Both the position numbers and the translations under genes were made by a program. Below the pieces are notes generated by a model that did no database searches, had not been told where the DNA came from, and saw nothing but the letters and a program-made list of their open reading frames with translations. This document shows positions 1 through 64,000 of a stretch of 64,000 bases of DNA, in pieces; the first letter of the stretch is position 1; every line of letters starts with the position of its first letter. The stretch is from Verrucomicrobiaceae bacterium UBA2429. GTDB taxonomy: Bacteria > Verrucomicrobiota > Verrucomicrobiia > Verrucomicrobiales > Verrucomicrobiaceae. Where the stretch lies: contig DDQZ01000056.1 of the NCBI GenBank assembly GCA_002343505.1, positions 1 to 64,000 on the forward strand. The letters are read 5' to 3'.

Positions 1-88
1 CGGCTACCCCGCCCCCATCGTGGACCACGCCGCCGAGCGGGACCGCACCCTCGCCCTCTTCGCCCGCCACAAAGAGCAGCGCCGCTGA
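1..88 (+). CDS. phrB: Deoxyribodipyrimidine photolyase, C-terminal end (partial)
   Basis: Only the last 28 codons are present, read from base 2 to a TGA at 86-88. The peptide begins GYPAPIVDHAAERDRTLALF. This matches the conserved end of the FAD-binding domain of CPD photolyases, where YP-x-PIV-[DE]H-x-x-AR-x-[RK]-[AT]-L is typical. The enzyme repairs UV-induced pyrimidine dimers using light and FADH-. The FAD and antenna regions lie outside the window, so the call rests on the tail alone. A cryptochrome-like relative is possible. Confidence 0.7.
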   Translation, partial: GYPAPIVDHAAERDRTLALFARHKEQRR

Positions 89-359
89 CTTTTCCCAGCA
101 TCCGCAGAGGTGAGCGTGCTCCATACCACCCGGCATTCAAAAGACTCAAACGCTTTTTGCAAAGCATCCCGTCAGGTTCATCAACCAGCCAAACGAGCGG
201 AAGCGTCGGCAAATGAGAGATGCACGCCCCATGACACATGGCGCCAACCCGGCCGTGTTGTTTTGCTTGCCCGTTTGTCTTCGGTTGTTTTAGCATTTTC
301 AAATCAGGCAAACGCAATGCTTTTGTTTGAATCAGGAAATCTTGGACTCCCCTTGTCGC

Positions 360-3300
360 ATGCAAACAATCTCCCCGGAAAATCCATCAGTGAATCTGCT
401 GGCAATGCAAAGGTTGATCAGAGTGTTGAACAGCGGAACCTCTCGAAATCAGGTGCTCAAAGAGCTGCTAAAGGAGATACGAGGCGTCGTTCCCGCGCAA
501 AACATCGCCTTGTTTGAGGTGGATCCGGATGATTTGGAGCAAATGTATTTGGCGGCTTCGGTGAAAGAACAACAGTCCCGAGGCTTCAGGGTGGTGCTTT
601 CGACGATGAGCAAGCTGGGAAAAGGCATCACAGCCTGGTGCGCGAGCCAAAAAACGCCGGGGAAACTGAATTCTGAGGGCCTAAAGGAGAATGCATACCA
701 CTCCAAAAGCGTGCCCATCCATTTGGGAGGGCAGCCTCTGCATAACATTTTATGGGTTCCTTTGCTGAGCGATGAGGGCGCTTTCCTGGGGTTGTTGAAA
801 TGTGAAAACAAACTAGACAAACAGGGCAAGCCCGCATCCCGCGCCTCATTCACTGATGAAGATCTCCGGCTGGCCACTGAGTTTCAGCCCCTGTTGACAC
901 TTGCCCTGCTCTGGCCCTACCCCCAGTCCGCGAGACGCCTGGAGGCGAGGAATGTGGCGCGCCGCATCGCCATGCGGCAACTGCGTGAAAACAACAATCC
1001 CAGCCAGACATTCCAGCTCGTCATCGCATCGGCGGTGAAAATCATCAAAGCAGACAGGGGTGACCTGGCCTGGTGGAAAGGCAAACAACACGCGCTGGTT
1101 TACGCGGCGGTGGAAAACGGCGCGCCGGACTGCGCCAGCATCAAGCCCGGCTCCATCGTGCATGAGAATTCCTTCATGCGCGCCGTCTTTCAGGATTTGG
1201 AAAACGACCATAGTGTGGATGGCAAGGTCCATCTAAGAACTGAAAACTACATCAAAGCCGATGAGAGAGTGCGCAGCGAACTGGCTGTGCGCATTGACTT
1301 GCATGGGAATCCCGCAGGTGTGATCAACATCGAGTCCTTCAAAGAGTCATATTTCGATGACGAGCATGTCGAAACCCTTCGCGACCTCGCGCAGGCGGCT
1401 TCCATTGCCATCCAGAATGCTCAGTTCAATCAACTGCTTCAACGCGCTCTCATTTACCCTCCCACAAAACCGGAGACAAGGCTTCAACCTATCCTGGAAG
1501 GCATCCTCGAAACTCTGGGCTATGACGCCGGCCTGGTTTACAGGCATGAGCCGTCCTGGAACTGGCTGCGCGTGGCCGCCTATGTGGCCGCCCCGGACAT
1601 TGAAGCCGTGCCAGCGGACTTCAAGCACAAACTGGACAAGCCCTCTTTTGCCCGACAGGTCTTTGAGCTTACCAGAAAGAACGGTCAGGATGACTGGCTG
1701 ACATGCCTTGATCCCCGCGGTGAAACCTCGGTGGACCAGGAGGCGCTCAAGGTGTGGAAGATACAGGGGCCACTATTCGGTTTCCCGCTGCGCTTCAGAG
1801 GCAAGCCGGTGGGCTGCATTGTGCTGTGGACCATTGACCGGCCCGCTCCCAGGCACCAGCAGGCCGAGCGCTATGTGCGGATTTTTCAACGGCTCGCCGC
1901 GGCACGCATTCATCTTTGGAACATCAACGCCGAGCTTCTTGAAAAGAAGGTCTTTTTCGAGGCTCTCAGCGGTTCGTTCATGATCTTCACCAAGCGCGAG
2001 GAATCAGCCTGGGGAGAGAACGACAGGCCGCAAGAAGTCTCCGCCAGCCAGCCCAGGATCGTTTTTGAATGGGCCAACGAGCAGTTTTTGACTCATGTGG
2101 GAAAAGAAATTCTCGACAGGAAGGGTTCCCTGGAGGGACTCACGGACTGGGATATTTTCAAGTCGGAGGCCGCCGAATACTACCGCGATGACCTGAAAAC
2201 CCTGGGCTATCATGAAACTGGAAAGCAGCAACCCAGGGTGGATGGAAAGCTGGAGCGCCACACTCGTCCGCGTGACAATGCTGACATGCAGGTGCGAGTC
2301 TGGAAAACCTGCTTCACAGGGGCCGATAAAAAACGCCGCATCCTCGTATTTTTCTGGGACCGAACTGACACCTACAAGATCGAATTGGAAAACCAGCTGT
2401 GGTCGGACGATTTTTTTCACCGGGTCTCATCGTGCTTCCGCCAGATCAGCCACTTGCTCCCAGGGCAACGCGGCACCTCCGGACAGGAGACCCTGGCTGC
2501 GGGCGCGCTGGAAAAAATCAATGCCAGCATTCAATACACAGACCGTCTTGTCAGGCTGCTTTATGAAAGAAGCGGCAAGGATGAGGTGGAGATTAAACCC
2601 TTTTTCACGGAGGCGACAGAGTTGGTCTCCAACATTTACCGTTCTGCGAAGAACTCCAATGTCACGCTGCAAAGCGAATTCTGTGAGGGGACCTTCCCCT
2701 GGTCCAAGGCGCGCGCCTGTGTTCGTGTGCTGGTCGAGCTGCTCTCCAATTCCTACCTTTGGGCGGCTGACTCCACCTCTGTGGGAGGCTCGTTCCAGAT
2801 TCGCTGCGTTCTCAAGCATGTGGATGGAGGACATGAGCTTACCATCTCCGACAACGGCCACCCGTTGACACAGGCCGTGCTGCGCGAGGCTGAGCCGCAT
2901 AAAGGCCTCGGCATTGTCAAACGCCTGGTTACTGACAGCCTCGGCGGGCGCATTGATTACCAGGAAACTGCCGGTGACGGCTGCGGGCCGGGCAACACAT
3001 TCCGGCTCTACCTGCCCGATTCCCGTCAGCCCGCCCCGCCTTTGAACGTGTCCGAAGACGGTCACAGCCCTCACATTTTGTTTGTGGACGATGACGCTGA
3101 TGACGCCGCCATTTACATCCAGGCATTGCGCAGGGAAGGCTATCGAGTCACCGGCCCGGTGGCCACGCTAAAGGAAGCGCACGAGATCCTCGCCGCCGGG
3201 AGAGTGTCACTGATCGTGCTGGACATCTCGTTGGGTGACAAACCCACGGCCGGGATAGAACTGGCCAAGGAAATCCGCAAAAAAATGCAGCCAGGTTCCA

Positions 3301-3938
3301 CCATGCCGATCATTTTCTTCACCAAACACAGCGCCGGCCACAGATGGGTTGACGAAGCCAAGCGCATCGAAGGTTCGTTTGTGCTGGTGAAACATGCCAA
3401 CAGAGTCGCAGAAGATCTGGTCTTGACGGTTTACAGCCGGCTGCGAGACCGCATCTCTGGCAATGTCCTGTTCGTCTGCTATTCCCACAATCAAAAGGAA
3501 ATCATGAACAAGCTTCACATGCATTTGAAAGCGCAGCAGATCGAGCAGGCGCTGGAAATCAAACTCTGGGTGGACACTGAAATCCCAAGCGGAGATGATT
3601 GGTTTGAGCGGATCAAGCAGGCGCTAGATGCCTCCATCGCCGCAGTTTTGCTGGTGGATGTTGATTTCATGAATTCGGCATTCATCCAACATCACGAACT
3701 GCCGGCTTTGCTGAACAGGGAGAGAAGCAAGAACAAGAGCATATTCCCCATCATGGCCAGCCAAACCGGAACCAAGCTGAATGGAGATGGTGATCTGCGC
3801 ATGCTCAACTTCATGGCTGAAACCGAGCAACGCCCGCTCGACACCCTGACTCCAGCAGAATTGTCTCAAAAGCTCGCCGAAATCGCCGGGAAAATTCGCA
3901 CGGACCTTGGCTGGCACATCGGCAAGCGTGGAATCTGA
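360..3938 (+). CDS. GAF/PAS sensor histidine kinase-like protein with receiver and C-terminal TIR domain
   Basis: About 1192 residues from ATG 360; an in-frame TTG at 327 would add 11. No signal peptide or membrane segment is seen, so it is probably cytoplasmic. Order of parts (approximate, from ATG 360): three GAF-like modules (10-185, 205-355, 365-530); a PAS-like module (535-680); a HisKA_2-like helix with FFHRVSSCFRQIS, whose His is about residue 687; an HATPase domain with ELLSNS (N box), ISDNG (G1) and KGLGIVKRL (G2); a receiver domain with the acidic pocket FVDDDADD, the phospho-acceptor in LDISLGD, FFTKHS and VLVK; then a TIR domain from about 1035 (FVCYSH, LWVDTEIPSGDDWFE, LLVDVDFMNS, HHELPALL). 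Glu in HHELP sits where NADase TIRs have the catalytic Glu. The gene stands alone, 27 bases from a convergent neighbour. Its base composition is less GC-rich than the genes that follow. The output of the TIR domain is unknown. Confidence 0.85.
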   Translation: MQTISPENPSVNLLAMQRLIRVLNSGTSRNQVLKELLKEIRGVVPAQNIALFEVDPDDLEQMYLAASVKEQQSRGFRVVLSTMSKLGKGITAWCASQKTPGKLNSEGLKENAYHSKSVPIHLGGQPLHNILWVPLLSDEGAFLGLLKCENKLDKQGKPASRASFTDEDLRLATEFQPLLTLALLWPYPQSARRLEARNVARRIAMRQLRENNNPSQTFQLVIASAVKIIKADRGDLAWWKGKQHALVYAAVENGAPDCASIKPGSIVHENSFMRAVFQDLENDHSVDGKVHLRTENYIKADERVRSELAVRIDLHGNPAGVINIESFKESYFDDEHVETLRDLAQAASIAIQNAQFNQLLQRALIYPPTKPETRLQPILEGILETLGYDAGLVYRHEPSWNWLRVAAYVAAPDIEAVPADFKHKLDKPSFARQVFELTRKNGQDDWLTCLDPRGETSVDQEALKVWKIQGPLFGFPLRFRGKPVGCIVLWTIDRPAPRHQQAERYVRIFQRLAAARIHLWNINAELLEKKVFFEALSGSFMIFTKREESAWGENDRPQEVSASQPRIVFEWANEQFLTHVGKEILDRKGSLEGLTDWDIFKSEAAEYYRDDLKTLGYHETGKQQPRVDGKLERHTRPRDNADMQVRVWKTCFTGADKKRRILVFFWDRTDTYKIELENQLWSDDFFHRVSSCFRQISHLLPGQRGTSGQETLAAGALEKINASIQYTDRLVRLLYERSGKDEVEIKPFFTEATELVSNIYRSAKNSNVTLQSEFCEGTFPWSKARACVRVLVELLSNSYLWAADSTSVGGSFQIRCVLKHVDGGHELTISDNGHPLTQAVLREAEPHKGLGIVKRLVTDSLGGRIDYQETAGDGCGPGNTFRLYLPDSRQPAPPLNVSEDGHSPHILFVDDDADDAAIYIQALRREGYRVTGPVATLKEAHEILAAGRVSLIVLDISLGDKPTAGIELAKEIRKKMQPGSTMPIIFFTKHSAGHRWVDEAKRIEGSFVLVKHANRVAEDLVLTVYSRLRDRISGNVLFVCYSHNQKEIMNKLHMHLKAQQIEQALEIKLWVDTEIPSGDDWFERIKQALDASIAAVLLVDVDFMNSAFIQHHELPALLNRERSKNKSIFPIMASQTGTKLNGDGDLRMLNFMAETEQRPLDTLTPAELSQKLAEIAGKIRTDLGWHIGKRGI

Positions 3939-3965
3939 AAGGTCCGCTCAAGTGAGACTTCCTGT

Positions 3966-4946
3966 TCACACAACTCCGTTCACCACATTGAACAGGGGCG
4001 CGCCGGTGACGGCGGCAAGAGCGATGCGGGCGGAGGTGCGGCTCATTTCGACGACGGACATGCCGCTGTAGTAGGCGGCGTGGCAGGTGACGATGAGGTT
4101 GGGCGTGGCGGCCTCCTCGGGAGTGCGCAGGGGCTCGTCCTCGATGACGTCAAGACCGGCTCCGGCGATGCGGCCCTCGAGCAGGGCGGCGAGGAGGGCG
4201 GTCTTGTCTATGAGACCGCCGCGGGCGGTGTTCACGACGTGGGCGGACTCCGGGAGCAATGCCAGTTCGCGCGCGCCGATGAGGTGGCGCGTGGTGTCAT
4301 TCAATGGGCAGTGGAGGGAGAGCACGCCGGCCTGCATGAGCAGCTCATCAAGGCTCCGGGCACGCTCGATGCCGAGGGCCTTGTCCGCTCCGTTGGGCAG
4401 GCAGGGATCATAAAAAACGACACGAAAGCCGAGCGCTTTGGCGCGCAAGGCGGTGGCGGTGCCGATCCGGCCAAGGCCGACGATGCCGAAGTTCAGGCCG
4501 CGCAAGCGGCGCAGCTTCCCGCGCACCTTGATCTCCCAGCCGAGCGCCTTGGCCTCGGCATCGAGCGGGAAAAGCTGACGGCAGAGCGCGAGCGCGAGCG
4601 CGATGGCGTGGTCGGCCACCTCCTCGGTGCCGTAGTCGGGCACGTTGCAGACGGGAATGCCGCGCGCGCGGGCGGCGGTGGTGTCCACACTGTCATAACC
4701 GACGCCGTTGCGGATGATGGCGCGGCATTTGACGAGGCGGGAGATGCCGCGGGCTGTGAGTGGCATGTTGTGCCAGAGGATGATGGCATCAGCGCCGGCG
4801 GCCTCGTCGTCGAGGTCGGCGTCGGTGTCACAGAGGTGGCGGGTAAGGCGGGCGGTGGAGCCGATGACGGAACGCTCGATGGAGCAGTCGTCGTCACCCT
4901 GCGGGGAGGCGCGCCAGTCTATGACGGCGATGTGTGGAAGGCTCAT
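3966..4946 (-). CDS. D-2-hydroxyacid dehydrogenase (CtBP-like), NAD-binding
   Basis: 326 residues from ATG 4946; an upstream in-frame TTG at 4979 would run into the preceding gene. It is a two-domain dehydrogenase interconverting 2-oxoacids and D-2-hydroxyacids with NAD(P). Visible signatures are RNGVGYDSVD with the substrate-contacting Arg, the Rossmann loop GIVGLGRIGTA, NTARGGLIDKTALL, GAGLDVIEDEPL and the catalytic His in VTCHAAYYS (about residue 289). NVPDYGTEEVADHA resembles the C-terminal-binding-protein branch. The start lies 10 bases after the stop of the serine hydrolase gene, so it is the last gene of a three-gene minus-strand operon. The exact substrate cannot be told. Confidence 0.88.
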   Translation of the reverse strand: MSLPHIAVIDWRASPQGDDDCSIERSVIGSTARLTRHLCDTDADLDDEAAGADAIILWHNMPLTARGISRLVKCRAIIRNGVGYDSVDTTAARARGIPVCNVPDYGTEEVADHAIALALALCRQLFPLDAEAKALGWEIKVRGKLRRLRGLNFGIVGLGRIGTATALRAKALGFRVVFYDPCLPNGADKALGIERARSLDELLMQAGVLSLHCPLNDTTRHLIGARELALLPESAHVVNTARGGLIDKTALLAALLEGRIAGAGLDVIEDEPLRTPEEAATPNLIVTCHAAYYSGMSVVEMSRTSARIALAAVTGAPLFNVVNGVV

Positions 4947-4956
4947 GGTGGAGGGA

Positions 4957-6126
4957 TCATGCGTAGAGCCGCTCGACAATGCCGAGGACTTTGGCGCCGG
5001 GCATGGGGCCGGCCTCCATTTGGTTCATGACATAGGCGAAGGCGAGGCCGTTCTCCGGATCGGCGAAAGCGAGGCTGCCGCCGGCGCCTGGGTGGCCGAA
5101 GGCGGAGAGGGAGGGGCCGAAATGGCGGCGCAGCTTGCCGCCGCCGGACTCCGGGTCGGGGTCCAGCGGGTCCTGCATGACGCCGGCGGCGAAGGCGGCG
5201 GGTGTGAGCAGCACGGCGTCCTCCTCCTGGGAGAGGGTGTGCTGGAGTTGCGCGAGGACGGCGGCTGGCACGAGGCGCGCGCCTCCCCATGAGCCGCCCT
5301 GCGCGAGCATGGCGTAGAATTTGCCAAGGCCGCGCGCGCTGCCGACGCCGCCCATGCTGGCATAGCCGGGGGACCAGAAGGCGGATTGATTGTACTCGCT
5401 GATCGAGCTGAGGCCGAAGGGGCTGCTAAAAGCGCGCTGGGTGAGTGTGCCGGAGGTGTTCCAGGCTTTGAGAAAGGGCTGGTCGCCGCTGGCGATGCTG
5501 ATTTTCCCCGGATGCACGGGTGAGACGCGCGGCCACTGCTGCTCAGGCAGGCCGATCCAAAAGTCGAGATTCATGGGATCGCCAAAAGTGTCGCGAAAGA
5601 ACTGGCCGAGGGAGTCGGCTCCGGTGACGCGGCGGACAATCTCGTCCATGAGGAAGCCGAAGGTGCGGGCGTGGTAACCCTGGCGGGTGCCGGGTTCCCA
5701 GAGCGGGGGCTGCATTTCCAGGGCCTGGATGACGGCGTCGTAATTATAAATGGGCGCTTTTTCATCCAGCGCGCACAAACCGGAGGTGTGGGAGAGCAGG
5801 TGGGCGAAGTGCATGCGCGACTTGCCGCCGCCCACAAACTCAGGCCAGGCCTCGGCCACAGGGCAGTCGAGCGGAAAGCCTGCCTCATGCAGGGCCAGAA
5901 GGCAGCAGACTGCGGCGGGCGCCTTGGTGGCTGAGAAGACAGGAACGAGGGTGTCGCGCTCCCACGGGCGCGCGCCCTGCCTGTCGCGCACGCCATGAGA
6001 GAGGGAGAGGATTTCGACGCCGTTTTGCCAGACGGAGACGGAGGCGCCGAGTTCGCCGCGGGTTTGGAAATTCTCATCAAACCAGCGTGTGGCGGCGTGC
6101 AATGCGGACTGTGAGACGGCGGCCAT
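4957..6126 (-). CDS. Serine hydrolase, beta-lactamase class C/esterase family
   Basis: 389 residues from ATG 6126. The class C penicillin-binding-like fold is shown by the nucleophile motif SATK (Ser about 65, Lys about 68), LSHTSGL, the Tyr motif in GYHARTFGFL, and GHPGAGGSL near the end in place of the KTG loop. Such enzymes are usually esterases or D-aminopeptidase-like hydrolases rather than true beta-lactamases. No signal peptide is visible, which suggests a cytoplasmic enzyme. It sits between a TPR protein gene (15 bases upstream) and a hydroxyacid dehydrogenase gene (10 bases downstream), so the three are probably co-transcribed. The substrate is unknown. Confidence 0.85.
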   Translation of the reverse strand: MAAVSQSALHAATRWFDENFQTRGELGASVSVWQNGVEILSLSHGVRDRQGARPWERDTLVPVFSATKAPAAVCCLLALHEAGFPLDCPVAEAWPEFVGGGKSRMHFAHLLSHTSGLCALDEKAPIYNYDAVIQALEMQPPLWEPGTRQGYHARTFGFLMDEIVRRVTGADSLGQFFRDTFGDPMNLDFWIGLPEQQWPRVSPVHPGKISIASGDQPFLKAWNTSGTLTQRAFSSPFGLSSISEYNQSAFWSPGYASMGGVGSARGLGKFYAMLAQGGSWGGARLVPAAVLAQLQHTLSQEEDAVLLTPAAFAAGVMQDPLDPDPESGGGKLRRHFGPSLSAFGHPGAGGSLAFADPENGLAFAYVMNQMEAGPMPGAKVLGIVERLYA

Positions 6127-6141
6127 GAGGGAAGCGGATAA

Positions 6142-6621
6142 TCAAGCGGTCTCCAGCCGTGGACGCAGGCGGTCCAGGTCGGGATCATGGCGGGCATGGC
6201 CGCGCAGGGTGCCATCCATCTCGAAGGACTGGAGCAGGAGGGCGACAGCTTTTTCCTCCTCGCCGAGGCAGGCGAGGTAGCAGCCTAGATTGTAATAATA
6301 GACGGGCTTGGTCTTGAGGCTGGCGGGGCCGCGGGCGAGGATGTCGAGCGCCTCGCGCGTGCGGCCCAGCTCGTGCAGGCAGAAGGCGGCATGGATGAAT
6401 CCGCCGGCCTGGCGCGGTTCGAGCCGGCAGAGCTTTTCGGCGACGACAAGGGCGTCCCCCCAGCGCTTTTGCTCCATGAGGCAGAGCAGGCTGATCTCAA
6501 TGACATCGCCGCGCTCGAAGGCTTCCTTCGGCAGATGGCGCATCTCCTCCGCGGCCTCCGCGTGGAGACCGAGTTCGAGGTAGCCCTGGGCGGCCATGAC
6601 GCGCCTTTCCAGATCGTTCAT
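6142..6621 (-). CDS. TPR-containing protein
   Basis: 159 residues from ATG 6621 (MNDLERRVMAAQ); a TTG six codons earlier is less likely. The sequence is a run of amphipathic helix pairs typical of tetratricopeptide repeats, for example AQGYLELGLHAEAAEEMRHL, FCLHELGRTREALDIL and YYNLGCYLACLGEEEKAVAL. TPR proteins are scaffolds without catalytic activity of their own. There is no signal peptide. It is the first gene of the operon with the serine hydrolase and the dehydrogenase, and it is divergent from folC across about 150 bases that must hold both promoters. I could not pick out a convincing promoter there. Confidence 0.75.
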   Translation of the reverse strand: MNDLERRVMAAQGYLELGLHAEAAEEMRHLPKEAFERGDVIEISLLCLMEQKRWGDALVVAEKLCRLEPRQAGGFIHAAFCLHELGRTREALDILARGPASLKTKPVYYYNLGCYLACLGEEEKAVALLLQSFEMDGTLRGHARHDPDLDRLRPRLETA

Positions 6622-6768
6622 CGCGCGATGAGAACGCAAAGCGGCGGCGGCGACAAGATTTTTGTCAGGCTTTGTGGGGCGGAAGTTTCGGAGCGTGTTT
6701 TTGGAGGCGGCGCGGATTTGTCATGGCAGGCTGGCGCGGGCGCGGCATGCTGCGGCGCGCACACAAGC

Positions 6769-8016
6769 ATGATGAACGACAGCTCCCCCGCTCCGGCCTG
6801 CCTGACGCCGAATCTGGACTGGCTCTACGGCACGCAGCTTTACGGCATGAAACCGGGGCTGGACAACACACGGCGGCTGCTGGAGGAAACCGGGCTGCCG
6901 GGCGCGGGCGTGAGATTCCTGCATGTGGCGGGCACCAACGGCAAAGGCTCCACCTGCGCCTTCATGCACTCCATGCTGGGCGCGGCGGGCGTCCGCGCGG
7001 GCTTGTTCACCTCGCCGCATCTGGTGCGCTTCAACGAGCGCATCCGCGACACGGAGCGCGAGATCACGGATGCGGAGATCGAGTCCGGCCTGGCGCGCAT
7101 CCGGGCGCTCGCCGCTGACTGGCAGCCCCACCCGACGTTTTTCGAGATCACGCTGGCGCTTGCCCTGGACTGGTTCCAGGCGCGCGGGCTGGAGTGGGTG
7201 GTCCTGGAGACGGGGCTGGGCGGCCGTCTCGACGCCACAAACGTGGTCACGCCGGAAGTGGCGGTGATCACGCGCATCGGCATGGACCACATGGCGCAGC
7301 TCGGCGGCACGCTGGCGGAGATCGCGGCGGAAAAGGCGGGCATCATCAAAGCCGGGGTGCCGGTGGTGACGGGCCCGCAGGAGCCGGAGGCGCTGCGCGT
7401 CATCAAGTCGGCGGCGCGGTCGAAAAAAGCGCCGCTCATCGTGGTGGACGCGCCAGTAAATGAAGTCCCGCTCGGTCTGTCAGGACCGCATCAAGGCTGG
7501 AACGCCGCGCTGGCGGTCGCAGCCCTGCGCGAGACGGGCCTGCCGCTGCCCGCGCTGGTGATGGAGCAGGGACTGCGGGAGACGGTGTGGCCGGCGCGGT
7601 TTCAGAGCTTTGGCCAAGGCCGCGTCATTCTGGATGGCGCGCACAATCCGGATGCGGCGCGGGCATTGACGGAGGCATGGCGCGCGGCTTTTCCCGAAGA
7701 GAAAGCGGTGGTGGTCTTTGGCGGATCGAGCGGCAAGGACCACGCGGAGACGCTGCTGCCGCTCATGGAAATCTCCGCGCGCTGGGTGCTCACGGGCTTC
7801 GATTCCCCGCGCAGCGTGCCTTTGCCCGTGCTGGAAGAAGCCTTCCTCGCCGCCGGCGGCGAGGCGCGATTGTGCGAGCAGGCGCGGACCTTGCCCGAGG
7901 CGCTGGCCCTCGCATCGCGCCATGGAGCGCGGGTGCTCATCTGCGGCTCCCTCTTCCTCGCGGGGGAATACCTGGCCCTGCGCGCGCAGGAGAGGCACCA
8001 GCCCAGCGAGCAGTAA
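6769..8016 (+). CDS. folC: Bifunctional folylpolyglutamate synthase/dihydrofolate synthase
   Basis: 415 residues. The start is placed at tandem ATGs 6769/6772 because family N-termini begin shortly before the LYGTQLYGMKPGL stretch; the open frame extends further upstream without homology-like sequence. The enzyme adds Glu to dihydropteroate and folates with ATP. Motifs are the P-loop HVAGTNGKGSTCAFMHSML, FTSPHLVRFNERI, ETGLGGRLDATNVV, ITRIGMDHMAQLGGTLAEIA, AEKAGIIK and ILDGAHNPDAA, all in the order expected for Mur-ligase-type FolC. Length is normal. The stop is followed within six bases by a heptamer repeat tract. Confidence 0.93.
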   Translation: MMNDSSPAPACLTPNLDWLYGTQLYGMKPGLDNTRRLLEETGLPGAGVRFLHVAGTNGKGSTCAFMHSMLGAAGVRAGLFTSPHLVRFNERIRDTEREITDAEIESGLARIRALAADWQPHPTFFEITLALALDWFQARGLEWVVLETGLGGRLDATNVVTPEVAVITRIGMDHMAQLGGTLAEIAAEKAGIIKAGVPVVTGPQEPEALRVIKSAARSKKAPLIVVDAPVNEVPLGLSGPHQGWNAALAVAALRETGLPLPALVMEQGLRETVWPARFQSFGQGRVILDGAHNPDAARALTEAWRAAFPEEKAVVVFGGSSGKDHAETLLPLMEISARWVLTGFDSPRSVPLPVLEEAFLAAGGEARLCEQARTLPEALALASRHGARVLICGSLFLAGEYLALRAQERHQPSEQ

Positions 8017-8022
8017 GGGGAA

Positions 8023-8092
8023 AAAATCGAAAATCGAAAATCGAAAATCGAAAATCGAAAATTGAGCTTCGAGCTTCGAGCTTCGAATTTCG
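8023..8092. repeat. Heptamer tandem repeat, ten units
   Basis: Ten consecutive 7-base units: AAAATCG five times, then AAAATTG, AGCTTCG three times and AATTTCG. It starts six bases after the folC stop. Further two-unit heptads (ATTTCGG, GTTTCGG) lie at 8381-8394. The same style of heptad occurs at 10138-10165 and 55143-55177, so this is a dispersed class rather than a single accident. Short heptamer tracts of this general kind are known as STRRs in cyanobacteria; the link to those is inference. Confidence 0.85.
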
Positions 8093-8631
8093 ATTGCCCT
8101 CACACTCCCGCCGCGTCAGCGGGGCACGAGTGCCAATGTCCAGGCACCGCGACCCGCGTTTCAGGGTGCTGGGCGGAGCCAATGAAATGAGCGCCTGAGC
8201 CGGAATCCGGGAATGAATGGCCGCAAAAAAGCTCAAAAAGCCGCAAAAAGAAAGTCTCCCACTCGTCCTGGACTTCCCGGCCTCCAAGCAGCGGCACAGG
8301 CAGCCTCGACTCCGCCCAGCGCCTCCCCCACCAGCCAGCCAGCCCGCCACCTCCCCGCCTTTTCGGCGGGCGTCTCTTGGATTTCGGGTTTCGGGCAACA
8401 AACTCCACATACTTCGTTCATGAATGATCAGGCAAGCCGGGGAATCACGATATTTCACAGCAAAATATCAGTTGCTCCAGATGCCTGGATTTTCTGGATC
8501 AGAAAACTATGAAGAGACACGAGTCAAACTCGCAAAAGACATTGACAGTCAAGGCTTGGATGACCAGGCTCCGCGAGAAAAACATGCCAACATAGCGCCT
8601 CCAAGCGATATCACATCACACGAATCACACT
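8093..8631. other. Intergenic stretch without a convincing gene
   Basis: Between the heptamer tract and the first cassette-like ORF I find no ORF with protein-like composition. The stretch holds a duplicated GCCGCAAAAA motif around 8219-8260 and two heptads (ATTTCGG, GTTTCGG) at 8381-8394. Its right end carries CACTGTTCGG (GTT at 8632-8634), similar to the GTT ends of the two attC-like hairpins downstream. An upstream partner arm for this end is not clear; CTTGGA/TCCAAG is the best pairing I can see. Confidence 0.6.
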
Positions 8632-8644
8632 GTTCGGTAAGAAT

Positions 8645-9193
8645 ATGAAGCCCATGCTCATCAGCCTCGCGTTGGCGACATCGCTCTTCGCTGGCGAAGT
8701 GCCGGAAGACGTGAGAACCGCATCCCCGAACGGGGCATTTCAGGTGCGACTGGTGAAGGTGGCTGATACGAATACGAGGCGGCTGGAGATTACCCAGAAG
8801 GACGGAAAGACACTGTATAGTTCTCCGCGTCAAATGGACGGAACTGATATTCTTGATTTTTACGACGACCACCTCCGTTGGAGTCCCGATTCGCGGATTC
8901 TCGCGATTTCAGCCGGATACTCGAAGTTGTTTCGGACCTACCTTTTCGCTTGGGACGGGAAGTCCTTTCACCAGATTACGATGCCTGAGATCGCTGCGGG
9001 ACAGGACAATCCTTGGGTTTATCCCACGGAATGGAGAGGCAATCACACTCTGCATTTGAAGTTCAATGGGCCGCACGCAGGAAAGGCTAGCGACAGTGGT
9101 TATGATGGAACGGCCGTCGTGCAAGTTGATCTCCAGGCAAAGAAAGCGAAGAAGCTTTCCGAGGAAGTGAAGTTCCATGATCTCAAACAATAG
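8645..9193 (+). CDS. Hypothetical secreted protein (cassette-like gene)
   Basis: 182 residues with a short Sec signal (MKPMLISLALATSLFAGEVP, cleavage probably after LFAG). The mature part reads like a fragment of a beta-propeller or TolB-like fold: LRWSPDSRILAISAGYS and YLFAWDGKSFHQITMPE. It contains only one or two such blades, so a full propeller is not expected. I do not recognise a family. Base composition is visibly AT-richer than folC upstream. The ATG lies 11 bases after a CTGTT junction and the stop is followed by an attC-like hairpin, which is the layout of an integron gene cassette. Function unknown. Confidence 0.7.
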   Translation: MKPMLISLALATSLFAGEVPEDVRTASPNGAFQVRLVKVADTNTRRLEITQKDGKTLYSSPRQMDGTDILDFYDDHLRWSPDSRILAISAGYSKLFRTYLFAWDGKSFHQITMPEIAAGQDNPWVYPTEWRGNHTLHLKFNGPHAGKASDSGYDGTAVVQVDLQAKKAKKLSEEVKFHDLKQ

Positions 9194-9200
9194 AAGAAAC

Positions 9201-9294
9201 CGAACAAGTCAGTGGTGGCAACGGCGGACAACGCCGCTGATTCGCTTCGCTCTGGACGCCCAACCTCCGCCTTGCCACACTTCAAACTGTTGCC
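9201..9294 (+). repeat. attC-like imperfect hairpin 1
   Basis: The left arm 9211-9228 (AGTGGTGGCAACGGCGGA) pairs with the right arm 9266-9281 (TCCGCCTTGCCACACT) with only two bases, one G and one C, left unpaired on the left arm. Outside the stem are CGAACAAG on the left (AAC) and AACTGTTGCC on the right (GTT at 9289-9291). The order AAC, arm, loop, arm, GTT, with extrahelical bases on one arm and a length near 94, is what integron attC sites show. The outer motifs do not fit the strict GTTRRRY consensus, so this is a candidate only. Confidence 0.5.
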
Positions 9295-9307
9295 AAAGAA
9301 TCGCGCA

Positions 9308-9682
9308 ATGACCCCAAGGTTACCACTTCTTATCGTGCTCCCCGCCATGTTTATCCAAGGCTGCCGCACCTATGAGATTCGCTCACCCGCGACACTGATC
9401 CCTTCCGCGACGGCCGTTTACTCGAAAAGAGAAGGGAATTCTGTTTCGGAGCGTGTGGTTGGCATCACGCCAATCAAGCGAGCGGTTTCCAGAAGCACTT
9501 GGCATTCGGGGGCGTTTCTCGACAAAGGCAGCGTTCATCTCAAATTTAAGGACTCGCCGGATCTGTTCGTGAGCTTCTATGGTAATTTTTTCTGGATCGA
9601 AGGTCAACCTGGATTCTACCGGATCAGAAAAGACGACGAAGAAGAGTTCCTGCATGGTATGAGGCGTATCCTTCGCGAGTAA
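9308..9682 (+). CDS. Small putative lipoprotein (cassette-like gene)
   Basis: 124 residues from ATG 9308; upstream in-frame codons fall inside the attC-like hairpin. The N-terminus MTPRLPLLIVLPAMFIQGC looks like a lipoprotein signal ending at Cys, with a slightly unusual FIQGC lipobox. The mature part is short, basic and rich in beta-forming residues (VGITPIKRAVSRSTWHSGAF, VSFYGNFFWIEGQPGFYRI). I do not recognise a family. The start is 16 bases after the GTT of the first hairpin, and a second attC-like hairpin follows the stop by about 25 bases. Its AT-richer composition matches the preceding small gene. Function unknown. Confidence 0.65.
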   Translation: MTPRLPLLIVLPAMFIQGCRTYEIRSPATLIPSATAVYSKREGNSVSERVVGITPIKRAVSRSTWHSGAFLDKGSVHLKFKDSPDLFVSFYGNFFWIEGQPGFYRIRKDDEEEFLHGMRRILRE

Positions 9683-9706
9683 CCGGTCCCACTCATGACA
9701 ACAAAG

Positions 9707-9832
9707 GCGAACAAAGCGCGGCACAACAACCGCCTCGCCCGCTCCGAGTCGAATTTCCACCGTGATTAGAACCTTCAACCCACAGTCAACGCCCGGCTGC
9801 TGTCAGGCGGTGGGTGTGCTATGACGTTGCCC
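9707..9832 (+). repeat. attC-like imperfect hairpin 2
   Basis: The left arm GCACAACAACCGCCT (9721-9735) pairs with the right arm AGGCGGTGGGTGTGC (9805-9819) at 13 of 15 positions. Outside are GGCGAACAAAG (AAC at 9711) and TATGACGTTGCCC (GTT at 9826-9828). The overall span is about 126 bases, inside the attC size range, with a long apical loop. It follows the small lipoprotein gene as the first hairpin follows the secreted-protein gene. The two sites share the outer GAACAA and GTTGCC cores but differ in stem sequence, as attC sites do. Confidence 0.5.
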
Positions 9833-9848
9833 AAACCCCTGAAGCGCC

Positions 9849-10214
9849 GTGGCACGCACTAAAGCCATTCTCGCGGGGATTTGCACGGGGATGATGTGCT
9901 TTGTCGTGATGGGTGGTGCTGCATGGCACTGCTTGCTCGCGGATTGTGGTCCCCGGATTCAGTCTCGGAAGTGGTTTGTGAGTTCGCCAAACCTCTTGCA
10001 GACGACCAACCCCGATGAAGACCCGCACAGCAATAACGAGGGCGGCGAGGAGCGCGCCGGTGTTGCGGATGCGGCGGATGCGGCCTTGTGGCGGGAGGGC
10101 GGGCGCAGGTGGTTGACGTGGCGGGTGGAGGAGGTCGAAAATCGGGCTTCGAATTTCGAACTTCCCCTGAAGTCTTGCCTTTGCCTGCCGTTTCCTGTTT
10201 TCTCTTTCTCATGA
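9849..10214 (+). CDS. Hypothetical membrane-anchored ORF, possibly a decayed third cassette
   Basis: It opens at a GTG 20 bases after the GTT of the second attC-like site, the same spacing as the previous small genes. The N-terminus contains one hydrophobic segment (ILAGICTGMMCFVVMGGAAW) followed by Cys-containing and polar sequence. From about residue 60 the composition becomes Ala/Arg/Gly-rich and looks non-coding. The frame then runs through a heptamer tract and overlaps the start of the next gene. I infer that the original 3' end is lost. It may not be expressed. Confidence 0.3.
   Translation: MARTKAILAGICTGMMCFVVMGGAAWHCLLADCGPRIQSRKWFVSSPNLLQTTNPDEDPHSNNEGGEERAGVADAADAALWREGGRRWLTWRVEEVENRASNFELPLKSCLCLPFPVFSFS
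10138..10165. repeat. Heptamer tandem repeat, four units
   Basis: Units AAAATCG, GGCTTCG, AATTTCG and AACTTCC, in register. Two units are identical to units in the 8023-8092 tract, which suggests a common origin. The tract lies about 45 bases before the start of the sugar isomerase gene and may overlap its promoter region. Confidence 0.65.
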
Positions 10215-11107
10215 ACCGCCGCTCTTTTTTCCAAACCACCGCTCTTGCCGCCGCCGGTCTTGGCTTTGCCCGCCCGGCTTCCGCGCAGTCCATCCTGAAA
10301 TCCGCCGCCGATCCCGCCTACAAGATCAAGAACAGCGGCATCAAGCACACGCTCATGGGCTGGTGCTGGAAGCCGATGAACATGCTGGAGTTGGCGCGCC
10401 ATGCGAAAGACATCGGCCTCGTTGGCATCGAGGGCATAGACCGGAAGCTCTACCCGGATGTGAAAAAGCTCGGCCTGGGCATCTCGCTCGTCGGCGGGCA
10501 CGGTTTCAGCAACGGACCCTGCAATCCCAAGTTCCGCGAGGAGGTCATCGCCAAGCTCACCGAGGGCATTGACGTGGCCGCTGACGTGGGCTGCAAGAAG
10601 GTCATCACCTTCACCGGCATGAAGTTTGACGGCATGGACCGCGAGCAGGCCGTCAAGGACTGTCTGGACACCTGGAAGGTCGTCCTGCCGCACGCGGAAA
10701 AAAAGGGTGTCACGCTCGTGCTGGAGCATCTCAACAGCCGCGATGACACGCACCCGATGAAAGGACACCCCGGCTATTTCGGCGATGATGTGGATTTTTG
10801 CGTGGACCTCATCAAGCAGATCGGCAGCCCGAACTTCAAGCTGCTCTTCGACATCTACCATGTCTCCATCATGAACGGCGATGTCATCCGCCGCCTGCGC
10901 CTCCACAAGGACTTCATCGGCCACATCCACACGGCGGGAAATCCCGGCCGCTGCGAACTGGACGAGAACCAGGAGATCAACTACCCCGCCGTGATGAAGG
11001 CGCTCCTTGAAATTGGCTACCACGACTATGTGGCCCACGAGTTCATCCCGACCTGGGAGGATCCCATCCTGGCCCTGCGCCACGCCTGCATGGTGTGCGA
11101 TGTGTGA
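10211..11107 (+). CDS. Tat-exported sugar phosphate isomerase/epimerase (hydroxypyruvate isomerase-like)
   Basis: 298 residues from ATG 10211, the only start that opens with a signal peptide. The N-terminus MNRRSFFQTTALAAAGLGFA is a twin-arginine signal (RRSFF), so it should act outside the cytoplasm. The rest is a xylose-isomerase-like TIM barrel: GWCWKPMNMLELARHAKDIG, VLEHLNS with a metal-ligand Glu, LLFDIYHVSIMNGD, IGHIHTAGNPGR and a C-terminal VAHEFIP. These match the hydroxypyruvate isomerase (Hyi) subfamily in motif order. Exported members of this family are common in Verrucomicrobiota and Planctomycetota, where the true substrate is usually unknown. Confidence 0.85.
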   Translation: MNRRSFFQTTALAAAGLGFARPASAQSILKSAADPAYKIKNSGIKHTLMGWCWKPMNMLELARHAKDIGLVGIEGIDRKLYPDVKKLGLGISLVGGHGFSNGPCNPKFREEVIAKLTEGIDVAADVGCKKVITFTGMKFDGMDREQAVKDCLDTWKVVLPHAEKKGVTLVLEHLNSRDDTHPMKGHPGYFGDDVDFCVDLIKQIGSPNFKLLFDIYHVSIMNGDVIRRLRLHKDFIGHIHTAGNPGRCELDENQEINYPAVMKALLEIGYHDYVAHEFIPTWEDPILALRHACMVCDV

Positions 11108-11200
11108 GGGCTCACGCGCGCGCATCAGCCGGCCATTGAGAAAAGGCCGGGAAGGCCGACAATGCGACCAGCACCAGCCAAAGCCTGAACACCAACCCCG

Positions 11201-14200
11201 TCAGCGCGAGACGCGGCATTGGGGCAGCGCGAGCTGAAACTCCCCCGCCGCCTTGCCGCTGACGGCGGTGCCGGAAAGGTAGAGGTTGGAGAGCTTCTTG
11301 AGGGACTTCAGTTTTGCCAGGCCGGCGTCACCGAGCTTGGTGTTTGCGAGGTCGAGATGCGAGAGCTGCAGGAGTCCGGCGACGGCGTCCGCCGAGGTGT
11401 CGTCAAACTGCGTGCCGCTGAGTGTGAGACTGGTCAGCGAGGTCAAACCGGCGAGCGGCGCGAAGCCGGCGGGGGTGACTTTCTGCGAGGTGACGCGCAG
11501 CGTCTGAAGTTTCTTGAAGGTGCCGACAGCCCTCATGCCCTCGTCGGTGATGCCGCTGGAGAGGAACTCAAAAGTCCGCATGGAGTCCTTTGAGGCCAGT
11601 TGGCCGAGTCCCCCGCCGGTGAAGCCTTCCGCGTATTGGATGGCGAGGTAGTCGAGCTTTTTCAGCGGCTCAAGATGCATGGTGACCGCGTCCGTGAGTG
11701 CGTTGACGCCCTCGAAATTAATGAAGGTCAAATCGTCATTGGCGGCCACAAAGGCGAGCGCGGCATCCGTGAGCGCGGGGATACTGCGAAGCCACAGGCG
11801 GCGCAGATCGCGCAGACCGCTGAACGCGGCGAAGTCCGTGTCAACAGGGGACGGCAGCGCGGAGCCAAGCCGGTCCAGCGAAAGCTCGATGATGTCAAAG
11901 CGCCCGCTCGGAATCTCATCCGGCTTGGTGACCGTGATGGTGGCGCCACCTTTGAGGGACACAAAAGAGCCGCCGTTGTTGACGAGGTAATCCGCGGCCA
12001 CGCGCCACGAGCTGCCGCCCCCCGTCGGAGTGGATGCTTTCGCCGCCTTGGGTGCCGTGACTGAGGGCGCGGCTTTCGCGGGCTGGGTCGCTGCGATCCG
12101 GGCGGAGCTGTCATTGACAGGCCTCCGCTCCGCGATGCGGTCCCGCCACGCCTGCGCGGCGGTGGCCTCGGTGATCTTGCCGGCCTTGGTCAGCACGGCG
12201 ATGTGGCCATCGAGCGATTTCAAATAAATGTCATAGAGCGGCGCGGCCCTGGCATCGCGCTCGGCGGCGAGCTTTGCGAACGCCGCGCGGTAAGTCTGGC
12301 GCAGTGTTTTGAGCGCTTCGGGCGTGCCTTCCACGTCCTCGGCGGGCATGCCCTCCTTGTTCCCGACGCGCGCCGTTTCCTCATCCAGCGCGGTGACTTC
12401 GGCGAGGCTGCCTCTGGCCTGCGCGGCGGCTCGCGCGCGCGGAAGGCCGTTGGCCAGGTAGCTCTGGTCCAGGCGCGCGACGGCGGCGAGGAAGGGCGTT
12501 TGCGCGTCGGCGTCGAAGCGCGCTTTGAAGCCGGATTCAAGTTTGGTGATGAAGTCATCCGGCGGCAAAGCCGGGGCTTCCATGACAGTGGCGGGCGCCG
12601 GCATGGACGCGGGCGGCGCCTCGTCCCATTCGATCAGGAACCCGGAAATGTCATGGCTCTGACCGGGGTTGGCCGGCCACCATGAGTCACCCTGCGCGGC
12701 ATCCGCCTCAGGCGGACGCCGCCAGGCCAGGCCAAAATGCGGCACGGTGCCGGAAGGCGCGCCCGGCTGGAAGGCGCGGAAGGCGAAACTCTCACCGGTC
12801 ACCCATGCCCAATCGCTGACCGGCGTATCGGGCTTCTTTTCCCCGCCCAGCCAGACAGCCAGGCCCGGCGCCTGCTTCGAGATGAACTCGCCCTTGATCC
12901 AGTCATAAGTCTCCTGGTCGGTGATGGTGGCGAGGTGACCGCCGCGCGCCGCGGCGAGATCACGCGCCTCGTTCCATGAGACCGCGCCGGGCTGGAACTG
13001 CCAGCGGCTGCCACCGTGCGTGAGGATCGGAAGCTCGCCAGGCTCGCGCAGCACGCCTGCCCCGCCTTCAAACACGCGCAGGCGCAGCGTCTCAATCCGG
13101 TAGGCGTCCTTGGGCAGGAACACGGAAAGCACAGGCCGGCCCGGGAAAGCGGGATGCCCGCGACTGTCGGCTGCCAGGCTGGCAATGTCCGCGGTCACAT
13201 CCGCGAGGATCTGCTGCGCCCCGTCCAGGCGCCGGATGTAAACACGGTCTTTGCCGCCGCCCGCATGAATGATCCGCGCGGAGACATGCACAAGCTCCTC
13301 AATCTGCCGCCATGGCACTCCCTCCCTGCCATCCATCACCTTGCGGTTCGGTGAGTTGAACACCAGCCGCAGCTCCCTGGCCTCGCCGGCGGGCAGGTTC
13401 AGTTGCACCCGCTCGGAGCCCTCCAGCTTGCGCGCTTTGAACTCGATCTCGTAGTCCGCGCATTCGAACGCGACCGGCGCGGCCAGCCTGCCCGCCTGGC
13501 CATCGCTTTGAAAGGCGAGACCTCCCCCGTCCTCGCGCCGCCATTCGTTGCGCCTGACCAGCCTGGGGAGCGGCGCGCGGTCCATCAGCGGATCCGTCAA
13601 CGCCAGGAGATCATGCTCCACAATCACCGGACGCACTGGCGGAGGCTCAGGGCTGGAAGGATCAGGACTTGGCGGCGCGGGAGCGGGCGGTGAGTCGGGC
13701 ACGGTAAGCGGCGTTTCGACGACTGCCTTGCCATTCAGCGCGGGGACGGCCGCCACCTGCGGCTCGGCTGCGGGCGGCGAAGGCCGCGTGACCAGCCATG
13801 CCAGCAGGCCCACCGCGCAGGCGGAGCCGATGCCGAGGATGAGGCCGAAGCTCGACTTGGGCGGCAGCGGGGGAGGCGCGACAGCCTCATTAGCGGCAGG
13901 CTTCGGCGCTGAGGGACGTGAGGCGGGCCGAGCGGCGGCTTGCGGAGCGGGGGAGGCGGCGGCCGCAGGGGCGCTGGCGCGGGGTGTGGTGAGCAGGGTG
14001 TCGAGATCACGCCGCAGTTCAGCCGCGCTCTGGTAGCGGGACTCGCGGTCTGTCTGCATGGCTTTGGCGATGATGGCGTCGAAGCGCGGGTCGGTGCCCA
14101 GTTTCTTGCCAGGCATGACCCACATGCCGCGCGGGATTTCCCCCGTGAGCATCTGATAGAGCATCACCCCCACCGCATACAGGTCCGCTCGTCCGTCAAG

Positions 14201-14830
14201 CGGGATGCCGGCGATCAAGGCCTCCGGCGCCACAAAGTCCGGCGTGCCCATCGCCATGTTGGTCTTCGTCAGTCCGCTCTGGCCGGGGTCGCTCTGCTTT
14301 GCCAGACCGAAGTCGGCCACCTTCACGCTGCCGTCGCGGCTGATGAGGATGTTCGCCGGCTTGATGTCGCGGTGGATGATGCCTTGGTCGTGCGCGTAGT
14401 TCAGCGCGTCGCAGACATGAGTGGTGACGGCCAGCGCGTACTCCTGCGGCAGCCTGCCCTGAGTGGAGATCATCTGCGCCACATCCGTGCCGTCTATGAA
14501 CTCCATCACAAAATAAAGCAGCCCCGCCCGGGTCTGGCCGAAATCGTACACGTTCACGATGCCCGGATGGCTCATCCGCGCCATCGTGCGCGCCTCGTTT
14601 TTAAAGCGCTCGGCGAACTGCACATCCTCGTCACCCAGCAGATCACCGGGCAGCACCTTGATGGCCACCGGCCGGTCCAGGGAAACCTGCACCGCCTTGT
14701 AAACCGCCCCCATGCCGCCGCGACCCAGCAGCGATTCAAACTCATACTGCGGCAGCATGGCCCGCATCTCCTCCAGCGACGGCGGCTGCCAGCCGGAGGA
14801 GGGTTTGGAGCCTTGGGAGGAGGTGCTCAT
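11201..14830 (-). CDS. Transmembrane Ser/Thr protein kinase with C-type-lectin-like and leucine-rich-repeat domains
   Basis: 1209 residues. Cytoplasmic kinase domain at about 29-285: Gly loop [13 protein letters not shown] lysine, catalytic loop [15 protein letters not shown] and a GTPDFVAPE activation segment, all intact. A Pro/Ala-rich linker leads to one membrane helix at about 337-358 ([19 protein letters not shown]). Outside are a beta-rich module, a C-type-lectin-like domain at about 615-745 ([32 protein letters not shown]), a helical segment, and a C-terminal leucine-rich-repeat block at about 1010-1209 ([32 protein letters not shown]). This layout suggests a receptor kinase sensing a sugar or protein ligand. 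It is monocistronic as far as can be seen, 144 bases from the gene upstream. Confidence 0.9.
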
Positions 14831-14974
14831 GAGTTAATCCGCAAAATAAACAGCAGGACGCTAACCAGGAACACCCAGGCAAGGCAAGAAAGTTTTGTTT
14901 TCCTGCAAAGAGAGCGGACCCGGCACCTCCCTTCGTGTTCCTCGCCCCGATGGGCATGACGCGCGCTCCCGCTC

Positions 14975-17032
14975 TCAATTCTCCGAAGACTCCGCGCTCA
15001 GGCGGAAAAAGAGCCTGTCAGGCAGAGAAGGCAGGTGGAAAGACTTTTGGATTTCATAGACCGCGTTCGAAGTCGAAAACGGCTCGTCCTCCCAGGAGTC
15101 GAGGTCATCGCATGTCTGCAAAAAACCGTGCGCCGCCCACAACGGCCAGGCCGCCCTCAGGCTCGACGGGGATTGCCGGCTCAGCTTGATCTCAGGCAGC
15201 CCCTGCGGGACGGTGATCCACACAGGCAGCTTGTCGTCATGGCTGTTAAAGGTCAGCCGCCGGGTTTGCTCCAATCCATCCTCTCCAATTTTGGCGATGA
15301 AGACCTCGGAGTCACTTTCTCCCGCCGGCACCTCAGCATACGCGATCCAGGTGGGATCACCGGGATCAAAGACCGCCTCCGTCCCCGTCGTCGAGAGCGT
15401 CGTCATCGTATCCGCCTCCACATCATAGAGCAGGATGCCCGCAGGCTTGCTCATCAGCAGCCAGGCATGACCGTCCGCCTGATTCCGGGCATGGTCCAGC
15501 CGCGTCACACCCGCCGTCCCCCGCCCAGCCAGGGACACCTCGAAGACCGGCGGCCCCACGGCACCCAGACCATCAATCGCCAGCAGCCTCTCATCGAATG
15601 TCACCCCGTAAACATGCCCGCCGTTCTCCTTCACACGCGACCAGCAGCGCGCCGTAAAGCCGCCTCCCAAGGATGACGGCACACCCAGACTCATGCGGTG
15701 GCCCTGCACCTTGCGGTCAAAAGCCGTGCCGGAGCGGTTGGTCTCAAAAATCATCCACTCATGCCACGGACTCACCGCAGGCCGGCGGTCAAAGCTGCTC
15801 CCGCTGCTGTCCGTCGTCATCAACTCGGGCATTTGCGGACTAGGCAGCCGCAGCCGGTGAACACGCGCAGTCTGATTCGGAGGCCCCGGCGCGTCGAAAT
15901 AAAGCAGGCCGTGCCCAGGCGACTCAGGGTGGTTCACCGGCGCCAGATCCGCCCCCGTGAGCATCGCCTCCGCATGCGTCCCGGGAGTCAGCGGAGCCGC
16001 CCACAGCCTCCCCTGCCTCACCATCACCACGCCTATGGCAAAAGACGGCGCGCTCACCGCAGGCTCCTCGTCCCCACTGAAGCCGCTAAACTCGATGTCC
16101 GGCGCGGAGGTGTTGTGGACGCTCAAATGCTCTCTGCCGAAGCGCGCCACCACCAAGTCCCCAGCCCCGCCGAAAGCCAACACGCCCTCCTGGCTCATGC
16201 CGCCGCCCGCGTGTGTGGCAAAGACAGTGTCCACGTCCGAATTTCCGTCCTCCACAAACATCGAACGCAGCGCCGCGAACGGCAGGTCCAGCGCGCCCCC
16301 CATTCGGTTCATGGACACCTCCAGGCGCAGTTCCTCGCGGTTGACCACACTCACATGGAGCACCGTCGTGCTGCCGTCCGCGAACTTCAGGATCACATCT
16401 CCCCCTGCCGGCACAAACTCCACACTCTCCAGCACGCTCACCGGTCGCAGCCCCGTGCTTGTCACCGGTCCCAGCAACGCCGAACTGCCAAAAATATTGT
16501 CCGCGAAACCCTCCCTCGGATGCGGCTTGAGCCGGATGTTGCCGTCGCAGTACCCGACCATGATCTGCGGCCAGCTCGGCACACCCTGAATTTTGCGGTG
16601 AATTGTGAAGGTGTGGCATCCCCCCATCACTGCGGCGCCGGCTTTCACCTCCATCGTCACCGGCATCCAGAACGTGGCGAAGCGCTCGCCAAAAACCACC
16701 CACTCGCCATCGTCGTAAAGTTTCACCGAACCGGGATCGCTGAAGTGAAACACCGGGTCGCTTCCAAACTCGCAGTTTTCAAAATTCGGGTCCGTGTTGT
16801 CCACGGTGAACTCATAACCCGGATGCGCCGCCCGGAGCAGATACGAGGTCACATTTCGGGAAAGCAGCATCAGGGACACATTGTCCTCCTCCGCGCACAG
16901 CGTCGGCGTGGACTGGTTGATCACAGACACCGGCAGCGCGCCCGGCAAGAAGCCTGCCGCCGCCAGCAGAGTCAGGGAGCAGAAGGGAGCCAGGCGCCGA
17001 CGCGCAGGAAAGAAGCGGAGGATGGATTTCAT
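14975..17032 (-). CDS. Secreted WD40-like (PD40) beta-propeller protein
   Basis: 685 residues from ATG 17032, chosen because a signal peptide follows (FCSLTLLAAAGFLPGALPVS); the open frame continues upstream only as antisense of hemC. The central part holds TolB/PD40-type blades, for example RRPAVSPWHEWMIFETNRSG and FDPGDPTWIAYAEVPAGESD. The N-terminal third is beta-rich without a recognised family. It is probably periplasmic or surface-exposed and may bind protein or glycan. The C-terminal segment (LPEIKLSRQSPSSLRAAW onward) resembles the short verrucomicrobial C-terminal region found in similar proteins. A 15-base palindrome lies just upstream of the start. Confidence 0.7.
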   Translation of the reverse strand: MKSILRFFPARRRLAPFCSLTLLAAAGFLPGALPVSVINQSTPTLCAEEDNVSLMLLSRNVTSYLLRAAHPGYEFTVDNTDPNFENCEFGSDPVFHFSDPGSVKLYDDGEWVVFGERFATFWMPVTMEVKAGAAVMGGCHTFTIHRKIQGVPSWPQIMVGYCDGNIRLKPHPREGFADNIFGSSALLGPVTSTGLRPVSVLESVEFVPAGGDVILKFADGSTTVLHVSVVNREELRLEVSMNRMGGALDLPFAALRSMFVEDGNSDVDTVFATHAGGGMSQEGVLAFGGAGDLVVARFGREHLSVHNTSAPDIEFSGFSGDEEPAVSAPSFAIGVVMVRQGRLWAAPLTPGTHAEAMLTGADLAPVNHPESPGHGLLYFDAPGPPNQTARVHRLRLPSPQMPELMTTDSSGSSFDRRPAVSPWHEWMIFETNRSGTAFDRKVQGHRMSLGVPSSLGGGFTARCWSRVKENGGHVYGVTFDERLLAIDGLGAVGPPVFEVSLAGRGTAGVTRLDHARNQADGHAWLLMSKPAGILLYDVEADTMTTLSTTGTEAVFDPGDPTWIAYAEVPAGESDSEVFIAKIGEDGLEQTRRLTFNSHDDKLPVWITVPQGLPEIKLSRQSPSSLRAAWPLWAAHGFLQTCDDLDSWEDEPFSTSNAVYEIQKSFHLPSLPDRLFFRLSAESSEN

Positions 17033-17059
17033 TTCAAAGTCGTATGAGACGCCTGCGAA

Positions 17060-17074
17060 TTTTGTTAAACAAAA
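17060..17074. promoter_or_regulatory. Short palindrome upstream of the beta-propeller gene
   Basis: TTTTGTTAAACAAAA, two 7-base arms around a single central base. It lies 28 bases upstream of the ATG at 17032 in an otherwise GC-rich area, where an operator or promoter would be expected. No matching regulator is identified, and an AT-rich palindrome of this length can arise by chance. Confidence 0.3.
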
Positions 17075-17201
17075 ACATTCCTGGGCGAGGAGATTCCAGG
17101 CAAATCCAGGGATCAGGAGCAGGACAGCGGGTGTGTCCTTGACGCACCCCTTTGAAAACAAAGCGTTATTCAGCAGCCGGCGCGGCCGGGTGAAATGGAT
17201 T

Positions 17202-18146
17202 TCACTTCTCCAGACCGCGCGCCAGCCCGGCGGCGAGGGCGCGCGGTTCGCGGACGGGGTGGCTGGCTTGCTTTTCCACGGGCGGCGCGGAGAGGTCGGC
17301 TTCGTTGAAGACGCGGACGGCCATGTGCAGGGTGCCGCCGGTGATCCAGGTGCGCGCGCCGACGGGGGTCTGGCAGCCGGCGCCGAGCAGGCGCAGGAAC
17401 TCGCGCTCGGCGGTGACACGAGCCTCGGTCTCCTCATGATTCAGAGCGCGCACGAGGCGGATGGATTCCTCGTCGTCCTGGCGGCATTCGATGGCAATGG
17501 CCCCCTGCCCTGCCGCCGGGAGGAAGCGGGCTTCATCCAGGATGAGAGCGTGCAGGGTCATGCCCTCGATCCCAATGCGGTCCCCCTGCATCAAGCCGAG
17601 GCGGAGCAGCCCGGCGGCGGCGAGCAGGACGGCATCGAGCGCGTCCGGGCCGGTGACTTTTTTCACGCGGGTGGGCACGTTGCCCCGAATTTCGACGATC
17701 TGGATGTCGGGTCTGAGCCAGCGGAGTTGGGCGGCGCGGCGCACGCTGCTGGTGCCCACACGCGCGCCCGGCGGCAGACTCTCAAGTGTATGAGGGGCGG
17801 CTGTGACGAGCACGTCCTCGACGGGAGCGCGCGGCAGCACGGCGGCGATGACAAAACCGGGAGCCAGATCAGATGGCACGTCTTTGAGACTGTGAACGGC
17901 GGCATCCACGGCACCGGATTGAAGGGCGTTTTCCAGCTCCTTGATGAAAATGCCCTTGTCCACTCCGGCAGCCTGGTTGAACTCGGAGAAGCGCAGGTCC
18001 TGGCGCTTGTCGCCGCTGGTCTGGATGATCTCCCGCCGGATGTCGAGACCGGGGTGGCCGGCCTGCAGGCCCGCAGTGACGGTGCGCGTCTGGGCGAGCG
18101 CCAGTTCACTGCCGCGTGTGCCTAGAATGAGGTGGGTCTTGGACAT
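17202..18146 (-). CDS. hemC: Hydroxymethylbilane synthase (porphobilinogen deaminase)
   Basis: 314 residues from ATG 18146 (MSKTHLILGTRGSELALAQ); family proteins start just before this motif, so the GTG six codons upstream is disfavoured. The enzyme joins four porphobilinogens into hydroxymethylbilane in tetrapyrrole synthesis. Seen: TRGSELALAQT, HSLKDVPSDL, GTSSVRRAAQLRW, IRGNVPTRVKKV and the dipyrromethane-cofactor Cys in LGAGCQTPVGA (about residue 240). Length is normal. Other haem genes are absent here. Upstream on the same strand, 48 bases away, is an unrelated secreted protein gene. Confidence 0.95.
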   Translation of the reverse strand: MSKTHLILGTRGSELALAQTRTVTAGLQAGHPGLDIRREIIQTSGDKRQDLRFSEFNQAAGVDKGIFIKELENALQSGAVDAAVHSLKDVPSDLAPGFVIAAVLPRAPVEDVLVTAAPHTLESLPPGARVGTSSVRRAAQLRWLRPDIQIVEIRGNVPTRVKKVTGPDALDAVLLAAAGLLRLGLMQGDRIGIEGMTLHALILDEARFLPAAGQGAIAIECRQDDEESIRLVRALNHEETEARVTAEREFLRLLGAGCQTPVGARTWITGGTLHMAVRVFNEADLSAPPVEKQASHPVREPRALAAGLARGLEK

Positions 18147-18194
18147 GGGGAGGGAGGTTTTCACGCAAACGGGGCCGGACGCAAAGGAATGCTG

Positions 18195-19025
18195 TCACCA
18201 GCGGGCGGGTTTCATTTTCTCAAGGCGCGCGCGCATTTCCTCAAGCGCGCCGATGACGAGAGCGGTCTCGTACTCAAAGACCATTCCGGGTGTCAGCGCG
18301 AAGGTGCGCAACGGCGCGAGGTAGGAGCAGTCGCCCCGGTCGCCGGCGCGCACGCGGTAGCAGGTGAGCAGCTCAGCGTGCGGGCACCAAATGCCGATGC
18401 CCTGGTCGCGCGCGTCCACCCAGGCGGCCCAGCCTTTGCCGGGGCGGAAGTATTCGTTGGGAAATCCGGGCTGCTTCCTGACCAGGGCGCCCGCCGCGCC
18501 GGCGAAGACGAGGGTGTCGAGCACAGGCTGGACAAAGAGGGCGGGCAGCTCCTGATGACGCGGGGCGTGGCTGGTGCCGCCCTTGTGGGTGACGCGGAAT
18601 TTCATCCGCGCCGCGCCATTCTCCAGGCGCAGCCATTGCTCCATGACGATCTCGGACAATACCTTCCCAGTGGCCCAATGGCGGGGACGTGTTTTGGCAT
18701 AGATCAGTCCGGCCTCGGCACGTTGTTCAATGACAGCGGACGGCTCGTTCCTCCAGGAGCCGCCTTGCACAGGATTGTAGCGCCAAGGCTTGCCGTTCCA
18801 ATCGCTGCCATCCTCGTCGCCGTAGTAGGACTGCTGGAGGTAGCGACCCGCATCGAAGGTGTTGAGCAGGTTTTCCCCGCCGGAACGCGAGAACCAGCCG
18901 ATGCACGCGCCCGCCTTGAGGTCCACGCCAAGACGCGCCAAGCCATCGTCAATCCAGAGCCAGCCATCCTGGGCGGCTGCGGTGGCGGCGCATCCGGCCA
19001 GGAGGATGGCAAGAAGGGGCTTCAT
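18195..19025 (-). CDS. Hypothetical secreted protein
   Basis: 276 residues with a clear N-terminal signal (MKPLLAILLAGCAATAAAQD). An internal Cys in LLAGC could serve as a lipobox. The mature part is Trp/Tyr/Gly-rich with beta-strand character: CIGWFSRSGGENLLNTFDAG, QQSYYGDEDGSDWNGKPW, RYNPVQGG. This looks like a carbohydrate-active or mutarotase-like beta-sandwich, but I cannot name a family. The start is 21 bases after the dapL stop and the stop is 48 bases before the hemC start, so read-through between the three is possible. Confidence 0.65.
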   Translation of the reverse strand: MKPLLAILLAGCAATAAAQDGWLWIDDGLARLGVDLKAGACIGWFSRSGGENLLNTFDAGRYLQQSYYGDEDGSDWNGKPWRYNPVQGGSWRNEPSAVIEQRAEAGLIYAKTRPRHWATGKVLSEIVMEQWLRLENGAARMKFRVTHKGGTSHAPRHQELPALFVQPVLDTLVFAGAAGALVRKQPGFPNEYFRPGKGWAAWVDARDQGIGIWCPHAELLTCYRVRAGDRGDCSYLAPLRTFALTPGMVFEYETALVIGALEEMRARLEKMKPARW

Positions 19026-19046
19026 GAGAGCGGCGGCACTCGCCGG

Positions 19047-20279
19047 TCACAGCGCGGCGATGCGCTTGCAGACTTCCTCGACGTTCGCGCGGCTGTTGAA
19101 GGCGCTGATGCGGAAGTAGCCTTCACCGGCGCTGCCGAAGCCGCTGCCGGGGGTGATGACCACGTTCGCTTCGTTGAGCATCTTGTCGAACATCTGCCAG
19201 CTTGTAAGGCCGTCCGGGCAGCCGACCCAGACGTAAGGCGCGTTCACTCCGCCATAGACGGTGAGTCCGGCCTTCCGGCAGGCTTCGACGAGCAGCTTCG
19301 CGTTGCCCATGTAGTGCTCGATGAGCGCGGCCACCTGCGCCTTGCCTTCGGGACTGTAGATGGCCTCGGCACCGCGCTGCACGATGTAGCTGCAGCCATT
19401 GAACTTCGTACTGTGACGGCGGCTCCAAAGCGGGTGGATGGCCTGCTGCGTGCCGTCATTCTTTTTGCCCATCAGTCCTTTCGGAATGACGACCACGGCG
19501 CAGCGCACGCCGGTGAAACCGCCGTTCTTCGAGAAGCTGCGGAACTCGATCGCGCAATCGCGGGCACCTTCGATCTCGAAGATGGAGCGCGGCACTTCGG
19601 GATCCTGGATGAAGGCCTCGTAGGCGGCGTCATAAAGGATGATCGTGCCATTGGCGCGGGCGTATTTCACCCAGGCTTCAAGCTGGGCACGCGTGGCGGT
19701 GGCTCCGGTGGGATTGTTCGGGTAGCAGAGATAGACGAGGTCCACCGCCTCGTCGGGGATGGCGGGCACGAAGCCGTTCTCCGGCGTGCATTTGAGGTAG
19801 TGCAGTCCGGCGTAGGCGCCGCTCGCGTCCGCCTCGCCTGTGTTGCCGGCCATGACGTTGGTGTCCACATAGACGGGATAGACGGGGTCGGTGATGGCGA
19901 TCTTGTTCCCCGCGCCGAAGATGTCGAGGATGTTGCCGGTGTCGCACTTGCTGCCGTCGGAGATGAATATCTCATCGGCCTCCACGTTGATGCCGCGGGC
20001 TTTGAAATCGTTGTCGGCAATCGCATTGCGCAGGAAGTCGTAACCCTGCTCCGGGCCGTAGCCGCGGAAGCTGTTGCGGTCGCCCATCTCATCCACGGCC
20101 TTGTGCATCGCGTCGCGCACGGCCTGCGGCAGCGCCTCGGTCACATCGCCGATGCCGCAGCGGATCAGGCGCTTCGCGGCCTCAGGGTTCGCCTCGGTGA
20201 AGGCTTTGACGCGCCGGGCGATTTCGGGGAAGAGGTAACCGGCTTTGAGCTTGTTGTAGTTTTCGTTGATGTAGGCCAT
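19047..20279 (-). CDS. dapL: LL-diaminopimelate aminotransferase
   Basis: 410 residues from ATG 20279 ([20 protein letters not shown]), matching the normal DapL length and N-terminus; earlier in-frame codons are non-coding. It converts tetrahydrodipicolinate directly to LL-diaminopimelate with Glu as amino donor, a one-step route to lysine and peptidoglycan found in plants, Chlamydiae and Verrucomicrobiota. Seen: [59 protein letters not shown] and the PLP-lysine motif [15 protein letters not shown] (Lys about 248). It supports the PVC-group assignment. Confidence 0.94.
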
Positions 20280-20341
20280 GGCGGGAAAAACGGGCCGCCA
20301 GTGTGGCGAGTCATGGCCGGGATGCAACTGCGGGACGTGAA

Positions 20342-20369
20342 AGGTTCCCGGCAATCCAGCCGGGAACCT
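20342..20369 (-). terminator. Intrinsic terminator-like hairpin after the giant repeat gene
   Basis: A perfect 11-base stem (AGGTTCCCGGC with GCCGGGAACCT) and 6-base loop, 26 bases past the stop of the minus-strand gene ending at 20396. Read on the minus strand it is followed by TTTCAC, a short T tract, so Rho-independent termination is plausible. It also separates this transcript from dapL downstream. Confidence 0.7.
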
Positions 20370-20395
20370 GTTCTTTGGGGTGCCTCTTATACAGA

Positions 20396-23300
20396 TCAGG
20401 GTTCCCCCAGAATCACCCGCCCGCTTTCAGGATTTAGATCGTTGGGAATGTTGCTGATGAAGAACCCATAGCCTCCCCTGCTTGCACCCTTTCGAAGCAA
20501 AATGCCTTTGTAGGTGGGAAGTGCCGACGCCGGGATGGCCCAGGTTGGTCTGAAGCTGCCTGACATGGTCCCACTGGGCTGACTCGCTGAGATCGAATAA
20601 TTGGAGCTCACCGGATTCTCGTAAATGACATTGCCGACGATACGGAAGGACGAGATGTCAATTCCAGGATCAGGCAGTTTGCCATACGTGAAGCTGAGCA
20701 GACCGTTGCTGCTTCCCGATGGGACGGTTGGCAGGCCAAGTGTTGTCTGAACATCCCGCATGAAGTCATAAAGAGCACCCACAAGATCCACAGTGATGCC
20801 CTCCGGCCATCCATCTGTGTAGATCTGTGTCTCCTTGTTGAGGCTGGTTGTTCCAATCTGCTCCGGCACAGGTGGACGAATCCATAAAAGGTCGCCTCCC
20901 GTCACATCGCTGTCTGGATGGGCCGTGTCGAAGGACAACATCCCATTCAGATTGCCTCCACGCACGCCAACGCTTCTTCCCGGAACCGCAAGTTGGGCAA
21001 ACAAGATGCACTCATGCCCCTGCGTGATGACTGCGGGCCTGCTATTTACGCGTGTTCCATCAGCCAGGTTCAGGCTCAGGGTTAGTGTTCCATTCGACTT
21101 GAGAGTCATTGTGCCAAATCCATCTCCCTGTGGATAGGCGCTGGCATCTTTCGGTGGCGATTGAGGTTTGCTTGGCAGTGCAAAGGTGTAGAAGCCCTGG
21201 TCAATGGCACCACCCGCCACCGAACTTCTGTTCAGTAGATTGGCAGGAACCGGATTCGCTGCTGAGTAGATGCCTCGGCGTGCCACTCCGGTGCTTGAGT
21301 GCGCCCCGTCCACCAGGCTGATGTCAATGGCACCAGCATTATAGGTCAATGTGAGGAACAATGTGCCGTGCATCAACGTCGCGCCTTTGAGCGGAGTAGT
21401 GAACCAACTGCTGCCGTCGCCATTAAACGCCCCAACAAATCTTTGCTCAATGCCATCGGAGTACCAGTTGCCTGAGACCGCCCCGGTGGATGGAACCAGG
21501 ACAATGTGAATGTAGCCGGTTGTGCGGTTGCTGACAGGCGTGCCTGGCAGCGGACGAATGAGTCCTTGAAAGACATCGCTGCTGCCTGGGGGGCCGGCAA
21601 AGGGGCTTTCGATGAACACTGCGTTGACCTCCGCATCATGACCGGGCATTTGGAATTGGAGCGCCGAGCCTGAGCGCACAGCCCCTGGGGGTGTGGCGGA
21701 CCAATGGCTGAAAACAAATCCAGGTTTGGGCCTCGCCGTCACGGTGATGGCGGTGTTTGGTTCGACCTGGGTTGTGGCCACATGCGGATTCGCGGCATCT
21801 TTCATCAGAGACGTCTTGCCTGTCCCTGGCGTGCCTTTGACGCTCAGGGTATCAATGAAATCCGCATCGAAACCTGCTGGCACCTCGCGAGAGAGGGTAA
21901 GCAGATGCCGACGGGTAAACACAAAGCTCCTGCTGACTGTCGTGGTGTTGCCAGCGTTGTCGTAAGCTGTGACCGCGAGCGTGTTGGGGCCATTCGGCGG
22001 TTCAATATTCAGTGACCAGGGGATGGAGGTGGCTCGTGCGGTTGATCCCAGCATGGCAACGACAGGTTGGGCACCATTGAGCACAACCTCCACCCGATCC
22101 AGCCCGCGTGAATCACCCGCGGAGCCTTGGATCATATAGGGCCAGCCGGCGCTAATGGAAGTGGTGGTGGCTCTTGGCGACGTGACCGTCAAAGTTGGCG
22201 GAGTGGTGTCATCAGCCATGATCTCTATGGTCGTAGATGTCTGACCCTCCACAAGAACACCATTGGTCGCAGCGGTGAGCGTTGCATTGAAGCGCTTGTT
22301 GGTCTGCGTGCCGGTCCTCGGTTTGAGGATGATGACCAGTTCCTTGCTGGTCTCCCCGTCAGCAAAGGCCACAAGCGTGGCTGCGCCTGTCAGATCAATG
22401 TAATCAGTCCCCGCCACGGCCGCCGAGAAGGGCGGATTGGAAACCTGGGCGGTTCCATTGTCCGTTTGCATCGTGACGGTGGTGGGGGTGCTGCCGTCTG
22501 TGCGGACAAGGGTCAGCACCACGGCGTCAGCCCCCTGCTGAACGGTGTATTTCGGGGCGCCAAAGCTGACGCCTCCCTCTCCGATGACAAGCGGATGCAC
22601 AAGCTGGCTGCTGTTCCCTGCGGAGTCCATTGCTGTCAGGGTGACGTTGAGGATTCCAGGGTTTGCAATCAACGTGCCAGCGGGCGGAGTTTGCAGAACC
22701 TCTGTTACCTCCACGTTGTCAGCCACGGCCACCTGAGGAGTGAAGTCCGGAACATTAGTTCCCACACGAATCCCACCCGGTGTGAAGCCGCCAGGTGGAG
22801 GGCTGATCATCGGGGGCGTGGTGTCATTCACCGTCAGGTTCAAAGTCAGTGTGGTGGAGTTTCCGAGGGTGTCGGTGGCTGTCAGAGTCACCGGATGCAC
22901 CCCGACGCTCACGAGCGTTCCCGCCGGAGGCTCCTGGACAAAGCTGGCCACTCCAATGGGGTCCGCCGGAACAGTCTGGTTTTTGTAGTTCGGTACACTG
23001 GCCATGCCTGTGGGCCCCGATCCGATGACGAGAGGCTGAAAGCCAGGTCCTGGAGGTGTCGTGATTGTTGGCCCGGTGCCATCCACTCTGATGGGAAGCG
23101 TGGGGCTGGTGAAGGCGTGGTTCCCCGCCGCATCCGTGACCCTCCCTTTGAGGGTGTAAACGCCTTCATCGAGCGTGAATGTGACCGAACCCGTGGTGCC
23201 GCTTCCGACCGGCACATCATTGGCCAGGACCGTGTAAGTCAAAGGAGTGCCGGGTGGCGTGGCACCATCGCTCCATCCTGAAAGCCAGACGGTGACCAGG

Positions 23301-26300
23301 GTTCCTGGAAGCCTGGGATCGAAGTTGTTGTTAACGATGAGATTCGGCGTGCTGCTGACCGGAGGCGTGGTGTCCTGCACGGTGACCACAAAGCTGCCCG
23401 TCGTGGTGAAACCATGGCTGTCGGTCGCACTCACGGAGACGGTCGTTGACCCCAGGGGGAAAATGCTGCCGCTGCTCTTGCTCAGCACCGGTGCCAGCGC
23501 ACCGTCTTCAGCATCCTCGGCCGTGACCGTGAAGGTTGCAGGCGCGCCCGAAAAACTTGTGGCCTCGACGATGATCGGTGAGTCAGGCAGATGGAGTTCT
23601 GGGGGCGTGTTGCTGATGGAGCCTCCCTTGAAGCGGGCCAGTGCGAAGTTTGTTATCGTGCCACTGTCAGGATCATACACATGGCCTCCTACAAGAATGT
23701 TGCCATCCGCCTGCAGGAGCATGCTTGACGGCTCATTGTATCCCTCGTCAGGCCCATGCTGGGCGAAGGCCTTGCCTCCGGTGCCGAACCCGGCATCCAA
23801 CGCTCCGTTGGGCAGCAACCGGGCGAGCGCAAAGCGATAATCGCCTGTCCTTGCTGCCAAGAGCACCTTGCCACCTTCTTCAATTTGCACCCCCTCACAA
23901 AAGTTTTCCCCTGGACCAAGATTCACCACCACCTTGCCCCCATTGCCAAAACTCATGTCCAGGCTGCCATTTTCCAAACACCGTACCAAACAAGCGTCAC
24001 TATCAGTGCCCTGGCCGCTAAAACTAATCCCTGCCACCACAATGTTGCCGTCAGACTGCAAAGCCACGCCAGTTGCAAAATCATGGGTTGCACGAACATC
24101 GGTTAACAGAATTCCGTCATCGCTGAAACTGGGGTCCAATGTGCCGGTTTCAAGATAGCGCAGCAGCAGAAGATCGCGTTCAGTATTGGTATCGGTATTG
24201 CCTGCCACCACAATTTTTCCATCAGGCTGAATGGCTATCGCAGATGCCCCTTCGTAGTAGCCTCCGAGGTCAGTAACCACTCTGCCGCCATTTCCAAAAC
24301 TCGAATCCATTTCTCCAGAGGGCAACAAGCGAACCAACGCGATGTCGTTTAAGCCGTTGCCAGCCACGACAATCTTGCCATCCGCCTGGAGTGTCATCGC
24401 AGCCAGAAATGCGTCAGCACCCACGTCTGTTAGTGCGATTCCACCGGTGCCAAATTCGCCGTCCAGTGCACCTGTTTCCGTGTAGCGTGTGACCAAAAAG
24501 GAATAGCCCAAGAACTGAGTCCAGGTTCTGCCTGCCACCAGTATTTTCCCGTCTGGCTGGACGACCACACTTCTGCCCTCGCTCCCATCTCCAATGACCG
24601 TGACAACCTTGCCTCCATTGCCAAAGCTGGTGTCAAGCGAACCGTCAGGATTGTGGCGGATCAAGCACAGATGAAACGCGTCAGCGGAGGTCGATGCCTG
24701 CCCAGTCATCAGGATCTTGCCATCCGCCTGCTCGGCGATGCTAAAGCAAAGATCCTGACTGCCAGAATAGTCCGGCGCGATGTCCGTCACGGCCCATCCA
24801 CCCTGCCCGAAATTGGCGATCAACTCCCCTGGCAGTGCGATGGCCACCGTGAAGGGCAGGGTTTGCTCATTGCCCGCGGCATCCAGCGCGCTCAGCGTCA
24901 CCGGCAGCAGGCCGGAGGGGTGGATGCTGCCCGGTGCGGGAGTCTGAACCAGGCTGCCGGCAAACAGGCCGTTGTCAGAGACGGTGGCACGACTGCGGAA
25001 ATCGGGCAGCGGTTCGCCGGTCAGTTCCGCCAGATTGGAGAAGCTGCCCGCGATGACCGGCGGCGTCGTGTCCTGGATCGTCACCGTGGCGGTGTCTTGA
25101 TAAAGCCCGTTGACGATGGTGTAGGTGAAGCTGTCCGCACCCGCGAATCCCGGCCCGGGAGTGTAAGTGACCGTCGTGCCATTGTTTGTGATGGTCACAG
25201 CGCCGTGCGTGCCCTGGGTGACGGCGGAAATCAGCGTGTAGGGCGCCTGGACCGTGTCGTTGCTCATGACGGAGATCACAGCCGCCGCAGGTGCGGCCTC
25301 GACCGTGTCATCCATGGCATCCACCGGCGCATAGACCACCAGGTCGGTGAAAACGATGGAGGTGGGATCGTAAAGGCTGCCCTCGCCATAGTGGATGGTC
25401 AGACCCGCAGTGCCAGAGGCATTGTTGAGCCTGCCTCCGTTTGCCACATTAACAAAAACTCCGCTCAGTTGGGTGGAGGTCAGAACGGTGAATATCTCGC
25501 CTCCGGTCAACTGGCTTTCAAAACCATTGATGAAGTCAAACTCGATGCCGCCGCCGAGCAGCACCGAGGCGTTGGCGAGAATTTGGTCATAGAGCGTGCC
25601 CCCGGTGGTGCCGCCCAGGTTGAAGCGCAGCAGGCTGCCACCGGCCATGGCCACGTCACCCACGACATTGAGAACGCCTGCGGACCCCGCGCCCCCGGCC
25701 TCGACAATGCCGCTAGTGATGTTCAGCGGCGCGTTGATGGTTCCGTGCGCCGCCAGCGTGCCGCCGTTGATGTTGACATTGCCAGCGGTCAGCACCGCAT
25801 TATTGGTCAATAGCGTGCTGCCTGCGGACTGGGAGTAGCTGGACACTCCTGCGGGCCCGATGCGGAGTTCCGTGGTGCTGTCCTCCACACGGAGGATGCC
25901 GGAGTTGGTCAGGTTGCCGCCGGTGGTGAAGTCACGATTGTTCCGCAGGATGAAGGAGCCCTGAATGCTGGACAGGGTGTTGATCTTGGCAAAGCTGGAG
26001 CCCGCGCCGTCAAGGATCACACCAGCGTTGCTGCCGATGGTCGTGATGCTGCTGCTGCCGGAGCTGAAGTTGAGGGCTGCGCCGTTGCTTACCTCCCAAT
26101 TGCCGCTGACAAGGGTTGTGCCGGACTGGCTTGGGGTGTTGCTGGCAAGCGCAAGCACACCGCTCCGCACCTGCACGGTGCCGCCGGACTGCACGGTGAG
26201 GTTCACCGTGTTGGTGCCGCTGCCCAGCGTGCCGCCGATGGTGGTGGTGGCCCCGCCGGCGCTCTTGCGCAGGATGCCGCCGCCTTCCACCACCAACGCG

Positions 26301-28240
26301 CCGTTGGCGCTGTTGGCGTTGTTGTCGCCGATCTGCTGGTCGTTCTGGATGTCGAAGAGCCCGCCGTTTTGCACGCGGATGGTGCCGTCGGCCAGGTTGA
26401 TGTTGCCGGCACCCGTCCAGGTCGTGATCGCCGTGCCCGTGCCGCCCCCGATGTGCAAGGCGCGGCCTGCGATCTCCTTGACCGGCGTGCCGCTGATGTT
26501 GAGCGCGCCGCCGCCGTCAATCTGCGTGGTGCCGGCGCCGCTCATCGTGCCGCCGGACCAGTTGAGCACGCCGCCGCTGTTGACCGTCAGCGTGCCGGCG
26601 CCAGTGAGCATGGAGCCGGTGGCGGACATCTCCAAAAGCCCGTTGACCGCCGTGGGGCCGCTGATGGTCATGGTGTTGTTGTTGCGCACCGCCCCGGTGC
26701 CGCTGCCGTCGCTGCCGCCGTTGATGACTCCGCCGTTGAAGGTGAACGCGCTGTTCAAGTCCATGCGCGCGCCGCTGCTGACCTCCAGCTTGCCGGTGCC
26801 TGTCACGCTGCCGCCGCCCACCAGGCTGAGCACGCCGCTGCGGCCCTGCACGGTGCCGTCTTCCTGCACGGTGAGGATGACCGTGTTGCTGCCGTTGCCG
26901 AGGCTGCCGCCGATCTGAGTGGTGCCCGTGCCCACGCTCTTGCGCAGGATGCCGCCGCCGCCCACCACCACCGCGCCGTTGATGCTGTTGGCGTTGTTGT
27001 CGCCGATCTGCGCGTCGTTCTGGATGTCGAACAGCCCGCCCTCGGACACGGTGATCCTGCCGTCCTCCAGATTGATCCTGCCGGTGCCCGTCCACGTCGC
27101 CACCGCCCCCTCCCCGCTGATGTTGAAAAAGCGGCCCGAGATCACCTTGTCGCCGCTGCCGCTGATGCTGGCCGTCGCGCCCTCCAGCAGGTTGGTCACA
27201 CCGCCGGCGGTGTCCATCGCCCCGCCGCTGAACTCGAACGTGCCGCTGATGTTCAGCGTGCCCGCGCCGCCCAGAGTGCCGCTGCTGATGCCGAAGTTCT
27301 CCGCGTCCACCGTCACCATGCCGGCCACATCCAGCCGCCCGCCCGCCACGCTGGTGCGGCCCGCGCCGGTGATGGCGGCTGTCTGCATGTCCACCGTTGT
27401 CAGCGTCTGCGTGCCGCCGGTGAACTGGATGGTGCCGTTCTCCCCGGCATGGAAGGTGCCGCTGCTGGTGCCGCCTCCGTTGAGCAGCAGCGTCCTGGCA
27501 TTGGCATTGGCCGTGCCGTGGTTGCTGAAGGTGCCCAGGAAGCGCAGCGTGCCGCTTTGCACCTCCACCAGACCGCCGGCGTTGACCGTCGTGTTCACCG
27601 TGTTGGTGCCGCTGCCCAGCGTGCCGCCGATGGTGGTGGTGGCCCCGCCGGCGCTCTTGCGCAGGATGCCGCCGCCTTCCACCACCAACGCGCCGTTGGC
27701 GCTGTTGGCGTTGTTGTCGCCGATCTGCTGGTCGTTCTGGATGTCGAAGAGCCCGCCGGTCTGCATGCGGATGATGCCGTCGGCCAGGTTGATGTTGCCG
27801 GCACCCGTCCAGGTCGTGATCGCCGTGCCCGTGCCGCCCCCGATGTTCAAGGCGCGGCCCGCGATCTCCTTGAGGGCCGTGCCGCTGATGTTGAGCGTCG
27901 CACCACTGGCGATCTGCGTGATGCCAGTTCCGCTGAAGGTTCCTCCCGTCCATGCGGATCCGATCCCATGTAGTGTCAGCGTGTGCGCGCCATTGATGGT
28001 GCCGCCTCCAAAAAGGAGGTTTTGAATGGCGACTGCCATGTCCACCGTGACCGTGCTGGCGTTCACCGTGGCGTTCCAGTTCTGTCCGTTCTGTCCGTTG
28101 ATGGGGGCAAAGCTGTTGGGACTCCAGATCAAGGCGTTGGACCAATTTCCAGAGGTGTTCAGCGTGGCGCTGCCGTCCTGTGCCAGGGCACTCATGGCGG
28201 TCAGCAGCATGGCGGAGGTGGCGATGAGGCGCGTTTTCAT
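20396..28240 (-). CDS. Giant secreted mosaic repeat protein (beta-helix repeats, delta-60, HYR, Calx-beta, InlB-like)
   Basis: 2614 residues with a Sec signal ([21 protein letters not shown]). Order: autotransporter-like, Gly/Thr/Asn-rich beta-helix repeats to about 960, including three large units near 115-216, 354-457 and 579-680 ([34 protein letters not shown]); an Ig-like domain with [13 protein letters not shown]; about seven delta-60 repeats at roughly 1143-1533 (FGNGGKVV plus [11 protein letters not shown]); several HYR-type domains ([29 protein letters not shown]); a Calx-beta domain ([18 protein letters not shown]); an Ig-like domain; an InlB-B-like segment ([20 protein letters not shown]); and a C-terminal region of unknown fold. 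There is no terminal aromatic residue and no recognisable barrel or PEP-CTERM anchor, so its attachment is unclear. It is probably an adhesin or surface stalk. A small FN3-like gene lies 62 bases upstream. Confidence 0.88.
26201..26505 (-). repeat. 305-base direct repeat, copy A, inside the giant gene
   Basis: Nearly identical to 27593-27897 in length and sequence, with only scattered substitutions. It encodes one beta-helix unit containing [27 protein letters not shown] and [17 protein letters not shown] more diverged third unit lies around 26870-27180. The identity at DNA level suggests recent duplication or gene conversion. Confidence 0.85.
27593..27897 (-). repeat. 305-base direct repeat, copy B, inside the giant gene
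   Basis: Partner of 26201-26505 in the same orientation and reading frame, 1392 bases apart. Recombination between the two would delete exactly 464 codons without a frameshift. Confidence 0.85.
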
Positions 28241-28302
28241 GGCGATGGGATGAGGAGTTGGAGTTTAGGAGGGCGGGTGGCTTGGAGAGGGGCGGTGGCC
28301 GC

Positions 28303-28992
28303 TCATGCGGCGACGGTGATGCTGGCTTCGTCGCTCCACTGGCCGACGCGCTGGTCGCCCACGCGGAAGATGGCCTTGTATTTCCACACGGCGGGGGTGG
28401 CGGGCAGGGGCGCGGTGTCCAGGTAGTCCGGCGTGGAGTCGTAGGTGAGCACCTGGTAGCCGCCGCCGCGGTCCACATGGATCTCGATCATGTCCAGGAA
28501 GGCGCTCTGCCCCTGCCAGCCCCAGCGCGCGAGCACCTGGCCGCCGCTCAACTCCAGGGTCAGTTGCGGCTTGAAGACGCTGAAGTCCGGGCCGGTCTGC
28601 ACGGGGCCTTCGATGCCCAGGGCCTCGCCCATGGCGATGTTGTAGGCGGGGTGGGCCTTGATGATCCTTGCCAGGGCGCGGAAGCGCTTTTCCACGCCGG
28701 GGAGCACGGCGGCCACGGGCGCGGGCATGGTGGGGGTTTCCGGGGGCGGCGTGCCGGCGGCGCCGCCATCGCGCGTGAAGTCCTTCCAGGCGCTCCACTG
28801 CTGGGCGCACTGGGCGCAGATGTCCTGGCTGTTCAGGACAAAGGTGAAGTAGTCCGCATCCGCAGCCTGGGCGGTGATCTGCCCGGCGCTCAAGCCGAGT
28901 GTGGCGGCATAGTCACCGATGTGGGTCTTGAACTGGGTGGTCTGCGCGGCGAATTCGGCGTCGCGCCGTTTGATGAAGTCTGACTTTGGCAT
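28303..28992 (-). CDS. Hypothetical FN3-like protein
   Basis: 229 residues from ATG 28992, chosen because AAGGAG stands 10 bases upstream, one of the few good ribosome sites in the window. The frame is open further back, and an ATG at 29157 would give 284 residues. The N-terminal half is helical (MPKSDFIKRRDAEFAAQ). The C-terminal half resembles a fibronectin-III-type domain: VLARWGWQGQSAFLDMIEIH, YLDTAPLPATPAVWKYKAIF, ERVGDQR-like RVGDQRVGQWSDEASITV. There is no signal peptide. Similar small proteins occur beside large repeat proteins in Verrucomicrobiota as far as I recall, but I cannot name a function. It lies 62 bases upstream of the giant gene and is probably co-transcribed with it. Confidence 0.7.
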   Translation of the reverse strand: MPKSDFIKRRDAEFAAQTTQFKTHIGDYAATLGLSAGQITAQAADADYFTFVLNSQDICAQCAQQWSAWKDFTRDGGAAGTPPPETPTMPAPVAAVLPGVEKRFRALARIIKAHPAYNIAMGEALGIEGPVQTGPDFSVFKPQLTLELSGGQVLARWGWQGQSAFLDMIEIHVDRGGGYQVLTYDSTPDYLDTAPLPATPAVWKYKAIFRVGDQRVGQWSDEASITVAA

Positions 28993-29238
28993 GGCGTGTT
29001 TTCTCCTTTTTGGCGGTTGGTTGGGTGGTGGTTGTGCGGCGGAATTCGGATCGTAAACCCAGCCCGGTTCCCCATACTCGATCAGGTAGCTTGGCGAGCC
29101 CCATCGGGCATTTTTGTCGTCATAGCGAATATGGGAATCCCAGGTCAGAACTCTCATGGACGTGGTTGTGCTTGGTGATGGCGGCGCGGCAGGCGGGCCG
29201 TGCCGCCCGGCCCGCCGCACTGCCACCCACGGACCCTG

Positions 29239-29427
29239 GGTGGATGCGCGCCGGCGGCAGGTGCGCATGTGCGGATGACTGGCGCGCGTGTACCGATGAC
29301 CGGTACGCGCGCACCGGCGGCGGGTACCTGCGCACCGGTGACTGGCGCGCGTGTACCGACGACCCGTACGCGCGCACCCAGGCCCGGTGCATGCGCACGG
29401 CTTGCGGGTGCGCGCGCTCCCGCCCGG
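29239..29427. repeat. 21-base minisatellite, nine degenerate units
   Basis: Nine units of 21 bases. On the plus strand they translate to 7-residue units such as GARVPMT, GTRAPAA, GTCAPVT, GARVPTT and GARAPAR. Because the period is a multiple of three and the units lack stops, both strands stay open through it. No ORF across it has a convincing start or homologue. It lies in the roughly 580-base gap between the FN3-like gene and the LuxR gene; apart from a peptide-like stretch at 29000-29157 (TWDSHIRYDDKNARWGSPSY, minus strand, in frame with the FN3-like gene), I see nothing else in that gap. Confidence 0.8.
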
Positions 29428-29573
29428 CGCGCAGACCCACCCGAAGGGCGTGGAAGGCATCCCCGGCGGCGGGCGGGCGGGCGTGGCAAGCACTGGCCCG
29501 GGACGCGCTTAGGGATGGTGAAGCGGTGTGCATGGTGTGACGCGGGATTTTTTCGCGTATTTCATGGGCGAGT

Positions 29574-29888
29574 TTATTGAGCGGGGGATTTTTCCGGCAT
29601 CCCCCGTTCGGGGGATGATTTCCGTCTCAGTTGTCTATAAAGCATGTCATAAGCAGCACCGATGGCCCCGGCACGATTGTTGACGCCGAGCCGCAGATAG
29701 ATGTCTTTGAGGTGGGTTTTGATGGTTTGATAGCCGCAGCCCAGGATGGTGGCGGTTTCCTCATTGGTTTTTCCCTGGGCCACCCAGTGCAGCACCTCGG
29801 CCTGGCGCCGGGTCAGGCCAAGCTGCACCGAAAGAATGCGGATAATCTCTTCGCCGTCATCCGCCGCATGATTGAAGTCCGCAGACAT
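29574..29888 (-). CDS. LuxR-family HTH transcriptional regulator (short)
   Basis: 104 residues from ATG 29888; an upstream ATG-like extension to 29984 passes through a palindrome and is less likely. Only the GerE/LuxR DNA-binding domain is present: LGLTRRQAEVLHWVAQGKTN, EETATILGCGYQTIKTHL, KDIYLRLGVNNRAGA. No receiver or ligand domain is attached, so its activity must be controlled by expression or a partner protein. It is upstream of the FN3-like and giant repeat genes on the same strand and may regulate them. Palindromes with the shared core CCCGTTCGGG lie at its end and just before its start. Confidence 0.85.
   Translation of the reverse strand: MSADFNHAADDGEEIIRILSVQLGLTRRQAEVLHWVAQGKTNEETATILGCGYQTIKTHLKDIYLRLGVNNRAGAIGAAYDMLYRQLRRKSSPERGMPEKSPAQ
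29598..29617. promoter_or_regulatory. Perfect palindrome at the 3' end of the LuxR gene
   Basis: CATCCCCCGTTCGGGGGATG, 9-base arms around a TT centre. It overlaps the last codons of the regulator gene. It shares the CCCGTTCGGG core with the site at 29917-29944. It could be a hairpin that slows transcription or a protein-binding site. Confidence 0.5.
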
Positions 29889-29916
29889 GCCCCCGTTTAG
29901 AGCATGGGAAAAACAA

Positions 29917-29944
29917 CCACCATCACCCGTTCGGGAGATGGTGG
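29917..29944. promoter_or_regulatory. 28-base palindrome upstream of the LuxR gene
   Basis: Arms CCACCATC (29917-29924) and GATGGTGG (29937-29944) flank an inner CCCGTTCGGG, interrupted by a single A-A mismatch on each side. It lies about 29 bases upstream of the ATG at 29888, a position suited to an operator, possibly autoregulatory. Confidence 0.5.
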
Positions 29945-30145
29945 AGACATGCTGGCTTTGAGCCGTGGGGCGGGATGCACTCATTCATCCCCTTCTTCGG
30001 AATCCACGCGCGCGGATTACAGGGGGCATGAAAAAAAGGCCTCAGGTTGCCGCCGTTTCCAGCACGACGCGGTGGCTGCGGAAGGCCCGGCCTGGTCTTC
30101 CTGCCGCACGATGACGGTCCGCAACAGCCGCCTCGTGAGGAAACC

Positions 30146-33100
30146 TCACTGCCAGGGAATCCCGAGCTCTGCCAGGTGTTCTTTCAGCACGGCCAGGTGC
30201 CACAGTTGGACATTGGCGTCCGTGCCCACCACCAGATGGCGGTTGTCGGGGCTGAACGTCATTCGCTTGAGGATGTGCCCGTCCGGAGATGTGAGCCGGG
30301 CGATTTCCACGCGTTGCAGCGGGTCCACCAACCGGACCACCCGGTCTGTGGCGTGGAGTGCCAGCAGACGACCGTCGGGCGAGAAGGCACACGTCCCAAC
30401 ACCCACGTCGGAGGCTTCGATCGGCATGGTGGCGATTTTTTCCCAGGTGCCCATGCGGTGGAAAACATATTCGGAAGGCGTGCCGATGACGAGCAGCGTG
30501 CTGTCCGGGCTGATGGCGACCTCGCATTTGCGGGAGGGCAGCCTGGCAACGAGGCGGCCGCTGCTCCGCTCCCATACCGCGGCGAAAGACTGCCGGTTGA
30601 CCTCCGAATTCCAGAAACCGGCTGCAACCCATTGACGGTCACGGCTGAGCACGACGGCACTGGTGTGGGGCTGCCCTTCAAAGCGGCGCAGGAGATCTCC
30701 GGAGTCGGCATCCAGGAGCAGCAGCCCCGACCGCGCCGTGTGCGCCAGCAAGGGTGCTTCAGCCGGGAGCATGTCCATGGTGTCCACCTCCTGGGAGGGC
30801 TCCAGGGGCACCGTGACGGCCGGTTCCACATGAAAACGGCCATCAGAGCCCCGGCTGATCCCCCGCGACTGGATGCCCTGCCGGTTGGAGACGATGAGGC
30901 TGCGCGGACTGCGAAATTCCACATCATTGACTTGTGTGCCGATGAAGTCCTGCGGCAAACCATCCTCCAGGCTCCACAACGCGCCCCAGTGGTCGCTGCC
31001 TGCCGCGAGGAGGCTGCAGGATGGATCAACAGCGACTGCGAAGACAATCTGCGGGTCTGCCTGGGCGGGAACAAGCAACTGGCACACGTCCGACTGACGC
31101 ACGTGAAGCAGTTTCAAGGAGGCCTTGTTCCAAACGGCCAGAGTGGTCCCGTCCGCGCTGAAACCGAGCGGACGGAGGCCGCCGGCCTGCAGCACTTCCC
31201 TGGTGCCGAGGGCATCCCAGATGCGCAGGGTGTTGTCCCAGGCGTGAGATGCCAGCAACGGCGTGTGAGGATGAAAAAACACGTTTGTCACCGCGCGGGT
31301 GTGGCCTTCCAGCGTGCGCATGTGGCCGGTCCCGACATCATGCACCTCAATGGTCTGGTCTTGATACGGCACTGCCAGCAGGCGCCCGTCGCCGCTCCAG
31401 GTCATTCCGAAGCCCAGGCTTGCGGAGCGGCGCTTGAACTTGCGGCGGGTGGCGCCGTCATCGAGGCCGATGAGATGAATGCCATCCGCGCATTCGACAG
31501 CCACTTGGGACAAACGGGGATGGTGAGCCACCGTCCAGGGCCGGGGCAGGCTGGGACCGGACGGAACAGGCTTTGCTTCCCGCAAGTCAATGATGCGCAG
31601 GGCGCCCGCTTTGTCGGTGGCCACCAGCCTCCCGCCGTCGGGACTGAGGTCCCAGCCGAGGATTCCAGGCTGTCCCGCCTGGGCGCCGATCTCCAGGACA
31701 TGCCGGGGATTGCCATAGCGCCATACGCGCAGGGAATCCCTCCCCCCGCGGGCAACGACTGTGCGTGATGGGTGGTGCAGCTTCAAAAGCGGCTCGCTCA
31801 TGCCGCAATCAGGCACGTCCAGCAGCACGGCGTTGCTGTGGAAATCACGAACGACGAGGTTGGCGCGCCCATGGATGCACGCCCAGGCATCGTGGCCTGA
31901 GTCAATGGCGAACTGGGAGATGTCCGCCGGCAGCAGGCGTTCCTCCCCTGCGGCCTCCAGATCACATACGGCCAGGGCGGCGATCGCCTCATCGCGCAGC
32001 TCCGGCGTCACACGAATCGTCGCGGCTTCGCGGATCGCCGTCAGGGCTTCCGTCCTCCTGCCCATGCGCAGAGTGGCGCGCACCGAACGGGCGCGCTCAA
32101 CGTTCGCGTGCCAGAGGGAATCGCGGGAGGAGGCCAGCGCGTCCTCGGCCCGCCGCCACTGCCAGAAAATGCCGGACATGCCCAGAAGGAGGAAAAGCAC
32201 CGCCGCCGCGCCCAGCGCGGCCACCGCCGGCCTGCGCCGCGCCCATTTCAGGGTGCGCTCGATCATCGTCGAGCGGCGGGCGAGGATCGTCTCTCCGCGC
32301 AGCCAGCGCTCCAGGTCGTCGGCGAGCGCCTCGGCGCTGCCGAAGCGGGCGGCGGGCTCCTTTTCCAGGCAGCGCAGGCAGATGGTCTCCAGGTCGCTGT
32401 CAATGCGCGCGCCGAGGGTGGTGGGGCGCGCTGGCTCGCATTTGATGACGTTGGTGAGCACTTCCAAAGAGCTGCTTCCCTCAAAGGGCGGCCTGCCGGT
32501 GATGAGGTGGTAGAGGATGGCGCCGAGGGCGAAGACATCCACGGCGGTGGTCAGTTCGTTGACTTTTCCCGCGGCCTGCTCGGGCGCCATGTAGCCGGGC
32601 GTGCCGAGCACCGCGCCGGTCATCGTGAGGCCTTCGTTCCCGATCTCTTTCGCCAGGCCAAAGTCGGTGATGAGCGGCTCGCCCTGCGCATCGAGCAGGA
32701 TGTTCGCGGGCTTGAGGTCGCGGTGGATCAGGCCGCGCTGATGAGCGTAGTGGGCTGCGCGGGCGATTTTCACCAGGAGCGCGGCCGCCTCGCGCGGGGG
32801 CAGCCTGGCGCCGGGGGTGTCTTTCATTTTCCGCGCCAGGGTGCCGCCCTCGATCAGGCGCATGGAAAACCAGGCGCGGCCCTCATGCTCGCCCACATCG
32901 TAAATCGGCACGATGTGCGGATGATCCAGCCGCGCGGCGGCCTCCGCCTCGGCCCGAAAGCGGCGCACCTCTTCCGCGTCCGCGAACTGGCCGGCGAGCA
33001 TCATCTTCAAAGCCACCTCGCGCTCCAGGCTGCGCTGCCGGGCGCGGTAAACGACGCCCATGCCGCCGCGTGCCAGGGGGGAGATCAGAGTGTAGTCGCC

Positions 33101-33295
33101 GAGGGATTCCACTTCCAATGACTGCGGGGGCGGCGCCCCCGGCCTGGCCTCGATCGTCTCCGCCTCATCCAGCGAACCGTCATTTGTCCCCAAGGCCATC
33201 GAGCGCCGCAGGCATTCGGGACACAAGCCGCCGAGCAGAAGCTCCGGCAGCGGTGATCCGCAGGCTGGGCAGGAGGCTCTGGATGCGTGCGGCAT
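30146..33295 (-). CDS. Ser/Thr protein kinase with N-terminal zinc ribbon and C-terminal WD40 propeller
   Basis: 1049 residues. A zinc ribbon opens the protein (CxxC at 9-12 and 25-28). Kinase domain about 66-330: ARGGMGVVYRARQ, VALKMM, HRDLKPANIL, ITDFGLAKE, GTPGYMAPEQAAG, complete. One membrane helix at about 355-375 (AALGAAAVLFLLLGMSGIFW) is followed by a helical linker and a long WD40/PQQ-like propeller region from about 440 (LSPDGGRLVATDKAGALRII, WSGDGRLLAVPYQDQTIEVH, HTRAVTNVFFHPHTPLLASH). The start is 8 bases after the stop of an ECF sigma factor gene, so the two form an operon. This kinase/sigma pairing recurs in Planctomycetota and Verrucomicrobiota, where the kinase may control the sigma factor. 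Confidence 0.92.
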   Translation of the reverse strand: MPHASRASCPACGSPLPELLLGGLCPECLRRSMALGTNDGSLDEAETIEARPGAPPPQSLEVESLGDYTLISPLARGGMGVVYRARQRSLEREVALKMMLAGQFADAEEVRRFRAEAEAAARLDHPHIVPIYDVGEHEGRAWFSMRLIEGGTLARKMKDTPGARLPPREAAALLVKIARAAHYAHQRGLIHRDLKPANILLDAQGEPLITDFGLAKEIGNEGLTMTGAVLGTPGYMAPEQAAGKVNELTTAVDVFALGAILYHLITGRPPFEGSSSLEVLTNVIKCEPARPTTLGARIDSDLETICLRCLEKEPAARFGSAEALADDLERWLRGETILARRSTMIERTLKWARRRPAVAALGAAAVLFLLLGMSGIFWQWRRAEDALASSRDSLWHANVERARSVRATLRMGRRTEALTAIREAATIRVTPELRDEAIAALAVCDLEAAGEERLLPADISQFAIDSGHDAWACIHGRANLVVRDFHSNAVLLDVPDCGMSEPLLKLHHPSRTVVARGGRDSLRVWRYGNPRHVLEIGAQAGQPGILGWDLSPDGGRLVATDKAGALRIIDLREAKPVPSGPSLPRPWTVAHHPRLSQVAVECADGIHLIGLDDGATRRKFKRRSASLGFGMTWSGDGRLLAVPYQDQTIEVHDVGTGHMRTLEGHTRAVTNVFFHPHTPLLASHAWDNTLRIWDALGTREVLQAGGLRPLGFSADGTTLAVWNKASLKLLHVRQSDVCQLLVPAQADPQIVFAVAVDPSCSLLAAGSDHWGALWSLEDGLPQDFIGTQVNDVEFRSPRSLIVSNRQGIQSRGISRGSDGRFHVEPAVTVPLEPSQEVDTMDMLPAEAPLLAHTARSGLLLLDADSGDLLRRFEGQPHTSAVVLSRDRQWVAAGFWNSEVNRQSFAAVWERSSGRLVARLPSRKCEVAISPDSTLLVIGTPSEYVFHRMGTWEKIATMPIEASDVGVGTCAFSPDGRLLALHATDRVVRLVDPLQRVEIARLTSPDGHILKRMTFSPDNRHLVVGTDANVQLWHLAVLKEHLAELGIPWQ

Positions 33296-33303
33296 GGGAC
33301 CGG

Positions 33304-34026
33304 TCAGATGCCGAACAACTGGCGCATTTCATCCGCCGCCTGCTCCGGATCGGCGACGGTCATCTCCACATGCGCGCGCACTGCGGCGCGGAAGCGCTTT
33401 CTGAGCCGGTGCACCGCCACGGCAAAGGCGGGCGCGGTCATGCCGGCGGTGGCGGCGGCATCAGCATAGCCGTCGGCTCCAGTGTCGGCGGCGAGGAAGG
33501 GCTGCAGGGCGGCGAACACCGCGCTCTGTCCACGCCTCTCATATTCCTCGCGCTGGGCGAGCAAAGCGCGCTCCATCAGCACCAGGGCCCAGCTTTGATC
33601 GAAAGCCTCGGCCGGGTTCGCGCATCTGGCGGGAAGCTCCAGAAACCACGCCTCCCCTTCCGTGGTGTCGAGCGGCAGGTTCTTTTCCCCGCCACCGCGG
33701 CGGAGGGCGATTTTTTGCCTCCAGTCATCGGCCAGAAAATGATTGAGCGCCGCGAGCAGGTAGGAGCGGAAGCGCCCCTTTTGCCGGTCGGCGCGGCCAA
33801 ACATCTCGTTGCGCAGCAGCCGGGTGAAAAACTCCTGGGTCAAATCCTCCGCGTCCGGCACATCATGCCCGCGCCTGCGGATCTCCGAGTAAACCGGACG
33901 CCAGTAAATCCGGCACAGCTCCTCCAAGGCTTTGCGCGCCTGATCCCCGACCGGGTCCGCAGCGCGCGCGACCAGGCTCCAATGCGTGGTGTCAAAACCG
34001 CATCTGTCCGCGTCTGGTTCAGGCAT
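33304..34026 (-). CDS. ECF-type RNA polymerase sigma factor
   Basis: 240 residues. It opens with the TTHWSLVARAADP signature of the planctomycete/verrucomicrobial ECF group. Region 2: ALEELCRIYWRPVYSEIRRR, DAEDLTQEFFTRLL and KGRFRSYLLAALNHFLADDW. Region 4 is present but diverged near the C-terminus (MTAPAFAVAVHRLRKRFRAA), which should bind the -35 element. No anti-sigma gene of the usual kind is adjacent; the kinase gene 8 bases downstream is the likely partner. The target promoters cannot be inferred from this window. Confidence 0.92.
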   Translation of the reverse strand: MPEPDADRCGFDTTHWSLVARAADPVGDQARKALEELCRIYWRPVYSEIRRRGHDVPDAEDLTQEFFTRLLRNEMFGRADRQKGRFRSYLLAALNHFLADDWRQKIALRRGGGEKNLPLDTTEGEAWFLELPARCANPAEAFDQSWALVLMERALLAQREEYERRGQSAVFAALQPFLAADTGADGYADAAATAGMTAPAFAVAVHRLRKRFRAAVRAHVEMTVADPEQAADEMRQLFGI

Positions 34027-34225
34027 GAGAATCGTGGGAGCGTGTCATGAGGTCATCTGGACAGCGTGAAAATAAGATTCGCGCCCCTGGAATAGCAACC
34101 TTTCAAAGCGGCATTTTTCCCCTCCTGTGACAAAGCCGCCTGTTTTGACATCCCATGAAGCGCGGTTTCCTGCCGGACGGCCGCGGCACACCGCCGACTG
34201 GATCAATGAACGGCCGCTCCGCGCT

Positions 34226-35791
34226 TCACTGGGCAGTCTCGAGCCTCGGGAAAAGCGGCGCCGGCGTTCCAAGCTGATGCCCCTCCTGGAGCAAGCCCCA
34301 TTTCAGATCTCCCAATTCGAAACTCTGAGGCATGGCCCAGCCGATCTGGGCGCGGGCTGCCTGCATCGCCGCGGGCATCACGGGATCAAGCAGCACGCTC
34401 ACATGGGTGAGGGCCTCGGCCAGATGATAGAGAACGCTGTCGAGACGCGCGGCCTGGGCCGGGTCTTTGGCGAGCGAAAAGGGCTTGGTGCTGTCCACAT
34501 AGGCGTTCGCGTGCGTGACGATTTTCCACGCGGCGGCGATGCCGTCATGGATGGCCCAGCCGTCCATCGCGGACGAATACGCGGGCAGCGCCCCGGCCAC
34601 GGTCTGGCGCAGCGCCTGGTTTTCGGCGTCGTCATAGCCGCCCGGCGCGAGTTTCCCGGCGCGGTATTTGTGCGCCATGTTCAGGCTGCGGTTGAGCAGG
34701 TTCCCGAGACCGCCGGCGAGCTCCTTGTTGTAGCTCATGATGATGCGCTCCTCGCTGAAGTCGGCGTCCTGGCCGGTGGCGATGTCGCGCATCAGGTAGT
34801 AGCGCAGGCCGTCGGGCGTGAAGACGCCGGCGAGGTGGTCGGGATCAATGACATTGCCGAGGCTTTTGCTCATCTTGGCGCCTTTGATGTTCCACCAGCC
34901 ATGCACGATGAGGCGCGGCATTTGCCCGTCGGTGAAGCCGAGCGCGCGCAGCATCGTGGTCCAGTAAAGCGCGTGCGGGGGAAAGAGGATGTCCTTGCCG
35001 ATGACCTGCGCCTCGGCGGGCCAGAGCTTCGAAAAATCCGGCAGCCCCTCATTGCCGCACTCCTCCGCCAGATAACCGGCGAAGCTGATGTAGTTCGTCA
35101 GAGCGTCGAACCACACATAGTTGACGAATTTCTCGTCAAAGGGCAGCGGGATGCCCCAGCTCAGTCGCTCCACCGGGCGGGAGATGCACAGGTCCTGCGG
35201 CTCGCCTTCGAGAGCGTTCAGCACGTCCTTGGCGCGGTTGGCGGGGAAAATGAAATCCGGGTGGCTGCGAATGAAGCCCTTCAGCCATTCGACGTGCTCG
35301 CTGAGTTTGAAGTACCAGTTTTCCTCCCGGAGTTCGACGACCTCGCCCCATTCCTCGCCGAAGCTGCCGTCGGGGCCGCGTTCCTTGTCGGTAAGGAACT
35401 GCTCCTGGCGCACGCTGTAGAAGCCGGTGTGGCTCTTTTTGTAGAGCTGGCCGGCGTCATGCAGCTTTTGCAGGATGGCTTGAACCACGCGCTTGTGGCG
35501 CTCGTCCACGGTGGCGGCCCAGCCGTCGTAGCGCACGCCGAGCTTTTCCCAAAGCGCTGTGAAGTGTCCGGTGACGCCCTCGACGAACTGTTGCGGTGTC
35601 AGCCCTTCTTTTTCGGCGCTCTTCTGCACCTTTTGCCCGTGCTGGTCCACGCCGGTAAGGAAGTAAACTTCGCGCCCGTTCAACCGCTGAAAGCGCGCCA
35701 TCACATCCGCCAGCACCTTCTCATAAGCATGGCCGATGTGCGGGCGGCCGTTGGTGTAGTCAATCGCGGTGGTGATGAAATAAGGCTTCAC
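34226..35791 (-). CDS. metG: Methionyl-tRNA synthetase
   Basis: 521 residues from GTG 35791, which gives the family-typical start MKPYFITTAIDYTNGRPHIG; the frame extends upstream but without homologous sequence. It charges tRNA-Met with methionine. The HIGH motif is residues 18-21 and KMSKSLGN is near 305, so both halves of the active site are present. Also seen: YFLTGVDQHGQKV, VNYVWFDALTNYISF and a C-terminal anticodon-binding helical domain. Length suits the short bacterial form without the C-terminal EMAP-like extension. It is divergent from a TPR protein gene across 175 bases. Confidence 0.95.
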   Translation of the reverse strand: MKPYFITTAIDYTNGRPHIGHAYEKVLADVMARFQRLNGREVYFLTGVDQHGQKVQKSAEKEGLTPQQFVEGVTGHFTALWEKLGVRYDGWAATVDERHKRVVQAILQKLHDAGQLYKKSHTGFYSVRQEQFLTDKERGPDGSFGEEWGEVVELREENWYFKLSEHVEWLKGFIRSHPDFIFPANRAKDVLNALEGEPQDLCISRPVERLSWGIPLPFDEKFVNYVWFDALTNYISFAGYLAEECGNEGLPDFSKLWPAEAQVIGKDILFPPHALYWTTMLRALGFTDGQMPRLIVHGWWNIKGAKMSKSLGNVIDPDHLAGVFTPDGLRYYLMRDIATGQDADFSEERIIMSYNKELAGGLGNLLNRSLNMAHKYRAGKLAPGGYDDAENQALRQTVAGALPAYSSAMDGWAIHDGIAAAWKIVTHANAYVDSTKPFSLAKDPAQAARLDSVLYHLAEALTHVSVLLDPVMPAAMQAARAQIGWAMPQSFELGDLKWGLLQEGHQLGTPAPLFPRLETAQ

Positions 35792-35966
35792 GGGTGGAAA
35801 AATGAAAACCAGCCATAACGCGCCCCGCGCGCGTGGCAACCGCGGTTTCCTCCATCCGGCAGGCGGAATGCCATTGAAGCCATCCGCACGAGAAGCTTGC
35901 CGCCTGGCGGGGGCACGCGCTATCATGGGATCCTCCCCCAACCTTTTGCCTTTTTAAAATCCGTCC

Positions 35967-37793
35967 GTGCCAGCCCCTCCGACGATTGATCCAGACGCTC
36001 CCGACACGCGGAAGCCCCTCCTGCCGCTGCGCCCGGTGGTGGCGCTGTGGCACCTGCTGCTGCCGCCGACGCAGGCGCACGCGGACCGGCAGACCAGAAA
36101 AGCGCGCTGGATCGCCGGCGGCGTGGTGGCGGCGCTGGCGCTGGGTGTGGCCGGACTCGGCTTCGCCTACGCGCGGCCTTTGAAGGACACCTACAAGAAC
36201 TGGCGGACGGAGCGCCTGCTTGCCGAGGCGCGCCGGCTGATGGATGACAAGAAGTACTTCAACGCCATCACCAAAGTGCAGCAGGCGGTGAGCCTCTCGC
36301 CCTCAAATGTCAACGCAGTGCGTCTGAACTCGGTCTTTCTCACCGCGATGAAGCGCCCTGAGGCGATCTACTTCCTCGACAAGCTCGACCAACTCGGCGC
36401 CACGACACTCGACGACCGCAAAACGCGCGTGCAGGCCTACATGAATCTGCACCGCGGCAGGGACGCCTCGGCGCTGATGGAGGAACTGCTGGCGGAGCAC
36501 GCCCCGGACGAGGATTTGATGAGGCTGGCCGGCCTGGTCTGGGGCGAGAGCCGGAACAAGGAGCAACTGCTCAAGCCGCTCAAGACCTACGCTGAAAACC
36601 ACCCGGAGGACAGCGCGCACAGCCTGCGCCTGGCGCGGGTGCAGACGGAGTCGGTGGACGCGGCGGAGACCGTCGAGGGCATTCGCAGGGCTTGGAGGGT
36701 GGCGGAGGAGGACGGCGAAACCGGGCTGGCGGCCATCGAGTTCCTGGCATCCTTCGAGTCGCTGCCGCCTGACGAGACAGCCAGGCTCATCGAAAGGCTG
36801 CGCAGGCATCCGATGGCCGGGGCGCGGCACCAGGCTGAGGCACTGAAGAGGCAGACACGGCTGGACCCCGCACGCCGCCCCCAGCATGTGCAGGAGGTGC
36901 TGAGCCAGGCGCGGGGAAAGAAGCGCGAGGAACTGGTGCCGCATGTGCGCTGGCTGGTGGATCAAAAGGAGTTCGCCCAGGTGCTGGCGCTGGTCTCCGA
37001 GGAGGAGGCCAAGAGCTACCAGCCGCTGCTGGAAAACTACCTCACCGCCCTGACGATGCTGGGCCGGTTCGACGACCTGGAGCGCCTCGTCGCCGACCCC
37101 GGCGTGAACAAGCTGCTCAATGAGACGATGAAGGCCTTCTACCGCGCGCATCTGGCCTTCGTCACGCGCAAGCCGCCGCGCGAGTTCCGCGAGGCGCTGG
37201 TGCTGGCCCGGGCCGCTGCCGAGGTGGAGAAGCGCGGAGAAATCTGCCTGCGCCTGGCCGAATATGCCGAGGCGCGCGGGCATCCCGACATCGCCCAGGA
37301 CGCCTACAGGAGCGCGTCGCAGATGGCCCGCACCGAGCGCGCCGGGCATCTGGGTCTGCTGCGCGCCAGCGCGGCGAACGGGAATACCGCGGTGTTTCTG
37401 GAGTCCGCGCGCGCGGCGGTCGAACGCTGGCCGGATGATCCGCTGTTTGTCGAGCAACTGGCCTACGCCAACCTCATCGTCGGGCATCAGGTCGAGAACT
37501 CAATCGCCGAACTGAGGCGCCTCTTGGAGCAGCGCCCGGATGATCCCGGACGACTGCTGATGCTGGCTCTGGCGCACTGGCGTCTGCGCGACGCGGGGAC
37601 CTCGATCGAAGTGCTGGGCAGGGCTGACGTGGCCGGTCTCACCCCCGGCCAGCGTGCCGTTTACGCGGCGCTGGCCAAAGGCCAGACGGATGAGGAATGG
37701 GGACGGCGCAGGGCCGAGGCCATCCGCGGCATTGACCGCCAGGCGGCCATGCTGCCGGAGGAGCGCCAGTTCCTTGAACGGGCGCTGCGCTGA
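35967..37793 (+). CDS. Membrane-anchored TPR-rich protein
   Basis: 608 residues from GTG 35967, as no ATG precedes the membrane segment. After a Pro-rich cytoplasmic leader there is one hydrophobic helix at about 49-70 (WIAGGVVAALALGVAGLGFAY). The rest is a long array of TPR-like helix pairs, for example LLAEARRLMDDKKYFNAITK, VQQAVSLSPSNVNAVRLN and LRRLLEQRPDDPGRLLMLAL. The array probably lies in the periplasm and works as a scaffold. I do not recognise a named family. It is divergent from metG and convergent with the NtrC-type regulator gene, so it is probably transcribed alone. Confidence 0.75.
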   Translation: MPAPPTIDPDAPDTRKPLLPLRPVVALWHLLLPPTQAHADRQTRKARWIAGGVVAALALGVAGLGFAYARPLKDTYKNWRTERLLAEARRLMDDKKYFNAITKVQQAVSLSPSNVNAVRLNSVFLTAMKRPEAIYFLDKLDQLGATTLDDRKTRVQAYMNLHRGRDASALMEELLAEHAPDEDLMRLAGLVWGESRNKEQLLKPLKTYAENHPEDSAHSLRLARVQTESVDAAETVEGIRRAWRVAEEDGETGLAAIEFLASFESLPPDETARLIERLRRHPMAGARHQAEALKRQTRLDPARRPQHVQEVLSQARGKKREELVPHVRWLVDQKEFAQVLALVSEEEAKSYQPLLENYLTALTMLGRFDDLERLVADPGVNKLLNETMKAFYRAHLAFVTRKPPREFREALVLARAAAEVEKRGEICLRLAEYAEARGHPDIAQDAYRSASQMARTERAGHLGLLRASAANGNTAVFLESARAAVERWPDDPLFVEQLAYANLIVGHQVENSIAELRRLLEQRPDDPGRLLMLALAHWRLRDAGTSIEVLGRADVAGLTPGQRAVYAALAKGQTDEEWGRRRAEAIRGIDRQAAMLPEERQFLERALR

Positions 37794-37817
37794 CCCGGTG
37801 CCGCAGGCAGCGAAAGA

Positions 37818-39251
37818 TCATTTGCCTTTTTTGACGGCCTTCTTCGCCTGACCGTCGTCGAGATGGGCGGCGATGTCGGCGGCGGGGATGCCGAGGAATT
37901 TGGCGGCGCGCGCGGCGTCCTCCTCGAAGTGGCGGTGGGCGATGCGCGCGAGCTCGCGCGTGACCCAGGGCAGAAGCTCGATGTCGGGGCTGGTTTCGGC
38001 GATGTGGACGAGTCCGTTGAGGGCGTCCCTCATGCGGGTGATGGTGGTGGCGGAGTTGGCGAAACGCGCGCCGGTGCTGCCCAGCGGGATGTCGGAGGGC
38101 AGGAGCACGTCGGAATTGCACAGGGCGCAGGCGCGCTGGATGGTGTTTTCCAGCTCGCGCACGTTTCCAGGCCAGTCGTAGGCTTCGAGCAATGCCAGCG
38201 CGTCCTCGGTGAAGCGCATGACCACGCCCCGGCGCCGCGCGGACTGGCGGCGCAGGAAGAACTCGGCCAGCAGGCGCACATCCTCGCGCCGCTCGCGCAG
38301 GGGCGGGATGTGGATGCGGACGACATTGAGGCGGTAAAAAAGATCCTCGCGGAAGGCGCCCTTGCTGACGGCGGTCTCCAGATCCTTGTGGGTGGCAGCA
38401 AGGATGCGCACATCGCACTTGAGCACCTGGTTGCTGCCGACGCGGCAGAACTCTCCCTCCTGGAGCACGCGCAGCAGCTTGCTCTGCACAGCCAGGGGCA
38501 TGTCGCCAATCTCGTCGAGGAAAAGGGTGCCGCCGTCGCACTGCTCGAAACGGCCCACGCGCTGGTTGACCGCGCCGGTGAAGCTGCCCTTCTCATGGCC
38601 GAAGAGCTCGCTTTCCATGAGGTTGTCCGGGATGGAGGTGATGTTGATGCCGACGAAGTCCTTTTGAGCGCGCTGGCTGAACTTGTGGATGGCGCGGGCG
38701 ACGAGCTCCTTGCCGCTGCCGCTCTCGCCGGTGATCATGACGGGCGCGTCGGAGCGCGAGACGCGGCCGATCATTTTGAAGACCTCCTGCATGGCCGAGG
38801 AGCGGCCGATGATGGTCTCCTGGAGGCTGTCCACAGGCGCGTCGGCGGCCTGGGAGCGGGTGACGCGGCGCGCCTCGGAGGAGCTGAGCGCGGTCTCGAC
38901 GGCGGTGCGCAGCTCGTAGGTGAGCTTTTCCTTGCCCAGCACATCGTAGGCGCCCAGGCGCATGGCCTCGATGACATGGCTGGTGCTGGCGATGCCGGTG
39001 AAGAGGATGACCATCGCGTTCGGGTCGGTCTGGCGCAGGCGCTTGAGCAGCTCGATGCCGGAGGTGCCTGGCAGGCGCACCTCGGCCAGGACGAGATCGT
39101 GCGGCGTCTTCTGATAATGCGCCAGCGCCTCCTCGGCGCGCTCGACGGCGGTGATGCTGACGTTGGGCGCCTTCAAATGCCCCGCTGCCCAGGACAGGAA
39201 GTCCGGGTCGGTGTCCACGATGAGAATGCGGGTTTCAGGAGCGGCGGCCAT
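37818..39251 (-). CDS. NtrC-type sigma-54-dependent response regulator with Glu at the phospho-acceptor site
   Basis: 477 residues from ATG 39251, just before the receiver domain (ILIVDTDPDFLSW). Receiver domain 1-125: the acidic pair, FTG and the Lys in VLGKEK are present, but the phosphorylation-site Asp is Glu57 (LVLAEVRLPG). The AAA+ sigma-54 activation domain at about 145-375 has Walker A GESGSGKE, GSFTGA (for GAFTGA), Walker B GGTLFLDEIGD, and RLNVVRIHIPPLRER. The end carries a Fis-like helix-turn-helix (DAARAAKFLGIPAADIAAHL). It activates RpoN promoters; Glu may mimic constant phosphorylation, which is inference. No partner histidine kinase gene is adjacent. It is divergent from rsmA. 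Confidence 0.92.
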   Translation of the reverse strand: MAAAPETRILIVDTDPDFLSWAAGHLKAPNVSITAVERAEEALAHYQKTPHDLVLAEVRLPGTSGIELLKRLRQTDPNAMVILFTGIASTSHVIEAMRLGAYDVLGKEKLTYELRTAVETALSSSEARRVTRSQAADAPVDSLQETIIGRSSAMQEVFKMIGRVSRSDAPVMITGESGSGKELVARAIHKFSQRAQKDFVGINITSIPDNLMESELFGHEKGSFTGAVNQRVGRFEQCDGGTLFLDEIGDMPLAVQSKLLRVLQEGEFCRVGSNQVLKCDVRILAATHKDLETAVSKGAFREDLFYRLNVVRIHIPPLRERREDVRLLAEFFLRRQSARRRGVVMRFTEDALALLEAYDWPGNVRELENTIQRACALCNSDVLLPSDIPLGSTGARFANSATTITRMRDALNGLVHIAETSPDIELLPWVTRELARIAHRHFEEDAARAAKFLGIPAADIAAHLDDGQAKKAVKKGK

Positions 39252-39425
39252 TGATGGAATTTCCACGTTCCTAGATGGTCGGACATGCGCCGTCAATGCC
39301 AGTTCTGGCGACTTTGAAAGAACACGCGGCTCGGAAGCGGGGGGGCGGAAAGGCCTGCGGAGCCCGTGTTTTTTTGGGATTTCACCGGCAGACAACCATT
39401 CCATGCGTGCCACTATGAACTTCGA

Positions 39426-40781
39426 ATGAACCCGCAGAAACCCTCCAAAAATCCAAAACGGATCATCAGCGGCAACGATGTCAGCCCGCGCAAAAGCATG
39501 GGGCAGAATTTCCTCGTGGACCCTCAGTTGGCGCGCTGGATCGCCGACCAGATCGAGCCGGATGACGCCGCTTTTCTCGTCGAGCCCGGCCCCGGACTCG
39601 GCGCCATGACCGGGCACCTGGAGGGCCGCGCGCGGCATCTGCTGCTCATTGAAAAGGACGACTCACTGGCGCCCCGGCTCGCCGGGCGCTTCGCCGGACG
39701 CGCGGATGTGACCGTGCTGCACGCGGACGCCGCCCGCGTGGACATGCGGCCCTGGTACCGCCACGGTGATGTGCGCGTGATCGGCAACCTGCCCTACTCG
39801 GTCGGGGGCGAGATTTTGAAGATGATGCTGACGCCGCCCACGCCGGTGACGCGCGCGGTCTTCATGCTGCAAAAAGAGGTGTGCCAGCGCATCGCCGCGC
39901 GCGCCGGTCAGGACGGCTGCGGCGCGGTCTCGGTGCTCGTCCAGCGGGACTGGGACGTCGAGTTTCTGCGCGTCGTGCCGCCGGAGGTCTTCCAGCCGCG
40001 CCCGAAAGTGGACAGCGCCGTCATCCGACTCACTCCGCGGGATCCCGCCACACTGCCGGTGTGCGACCGCCGGCTCTTCGACCGGCTCGTGCGTCTCGGC
40101 TTCGGCCAGCGGCGCAAGCAGATGAAAAACCTGCTCCCCGAGCCGCCCGAAGGCTGGCAGGCCCTGGCCGGGGCGCTGGACAAACCGGTGACGATGCGCG
40201 CCGAGGAGCTCTCCCTGGAGGAGTGGGTGCGCCTTTGCCGCTGGTATGAGCAGCGGCTGGAGGCGGACGCCGGGCAGAAGGCCACCGAGATGTTCGACGT
40301 GGTCAACGAGCGCAACGAGGTCACCGGCCAGCTCACCCGCGGCGAGGTCCACGCGCGCGGTCTCCTTCACCGCGCGGTGCATGTCTTTGTCATCAACTCG
40401 CGCGGGGAGGTCTTCCTGCAAAAGCGCTCCCATTTAAAGGATGTCTCGCCCTTGAAATGGGACAGCAGCGCCGCCGGGCATCTCGACGCCGGGGAGAGCT
40501 ACGCCGCCTGCGCCATCCGCGAGGTGCGCGAGGAGAATGGCATCGAAATCCACGACACCGAGCTGGCCGCGCTGCTGCCCGCCGGCGCGCACACGGACTT
40601 CGAATTCGTCGAGCTGCGCATCGCCCGCCACAACGGCCCGATGCGCTGCCCGCCGGAGGAGATCGCCTGCGGCGAGTGGTTCGCACCCGAAGTCATCAGC
40701 GACTGGGTGGCCGCGCGCCCGCAGGACTTCGCCAGGGGCTTCGTCTCATGCTGGCATGAGTGGATGAGGGCGCGCGCATGA
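39426..40781 (+). CDS. rsmA: RsmA (KsgA) 16S rRNA dimethyladenosine transferase fused to a NUDIX hydrolase domain
   Basis: 451 residues from ATG 39426. The first about 270 residues are RsmA, which dimethylates two adjacent adenosines of 16S rRNA helix 45 with SAM: SPRKSMGQNFLVDPQLARWI, VEPGPGLGAMT, VIGNLPYSVGGEIL, FQPRPKVDSAVIRL and FGQRRKQMKNLL are in order. From about 285 comes a NUDIX domain opening MFDVVNERNEVTG, with a canonical box in GHLDAGESYAACAIREVREE plus NGI, and GEVFLQKRSHLKDV. The NUDIX half most resembles the isopentenyl-diphosphate isomerase/YfcD type. There is no stop or frameshift between them. RsmA alone is normally about 270 residues, so this is a true fusion. The NUDIX substrate is unknown. 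Confidence 0.93.
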   Translation: MNPQKPSKNPKRIISGNDVSPRKSMGQNFLVDPQLARWIADQIEPDDAAFLVEPGPGLGAMTGHLEGRARHLLLIEKDDSLAPRLAGRFAGRADVTVLHADAARVDMRPWYRHGDVRVIGNLPYSVGGEILKMMLTPPTPVTRAVFMLQKEVCQRIAARAGQDGCGAVSVLVQRDWDVEFLRVVPPEVFQPRPKVDSAVIRLTPRDPATLPVCDRRLFDRLVRLGFGQRRKQMKNLLPEPPEGWQALAGALDKPVTMRAEELSLEEWVRLCRWYEQRLEADAGQKATEMFDVVNERNEVTGQLTRGEVHARGLLHRAVHVFVINSRGEVFLQKRSHLKDVSPLKWDSSAAGHLDAGESYAACAIREVREENGIEIHDTELAALLPAGAHTDFEFVELRIARHNGPMRCPPEEIACGEWFAPEVISDWVAARPQDFARGFVSCWHEWMRARA

Positions 40782-40839
40782 AACATGCTGACTGCATTCC
40801 CGCCGGGGCCGCGAATCAAATCCCCCGCCCCGCCGCCGC

Positions 40840-42873
40840 TCACGGCGCGCCCATCACCTCGTCGGCGAGTTTGCCAAACTCCACCTCCCGCTCCGTGCCG
40901 ATGGCCTTGTAAGCCTCCCAGCCGAGCTTGTGCGCGCCGGTCTCGGTGATGATGCCGAGGCGCAGGCCGCCCTCCTGCTCCGGCATGTCATGGTAGCGGT
41001 GCAGATGGAAGGCCTCGACGGCCTTGAGCGGGCGGATTTGCCGGAACATGTAAATAAGGCCCGCCACCTGGCGGCGCTGGTCGGCCTCGCTGAGCGTGGG
41101 TGTGTTGAAGCCCTGCTCGGAGAGCAGGATGCCGCGCGGCGCGCCCTGGAAGTGAAAGCGCGGCTGGTCGAGGAAGGCGGGCAGCACGGCGATGTTGCGC
41201 GGAGTGATGAGCGGCGTGTCGAAGTCGTGGGTGAGGCCCTCGTCCTTCCAGGCGTCGGGGTTGCGCAAATCCTGCGGATAGGGGTGATAAGCCACGCCCC
41301 ACTCGAAGTCACCCTCCGCGCGCGCCATCTCCGCGAACATCTCCAGCATGTCGCGCACGATGTAGGTGCCGGCGCCGCCGCTCTTGCGCGTCCAGTGGTG
41401 GGTCAGCGAGATGAAGACGCGCGCGTGGGGATCAAAAAGCCGCGCCGTGTGGTGGGTGAGCCGGGCGGAGCGCATGAGGGTCTCCAGATAGCGGGCCAGG
41501 GGCTGCGCGCCCATGTTGGTCCAGGTGGCGGCCTGGTCCACCTCGTTGTGCAGGATCCAGTTGGTCACGCGACCATGGGCGCCGTCCTCGCGCGACCAGC
41601 GCTCGGCCATGAGATGCAGCACGGCGCGATACAAGCGCGCCGGGGTCTCGGCGGAGAGATTGGGGATGGAGTAAATGCCGCGCGGCTCGGCCTCGGGATG
41701 CACCATGGGGCTGCGCGGCGCGCCATCCGCGGCGCGCCCGTTGGAGACGAGCAGGATGGCGCTGGCGATGACCTGCTTTTCCGCGAGCAGGCGCAGGGTG
41801 GTATCGTGCCCCAGAAGCGCGCGCTCATTTTTATAATAGACGCGCCCCTCGAACTCCCAGGGCTCCCAGCCGGGCGCGGGCGCGGCGCGCAGGAGGCTGC
41901 TGACCACGATGTTGACGGTGGCGTGGCGGATGCCGAGATCGAAGATCTCATGCCCGGCGTCACTCAGCGGCGGCACGCCGATGCCTTTCTGGTGCGGCGC
42001 CTCAAGGCGCGGCAGCGCGCGCGCCACGGCGGGTCCGATCACGCCGGGCCAAGCGGCGGCGGAAAGCCAGCGCCCGTCCGCGTCCGCCAGCCGCCAGCGC
42101 CACACGGCGCGATCGCGTGGTGAGCCAGCAGAGAGACGCGGCACCTCGACGCGGAAGCGTCCGCCGGGGCCGGGCTGGACCTCGACCTCCACCACGCCAG
42201 CGCCAGCCTGGTGGGAGGGCGTCTCTGGCGGGATGGGCACCAGCCGCGCGGGCGCGGGCGCGCTGCCGGCGAGCGTGATGACCCGCGCGCCGACATGCAC
42301 GGTCTCGATGCGCGCGGGGCGCTCGGCGCGCAGGTCGGCGAGGATGGCGGCGGCGTCCGCCTCGCGCGCGGCCAGCGTTTGATCCCGCTCCGCAGCCAGG
42401 CGCGCCTCTGCGGCGGTGGGGGCGCGCAAGCGCAGATGGCGCAAGCGCAGGAGGCTCTCCGCCGCGCCATTGAGGGCGAAATGGAAACGCATCTCCGGGT
42501 GGCCGGCGGCGGGTGGTGGGTCGAGCCGGGAGAGGTCAAAAACGAGCGGCTGCCACGCCTCGGCGATGCCGGTCTGGCGCGCCTCGGCCACGACCATGTC
42601 CCCCCCCTGGGCGCGGTAGCGCAGCACCACGGATTCGAGTCCGGAGGGGGCGAAGTAGTCCAGCGCCAGGATGCTTTGCCGGGCGGGGTCATAGCCGGCG
42701 GGTACGACGGCTGTCCAGAAGTGCGGGTGGCCGCCGCCGAGCCTGATCTCCAGGGTCGAGTCAGGCAGCGCCTGGAGCGCCAGGTCCCGGTGCGGGCCGT
42801 GCGCCAGCGGGATCTCCGGCGCGGCAGCGGCGGCCAGCGGCAGGAGCGCTGCAAAAAGGGCGTGCCGGAGCAT
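40840..42873 (-). CDS. Secreted DUF5722 protein (glycoside-hydrolase-like)
   Basis: 677 residues with a Sec signal (MLRHALFAALLPLAAAAAPE). An N-terminal beta-rich region (about 30-290) resembles a carbohydrate-binding jelly roll. The C-terminal half fits DUF5722, a TIM-barrel group related to glycoside hydrolases: EIFDLGIRHATVNIVVSSLL, NWILHNEVDQAATW, VFISLTHHW, ILLSEQGFNT. The Glu in HNEVD and in SEQGF are candidates for the acid/base pair. It probably acts on polysaccharide outside the cytoplasm. It starts 24 bases after the DUF3500 gene, forming a two-gene operon, and is convergent with rsmA. Confidence 0.8.
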   Translation of the reverse strand: MLRHALFAALLPLAAAAAPEIPLAHGPHRDLALQALPDSTLEIRLGGGHPHFWTAVVPAGYDPARQSILALDYFAPSGLESVVLRYRAQGGDMVVAEARQTGIAEAWQPLVFDLSRLDPPPAAGHPEMRFHFALNGAAESLLRLRHLRLRAPTAAEARLAAERDQTLAAREADAAAILADLRAERPARIETVHVGARVITLAGSAPAPARLVPIPPETPSHQAGAGVVEVEVQPGPGGRFRVEVPRLSAGSPRDRAVWRWRLADADGRWLSAAAWPGVIGPAVARALPRLEAPHQKGIGVPPLSDAGHEIFDLGIRHATVNIVVSSLLRAAPAPGWEPWEFEGRVYYKNERALLGHDTTLRLLAEKQVIASAILLVSNGRAADGAPRSPMVHPEAEPRGIYSIPNLSAETPARLYRAVLHLMAERWSREDGAHGRVTNWILHNEVDQAATWTNMGAQPLARYLETLMRSARLTHHTARLFDPHARVFISLTHHWTRKSGGAGTYIVRDMLEMFAEMARAEGDFEWGVAYHPYPQDLRNPDAWKDEGLTHDFDTPLITPRNIAVLPAFLDQPRFHFQGAPRGILLSEQGFNTPTLSEADQRRQVAGLIYMFRQIRPLKAVEAFHLHRYHDMPEQEGGLRLGIITETGAHKLGWEAYKAIGTEREVEFGKLADEVMGAP

Positions 42874-42897
42874 GGGCGGGCATCAGTTCCTGCCGCT

Positions 42898-43944
42898 TCA
42901 CTTCTTGCCGTGCTGCTCGCGGTGGTGCTCGCCCAGCAGGTCGCGGCCGAAGTCACCGTCGAAGCTGCGGAAGACGCTGTGCGGGTGGTTGGCCTCGCCC
43001 TGCACATTGTCGTACTCAATGAGGAAGGTCGCGCCCTGCACGCGGTAATAGTGCGGCTCCCCGCGCTCCCTGCCGCCGGCCCAGCCGAAAAAGACAGGGC
43101 CGTTTTTGCCGATCTCATCCCACGTCTCCTGGGCGATCTCCGGGCGCACGCGGCCCAGATACTCCTGGATGATCTCGTTGAGCTTGGCCTTTTGCGCGTC
43201 AGTCATCTCCGCCGCGCTGAGGCCGTCCGGCTTCAGCGGGTCCACGCGCTGCTCGGCGGCGGTGAGCATTTCCTTCGGCGCCACATCCGCCACCACGGCT
43301 TTTTGGAATTGCTCCCCGGTGAGCGACTTCACCAGTTCGCGGCCCAGGTCTTCCTCCCTGCCCAGCACGCGCAATCCTGTCAGCGGCCCCTGGCGCAGCT
43401 CGCCGGGGTTGCTGCCCATGAAGGCGGGCGTGGCGCGCAGGAGCCGGCCGTCTTTGATGGTGAAATTCAGCGACAGGTGGTGGCCCTCGATGCGCCAGCC
43501 CCAGGCGCCCTTCACATCCGGCGTGCCGAAGATGCTGACGAAGTACTTCTCCGGATCGCGCCGCTCGCGCACCGCCGCGCGCTTGGACTCGTCCGCGCCC
43601 TCGATCTGGTAAAGCACCTCCTCCAGGCTCATGATCGTGGCCGCCTTCGCGGAGCCGCGAAAGCCCAGGCCCGTGTTCATCAGCGCGTGCGCCAGCAGCC
43701 GCTGCTGGGGCGTCATGTCCTTCATGGGCAGGCCGTTGCGCTCGCGCGGGATGAAGTGCCAGTTGACGCGCTCCGCGTCCTCGAAGGCGAAAGTGGCGCG
43801 CGTCTTCTGCTCCGGTGAAAGCGAGGCGAGGAACACTGCGGCCACCTGGGCCATCTGCGCGCCCGCCTCATGAGCCCCCAGGCGATGGGCTGGGGCGGCG
43901 AACGGGGAAAGAAGGACGAGAGTGGAAAGAAGATGGCGGATCAT
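42898..43944 (-). CDS. Secreted DUF3500 protein
   Basis: 348 residues with a signal peptide (MIRHLLSTLVLLSPFAAPAH). DUF3500 is recognised from FLASLSPEQKTRATFAFEDA, VNWHFIPRERNGLPMKDMTP, GSNPGELRQGPLTGLRVLG, YYRVQGATFLIEYDN and the end NHPHSVFRSFDGDFGRDLL. The family has no established biochemical activity. The His/Asp-rich C-terminus could bind metal, which is inference. It is the first gene of an operon with the DUF5722 gene, so a shared extracellular role in substrate breakdown is plausible. Confidence 0.85.
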   Translation of the reverse strand: MIRHLLSTLVLLSPFAAPAHRLGAHEAGAQMAQVAAVFLASLSPEQKTRATFAFEDAERVNWHFIPRERNGLPMKDMTPQQRLLAHALMNTGLGFRGSAKAATIMSLEEVLYQIEGADESKRAAVRERRDPEKYFVSIFGTPDVKGAWGWRIEGHHLSLNFTIKDGRLLRATPAFMGSNPGELRQGPLTGLRVLGREEDLGRELVKSLTGEQFQKAVVADVAPKEMLTAAEQRVDPLKPDGLSAAEMTDAQKAKLNEIIQEYLGRVRPEIAQETWDEIGKNGPVFFGWAGGRERGEPHYYRVQGATFLIEYDNVQGEANHPHSVFRSFDGDFGRDLLGEHHREQHGKK

Positions 43945-44074
43945 GGCAGGGGCGGAGTGGAGATAGCGAACGTGGCAAGAAGGGCGCGTTTGTCATGCGT
44001 CAAGAGAATGCGGCCAGGCGAACGGAGCGTGCCGGGGAAGAAAACTTTCTCGCAACTTTGCAGCGGGGATGATT

Positions 44075-44103
44075 GACACTAGCGCCGGGAACCCCGTAGT
44101 GTC
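44075..44103 (+). promoter_or_regulatory. Inverted repeat upstream of the pilus gene cluster
   Basis: Arms GACACTA (44075-44081) and TAGTGTC (44097-44103), 15 bases apart. The left arm overlaps a TTGACA (44073-44078) that could be a -35 box, and TAGTGT is placed where a -10 would be with an 18-base spacer. The site is 36 bases before the ATG at 44140 and could be an operator on the promoter of the cluster. Confidence 0.4.
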
Positions 44104-44139
44104 CGAAATTCATCCCAATAAATCAGGCAAAACGCGCGC

Positions 44140-45792
44140 ATGTATTCGAACGAAGAGTATCTCCTGGAACTGCTCACCGAAGCAGGGCTGGTCATGGAAA
44201 GCGACCTTCAGAAGGTCAAGACCACCAAGAAACCGAACGAGAGCACCCTGGAGGGCCTGATCAAAACCGGCGTCGTCAGCGACGAGCAGGTGGCGCAGAC
44301 CGTGGCGGTGAACTCCGGCATGGAATTCATAGACCTGCACGGCTTCGCCGCCAGTCCGCAGCTCAAAACCCTGGTGCCAATGGAGGTGGCGCGGAAGTAC
44401 AAGATCGTGCCCGTGGGCATGAACGGCCCGGCCATGCAGATCGCCGTGTCGGACCCCTATGACTTCGAGACGCTCGACGCCCTGCCCCACGTCATCCAGC
44501 CGGACCTCGAATACTTCTGCTCCACGCCCGCGCTGATCAGCGCGCTGCAGCTCAACGTGTACGGGAACGAGTTCGTCACCGACGCCTCCAGCGCCGCCGC
44601 GGGCGGCATGAAGAGCGACGACGCGCCTGTCATCAAGCTGGTGAACAACATCCTGCTGGAGGCCTTCAAAAACGGCGCGTCCGACATCCACATCGAACCT
44701 TTGGAAAAGGACATCCGCGTGCGCCTGCGCATTGACGGCGTCCTGCACGATGTGGAGCACCACCCCAAACGCCTGCACTCCGCCATCATCGCCCGCGTGA
44801 AGATCATGTGCGGCACCATGAGCGTGGACGAGAAGCGCGTGCCGCAGGACGGGCGCATCCAGATGGCCTTCCAGGAAAAGGAGCTGGACATGCGCGTCTC
44901 CATCATCCCCACCAACAACGGCGAGAGCGTGGTCATGCGCGTGCTGGACAAGAGCAGCCTGCGCCTCGGACTCTCCGACCTCGGCTTCCTCTCCGACGAC
45001 CAGGACACTTTTGAAAAACTCATCACCCTGCCCGACGGCATCGTGCTGGTCACCGGGCCGACAGGGTCCGGGAAAACCACCACGCTTTACGCCTGCCTCA
45101 ACTTCATCAACAGGCCCGACCGCAAGATCATCACCGTGGAGGACCCCGTGGAATACGAGCTGGCCGGCATCAACCAGGTCATGGTCAAGGAGGATGTGGG
45201 CATGACCTTCGGCGCCGCCCTCAAAGCCATCCTGCGCCAGGCGCCCAACATCATCATGATCGGTGAGATTCGCGACCTGGAGACCGCCTCCATCGCCATC
45301 AACGCCTCCCTCACAGGGCACCTGGTCTTCTCCACCCTGCACACCAACGACGCGCCCAGCTCCATCGCCCGCCTCGCCGACATCGGCGTCAAGCCCTTCC
45401 TCATCGCCTCCGCCGTGCGCGGCATCCTGGCCCAGCGCCTGGTGCGCAAGCTGTGCGGAACCTGCAAGGAGCCGACCAGCCTCAACGAGCGCGAGATGCG
45501 CCACCTGGGCCTGGAGGCCAGCCAGCTTTACAGCGCGAACATCATGGGCCCCAAAGGCTGCAACAAGTGCCGCGGGGCCGGCTTCAAAGGCCGCATGGTC
45601 ATCGCCGAAATCTTCAAGGTGGACGACGAGGTGCGCAACATGGTCAACATGCAGCTCACCACCCCGCAACTGCGCAAGCGCGCCCGCGAGCTGGGCATGA
45701 GAACCCTGCGCGAGGACGGCATCCGCAAGGTCATGGCCGGCATGACCACGGCCGGCGAGGTCATCGAGGCCACCATGGCCGACGCCGAATGA
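44140..45792 (+). CDS. Type II secretion/type IV pilus assembly ATPase, GspE/PilB family (copy 1)
   Basis: 550 residues. It powers pilus or pseudopilus assembly from the cytoplasmic face. An N-terminal MshEN-type domain (about 1-140) is followed by a linker, then the ATPase: ASDIHIEPLEKDIRVRLRID, GRIQMAFQEKELDMRVS, Walker A in TGPTGSGKTTTLYA (about 304), Asp box, Walker B MIGEIRDLETA, His box STLHTNDAPSS, and a zinc tetracysteine site (CGTC near 440, CNKC near 474). All parts are complete. A second, paralogous ATPase gene starts 48 bases downstream. The gene heads a plus-strand cluster that continues to a pseudopilin. Confidence 0.93.
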   Translation: MYSNEEYLLELLTEAGLVMESDLQKVKTTKKPNESTLEGLIKTGVVSDEQVAQTVAVNSGMEFIDLHGFAASPQLKTLVPMEVARKYKIVPVGMNGPAMQIAVSDPYDFETLDALPHVIQPDLEYFCSTPALISALQLNVYGNEFVTDASSAAAGGMKSDDAPVIKLVNNILLEAFKNGASDIHIEPLEKDIRVRLRIDGVLHDVEHHPKRLHSAIIARVKIMCGTMSVDEKRVPQDGRIQMAFQEKELDMRVSIIPTNNGESVVMRVLDKSSLRLGLSDLGFLSDDQDTFEKLITLPDGIVLVTGPTGSGKTTTLYACLNFINRPDRKIITVEDPVEYELAGINQVMVKEDVGMTFGAALKAILRQAPNIIMIGEIRDLETASIAINASLTGHLVFSTLHTNDAPSSIARLADIGVKPFLIASAVRGILAQRLVRKLCGTCKEPTSLNEREMRHLGLEASQLYSANIMGPKGCNKCRGAGFKGRMVIAEIFKVDDEVRNMVNMQLTTPQLRKRARELGMRTLREDGIRKVMAGMTTAGEVIEATMADAE

Positions 45793-45840
45793 GCCGCCGC
45801 AGAACCCTGAACCCGAGAACCCAAGACAAAGACAGACGCT

Positions 45841-47499
45841 ATGACAGCCCAAAACGTGGTGGACATGCTGGAGGCACGCGGAGTGATAGACAGCGGCCAG
45901 GCTTATGATTTGACGCAGGATGTGGTGCAGAACGGCAAGGACATCCTCCAGGCCCTGCTCGACTATGAGATCTTCCCCAACGAGGATGTCTTCTGGTCGC
46001 TCGTCGCCGAGGAGCTGGGCGCGGAGCACTTCGACCTCGCCTCCTTCGAGCCCGCCCCCTCCGTGGTCAACCTCATCCCCGGCGGCATGGCCCGCCTTTA
46101 CGGCGCCTTCCCCGTCACCCTCGACGGGCGCGGCCTGCATGTGGCCTTCACCGACCCGCTCAACCCCCAGCTCGTCGAGGACCTGCGCTTCGGTCTCGAC
46201 AAGATCATCGTCCCCGTCGTGGCCCGCCGCAGCCAGGTGCAGGATCTCATAGACAAGCACTACGGCACCAGCGCTCCGAACATTGACGAGATCTTCGGCG
46301 GCCTCAAGGACGCCGGCAAAAACGCCCCCGAAGTTGAGGCCAACTCCGCGCCCATTGTCAAGTTCGTGGACCTGGTCATGACCCAGGCCATCAAGGAGCG
46401 AGCCTCCGACATCCACTTCGAGCCCTTCGAGCACGAATTCAAAATCCGCTACCGCGTGGACGGCGCGCTCTACGAGATGGCCCCGCCGCCCGTCCACCTG
46501 GCCACCAGCGTCATCTCCCGCATCAAGGTCATGTCCAACATGAACATCGCCGAGCGCCGCATCCCCCAGGACGGGCGCATCATGACGGTGGTCAACGGCA
46601 AGGCGGTGGACATGCGCGTCAGCTCCCTGCCCACCCAGCACGGCGAGTCCGTGGTGCTGCGCGTGCTTGACCGCTCCTCCATCCAGCTCGAGCTCACCGA
46701 CCTCGGCATGCCCGGGCCTTTGCGCGACTACATTGAGGACACCATCGAAAAGCCCAACGGCATCTTCATCGTCACCGGCCCCACCGGCGCGGGCAAGACC
46801 ACCACCCTCTACGCCTGCCTGCGCAAGATCAACACCGTGGACAGCAAGCTGCTCACCGCCGAGGACCCCGTGGAATACGAGCTCGACGGCATCATGCAGG
46901 TGCCGGTCAACGACGCCGTCGGCCTCACCTTCGCCCGCGCCCTGCGCGCCTTCCTCCGCCAGGATCCCGACCGCATCATGGTCGGCGAGATGCGCGACAA
47001 GGAGACCGCGCAGATCGCCATCCAGGCCTCCCTCACAGGGCACCTTGTGCTCAGCACCCTCCACACCAACGACGCCGCCGGCGCCGTCACCCGCCTCGTG
47101 GACATGGGCGTGGAGCCCTTCCTCGTCGCAGCCACTCTTGAGGGCGTGCTCGCCCAGCGCCTGCTGCGCACCATCTGCAAAAACTGCCGCGCCCCCTACG
47201 AGCCGAGCCAGTCCATCCTCAACCAGCTCAACCTCTCCGCCGACGACATCGGCGGCAAGCACTTCTACACCGGCAACGGCTGCGACAAGTGCGGCGGCAG
47301 CGGATACAAGGGCCGCAAAGGCATCTATGAGCTGCTCGACGTGACGGATCCCATCCGCGAACTCATCACCCAGAAGGCCCCCACCCTCGTGCTCAAGCAA
47401 AAGGCCATCGAACTTGGCATGCAGACCCTGCGCGAGGACGGCCTGCGCAACATCTACGAGGGCGAGACCACCATTGAGGAGGTTCTCAAATACACCTGA
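45841..47499 (+). CDS. Type II secretion/type IV pilus assembly ATPase, GspE/PilB family (copy 2)
   Basis: 552 residues, full length and paralogous to the preceding gene but clearly diverged. Motifs: ASDIHFEPFEHEFKIRYRVD, Walker A TGPTGAGKTTTLYA (about 311), Walker B MVGEMRDKETA, STLHTNDAAGAVTR and the tetracysteine site (CKNC near 446, CDKC near 481). The N-terminal domain differs more from copy 1 than the ATPase core does. Because the PilT retraction-type signatures are absent and the PilB-like N-terminal domain is present, this is a second assembly-type ATPase, not a retraction motor. It lies between copy 1 and the PilC/GspF gene. Confidence 0.92.
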   Translation: MTAQNVVDMLEARGVIDSGQAYDLTQDVVQNGKDILQALLDYEIFPNEDVFWSLVAEELGAEHFDLASFEPAPSVVNLIPGGMARLYGAFPVTLDGRGLHVAFTDPLNPQLVEDLRFGLDKIIVPVVARRSQVQDLIDKHYGTSAPNIDEIFGGLKDAGKNAPEVEANSAPIVKFVDLVMTQAIKERASDIHFEPFEHEFKIRYRVDGALYEMAPPPVHLATSVISRIKVMSNMNIAERRIPQDGRIMTVVNGKAVDMRVSSLPTQHGESVVLRVLDRSSIQLELTDLGMPGPLRDYIEDTIEKPNGIFIVTGPTGAGKTTTLYACLRKINTVDSKLLTAEDPVEYELDGIMQVPVNDAVGLTFARALRAFLRQDPDRIMVGEMRDKETAQIAIQASLTGHLVLSTLHTNDAAGAVTRLVDMGVEPFLVAATLEGVLAQRLLRTICKNCRAPYEPSQSILNQLNLSADDIGGKHFYTGNGCDKCGGSGYKGRKGIYELLDVTDPIRELITQKAPTLVLKQKAIELGMQTLREDGLRNIYEGETTIEEVLKYT

Positions 47500-47613
47500 C
47501 GCGTGCGCCTCCCGCCAATTTTGTCAGTTCCGACACCATTTATTTATTGGACATTTTCCGCCACACCCCGGTAATCTGCATTTGTTTTAGAATTCCGCTC
47601 CGCCATCCCCTTT

Positions 47614-48891
47614 ATGCCGAAGTTCCTATACATCGCCCTCGATCAAAACGGTCAAGAAGTCACAGGCGAACTCGACGCCGCCAACGAGGCTGAAGCCGTC
47701 AACCTTCTGCGCCAAAGCCAGCTCTACCCCACCCAGGTGGCACAGGAGGGCAGAGGCGACGCGGCGGTCAAAAAAGCCGCCAAAACCACCGCCGCCAAAT
47801 CCAAGGGCAAGACCGCCGTCAAAGCCGGAGCCAATGCCAAGGTCAAGCCCAAGACCTTGATGATCTTCACCCGGCAGCTCGCCACGCTCATTGACTCCGG
47901 CCTGCCCCTGCTGCGCGGCCTGACTGTGCTCAGCCGCCAGGAGCCGAACCCCGTCATGAAGAGCACGGTCAGCACCATCGCCGACAACGTGCAGACCGGA
48001 AGCACCTTCTCCGAGACGCTCTCGCAGTACCCGAAGATCTTCAACAAGCTCTACATCAACATGGTCAAGGCCGGCGAGCTCGGCGGCGTGCTCGAAATCG
48101 TGCTCAACCGCCTCGCCGAATACCAGGAAAAGGCCCAGAAGCTCAAGAACAAGGTCGTCGCAGCGATGGTGTACCCCATCATCGTCATGTTCATCGCCCT
48201 GGCCATCATGGTCTTCCTTATGCTGGTCATCGTCCCTCGCTTCGAAAAGATTTTCGAGGACATGCTGGGAGATAAAAACAAGCTGCCCGAACTCACCAAG
48301 TGGGTCATCGGGTTCAGCCGGTGGATGGGTGACAATGTGCTCTGGCTCGGCCTCGGCATTGTGGTCGTTGTCGTCGTATGGAAAATGTTCGCCTCCACCC
48401 CCGGCGGAAGGCGCTCCATTGACTCAATGAAGCTCAAGCTGCCGCTCTTCGGTGATGTGCAGCGCAAGACCGCCATCTCCCGCTTTACTCGCACCCTCGG
48501 CACACTCGTCACCTCTGGTGTGCCCATCCTCCAGGCCCTGAACATCACCCGCGAGACCGCCGGCAACACCGTTGTCTCCGAAGCCATCACCAAGGTTCAC
48601 GACGCCGTCAAAGAGGGCGAGTCCATGGTCGGCCCGCTGGAGGCCAGCAATGTCTTCCCGCCCATGGTCATTTCCATGGTGGACGTGGGCGAGGAAACCG
48701 GCCAGCTCCCCGAGATGCTGCTCAAGATCGCGGATGTGTACGAGGACGAGGTGGACAACTCCGTCTCCGCCCTCACCTCCATGCTCGAACCGCTCATGAT
48801 CGTGCTGCTCGCGCTCGTGGTCGGTGTCATCGTCATGGCGCTTTTCCTCCCGCTCATCGAGGTCATCAAGGGCCTCAGCGCCGGGGGCTGA
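47614..48891 (+). CDS. Type II secretion/type IV pilus inner-membrane platform protein, GspF/PilC family
   Basis: 425 residues. Two cytoplasmic T2SSF helical domains (FTRQLATLIDSGLPLLRGLT and FTRTLGTLVTSGVPILQALN) alternate with three membrane helices at about 185-210 (YPIIVMFIALAIMVFLML), 245-262 (LWLGLGIVVVVVVW) and 395-417 (VLLALVVGVIVMALFL). An Ala/Lys-rich linker (KKAAKTTAAKSKGKTAVKAG) at about 50-75 is longer than usual. It forms the platform that the GspE/PilB ATPase rotates or pushes to feed in pilins. It follows the second ATPase by 114 bases and precedes the pseudopilin by 37. Confidence 0.93.
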   Translation: MPKFLYIALDQNGQEVTGELDAANEAEAVNLLRQSQLYPTQVAQEGRGDAAVKKAAKTTAAKSKGKTAVKAGANAKVKPKTLMIFTRQLATLIDSGLPLLRGLTVLSRQEPNPVMKSTVSTIADNVQTGSTFSETLSQYPKIFNKLYINMVKAGELGGVLEIVLNRLAEYQEKAQKLKNKVVAAMVYPIIVMFIALAIMVFLMLVIVPRFEKIFEDMLGDKNKLPELTKWVIGFSRWMGDNVLWLGLGIVVVVVVWKMFASTPGGRRSIDSMKLKLPLFGDVQRKTAISRFTRTLGTLVTSGVPILQALNITRETAGNTVVSEAITKVHDAVKEGESMVGPLEASNVFPPMVISMVDVGEETGQLPEMLLKIADVYEDEVDNSVSALTSMLEPLMIVLLALVVGVIVMALFLPLIEVIKGLSAGG

Positions 48892-48928
48892 TCCCGGAGC
48901 GTTTTAAAAACCGCCACCCCCGCCAACC

Positions 48929-49591
48929 ATGAAAACCCCCATGCTGAAACACAGCCGGGCAGGCTTCACCCTGATCGAGCTGCTCATCGTCATCACCATC
49001 ATCGCGCTGCTTTTTGGCCTCACCATCGGCGGCTTCACCTATGCGCAGCGCTTTGCCAACCGCAGCAAGACCGCCGCCACCATCAAGGCCGTGCAGAGCG
49101 GCCTGGAGCGCTACAACACCGAGTTCGGAGAGTACCCCGAACCGGCCAGCCCTGGTGACACGATCTCCATCCAGGACAAAACCTACACCGTCTCCGGCGC
49201 GTCCATGCTCTACCAGGCCATGAGCGGCGACGGCTATGACGCCATCAAAATAGCCGTGACCCCCGCCAACGCCGGCAATCCCCAGTCCAACGGCCAGGTC
49301 GAAGCTGACGAGTCGAGAAACACGATGATCACCGACATGCCCAAGGACATCTGGCGCGAACTGGAAGGCCGCTTTTTCCTCATAGACGGCTTCAGCAAGC
49401 CCATCCAGTACGTCAAAGCGCTACCCCAGAACCTCACCGGGGGCGCGGGCGCGAACCCGACCACCATCAACACCCATTATGATCTCTGGTCCTATGGCGA
49501 GGACGAGGAAAACACGATGTCCACATCCATCGAATCCAATGCAGGAGGCCCTCTCAGGCAGGCCAGCGAGAAGTGGATCAAGAATTGGTGA
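48929..49591 (+). CDS. Prepilin-type N-terminal cleavage/methylation protein (GspG-like pseudopilin)
   Basis: 220 residues. The class III signal is short and basic, with prepilin peptidase cleavage between Gly12 and Phe13 (AG/FTLIELLIVITIIALL), Glu at +5 as required for assembly, then the long hydrophobic helix. The globular part is of the GspG/major-pseudopilin type (SGLERYNTEFGEYPEPA) and ends with the usual DLWSYGEDEEN pattern. It is exported and polymerised into the pseudopilus by the products of the three genes upstream. No prepilin peptidase or secretin gene is in the window. Confidence 0.92.
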   Translation: MKTPMLKHSRAGFTLIELLIVITIIALLFGLTIGGFTYAQRFANRSKTAATIKAVQSGLERYNTEFGEYPEPASPGDTISIQDKTYTVSGASMLYQAMSGDGYDAIKIAVTPANAGNPQSNGQVEADESRNTMITDMPKDIWRELEGRFFLIDGFSKPIQYVKALPQNLTGGAGANPTTINTHYDLWSYGEDEENTMSTSIESNAGGPLRQASEKWIKNW

Positions 49592-49597
49592 CGCTAT

Positions 49598-49625
49598 CCC
49601 GGCGCCTCGCCACGCGGCGCCCGGG
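49598..49625. terminator. Hairpin between convergent pseudopilin and sulfatase genes
   Basis: CCCGGCGCC (49598-49606) and GGCGCCCGGG (49616-49625) pair with one bulged G around a 9-base loop. It sits in the 39-base gap between two convergent stop codons. There is no T tract on either side, so if it stops transcription it is not a classic intrinsic terminator. Confidence 0.4.
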
Positions 49626-49630
49626 GGGCC

Positions 49631-51016
49631 TCACTGCAACTGCGGCGCGCCCGGTGTCATGGCCGCCTGATGCGTCCGCACAGCGTCCTGGATGCGGGCG
49701 ATGACATCGGGATGAGTCGCAGCCATGTCCCGCTTTTCCGAAGGGTCCAGCCCCAGGTGGAACAGCAGCGGCCTCTCATGCGCCTCCGCTTTCGGCTGGC
49801 CATAGCCGGTCTGCGTCTTGAAGTGCGCTTTCCATTCCCCCAGCCGGCAGGCGAAGATTTGATCGCCGCGGTAATAGAAGAAGGGCCGCTCCGGCAATGA
49901 ACGCCCGGCAAACAGCATGGGAGCCAGATCAACACCGTCGAGAGTGACACCAGCGGGCCTTTCCACGCCCGCCAGAGCCAGCGCGGTGGGGAACAGGTCC
50001 ATCATGTGCGCCACAGCGCTGGTCACGCCCGGCTGGACGCGCCCGGGCATCCACGCGATGCCCGGCACGCGCATCCCGCCCTCCCAGGTGCTGCCCTTCC
50101 CGTCTTTGAGCAGACCCGCGCTGCCGCCCTGGCTGCCCATGATGAGCCAGGGGCCGTTGTCACTGGTAAAAAAGACCAGCGTGTTCCCCGCCAGCCCCTC
50201 TTTTCTCAAAGCGTCGAGGATTTGTCCCGTGCTCCAGTCAAGTTCCTCGACCGCGTCCCCGTAAATGCCCGCCCGGCTCCTGCCTTTGAATTGCGGTGAG
50301 GCGAACATGGGCACATGCGGGAAGGTGTGCGCCAGATAGAGGAAAAATGGGCCGCCCTTCTTCTCCGTGATGAATTTGACCGCCTCCTCCGTGTAGCGGC
50401 GGGTCAGCGTCGTCTGGTCCGCCGGCTGCTCGACCACTTTGCCATCGCGCATCAGCGCCACATTCCATCCGTCCTGCGGTGGATTCGGCGAGCCGCTGGA
50501 GCCTTTCGGCAGGCCGGGGCGCCCGTCCATGTCATTCGAGTATGGCAGACCGAAGCTGCTGTCGAACCCGTGGTCCAGCGGACGTCCTCCCTCATGAATG
50601 CCGAGGTGCCACTTGCCCACATGCGCCGTGGCATAGCCGCGCGCCTTGAGCGCGCGCGCCAGTGTCACCTCCGACTGCGGCAGCCCGCCCTTGGAGTTCG
50701 CAAACAAAACCCTGCGCGCCCCCGGTGTCTCGCACATGCCGCTGCGGATGGGGTAGCGCCCGGTCAGGAGCGCCGCGCGGCTCGGTGTGCAAACCTCCGC
50801 CGCGGAGTAAAAATCCGTGAATCTCAGCCCCTCCGCAGCCATGCGGTCCAGGTTCGGGGTGCGGATCACCGGCGATCCCTGGCAGCCGAGATCGCCGTAT
50901 CCAAGATCATCGGCAAACAGGATCACCACATTCGGCGGTGCGGCGGGAAACTTGACCTGACTGAATGCGGCAAAGACGCAGGTGTAAAGAATGAGACGCG
51001 GCAGGAGCTTGGGCAT
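49631..51016 (-). CDS. Secreted Cys-type sulfatase (arylsulfatase A-like)
   Basis: 461 residues from ATG 51016, which begins a Sec signal (MPKLLPRLILYTCVFAAFSQ). Alkaline-phosphatase-fold sulfatase: VVILFADDLGYGDLGCQGSP supplies two metal-binding Asp, and CTPSRAALLTGRYP contains the Cys (about residue 76) that becomes formylglycine. GKWHLG, FFTSDNGPW and the C-terminal HFKTQTGYG follow in order. It hydrolyses sulfate esters, probably of algal or animal polysaccharides, outside the cytoplasm. It needs a formylglycine-generating enzyme, which is not encoded as a catalytic form in this window. It is convergent with the pilus cluster. Confidence 0.93.
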   Translation of the reverse strand: MPKLLPRLILYTCVFAAFSQVKFPAAPPNVVILFADDLGYGDLGCQGSPVIRTPNLDRMAAEGLRFTDFYSAAEVCTPSRAALLTGRYPIRSGMCETPGARRVLFANSKGGLPQSEVTLARALKARGYATAHVGKWHLGIHEGGRPLDHGFDSSFGLPYSNDMDGRPGLPKGSSGSPNPPQDGWNVALMRDGKVVEQPADQTTLTRRYTEEAVKFITEKKGGPFFLYLAHTFPHVPMFASPQFKGRSRAGIYGDAVEELDWSTGQILDALRKEGLAGNTLVFFTSDNGPWLIMGSQGGSAGLLKDGKGSTWEGGMRVPGIAWMPGRVQPGVTSAVAHMMDLFPTALALAGVERPAGVTLDGVDLAPMLFAGRSLPERPFFYYRGDQIFACRLGEWKAHFKTQTGYGQPKAEAHERPLLFHLGLDPSEKRDMAATHPDVIARIQDAVRTHQAAMTPGAPQLQ

Positions 51017-51185
51017 GATCGCTGATAACCCATCCCGGTTCATTGATCTTGCGGGAATATGCCGCGCCCTGCGAAGGCGCGCCACGATGCCTTGTCTCGC
51101 TGGAACAGACAAATGCCCTCGGCACACGCAAGTTTTTCAGATTTCCCTTTGACCCCGCACCTGCATGGACAAGCGTGGCGGTGCC

Positions 51186-51659
51186 ATGAATCTTTTCATC
51201 TCATCCTCCCGGGTTCTCGCCGCTTTGATCTTCATGCAAGCCGTGCTTCCGCTCGAAGTGGATGCCAAAAGCGGCGAAGAACTGAGGGCAATGTACACCA
51301 GGTTCTTGAAAAAAGAGGGTTATCAACCCGAAGTGGATGGTGATGGCGACGTGGTTTTCAAACACGAAGGCAAAACCTACTTCATTGATGTTCACGATAA
51401 GGACTCGGAGTTCTTCATGATCGCCCTTCCCAACATCTGGCCGATTGAGAGCTCCGTGGAGCGCAGGAAGGTTCTCGCGGCCGCTGATGAGACAAATCAG
51501 GAGACCAAAATGGCCAAGATTTACACCAAGGGCGACAACGTCTGGGTCACAGCGGAGTCATTCGTCGCCATCCCGGAGGATTTTGAAGACGTTTTCAAGC
51601 GCATGTTGAGCTCGATTGTCACGGCTGTGGACTTGTTTGCGGACAAGATGCGGGAGTAG
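51186..51659 (+). CDS. Secreted YbjN-like protein
   Basis: 157 residues from ATG 51186, the start that gives a signal peptide (SSRVLAALIFMQAVLPLEVD); an ATG at 51165 would add seven residues. The mature part has a YbjN/sensory-regulator-like pattern: YQPEVDGDGDVVFKHEGKTY, FFMIALPNIWPIESSVERRK and a final VDLFADKMRE. YbjN-type folds are related to secretion-chaperone folds; the role here is unknown. The gene is less GC-rich than its neighbours and stands between two oppositely oriented genes, so it may have been acquired. Confidence 0.65.
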   Translation: MNLFISSSRVLAALIFMQAVLPLEVDAKSGEELRAMYTRFLKKEGYQPEVDGDGDVVFKHEGKTYFIDVHDKDSEFFMIALPNIWPIESSVERRKVLAAADETNQETKMAKIYTKGDNVWVTAESFVAIPEDFEDVFKRMLSSIVTAVDLFADKMRE

Positions 51660-51718
51660 CTCACCCGACCTGGAAAACCGGCGCTTCCACATCTCATGCT
51701 CCCCATGCCGGACGCGCG

Positions 51719-53002
51719 TCACTGCAACCGGTAGAAACCATCCGGATTGTACAGCCAGTAGGCGTCGAGGGGATTCAGTCTTGGCAGCAGGGCGATGGGT
51801 TTGCCGCGCTCGTCGTTCGACTCGATGATCTCCGTCTGCGGCGGCATGCCGGGCAGGCGCGGGGCGCTGGTGGTCGAGGCGGCCTGCTGGCTGTCGGGGT
51901 GGCGCAGCAGGGAGGTCTCCTCAATGTCTTCGACGATCTCGTCCACCCACTTGAGTTTGCGCGCGTTGTCGGCGAACTCGCTCCAATCCCCGGTGGACGC
52001 CTCCTGATACATGCGGGCGATGAACTCCTCCCGGGTCAGCCCCATCTTTTCCGCCACCGGGTCGGCGAGACGACGCCACCATTCCTCAAGCTGCTTCACA
52101 TTTTCCCGGTGCTGGGTGAGGTTTCCGGCGACGCCCACGGAGAGCTGGTGGTGAAGCAGGATGGCGTTGGGATAGGCAAAGGATTTTTTGGAGACGGTGG
52201 TGATGCAGGCGGCCATGCTGGCGGCGAAGGACTTCACCACGGTATGGACGGGCGCTTTGGAGCCGTGCATGGCTTTGATGATCTTGTAGCCCGCCATGAC
52301 ACTGCCGCCGGGGCAGTCGTCTATGACAATGAAGATGGGCGCCTCCGAGTCGCGGTTGTTGAAGTAGGCGATGCGGTCGGCGATGTGGTCCGCGGTCTTG
52401 GCGGTGATGACGCCATTGAGCGCAATGCGGCGGTCTGATATGACCAGCTTGCCACCCTGGTGCGGGTCCTTGAGATACTCGGGCGCCTTGCCGACGGCGT
52501 GAGTGCGCGCCTCGGCCTCCTTTTGCTGGAGCTCGATCTGGAGCGTGATCTCGTTCGTCCTGGCGCGCACCTCGTTCTCCTTTTTGCGCATCTCGAAACT
52601 TTGCAGTTCGACCTCGTTCTTCGCGATCACAGCCTCGATCACGAGGCGCTCGCTCTTGCGGCGCAATTCCAGCAGATCGGGATCATCAGCACTGCGGCGC
52701 TTGATTTCAGCCAGGTCCATGCGCGTCTTTAAATCCTCCATCTGCGCCTGGATCTCCGCGACCGCGCGTTTTTGCCCGGCCAGCTTTTCGTCCAGCCGCG
52801 CCTGCTCCAGGGCGAGCTGCGCGGTGATCTTGCTCCTCTCGGCTTCGAGACGCGCTGTCTCCGCCTTGAGTCCGGCCAGCGGGTCGGCGGGTTCGTCCTT
52901 TTTGGATTCCGCGGCGGGCGCGTCCACCGGCTTTTCCTCAGCGCCGGTGAGTGTGGAGAGGCTGCAAAACAGGAGCGGCAAAAGAAGGAGGTGGATTTTC
53001 AT
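51719..53002 (-). CDS. Secreted ClpP-fold serine protease with long coiled coil
   Basis: 427 residues from ATG 53002, which opens a signal peptide (MKIHLLLLPLLFCSLSTLTG). Residues about 35-180 are a charged coiled coil (LKAETARLEAERSKITAQLA). Then comes a ClpP/crotonase-fold domain: IFIVIDDCPGGSVMAGYKII forms the oxyanion loop, the catalytic Ser is about 262 in FAASMAAC and the His is at 284 or 285 in LLHHQL, a spacing close to that in ClpP. The signal makes it extracytoplasmic, unlike true ClpP, and nearer to SppA/NfeD-type proteases. It is divergent from a sulfatase gene across 132 bases. The substrate is unknown. Confidence 0.85.
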   Translation of the reverse strand: MKIHLLLLPLLFCSLSTLTGAEEKPVDAPAAESKKDEPADPLAGLKAETARLEAERSKITAQLALEQARLDEKLAGQKRAVAEIQAQMEDLKTRMDLAEIKRRSADDPDLLELRRKSERLVIEAVIAKNEVELQSFEMRKKENEVRARTNEITLQIELQQKEAEARTHAVGKAPEYLKDPHQGGKLVISDRRIALNGVITAKTADHIADRIAYFNNRDSEAPIFIVIDDCPGGSVMAGYKIIKAMHGSKAPVHTVVKSFAASMAACITTVSKKSFAYPNAILLHHQLSVGVAGNLTQHRENVKQLEEWWRRLADPVAEKMGLTREEFIARMYQEASTGDWSEFADNARKLKWVDEIVEDIEETSLLRHPDSQQAASTTSAPRLPGMPPQTEIIESNDERGKPIALLPRLNPLDAYWLYNPDGFYRLQ

Positions 53003-53134
53003 CGCGCCATTAAACGGCATGAGCCGGGATCTTTCAGCAGGAATTCCCGCCGAGGCAAAAACAGCGCTCGCGCCGGCGGATGAAAGCCGCCGTCCGCGGC
53101 ATCGTTCCTTTGCGCCTGCCACCGGTTCTTTTTC

Positions 53135-54655
53135 ATGAAACTTGCCGCATCTCTCCTCGCCGCCGCCCTGGCCTTCTCCTGCTCCCTCTTGGCGCAGGAA
53201 AAACGGCCCAACGTCCTCTTCATCGCCATTGATGATCAAAACGACTGGATCGGCCATCTCGGCGGCCACCCCCTGGCGAAAACACCGAACCTCGACAAGC
53301 TGGCCGCGCGCGGCACCACCTTCCTCAACGCGCACTGCAACGCCCCGCTCTGCAACCCCTCCCGCACCAGCCTGCTGCTGGGCCTGCGCCCCACCACCAC
53401 CGGCATCTACGGACTCGCCCCCTGGTTCCGCACCCTGCCCGAGTGGAAGGACCGGGTGGCCCTGCCGCAGCACTTTGCCAACAACGGCTACCGCACTGCC
53501 GCAACGGGCAAAATCTACCACGGCGGCACCGGCGGGCGCGGCGCGGGACCAAAGGCAAAGGCCAGGGGCGGCGACCAGGGACCACCCGAATTCCAAGTCT
53601 CCGCGCCCTATGGCGGCGTGGGCACGAAGCCGCCGAAAAAACTCATCCCTCCAACACCGATGGGTGACCATCCACTGATGGATTGGGGAGTTTGGCCGCT
53701 GGACAATGACGACACGCAGAAGGGCGACTATCAAGTGGCCTCGTGGACCGTCGAGCAAATCAAAAACGCGCCCAAGGACCAGCCCTTCTTTCTCGCCGCC
53801 GGGTTCTTCCTTCCCCATGTCCCCTGCTACGCCACCCAGAAGTGGTTCGATCTTTATCCCGACGACGACAGCGTGCTGCCGAAGACCCTGGAGGGCGACC
53901 GTGACGACACGCCCCGCTTTTCCTGGTACATCCACTGGAACCTGCCCGAACCGCGCCTCAAGTGGGTGAAGGAAAACAACCAATGGCGCAACCTCGTGCG
54001 CAGCTACCTGGCCTGCACCAGCTTCGTGGACGCGCAGATCGGCCGCCTGCTCGGCGCGCTCGACGAGGCCGGCATCGCCGACAACACCATCGTCGTCGTC
54101 TGGGGTGACCACGGCTGGCATCTGGGGGAAAAAGCCATCACCGGCAAAAACACCCTCTGGGACCGCGGCACCAAAGTCCCGCTCATCTTCGCCGGCCCCG
54201 GCGTCTCCGCCGGCCAGCGCTGCACCCAGCCCGCCGAGTTGCTCGACATATACCCAACGCTCGTCGAACTCGCCGGCGTCCCCGAGCGCGACGACCTGGA
54301 GGGCCTCAGCCTCGCACCCCAGCTCAAGGACGCCTCCACCCGGCGCGAACGTCCCGCCATCACCAGCCACAACCAGGGCAACCACGGCATCCGCAGCGAG
54401 CGCTGGCGCTACATCCAATACGCCGACGGCAGCGAGGAGCTCTACGACATGCAGGCCGACCCTCGCGAATGGCATAATCTCGCAGGCAAACCCGAGCACG
54501 CCGCCGTCATCGCCGGGCACAAAAAATGGCTGCCCAAGGTGGACCTGCCACCCGCTCCGAACAGCGCCAGCCGCGTGCTCACCTACGACAAGGAAACGGA
54601 CACCGCCATCTGGGAAGGCGCCCCCGTCAAACGCGGCGACCCCATTCCGGATTGA
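53135..54655 (+). CDS. Secreted Cys-type sulfatase (iduronate-2-sulfatase-like)
   Basis: 506 residues with a Sec signal (MKLAASLLAAALAFSCSLLA). FIAIDDQNDWIGHLGGHPLA carries the metal ligands and CNPSRTSLLLGLRP the Cys (about residue 73) converted to formylglycine. NGYRTAATGKIYHGG, FFLAAGFFLPHVP, VVVWGDHGWHLGEK and RSERWRYIQYADGSEELYDM follow, which is the iduronate-2-sulfatase/choline-sulfatase-like arrangement. It probably removes sulfate from glycans outside the cell. Its last 29 bases overlap the end of sufU on the other strand. Confidence 0.93.
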   Translation: MKLAASLLAAALAFSCSLLAQEKRPNVLFIAIDDQNDWIGHLGGHPLAKTPNLDKLAARGTTFLNAHCNAPLCNPSRTSLLLGLRPTTTGIYGLAPWFRTLPEWKDRVALPQHFANNGYRTAATGKIYHGGTGGRGAGPKAKARGGDQGPPEFQVSAPYGGVGTKPPKKLIPPTPMGDHPLMDWGVWPLDNDDTQKGDYQVASWTVEQIKNAPKDQPFFLAAGFFLPHVPCYATQKWFDLYPDDDSVLPKTLEGDRDDTPRFSWYIHWNLPEPRLKWVKENNQWRNLVRSYLACTSFVDAQIGRLLGALDEAGIADNTIVVVWGDHGWHLGEKAITGKNTLWDRGTKVPLIFAGPGVSAGQRCTQPAELLDIYPTLVELAGVPERDDLEGLSLAPQLKDASTRRERPAITSHNQGNHGIRSERWRYIQYADGSEELYDMQADPREWHNLAGKPEHAAVIAGHKKWLPKVDLPPAPNSASRVLTYDKETDTAIWEGAPVKRGDPIPD

Positions 54656-55097
54656 CCCGCGCGCCCGCCAGCGCCTGCTCCAGCGCCCGCCAGGCCAGCA
54701 TGGCGCACTTCACGCGCTGGGGGAATTTTTGCACGCCTTCGAGCAGTTGCAGCTCGCCCAGGGCGTCCTCGTCACGCACCGCGCCCTCGCCCGTGACGAC
54801 ATGGCGGAAGTCCTCGATCATGGCCGCCGCCTTCTCTTTCGTCACACCCTTGACCTTCACGGTCATCATGGAGGCGCTGGCCTGGCTGATGGCGCAGCCC
54901 TGGCCGCTGAACTTGATGTCCTCAATGCTGCCATCGGGAGAAAAGCGCACCCACAGGTCCACCTCGTCGCCGCAGGAGGGGTTGTCGCCATGCGCGTGAG
55001 CGCAGTCCCCGGCCAGCTCGCCGTAATTGCGCGGATGGCGCGAGTGGTCGAGGATGACTTGCTGGTAGAGATCGCGGAGGTCGTCGGAGATGGGCAT
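54627..55097 (-). CDS. sufU: Iron-sulfur cluster assembly scaffold SufU (NifU/IscU-like)
   Basis: 156 residues from ATG 55097 (MPISDDLRDLYQQVILDHSR), matching the family start. The three ligand Cys are at 42 (NPSCGDEVDL), 68 (GQGCAISQAS) and 131 (VKCAMLAW), with Asp44 nearby. The 18-residue insertion between second and third Cys regions (KGVTKEKAAAMIEDFRHV) is typical of SufU rather than IscU. It accepts or relays sulfur for Fe-S clusters with SufS; no other suf gene is in the window. It is divergent from a kinase gene, and a heptamer repeat tract lies just upstream. Confidence 0.92.
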   Translation of the reverse strand: MPISDDLRDLYQQVILDHSRHPRNYGELAGDCAHAHGDNPSCGDEVDLWVRFSPDGSIEDIKFSGQGCAISQASASMMTVKVKGVTKEKAAAMIEDFRHVVTGEGAVRDEDALGELQLLEGVQKFPQRVKCAMLAWRALEQALAGARVNPEWGRRV

Positions 55098-55142
55098 GGA
55101 CGGAGGGGACGAATGGCGCGCGTTGAGCGGGGGAGAAACTTG

Positions 55143-55177
55143 AAAAATCAAAAATCGGACCGATTGCCCATTGCCCA
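55143..55177. repeat. Heptamer tandem repeat, five units
   Basis: Units AAAAATC, AAAAATC, GGACCGA, TTGCCCA and TTGCCCA, in register, in the 164-base gap between sufU and the kinase gene. The AAAATC part resembles the tract at 8023-8092. A related pair (ATTGCCC, ACTGCCA) appears near 58299-58312 between two convergent genes. Confidence 0.65.
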
Positions 55178-55261
55178 TCGCCTCTGGGCTGGCCTGGATC
55201 CCACAACGCCCTCATTTTCCCGTCTTGAACCGCGCGTCAGACTGCCGGATAATCCGCGCCA

Positions 55262-57790
55262 ATGTCCGACCCCAGCCGCACACCGCCGGAAATCCGCGAC
55301 CATGAGACCCTGCGCATGATCGGGCGCGGGGCGTATGGGGAAGTGTGGATGGCGCGCAGCGTCACCGGCGCGTTGCGCGCGGTGAAGGTCGTGTGGCGGG
55401 AGGACTATGACCACGCGGACTCCTTCGAGCGCGAGTTCGAGGCCATCAAGCATTACGATCCCGTCTCACGCAAGCATCCCGGCCTTGTGCCCATCCTCCA
55501 GGTCGGACGCAGTGACGAGCAGGGCTTTTATTATTATGTGATGGAGCTCGCCGACGACCTGGAGCGCGGGCGCGACATCAAGGCGGAGACCTACAAGCCG
55601 CACATCCTCGGCCTGCAAATGCGCAGGCAGAAACGGCTCAAGGCGGGGGACTGCCTGAAACTTGGCGCGAATGTGGCCGAGGGGCTGCACCACCTGCACC
55701 AGCACAAGCTCATTCACAGGGATGTGAAGCCTTCCAACCTCATCTTCATAGACGGGCAGTGCCGGCTGGCGGACATCGGCCTCGTGGCGCTCATGGGGCA
55801 GCGCAGCTTCGTCGGCACGGAGGGCTTCGTGGCGCCGGAGGGGCCTGGGTCGCCGGAGTCGGACATCTTTTCCCTCGGCATGGTCCTCTATGAGGCCAGC
55901 ACCGGCAAAGACCGCCTGGACTTCCCCGACATCCCCTCCTGCACCGAGACGGGCGACCAGCTCGAGGACTGGCAGCGTCTGCACAAGGTCATCTGCCGCG
56001 CCTGCGCCCCGCGCGCCAAGGACCGCTACTCCAGCGCTTGGGAAATGGCTCTCGACCTGCGCGGCCAGCCCCTGCCCTCCCGCCGCGCGGTGTGGCAGTG
56101 GGCGGCGGCCGCCGTCGTCACCCTGGCGCTCGCTGTCGGCTTCGGCATGTGGCTGGCAGTGCGCGAGGGCGGCGCCCTGGTGGCCGTGCAGAGCTCCACG
56201 CCGCTGCTCACCGTCAGCACCGAGCCGCCGGGTGCGGAGGTCTTTGCAGGGGAGAAATTGCTCGGCGTCACGCCCCTGGAGATCAACCCCGAGGAGGGCG
56301 TCTCCGTCATCTACCAGCTCCGCATGACGGGCCACAAGCAGATGGAGCTGGAGCACATCGCCACCCGCGCCCAGCCCGCGCGCTTTGACGTGAAGATGGA
56401 GGCCACACGCCTGCCCCAGCCGGGCGAGCGCTGGACCAACAGCCTCGGCATGACATTCAAGCCGGTGCTCAACGGCCACACCACCACCGAACCCGTTCAG
56501 ATCAAGCATTTCAAACGCTTCCTCGACGACACCGGCCGCTCCTTTGAAGGCCGCGTCGTGCGCGCCGGCCAGAACAAGGAGAGCGCGTACTTCATCGTCG
56601 CACCGATCGGCGACGCTGAGGCCTTCCGCTTCTGGCTCACCGAGGAGGACCGCCGCGCCGGGCACCTCAGCCAGGAGCATCAATACCAGGTCGAACCCTT
56701 TTATTATGTCGAGACAGGCGCCAGCAGCGAGGACATGCCCGATGACCGCGACTCCACCGAGGGCGCAAGCCAGGAGAGCCAGGACTGGCAGGCCTTCAAT
56801 TTGCGCGTCGAGCGCCAGTCCTACGGCAGCGTCGTCATCCGCACCATGCCGGAAAAAGTGCGCGTCTTTCAGCATGAGCAATTTCTTGGCTACACACCGC
56901 TGGAGCTGCCGCGCGTGCGCAGCGGCAGCGCCGAGTACGACCTGCGGGAGGAGGGCTTCTCCGATGTCATCCTGGAGGGCGAGGTGCGCCCTGGAGAGCT
57001 TTTGGAGCTCTTCGCCGACATGCAGACGCGACAGGCCGTCACCTTCGGACGCGAGTGGACCGCCAACAGCCTTGGCATGCGCCTCGTTCCGCTGGGCGAG
57101 TCCGTCATGATCGCCGCCACCGAGACGCGCCGGCGCGACTACCTGGAATTCGCGAAAGCCGCCAATCGCCGCCGGCCCGGAAACCTGGACGCCGACGGCC
57201 GCGGCGCCACCCAGCCCGTCGTCAGCGTTGACCGCGAGGAGGCGCGCGCCTTTTGCGCCTGGCTCACCGAGCGCGAGCGCAACTCCGGCCTCATCGGCCC
57301 CGCCGACACCTACCGTCTGCCCACCGACGAGGAGTGGAGCCGCGCCGTCGGTCTGCCGCTGGAGCGCGGAGTCACCCCCGCAGAGCGCAACGGGCGCATT
57401 CGCGGCATCTACCCCTGGGGTTTTGACTGGCCGCCGCCGCCGAAGACCGACAACTTCGCCGACATCGGCGCCATGCGGAAAGGCAACCTGGAAAACATCA
57501 TCCCCGGCTACGAGGACGGCTTCCCCCAGCTCTCGCCCGTGGGCGCCTTCCCCGCCAACGAGCGCGGCATTCTCGGGCTGGCAGGGAATGTCTCCGAATG
57601 GGTGGACACCGACTTCGACAACGGCAGGAAAGCCGCCGCCGGCAGCAAGGCCGTGCTCGCCACCGCGCGCGGCGGGAACTGGCGCAGCGCCAGCGCCGAC
57701 GAGCTGCTCGCCTCAGCGCGCGCGTCCCACCCGGCGGACCACCGCAGCCCAGCGCTCGGCTTCCGCGTCGTCCTCGGCAGGAGCCGCTGA
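55262..57790 (+). CDS. Transmembrane Ser/Thr protein kinase with PEGA repeats and a non-catalytic FGE-like domain
   Basis: 842 residues. Kinase domain about 14-265: IGRGAYGEVWMARSVTG, AVKVVW, catalytic loop HRDVKPSNL, and ADIGLV in place of DFG, which may lower activity. One membrane helix at about 275-297 (AAAAVVTLALAVGFGMWLAV). Outside are a PEGA domain (STEPPGAEVFAGEKLLGVTP), a second PEGA-like repeat (RTMPEKVRVFQHEQFLGYTP) and two FGE-sulfatase-type modules, the last ending GNVSEWVDTDFDNG and RGGNWRSASADELL. Catalytic formylglycine-generating enzymes have a Cys pair after RGGSW/F; here there is none, so this module is probably a binding domain. It is divergent from sufU. Confidence 0.9.
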   Translation: MSDPSRTPPEIRDHETLRMIGRGAYGEVWMARSVTGALRAVKVVWREDYDHADSFEREFEAIKHYDPVSRKHPGLVPILQVGRSDEQGFYYYVMELADDLERGRDIKAETYKPHILGLQMRRQKRLKAGDCLKLGANVAEGLHHLHQHKLIHRDVKPSNLIFIDGQCRLADIGLVALMGQRSFVGTEGFVAPEGPGSPESDIFSLGMVLYEASTGKDRLDFPDIPSCTETGDQLEDWQRLHKVICRACAPRAKDRYSSAWEMALDLRGQPLPSRRAVWQWAAAAVVTLALAVGFGMWLAVREGGALVAVQSSTPLLTVSTEPPGAEVFAGEKLLGVTPLEINPEEGVSVIYQLRMTGHKQMELEHIATRAQPARFDVKMEATRLPQPGERWTNSLGMTFKPVLNGHTTTEPVQIKHFKRFLDDTGRSFEGRVVRAGQNKESAYFIVAPIGDAEAFRFWLTEEDRRAGHLSQEHQYQVEPFYYVETGASSEDMPDDRDSTEGASQESQDWQAFNLRVERQSYGSVVIRTMPEKVRVFQHEQFLGYTPLELPRVRSGSAEYDLREEGFSDVILEGEVRPGELLELFADMQTRQAVTFGREWTANSLGMRLVPLGESVMIAATETRRRDYLEFAKAANRRRPGNLDADGRGATQPVVSVDREEARAFCAWLTERERNSGLIGPADTYRLPTDEEWSRAVGLPLERGVTPAERNGRIRGIYPWGFDWPPPPKTDNFADIGAMRKGNLENIIPGYEDGFPQLSPVGAFPANERGILGLAGNVSEWVDTDFDNGRKAAAGSKAVLATARGGNWRSASADELLASARASHPADHRSPALGFRVVLGRSR

Positions 57791-57844
57791 AAAATGCGCC
57801 TGCGCATTTGCCAGCGCGCGCCTTTCAGGCCAGGGAAACCCGTC

Positions 57845-58273
57845 ATGAGCGCAGAAGAAATCCCCACCATCGAGACCCGCGAGGAGGTCATGTTTTTCGA
57901 CACCGACATCGGCGGCGTCGTCCACAACATCGCCTACCTGCGCATGATCGAAACCGCGCGCACACGCCTCGCGGCCAGGCTTGGCATGAAGCTGCGCGAC
58001 ATGGCGCGCACCCAGGTCTATCCCGTCGTCGTCCGCACCGAAATAGACTACCGCAAGCCTGCCACCCTCGGCGACGAACTCGTCATCACCGGCAGACTCG
58101 ACCGACTGGAGCGCGTGCGCTTCTGGGTGGCCTTCGAAATCCGCCGCGCCGGCGAGGACGCCGTGCTCATCACCTGCCGCCAGTCCCTCGCCCTCGTCCA
58201 GATGCCTCAGGGCCGCCCCCTCCGTCTCCCCGAAGACTGGACGGTGAAATACGCCCCGGTCTTTTTGAAGTGA
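57845..58273 (+). CDS. Acyl-CoA thioesterase, 4-hydroxybenzoyl-CoA thioesterase/YbgC family
   Basis: 142 residues from ATG 57845; the open frame extends back but without homologous sequence. It is a single hot-dog domain with the YbgC signature FFDTDIGGVVHNIAYLRMIE (residues 17-36), the DTD-x-GGVVH segment holding the active-site Asp. KLRDMARTQVYPVVVRTEID and RFWVAFEIRR follow in the usual order. Such enzymes cleave short acyl-CoA or acyl-ACP thioesters in the cytoplasm. It starts 54 bases after the kinase gene on the same strand. No tol-pal genes, the classic YbgC neighbours, are present. Confidence 0.88.
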   Translation: MSAEEIPTIETREEVMFFDTDIGGVVHNIAYLRMIETARTRLAARLGMKLRDMARTQVYPVVVRTEIDYRKPATLGDELVITGRLDRLERVRFWVAFEIRRAGEDAVLITCRQSLALVQMPQGRPLRLPEDWTVKYAPVFLK

Positions 58274-58321
58274 GGGGGATGGCGCACCGGTTGATGCGAT
58301 TGCCCACTGCCAAGCGTCCCT

Positions 58322-61180
58322 TCACCGCCCATCCGGTAGCGGCACCTGCACCGGGTGCATGAGGTAGGCGATCAAGTCGCGCACCTGATCGGTCTGCAGC
58401 GCCAGCAGCAGGCCCTCCGGCATCATGGACATGGGGGAGGTTTCCGTTTTCGTGATCTCGGCGCGGTCCAGCGTCAGGGATTCGGTCAGGGTGCGCAGCG
58501 TCACGGTGCGCTCGTTTTTTTCCGCGATGACGCCGCTGAGGATGCGGCCGTCCTTGAGCGTGAGGATGCTCATGCGGTAGTCCGCACTGACGACCGCGCT
58601 TGGGTCGGCGATGTTTTCAAGGAGATAGTCCAGGTTGGCGCGTCCGCTGCCGGTGAGGTCGGGGCCGATCTTGCCGCCCTGGCCGTACATGACGTGGCAG
58701 GCGCCACAAACGGCGGTGAAGAGCATGCGACCGCTGCTCAGGTTCGCCTTGGCGAGTGTCTCGGGCGTGAGCTGGGTTTTGAATTTCTCGATGAGCTGTT
58801 TTTTGTCGGCGGCGGATTCACGTAGCTCGCCCCAGGCCTCGACGAGCTGCTTGGAAAGCGTCTCGTCATTGAAGGCGCGAATCTGACGCGCGTGAAAGGC
58901 GGTCAAATCGGTGCGCGGGATTTTTCCTGCGGCCATTTCGGCCAGCAGCGCTTTGGCGAAGGCCGGGCGGGCGACGAGCGTGTCGATGACGGCGGTGGAA
59001 TTGAACTTGCGGTAGTTCTTTGCGATTTTCTGGCCGATGGCCGGATCGTCGAACAAGGCAAGGCCTCGCACGGCGGTGAGATTCAGCGGACGCGTTTCGA
59101 GCAGTTGCTCGCAAATCGTGCGCAGATCGGCGGGACGGGCCTCGATCAGTGTTTGAAGCGCAGATTCACGAGCAGTGACATCGGCATTGTCATCAAGGGC
59201 GATTTTTTTGACATCATCTAGCGCACGACCGTCGCCGAAGAGGATGCTGAGATCGCGGATGAGTCGCTCTCTGGCCCCGGCTTCATCTGATCCGGTGGTT
59301 TTGAGATTGGCTAAGGCTCGTGTTGCAAACTCATCCCAGTTTGCGGGCTTGGACGCCTTGCGGATGCCTTTGAACGCCTCGGTCATGCCTTGAAGAATCA
59401 CGGGCTCGACCCAGCCGCCTCCGCTTTTGAGTGAAAGCAGCGCATTCAGTGACTCTGGCTGTGTTGCGAGACTGCGCGCGATCCACTTCAGCGTTTTCGG
59501 CCAGGTGCAATGCCCGGCGATCTTCACCAACACCGCCGGATCACGCTTCGCCAGCGGGCTGATGCCATACCAGACCATGTACGGCAGGAAAGGATCATCG
59601 GCATATTTTGCGTGCTTCAGCAGCTCGATGGCGAGTTCGGAGCGATTCTTCAATGGCAGACGCTGAAGCGTGCTGGCGAGGGAAAGGTGAACGAGACTGT
59701 GCGGACTTTCCTTGGCAAGTTTGAGCAGAGTCCGAAAGGTCATGAGATCGAAACCGACCAGCTCTTTGACAGCCTGGGGATGGGGTTCGCCAGTGATGAG
59801 GTCAATCGGCCAAAAAGACGTGCGACCGCGGATGGCACGGGTGGCTTCGTGCTCATCGCCATCGAAATCATCGGTGTCCAGCCTGGCGCTATTCCAAAAC
59901 GCCTGGGTAGGCTCCCCCTTGTCCGTGAAAAGCTCCACCTTCTTCGGCACGCCGTAGCTGATTCTGAAAATCCTCCCGCTCGTGCGATGCACTCCAGTGG
60001 ATTCGTGGCACTCGCCGGTGTCGCTCCAGTCGAGGATGAAGCCGCTGCCGTCGGGGCCGGTGCTGATTTCGATGCCGCGGAACCAGGGATCGTCGCTGAG
60101 GAAGACATCCGGCTCGTGTTTGCCGACATAGCCGCTGCCGTGGCGCTGCAGACGCTCCACATTGGCGCGGCGTCCGTGCATGTTGAGGGTGAAGAGCTTG
60201 TTGCGGTAGTACTCCGGCCATTGGTCCGCCTTGTAGATCATCATGCCGATGTGGGCATGGCCGCCGCCGAGGTGGTTGGCCTTGCCGTCGCGCGAGTCGC
60301 TCCAGGCGCCGGTGCGGTCGTAGTGGTAGTGGTCGGCGATGGTGTCGAGCTTTTCATAAATGAGCGGGTTCGGCGTGTTGGTGTCCACCAGATGCGCGCC
60401 GTGGATGAGGTGCCAAAGATGGCCGGTGACGGTGTTGATGAAAAACATCTCGCCATTTTCATCCCAATCATGCCCCCAGGGGTTCGTGGTGCCGTGCGTG
60501 AGCACTTCGACGACTTTTGCCTCCGGGTGGTAGCGCCAGATGCCGCCTTTCATCGGCACGCGTTTGTCATCGGGTGTGCCGGGAACGCCGAGGATGCCGG
60601 GGCAGGAGTGGCCGCAGCGGCCGTAGAGCCAGCCGTCGGGACCAAAGCGCAGGCCGTTGGCAAAGTTGTGGTAGTTTGCCTCCGCCACGGTGAAGCCGTC
60701 CAGCACCACCTGCGGCGGGCCGTCGGGGATGTCGTCGCCATTCGCATCCGGGATGAATAGCACCTGTGGCGGGCACATCAGCCACACGCCACCGCGGCCG
60801 ACCTCGACGCTGGTGAGCATCTGCACGTCTTCAGTGAACACTTTGCGCGTCTCGGCGATGCCATCCCAGTCCTTGTCCTCCAAAATGATGACGCGATCCT
60901 TCAGCGTGAGGTCGAAGCGCTTCGCGCGCTCGGCATAGGTGTAGTTTTCCGCCACCCACATGCGGCCTTTCGCATCCCAAGCCATCGCGATGGGATTCTG
61001 CACGTCCGGCTCGGCCGCAAAGAGCGTGGCTTTGAAGCCCTCGGGCAGCTTCAGCGCCTTCAACGCCTCCTGCGGCGGCATCGGCGAGGGATTGCCAGGC
61101 TCGCTGTTGTAGGGCGCGGGGAAGTCGGAGCTGAAAGCGGTGGCGTGAAAAAGGACGAGGCAGGAAAAAAGCAGGCGCAT
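58322..61180 (-). CDS. PVC-type cytochrome c / membrane-bound dehydrogenase protein
   Basis: 952 residues from ATG 61180, which opens a Sec signal (MRLLFSCLVLFHATAFSSDF). The N-terminal half is a quinoprotein-like six-blade propeller of the PVC membrane-bound dehydrogenase group: LKLPEGFKATLFAAEPDVQN, PIAMAWDAKGRMWVAENYTY, HNFANGLRFGPDGWLYGRCG, GTTNPWGHDWDENGEMFF, DWSDTGECHES. A helical HEAT-like stretch follows. The last about 130 residues are a c-type haem domain with CGACH near 826, then IGPDLTGSGRANLDYLLENI and a distal Met in the MMPEGL region. It probably oxidises a sugar or alcohol in the periplasm, passing electrons to its haem. This family is characteristic of Planctomycetota and Verrucomicrobiota. 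Confidence 0.93.
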   Translation of the reverse strand: MRLLFSCLVLFHATAFSSDFPAPYNSEPGNPSPMPPQEALKALKLPEGFKATLFAAEPDVQNPIAMAWDAKGRMWVAENYTYAERAKRFDLTLKDRVIILEDKDWDGIAETRKVFTEDVQMLTSVEVGRGGVWLMCPPQVLFIPDANGDDIPDGPPQVVLDGFTVAEANYHNFANGLRFGPDGWLYGRCGHSCPGILGVPGTPDDKRVPMKGGIWRYHPEAKVVEVLTHGTTNPWGHDWDENGEMFFINTVTGHLWHLIHGAHLVDTNTPNPLIYEKLDTIADHYHYDRTGAWSDSRDGKANHLGGGHAHIGMMIYKADQWPEYYRNKLFTLNMHGRRANVERLQRHGSGYVGKHEPDVFLSDDPWFRGIEISTGPDGSGFILDWSDTGECHESTGVHRTSGRIFRISYGVPKKVELFTDKGEPTQAFWNSARLDTDDFDGDEHEATRAIRGRTSFWPIDLITGEPHPQAVKELVGFDLMTFRTLLKLAKESPHSLVHLSLASTLQRLPLKNRSELAIELLKHAKYADDPFLPYMVWYGISPLAKRDPAVLVKIAGHCTWPKTLKWIARSLATQPESLNALLSLKSGGGWVEPVILQGMTEAFKGIRKASKPANWDEFATRALANLKTTGSDEAGARERLIRDLSILFGDGRALDDVKKIALDDNADVTARESALQTLIEARPADLRTICEQLLETRPLNLTAVRGLALFDDPAIGQKIAKNYRKFNSTAVIDTLVARPAFAKALLAEMAAGKIPRTDLTAFHARQIRAFNDETLSKQLVEAWGELRESAADKKQLIEKFKTQLTPETLAKANLSSGRMLFTAVCGACHVMYGQGGKIGPDLTGSGRANLDYLLENIADPSAVVSADYRMSILTLKDGRILSGVIAEKNERTVTLRTLTESLTLDRAEITKTETSPMSMMPEGLLLALQTDQVRDLIAYLMHPVQVPLPDGR

Positions 61181-61847
61181 GAGGCTGAAACTGGCGTGTT
61201 GACAGAAGATAAACAAACCCGGCATCGCCATAAAAGCCAAATCCAGCCCGCTGGACTCATGGAGTGCCGGAGCATGGAAACGCCATGACTTCTAAACTTC
61301 ATCAAGCCAGGAAAAGAATCACAAATCCTGATGACGCGAGCTACCACCCAGCTTCACACAAAAGCAGGCCGCATAAGAGACACGCCGCGTGCCAATGCAC
61401 GAACGGCGCGGCAGAACCGTGTTCACAAACAACGCCTGACGATGCCTTTAGCAACACTTCGCTTCACGTTGGAGGCCCCGTGGAATCAAGGCTCCAGCCA
61501 CTTTCAGCTTGATGCGTTATCTTCAGAGAAGCGGTCAATTCCTTGACGGTATTGGCGCAGATGCTAATGCCGGCGCTTTTTTCTCCGCCCCCGCTACCAG
61601 GAGTGCGAGCGCTCGGACTGATCTGCAAGCCAACACTGGAGAACTCTTGACGGTACATTTGAAATGAAGAAAGCACGGCAAACCCTGAAATACTTTTGCG
61701 CAGCCCATGCGGCGAGTTCATGAACGCGCTTCTTTTGTCAGGCAGTTGCCTGACGCCGCTTCCCCATTTTTCGCGACCATGGGATGGCTGCGGGAGAAAA
61801 CACCGCGCCTTGGAAAGTGGCGCTGATCCGCAGAGACGTCGCCGGCT
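61181..61847. other. Intergenic stretch without a convincing gene
   Basis: 667 bases between the divergent-facing ends of the PVC dehydrogenase start and the LacI-type gene stop. Short open frames exist on both strands but none has a plausible start, composition or family motif. It should hold the promoter of the dehydrogenase gene. The only structure I see is the palindrome at 61737-61754. Confidence 0.6.
61737..61754. promoter_or_regulatory. 18-base palindrome
   Basis: GTCAGGCAGTTGCCTGAC, 8-base perfect arms around GT. It lies about 93 bases past the stop of the LacI-type gene and has no T tract on the side where that transcript would end, so it looks more like a protein-binding site than a terminator. 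Its regulator is unknown. Confidence 0.4.
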
Positions 61848-62897
61848 TCACGCCAACGAGAGCGCACGCACGCTCGGCCCGTCCACCCAGCGCGGCGGGA
61901 TCATGATCTGACGCGGCACCTCGGGCACGCCGTGCTCGTGCTGGGAGAGCTGCGTGACGATCAGGTCCACCGCGGCCGCCGCCAGATGATCCCGCTGCTG
62001 GTAGATGCCGGCGAAACCGCGCATCCTCGGCGTCCAGTCATGCGCCACAAAGCAGATGTCCTCCGGAATGCGCAGACCGAGTCTTTTCAGCCAGCCGGGC
62101 ACATGCGCGTCGAAAGAGATCACCGCGTCCGGCCTGTGCCGGCGCATCCATTCGGCGAAGGGTTCGAAGCCCCGGCTGATGTCATTGTCTGGAAACAGCA
62201 GCAGCGGCACGCGCTCCTCAGGCGGCAGGCCCTGCTGCCAGTGAAAAAGACCGCCGCTGTAGCCGAACTGCGAGCGGTTCACGATCCATTTCGTCACTGC
62301 CACACCGATCCGGCGGCAGCCCCGGAGAGCCAGCTCCCGCGCCGCCGTCTGGATGCCCAGCGTCATGTTTCCCGCGCACATGTGCAGCGCGGGCGAGCTC
62401 ATCGCATAACCAAAAGTCACCGCCGCGAAGGGCGCGTAATCCAGGCGCGAGCACGGAAGCTGCGTGCTCTGCGGCGAGACGATCACCGCCTCGATGCCGC
62501 GCGCGTGCAGGATCTTTTGCAGCCGCTTCGGCGTCAGACCGTCCCTGCCGAGAAAAAACTCCTCCACCGCGTAGCCATGCCCGTGAGCGCGCCGGCGGAT
62601 GTCCTCCACCTGAACATATTGATAGGCGGGACTCAGCAGGCCGTCCTGCGGCACATGCTCGCGGATGACCGCGATCACCGCGCGCACGCGCTTCTGCTTC
62701 CTTGCCCGCACCGCCTGCATCATCCGCGCCAGATGCGGATCGGGACGGTAGTTCAGCCGCTCCGCCTCGCCCAGCACCAGCTCGCGCTTTTCCGCGGAAA
62801 CCCTGGGCGCTCCGCGCAGCACGCGCGACACCGTCATCATGGACACTCCCGCCGCGCGGGCGATGTCTTTGAGCGTGGCGGGGGATTCGGCGGACAT
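61848..62897 (-). CDS. LacI-family transcriptional regulator
   Basis: 349 residues from ATG 62897, directly before the helix-turn-helix (TLKDIARAAGVSMMTVSRVL, residues 8-27), followed by the hinge NYRPDPHLARMM. The rest is a periplasmic-binding-protein-like sensor domain (EAVIVSPQS, PDAVISFDAHVPGWLKRLGL, IYQQRDHLAAAAVDLIVTQL). LacI-type regulators bind sugars and usually repress nearby catabolic genes. It lies 65 bases downstream of a sulfatase gene on the same strand, so it may be co-transcribed with it and control the breakdown of a sulfated glycan. Confidence 0.92.
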   Translation of the reverse strand: MSAESPATLKDIARAAGVSMMTVSRVLRGAPRVSAEKRELVLGEAERLNYRPDPHLARMMQAVRARKQKRVRAVIAVIREHVPQDGLLSPAYQYVQVEDIRRRAHGHGYAVEEFFLGRDGLTPKRLQKILHARGIEAVIVSPQSTQLPCSRLDYAPFAAVTFGYAMSSPALHMCAGNMTLGIQTAARELALRGCRRIGVAVTKWIVNRSQFGYSGGLFHWQQGLPPEERVPLLLFPDNDISRGFEPFAEWMRRHRPDAVISFDAHVPGWLKRLGLRIPEDICFVAHDWTPRMRGFAGIYQQRDHLAAAAVDLIVTQLSQHEHGVPEVPRQIMIPPRWVDGPSVRALSLA

Positions 62898-62962
62898 GCG
62901 CGTTGACTGGAGGCGGGGTTGGAGGATCGGCAAGCGGCGCATGACCGCGCCGGCGCGGGGGG

Positions 62963-64000
62963 TCACAGCCTTTTCGCATTCACCGGCGAATCCGGCGGCA
63001 AGGCGCGGGCGCGCCCTTCGAAGAGTGCGCGCAGTCGCCCCATCGCCGCCACGGCTTCGGCGTCGGGGTTCAGGGCGCGGTTGCGAAACTCCCGCGGATC
63101 ATCCCCGTGATCGTAAAGCTCCAGGCCCTCCTTGCCGCCGTTCCACTCCGTGTAGCGCCAGCGCTCCGTGCGCACCGTGCGGCCCATCACCTGCGCGGGC
63201 AGGCGGTCATCCGCGGGCCGTAGAATCTGGGTGAAAGCGCCATGATCCCAGGCGCGCGCTGGATCATCAAGCAGCGGCACCAGGCTGCGCCCGTCCAAAG
63301 GCGTCGCCGGCTTGAGTCCGGCCAGATCCGCCAGCGTGGGATAGATGTCCACGAACTCGACGACGCGCCCGCACACACGGCCGTTGCCCGCGCGACCCGG
63401 CGCGCGGATGAGCAGCGGCGCGCGCGCGCCCTCCTCGAACAGCGTGCGCTTTTGCCACACGCCGAGATGCTCGCCCAAATGGTACCCGTGGTCGCTCCAC
63501 AGGACGACGATGGTATTCTCCGCCAGCCCCAGCCGCTCCAGCGCGTCGAGCACGCGCCCCACCTGGGCGTCCACAAACGACACGCTGGCGCGGTAAGCCT
63601 GCAAAGCCCTGCGGCAGGCCAGCTCGTCCAGGCCATAGTCAGGCACGGGATTGTTGTGCGCGAATGCCGCCACCGGGATGTCCGCCCGGTCATCCGCCGG
63701 CGCATCGGGCAGGCGGATGAACTCCAGGGGATGCATTTCGAAATACTTTTTCGGCGCGACAAACGGCGTGTGCGGACGGAAGAACCCCACACTGAGAAAG
63801 AACGGGCGGCCCGCGTGTTTTTCCATCAGCGCGATTGCCTCCGTGGCGATCATGCCATCCGTCTGCTCCTCGTCCGCCCCGTCGGCGGCCAGCCAGCTCA
63901 GCGCCGCGCTGACCGGCTTCTCCGGAGTGGGATTGATGATGAGCGCCTCGTCATGCGCGTCGCGCCCCTTGGGATTGACCACAACATCCCATGAGGGCCT
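62963..64000 (-). CDS. Sulfatase (iduronate-2-sulfatase-like), N-terminus beyond the window
   Basis: The last 345 codons of a sulfatase; the frame is open to base 64000 ([14 protein letters not shown]), so the start and the Cys/formylglycine motif lie outside. Seen: [60 protein letters not shown] and [20 protein letters not shown], all in the iduronate-2-sulfatase-like order. The C-terminus is complete, ending at a TCA-encoded TGA at 62963. A LacI-type regulator gene follows by 65 bases on the same strand. Confidence 0.9.

Follow-up and report, generated by a model that had tools for sequence, protein, structure and literature searches.

The gene under study lies near the start of the analysed window, a 64-kb stretch of DNA from the Verrucomicrobiaceae bacterium UBA2429, and its features are the following:

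360..3938, + strand: whole gene, stop codon included, 1192 aa
444..887, + strand: GAF1 (residues 29-176; N150, K151, F164, D168), from Pfam GAF and, by profile against PDB sequences, the GAFs of adenylate cyclase and PDE
945..1439, + strand: GAF2 (about residues 196-360), from Pfam GAF and GAF_2 stretches and the model; limits approximate
1458..1859, + strand: GAF3 (about residues 367-500), from the third Pfam GAF stretch and the model; limits approximate
1980..2360, + strand: PAS-like domain (residues 541-667), from PAS_4 in relatives and the model
2364..2564, + strand: DHp-like helices (residues 669-735) with H687 (codon 2418-2420), from His in 10/10, HisKA_2 in 2/8 relatives, and the model
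2583..3020, + strand: ATPase domain (residues 742-887; E793, N797, D831, G833, G849), from a marginal HATPase_c match and conserved columns
3069..3446, + strand: receiver (residues 904-1029; D910, D911, D955 with codon 3222-3224, T988, K1011), from Pfam, structure matches, and columns
3465..3905, + strand: TIR domain (about residues 1036-1182; C1040, D1072, F1108, E1113 with codon 3696-3698), from Pfam TIR_2, a profile against PDB sequences, and columns

An alternative TTG start 33 bases upstream would give a protein of 1203 aa, but the homologs P0002, P0003, and P0014 start at the alignment column of the ATG at 360. The protein comprises, in order from its N-terminus, three GAF domains and a PAS domain, then a HisKA_2-like histidine (H687) with its ATPase domain, and finally a receiver (D955) followed by the TIR domain, which confirms the series named in the original prediction. 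In the 1192-aa protein, GAF (three stretches), Response_reg, and TIR_2 lie above their Pfam cut-offs, and HATPase_c barely does. PAS and HisKA_2 gave no match at their expected places in a Pfam scan at E 10, and these two domains are called because relatives aligned to the UBA2429 protein carry them: PAS_4 is above the cut-off in four of the eight relatives scanned (P0012, P0013, P0015, and P0016) and HisKA_2 in two (P0006 and P0012). The secondary structure of the model agrees, with a PAS-like block at 541-667 and DHp-like helices at 669-702 and 710-735. The sole PAS-type Pfam match in the protein, a weak one to PAS_8, lies within the TIR domain. The full-length predicted model has a pLDDT of 76.9 and a pTM of 0.42, the latter meaning that inter-domain packing is predicted without confidence. 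The protein reads as known parts in a new arrangement.

A search of protein databases for the domain combination, as had been advised with the original prediction, yielded nine further proteins with the same order (two database searches; 26-56% identity to the UBA2429 protein), two of the ten members, P0012 and P0013, being without the start of GAF1. By sequence comparison, chance is far from sufficient to explain why 10 homologs with identities as low as 26% retain one domain order, and a fusion produced by assembly or annotation was rejected because the order is kept in all 10 members. The gene has a sporadic distribution, with no full-length copy found in 95 and 386 other genomes (sets of 96 relatives and 387 phylum genomes, each including the UBA2429 genome and overlapping with each other), in searches that scored at most 7, 2, and 6 candidates per genome, so that weak cases could be missed. 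In one search of the phylum genomes, the gene itself was the only one among the matches listed that spanned both receiver and TIR, no relative was confirmed in two scans of genome_contigs and one of viral_contigs, a phage search with the TIR gave no match, and a plasmid search gave three records carrying the TIR only.

At the sensory end, GAF1 resembles the GAF domains of cyclic-nucleotide-binding proteins, for which NKFDE is the characteristic motif, and may bind such a ligand. Among 11 aligned rows, N, K, and F of this motif are kept in 11/11 and D in 10/11; the last position is Leu in the UBA2429 protein, and Glu occurs there in 0/11 rows.

The middle of the protein reads by sequence as a hybrid histidine kinase with putative autophosphorylation and phosphotransfer activities. 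H687 is His in 10/10 family members and falls within a two-helix DHp in the model, as expected of a phospho-accepting residue. HATPase_c covers residues 786-887 at 26.7 against a cut-off of 26.4 and is above the cut-off in four of the seven full relatives scanned; the N, D, and G boxes are present (E793, N797, D831, G833, and G849), and the second glycine of the G2 box (G851) is kept in 5/10 members. The receiver, for which an intact Asp pocket had been claimed, does possess one: Response_reg matches residues 906-1012 at 47.6 bits, and D911, D955, and T988 are identical in 10/10, as are H687, E793, N797, D831, G833, and G849, with K1011 kept in 9/10. The kinase part is similar to HisKA_2-type sensor kinases with GAF/PAS domains and a receiver, and the family profile matches kinase genes adjoining a receiver in other genomes; L046, for example, is a 749-aa multi-PAS kinase that reads IHHRVKNN and has its receiver in a separate open frame. 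In contrast to such kinases, the UBA2429 protein continues past its receiver into a TIR domain without a break in the chain. In the model, the receiver helix spans 1016-1029 and the first TIR strand begins at 1036, leaving about six residues between the two domains.

The C-terminal domain is of a type that degrades NAD+ in immunity: TIR_2 covers residues 1038-1152 at 45.5 bits against a cut-off of 28 and is above it in 7/7 full relatives scanned. Beyond residue 1035, strands and helices alternate in the models, which fits the TIR-like pattern previously proposed there; the confidence around E1113 is low (pLDDT 64 over residues 211-220 of a slice model and 60 over 1111-1120 of the full model). 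Structure searches returned, among the matches listed (50 rows), receivers or GAF/PAS proteins and kinases and no TIR chain, and they say nothing against a TIR fold because those entries took up the matches listed. A profile built from the family TIRs only matched AbTIR, RPP1, TIR-SAVED, and other TIRs among PDB sequences, solved NADase TIRs among them, and also MyD88 (E 0.015), an adaptor that is not known to have NADase activity.

In the alignment, E1113, the Glu of HHELP, corresponds to E208 of AbTIR, and D1072 to D167, so the Glu that had been assigned to the catalytic position is indeed found there, in all 10 members; both residues are identical in 10/10. Replacement of AbTIR E208 or D167 by Ala abolishes or inhibits NADase activity according to the available text of PMC11374754. 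F1108 occupies the position of AbTIR W204 and is separated from the Glu by four residues rather than three (FIQHHE), and the C-helix motif that PMC11374754 words as WxxxE is, taken literally, absent from the aligned UBA2429 TIR. C1040 takes the place of AbTIR S140 in strand A and is Cys in 10/10 members. In the same excerpt, W204A and S140A inhibit AbTIR, as do changes at R151, V193, R215, and Y238. The TIRs of AbTIR and other bacterial NADases are of the TIR_2 type and share the Glu and Asp of the E208 and D167 places with the UBA2429 TIR, which differs in its Phe and Cys and in being the output of a kinase-receiver chain, with a putative activity. The family profile was also used to pick 22 TIRs from outside the family; all 22 have the Asp, 21 have the Glu, and none has the strand-A Cys (0/22 versus 10/10 in the family). 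This Cys was dropped as a unique mark of the family because, of the 12 further TIR_2 matches in the same genome, two (L040 and L041) also have Cys there by eye. The family TIRs form one side of a tree branch with support of 74/67, and at that support a single origin is not claimed. The top TIR outside the family in the local search was that of P0007 (NTPase-TPR-TIR, 92.1 bits), which has the same Asp, Glu, and Phe and differs by a Ser instead of Cys in strand A and by its sensor, the NTPase part being read from its sequence.

The domains, their order, their conservation, and the key residues are in place, and this layout, shared by a few relatives, suggests without showing a phosphorylation-controlled NAD+-cleaving switch. 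It is quite possible, if short of probable, that the protein acts as a hybrid histidine kinase, its receiver exerting control in cis over a TIR that works as an NADase, much as the gating by the phosphorelay suggested in the original prediction. A small ligand or partner bound to the GAF/PAS array would switch the kinase, H687 would take a phosphate from ATP and hand it on in cis to the receiver residue D955, and phosphorylation could then alter pairing or packing such that TIR domains meet and cleave NAD+, with NAD+ loss or an ADP-ribose signal as the outcome. The shared order, the invariant relay and TIR residues, the alignment of the family TIRs with AbTIR, the position of the TIR straight after the receiver, and the precedent of SfSTING, whose TIR NADase activity is driven by assembly (PMC9402430), argue for this reading; F1108, C1040, the MyD88 match, the marginal HATPase_c, the partial retention of G851, and the low pTM argue against it.

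Somewhat unlikely, by comparison, is that the TIR cuts no NAD+ and serves for self-assembly or protein-protein contacts, through which the kinase is clustered or a partner brought in, while the receiver is a relay or phosphate sink. The missing literal WxxxE, the Ser-to-Cys change throughout the family, and MyD88 among the PDB matches would suit such a module, but the identity of E1113 and D1072 in all members and the near-universal Glu and Asp among the 22 TIRs from outside the family would not. Furthermore, a table in PMC11374754, as far as its text is available, lists TcpC as unaffected by Ala at the W204 counterpart, whereas the counterparts of E208 and D167 are not replaceable.

Unlikely, too, is a TIR NADase for which the GAF array provides the main switch, by ligand binding or assembly, with the His-Asp relay as a separate branch or serving an unlinked partner. 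The likeness of GAF1 to cyclic-nucleotide GAFs favors it, and TIR effectors that fire upon nucleotide-driven assembly are described in the available portions of PMC9402430, where SfSTING has a TIR NADase activity driven by assembly, and of PMC11229360 for TIR-SAVED; however, the TIR directly follows the receiver, whose phosphorylation site is kept in 10/10. The PADLOC matches to SAVED_TIR (E 2.1e-10) and Thoeris ThsB (E 2e-7) are confined to the TIR, and no SAVED, STING, or ThsA domain was found in the protein by PADLOC and Pfam; in contrast to TIR-SAVED, TIR-STING, and ThsB in CBASS and Thoeris systems, its sensor consists of GAF/PAS domains plus a kinase.

It is very improbable that the receiver is cREC-like and, rather than accepting phosphate, processes or senses a nucleotide that the TIR produces: cREC domains place a receiver fold beside NAD+ enzymes (PMC7824862) and accompany NAD+/ADP-ribose systems (PMC7824862, PMC9503650), and a REC-like domain is proposed as the nucleotide sensor of Cam2 (PMC11229360), but the cREC_REC match (PF20274; 20.6 bits, E 7.4e-4) is below both its cut-off of 27 and Response_reg and has no counterpart at E 0.1 in the eight relatives scanned (P0003 and P0004 being outside the scan), T988 and K1011 are retained, and a histidine kinase precedes the receiver here, whereas cREC is said, in the accessible passages of PMC7824862 and PMC9503650, never to occur with histidine kinases.

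If the relay does control the TIR, the two-component toolbox would be joined to TIR effectors, and whatever signal a GAF/PAS array perceives could set off NAD+ loss or production of an ADP-ribose signal. Enzymes of this class, mostly known to be switched by ligand-driven assembly, would then have a reversible switch in phosphorylation. Among the matches listed in a literature search of titles and abstract beginnings, which included few subscription papers, none described a histidine kinase or receiver with a TIR as its output, and the available part of PMC4606965 treats TIR and histidine kinase or receiver terms as separate protein groups. Because sensor, kinase, receiver, and effector share one chain with one residue per step, the model is directly testable. 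A more elaborate version is distinctly doubtful: a one-protein immune or dormancy switch in which a cyclic nucleotide or related small molecule on the cyclase/PDE-like GAF1 would start the His-Asp relay and the phosphorylated receiver would gather TIRs that destroy or convert NAD+. In that case a TIR effector would be fired directly by two-component signalling, and the Cys that all members have next to the active site could be a second input, of a redox kind.

The switch may serve in stress, dormancy, or phage defense. The contig begins 359 bases before the gene, the upstream context being only the final 28 codons of another gene, presumably photolyase-like; downstream lie a convergent 2-hydroxyacid dehydrogenase gene and then genes for a beta-lactamase-fold protein and others. 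No ThsA or SAVED was found by PADLOC in 10 other window proteins, the upstream side being cut by the contig end. Among these 10, the matches to PD-T4-6, mad6, and similar entries and to RtcR were given no weight because they are placed on Ser/Thr kinase domains and on a sigma-54 activator, respectively, and the remaining 7 had no match at 1e-5. Within the window, GC content is lowest in the stretch that holds the gene.

The Pfam-A matches along P0001, the sensor kinase with a C-terminal TIR, lie in the following order.

360-3938, + strand: P0001 ORF, 1192 residues
Three stretches: GAF
Residues 786-887: HATPase_c, barely above the cut-off
Residues 906-1012: Response_reg
Residues 1038-1152: TIR_2

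In the full-length AlphaFold2 model (pLDDT 76.9, pTM 0.42), the N-terminal half forms three GAF-like blocks and then a PAS-like block (541-667), the kinase part forms DHp-like helices (669-702 and 710-735) followed by the ATPase block, and the C-terminal part forms the receiver and, after 1036, alternating strands and helices, a secondary structure that agrees with the TIR predicted there. Matches and blocks agree on the three GAF-like modules, receiver and C-terminal TIR of the original prediction. Its PAS and HisKA_2 modules gave no Pfam-A detection at the expected places in P0001 and are supported by the model blocks and by the relatives scanned (above the cut-off in 4/8 and 2/8, respectively). 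The modeled domains are credible, with a confidence that does not extend to inter-domain packing; the REC-TIR model reached pLDDT 82.6 and pTM 0.69, with a pLDDT of just 64 in the block containing E1113.

GAF, receiver and TIR domains occur together in six of the nine proteins of a first database search (P0001 counted) and in at least eight of a second (best 120 of 145), which combine to at least 10 distinct full members (P0001-P0006 and P0012-P0015; 1037-1277 aa). The nine relatives share 56, 51, 39, 35, 34, 32, 26, 26, and 27% identity with P0001; P0002 is labeled Prosthecobacter sp., GAF1 is missing its first part in P0012 and P0013, and the shorter relative P0016 (756 aa) is without ATPase, receiver, and TIR. 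Because each search scored just ~8,000 candidates, the family may be larger. Every part of P0001 is already known, and the family is already present in protein databases, where one of its entries is simply called GAF domain-containing protein; we read the kinase-receiver-TIR chain as a new arrangement, and literature searches of titles and abstract openings found no complete example. In its accessible text, PMC7159879 reports that conflict-system effectors include TIR and receiver domains; for the vWA-associated effectors it reports no histidine kinase domains.

Identical in all 10 full members are H687 (the candidate phospho-accepting His), E793, N797, D831, G833, and G849 in the kinase part, the last five bearing out the predicted HATPase boxes, and D911, D955, and T988 in the receiver; R688, I1109, and K1011 are each kept in 9/10 and G851 in 5/10. 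A residue is therefore present for every step of an ATP-His-Asp relay. The TIR residues C1040, Y1041, W1070, D1072, W1081, F1108, E1113, and P1115 are likewise identical (10/10), and thus the candidate catalytic residues are retained.

The TIR of P0001 is related to NADase TIRs. A profile built from the 10 family TIRs alone matched 28 PDB sequences at E <= 1, the tail being evident chance matches (clathrin, gremlin). The best were 7xoz, an ADP-ribosyl cyclase/cADPR hydrolase (E 1.1e-4), the bacterial NADase AbTIR (7uwg, 3.7e-4), RPV1 (5ku7, 3.9e-4), 3h16 (2.8e-3), RPP1 (7crb, 3.5e-3), and TIR-SAVED (7qqk, 7.4e-3), with MyD88 next (0.015). The profile alignment sets D1072, F1108, and E1113 against residues 37, 74, and 78 of the AbTIR chain, which a single offset of +130 converts to D167, W204, and E208 as numbered in the accessible text of PMC11374754. 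According to that text, AbTIR has no activity as E208A and is inhibited by D167A, W204A, or S140A, and in TcpC changes matching the Glu, Asp, and Ser inhibit, whereas the Trp-matching change does not (PMC11374754). Our comparison covers S140, D167, W204, and E208 among the AbTIR positions sensitive to mutation, a set that also contains R151, V193, R215, and Y238. Like AbTIR, the family TIR therefore keeps two required residues, D1072 (D167) and E1113 (E208), the latter placing a Glu at the catalytic position as predicted. Unlike AbTIR, it has F1108 for W204, with one extra residue ahead of the Glu, and C1040 near the position of S140, close to the catalytic Glu. Ser, Asp, and Glu occur in 22/22, 22/22, and 21/22 other TIRs, a non-random sample chosen by the family profile from fetched loci plus two proteins. 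C1040 (3477-3479) lies in TIR strand A and is Cys in every family member versus Ser in those 22; by eye, two other TIR_2 matches of the UBA2429 genome also have Cys there.

On our preferred reading, P0001 is a hybrid kinase acting in cis, its receiver controlling its TIR: phosphorylation of D955 by the kinase part would control TIR pairing in the same chain, and pairing would lead to NAD+ cleavage. We infer the kinase activity, the NAD+ cleavage with its product, the role of P0001, and the direction of control, in which the D955 phosphate may activate or restrain the TIR. One main rival, a TIR serving as a scaffold, is to be weighed at the positions where E1113 and D1072 are retained and F1108 and C1040 depart from AbTIR. 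In the other, the TIR would be ligand-gated and the His-Asp relay a side branch, to be set beside the invariant relay residues and the GAF1 input. A cREC-type receiver is unlikely, with T988 kept in 10/10 members and K1011 in 9/10.

A GAF1 profile was built from nine rows, P0016 among them and the truncated P0012 and P0013 omitted, and at E <= 0.01 it found 14 PDB sequences. The top match is an adenylate cyclase from a cyanobacterium, through its tandem GAF domains (1ykd, E 2.1e-18); PDE5, PDE10, and PDE2 come next, and the matches also include a metal-dependent phosphohydrolase and two PEP-protein phosphotransferases. Read against the NKFDE motif, N150, K151, and F164 are kept in 11/11 rows, D168 in 10/11, and the last Glu in 0/11. 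Because PDEs are over-represented among GAF domains with solved structures, these sequence matches only suggest cyclic-nucleotide binding by GAF1.

The P0001 gene (GC 0.554) lies in the window's lowest-GC stretch at that length (minimum 0.552, median 0.642), which is what an acquired gene would be expected to show; in a set of 25 ORFs it ranks second from the bottom in GC and third in GC3 (0.673). With few candidates scored per genome, no full-length copy was found in 47 other genomes of the genus and 48 further relatives, or in 386 other genomes overlapping with that set. The UBA2429 genome has 13 TIR_2 matches, 11 above the cut-off (P0001 counted). At a threshold of E 0.001, the profile of the family TIRs matches P0001 alone among them, so the P0001 TIR did not arise by recent duplication of another one in this genome. 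P0001-P0004 stand apart in the trees of the N-terminal part (100/99), kinase (100/98), and receiver (96/97), and P0001-P0003 group together in the TIR tree (99/96). Starred branches of the domain trees are without conflict; P0006 is placed differently on unstarred branches, and resolution is largely poor. Trees, GC, and sporadic presence would fit an accessory gene spreading as a single unit. The contig end cuts the upstream side of the gene, and the examined neighbors look ordinary.

Four TIR_2 matches lie within 6.5 kb on another UBA2429 contig (C69:52286-58685). On the (-) strand of the window, an 820-aa ORF (14975-17437) and a 1096-aa ORF (44110-47400) have no Pfam match at E 1e-5, a 933-aa ORF (51719-54520) has a Clp-protease-like stretch (residues 693-839), and a 2614-aa ORF (20396-28240) with DUF5122 beta-propeller, HYR, and bacterial Ig domains is likely a surface protein.
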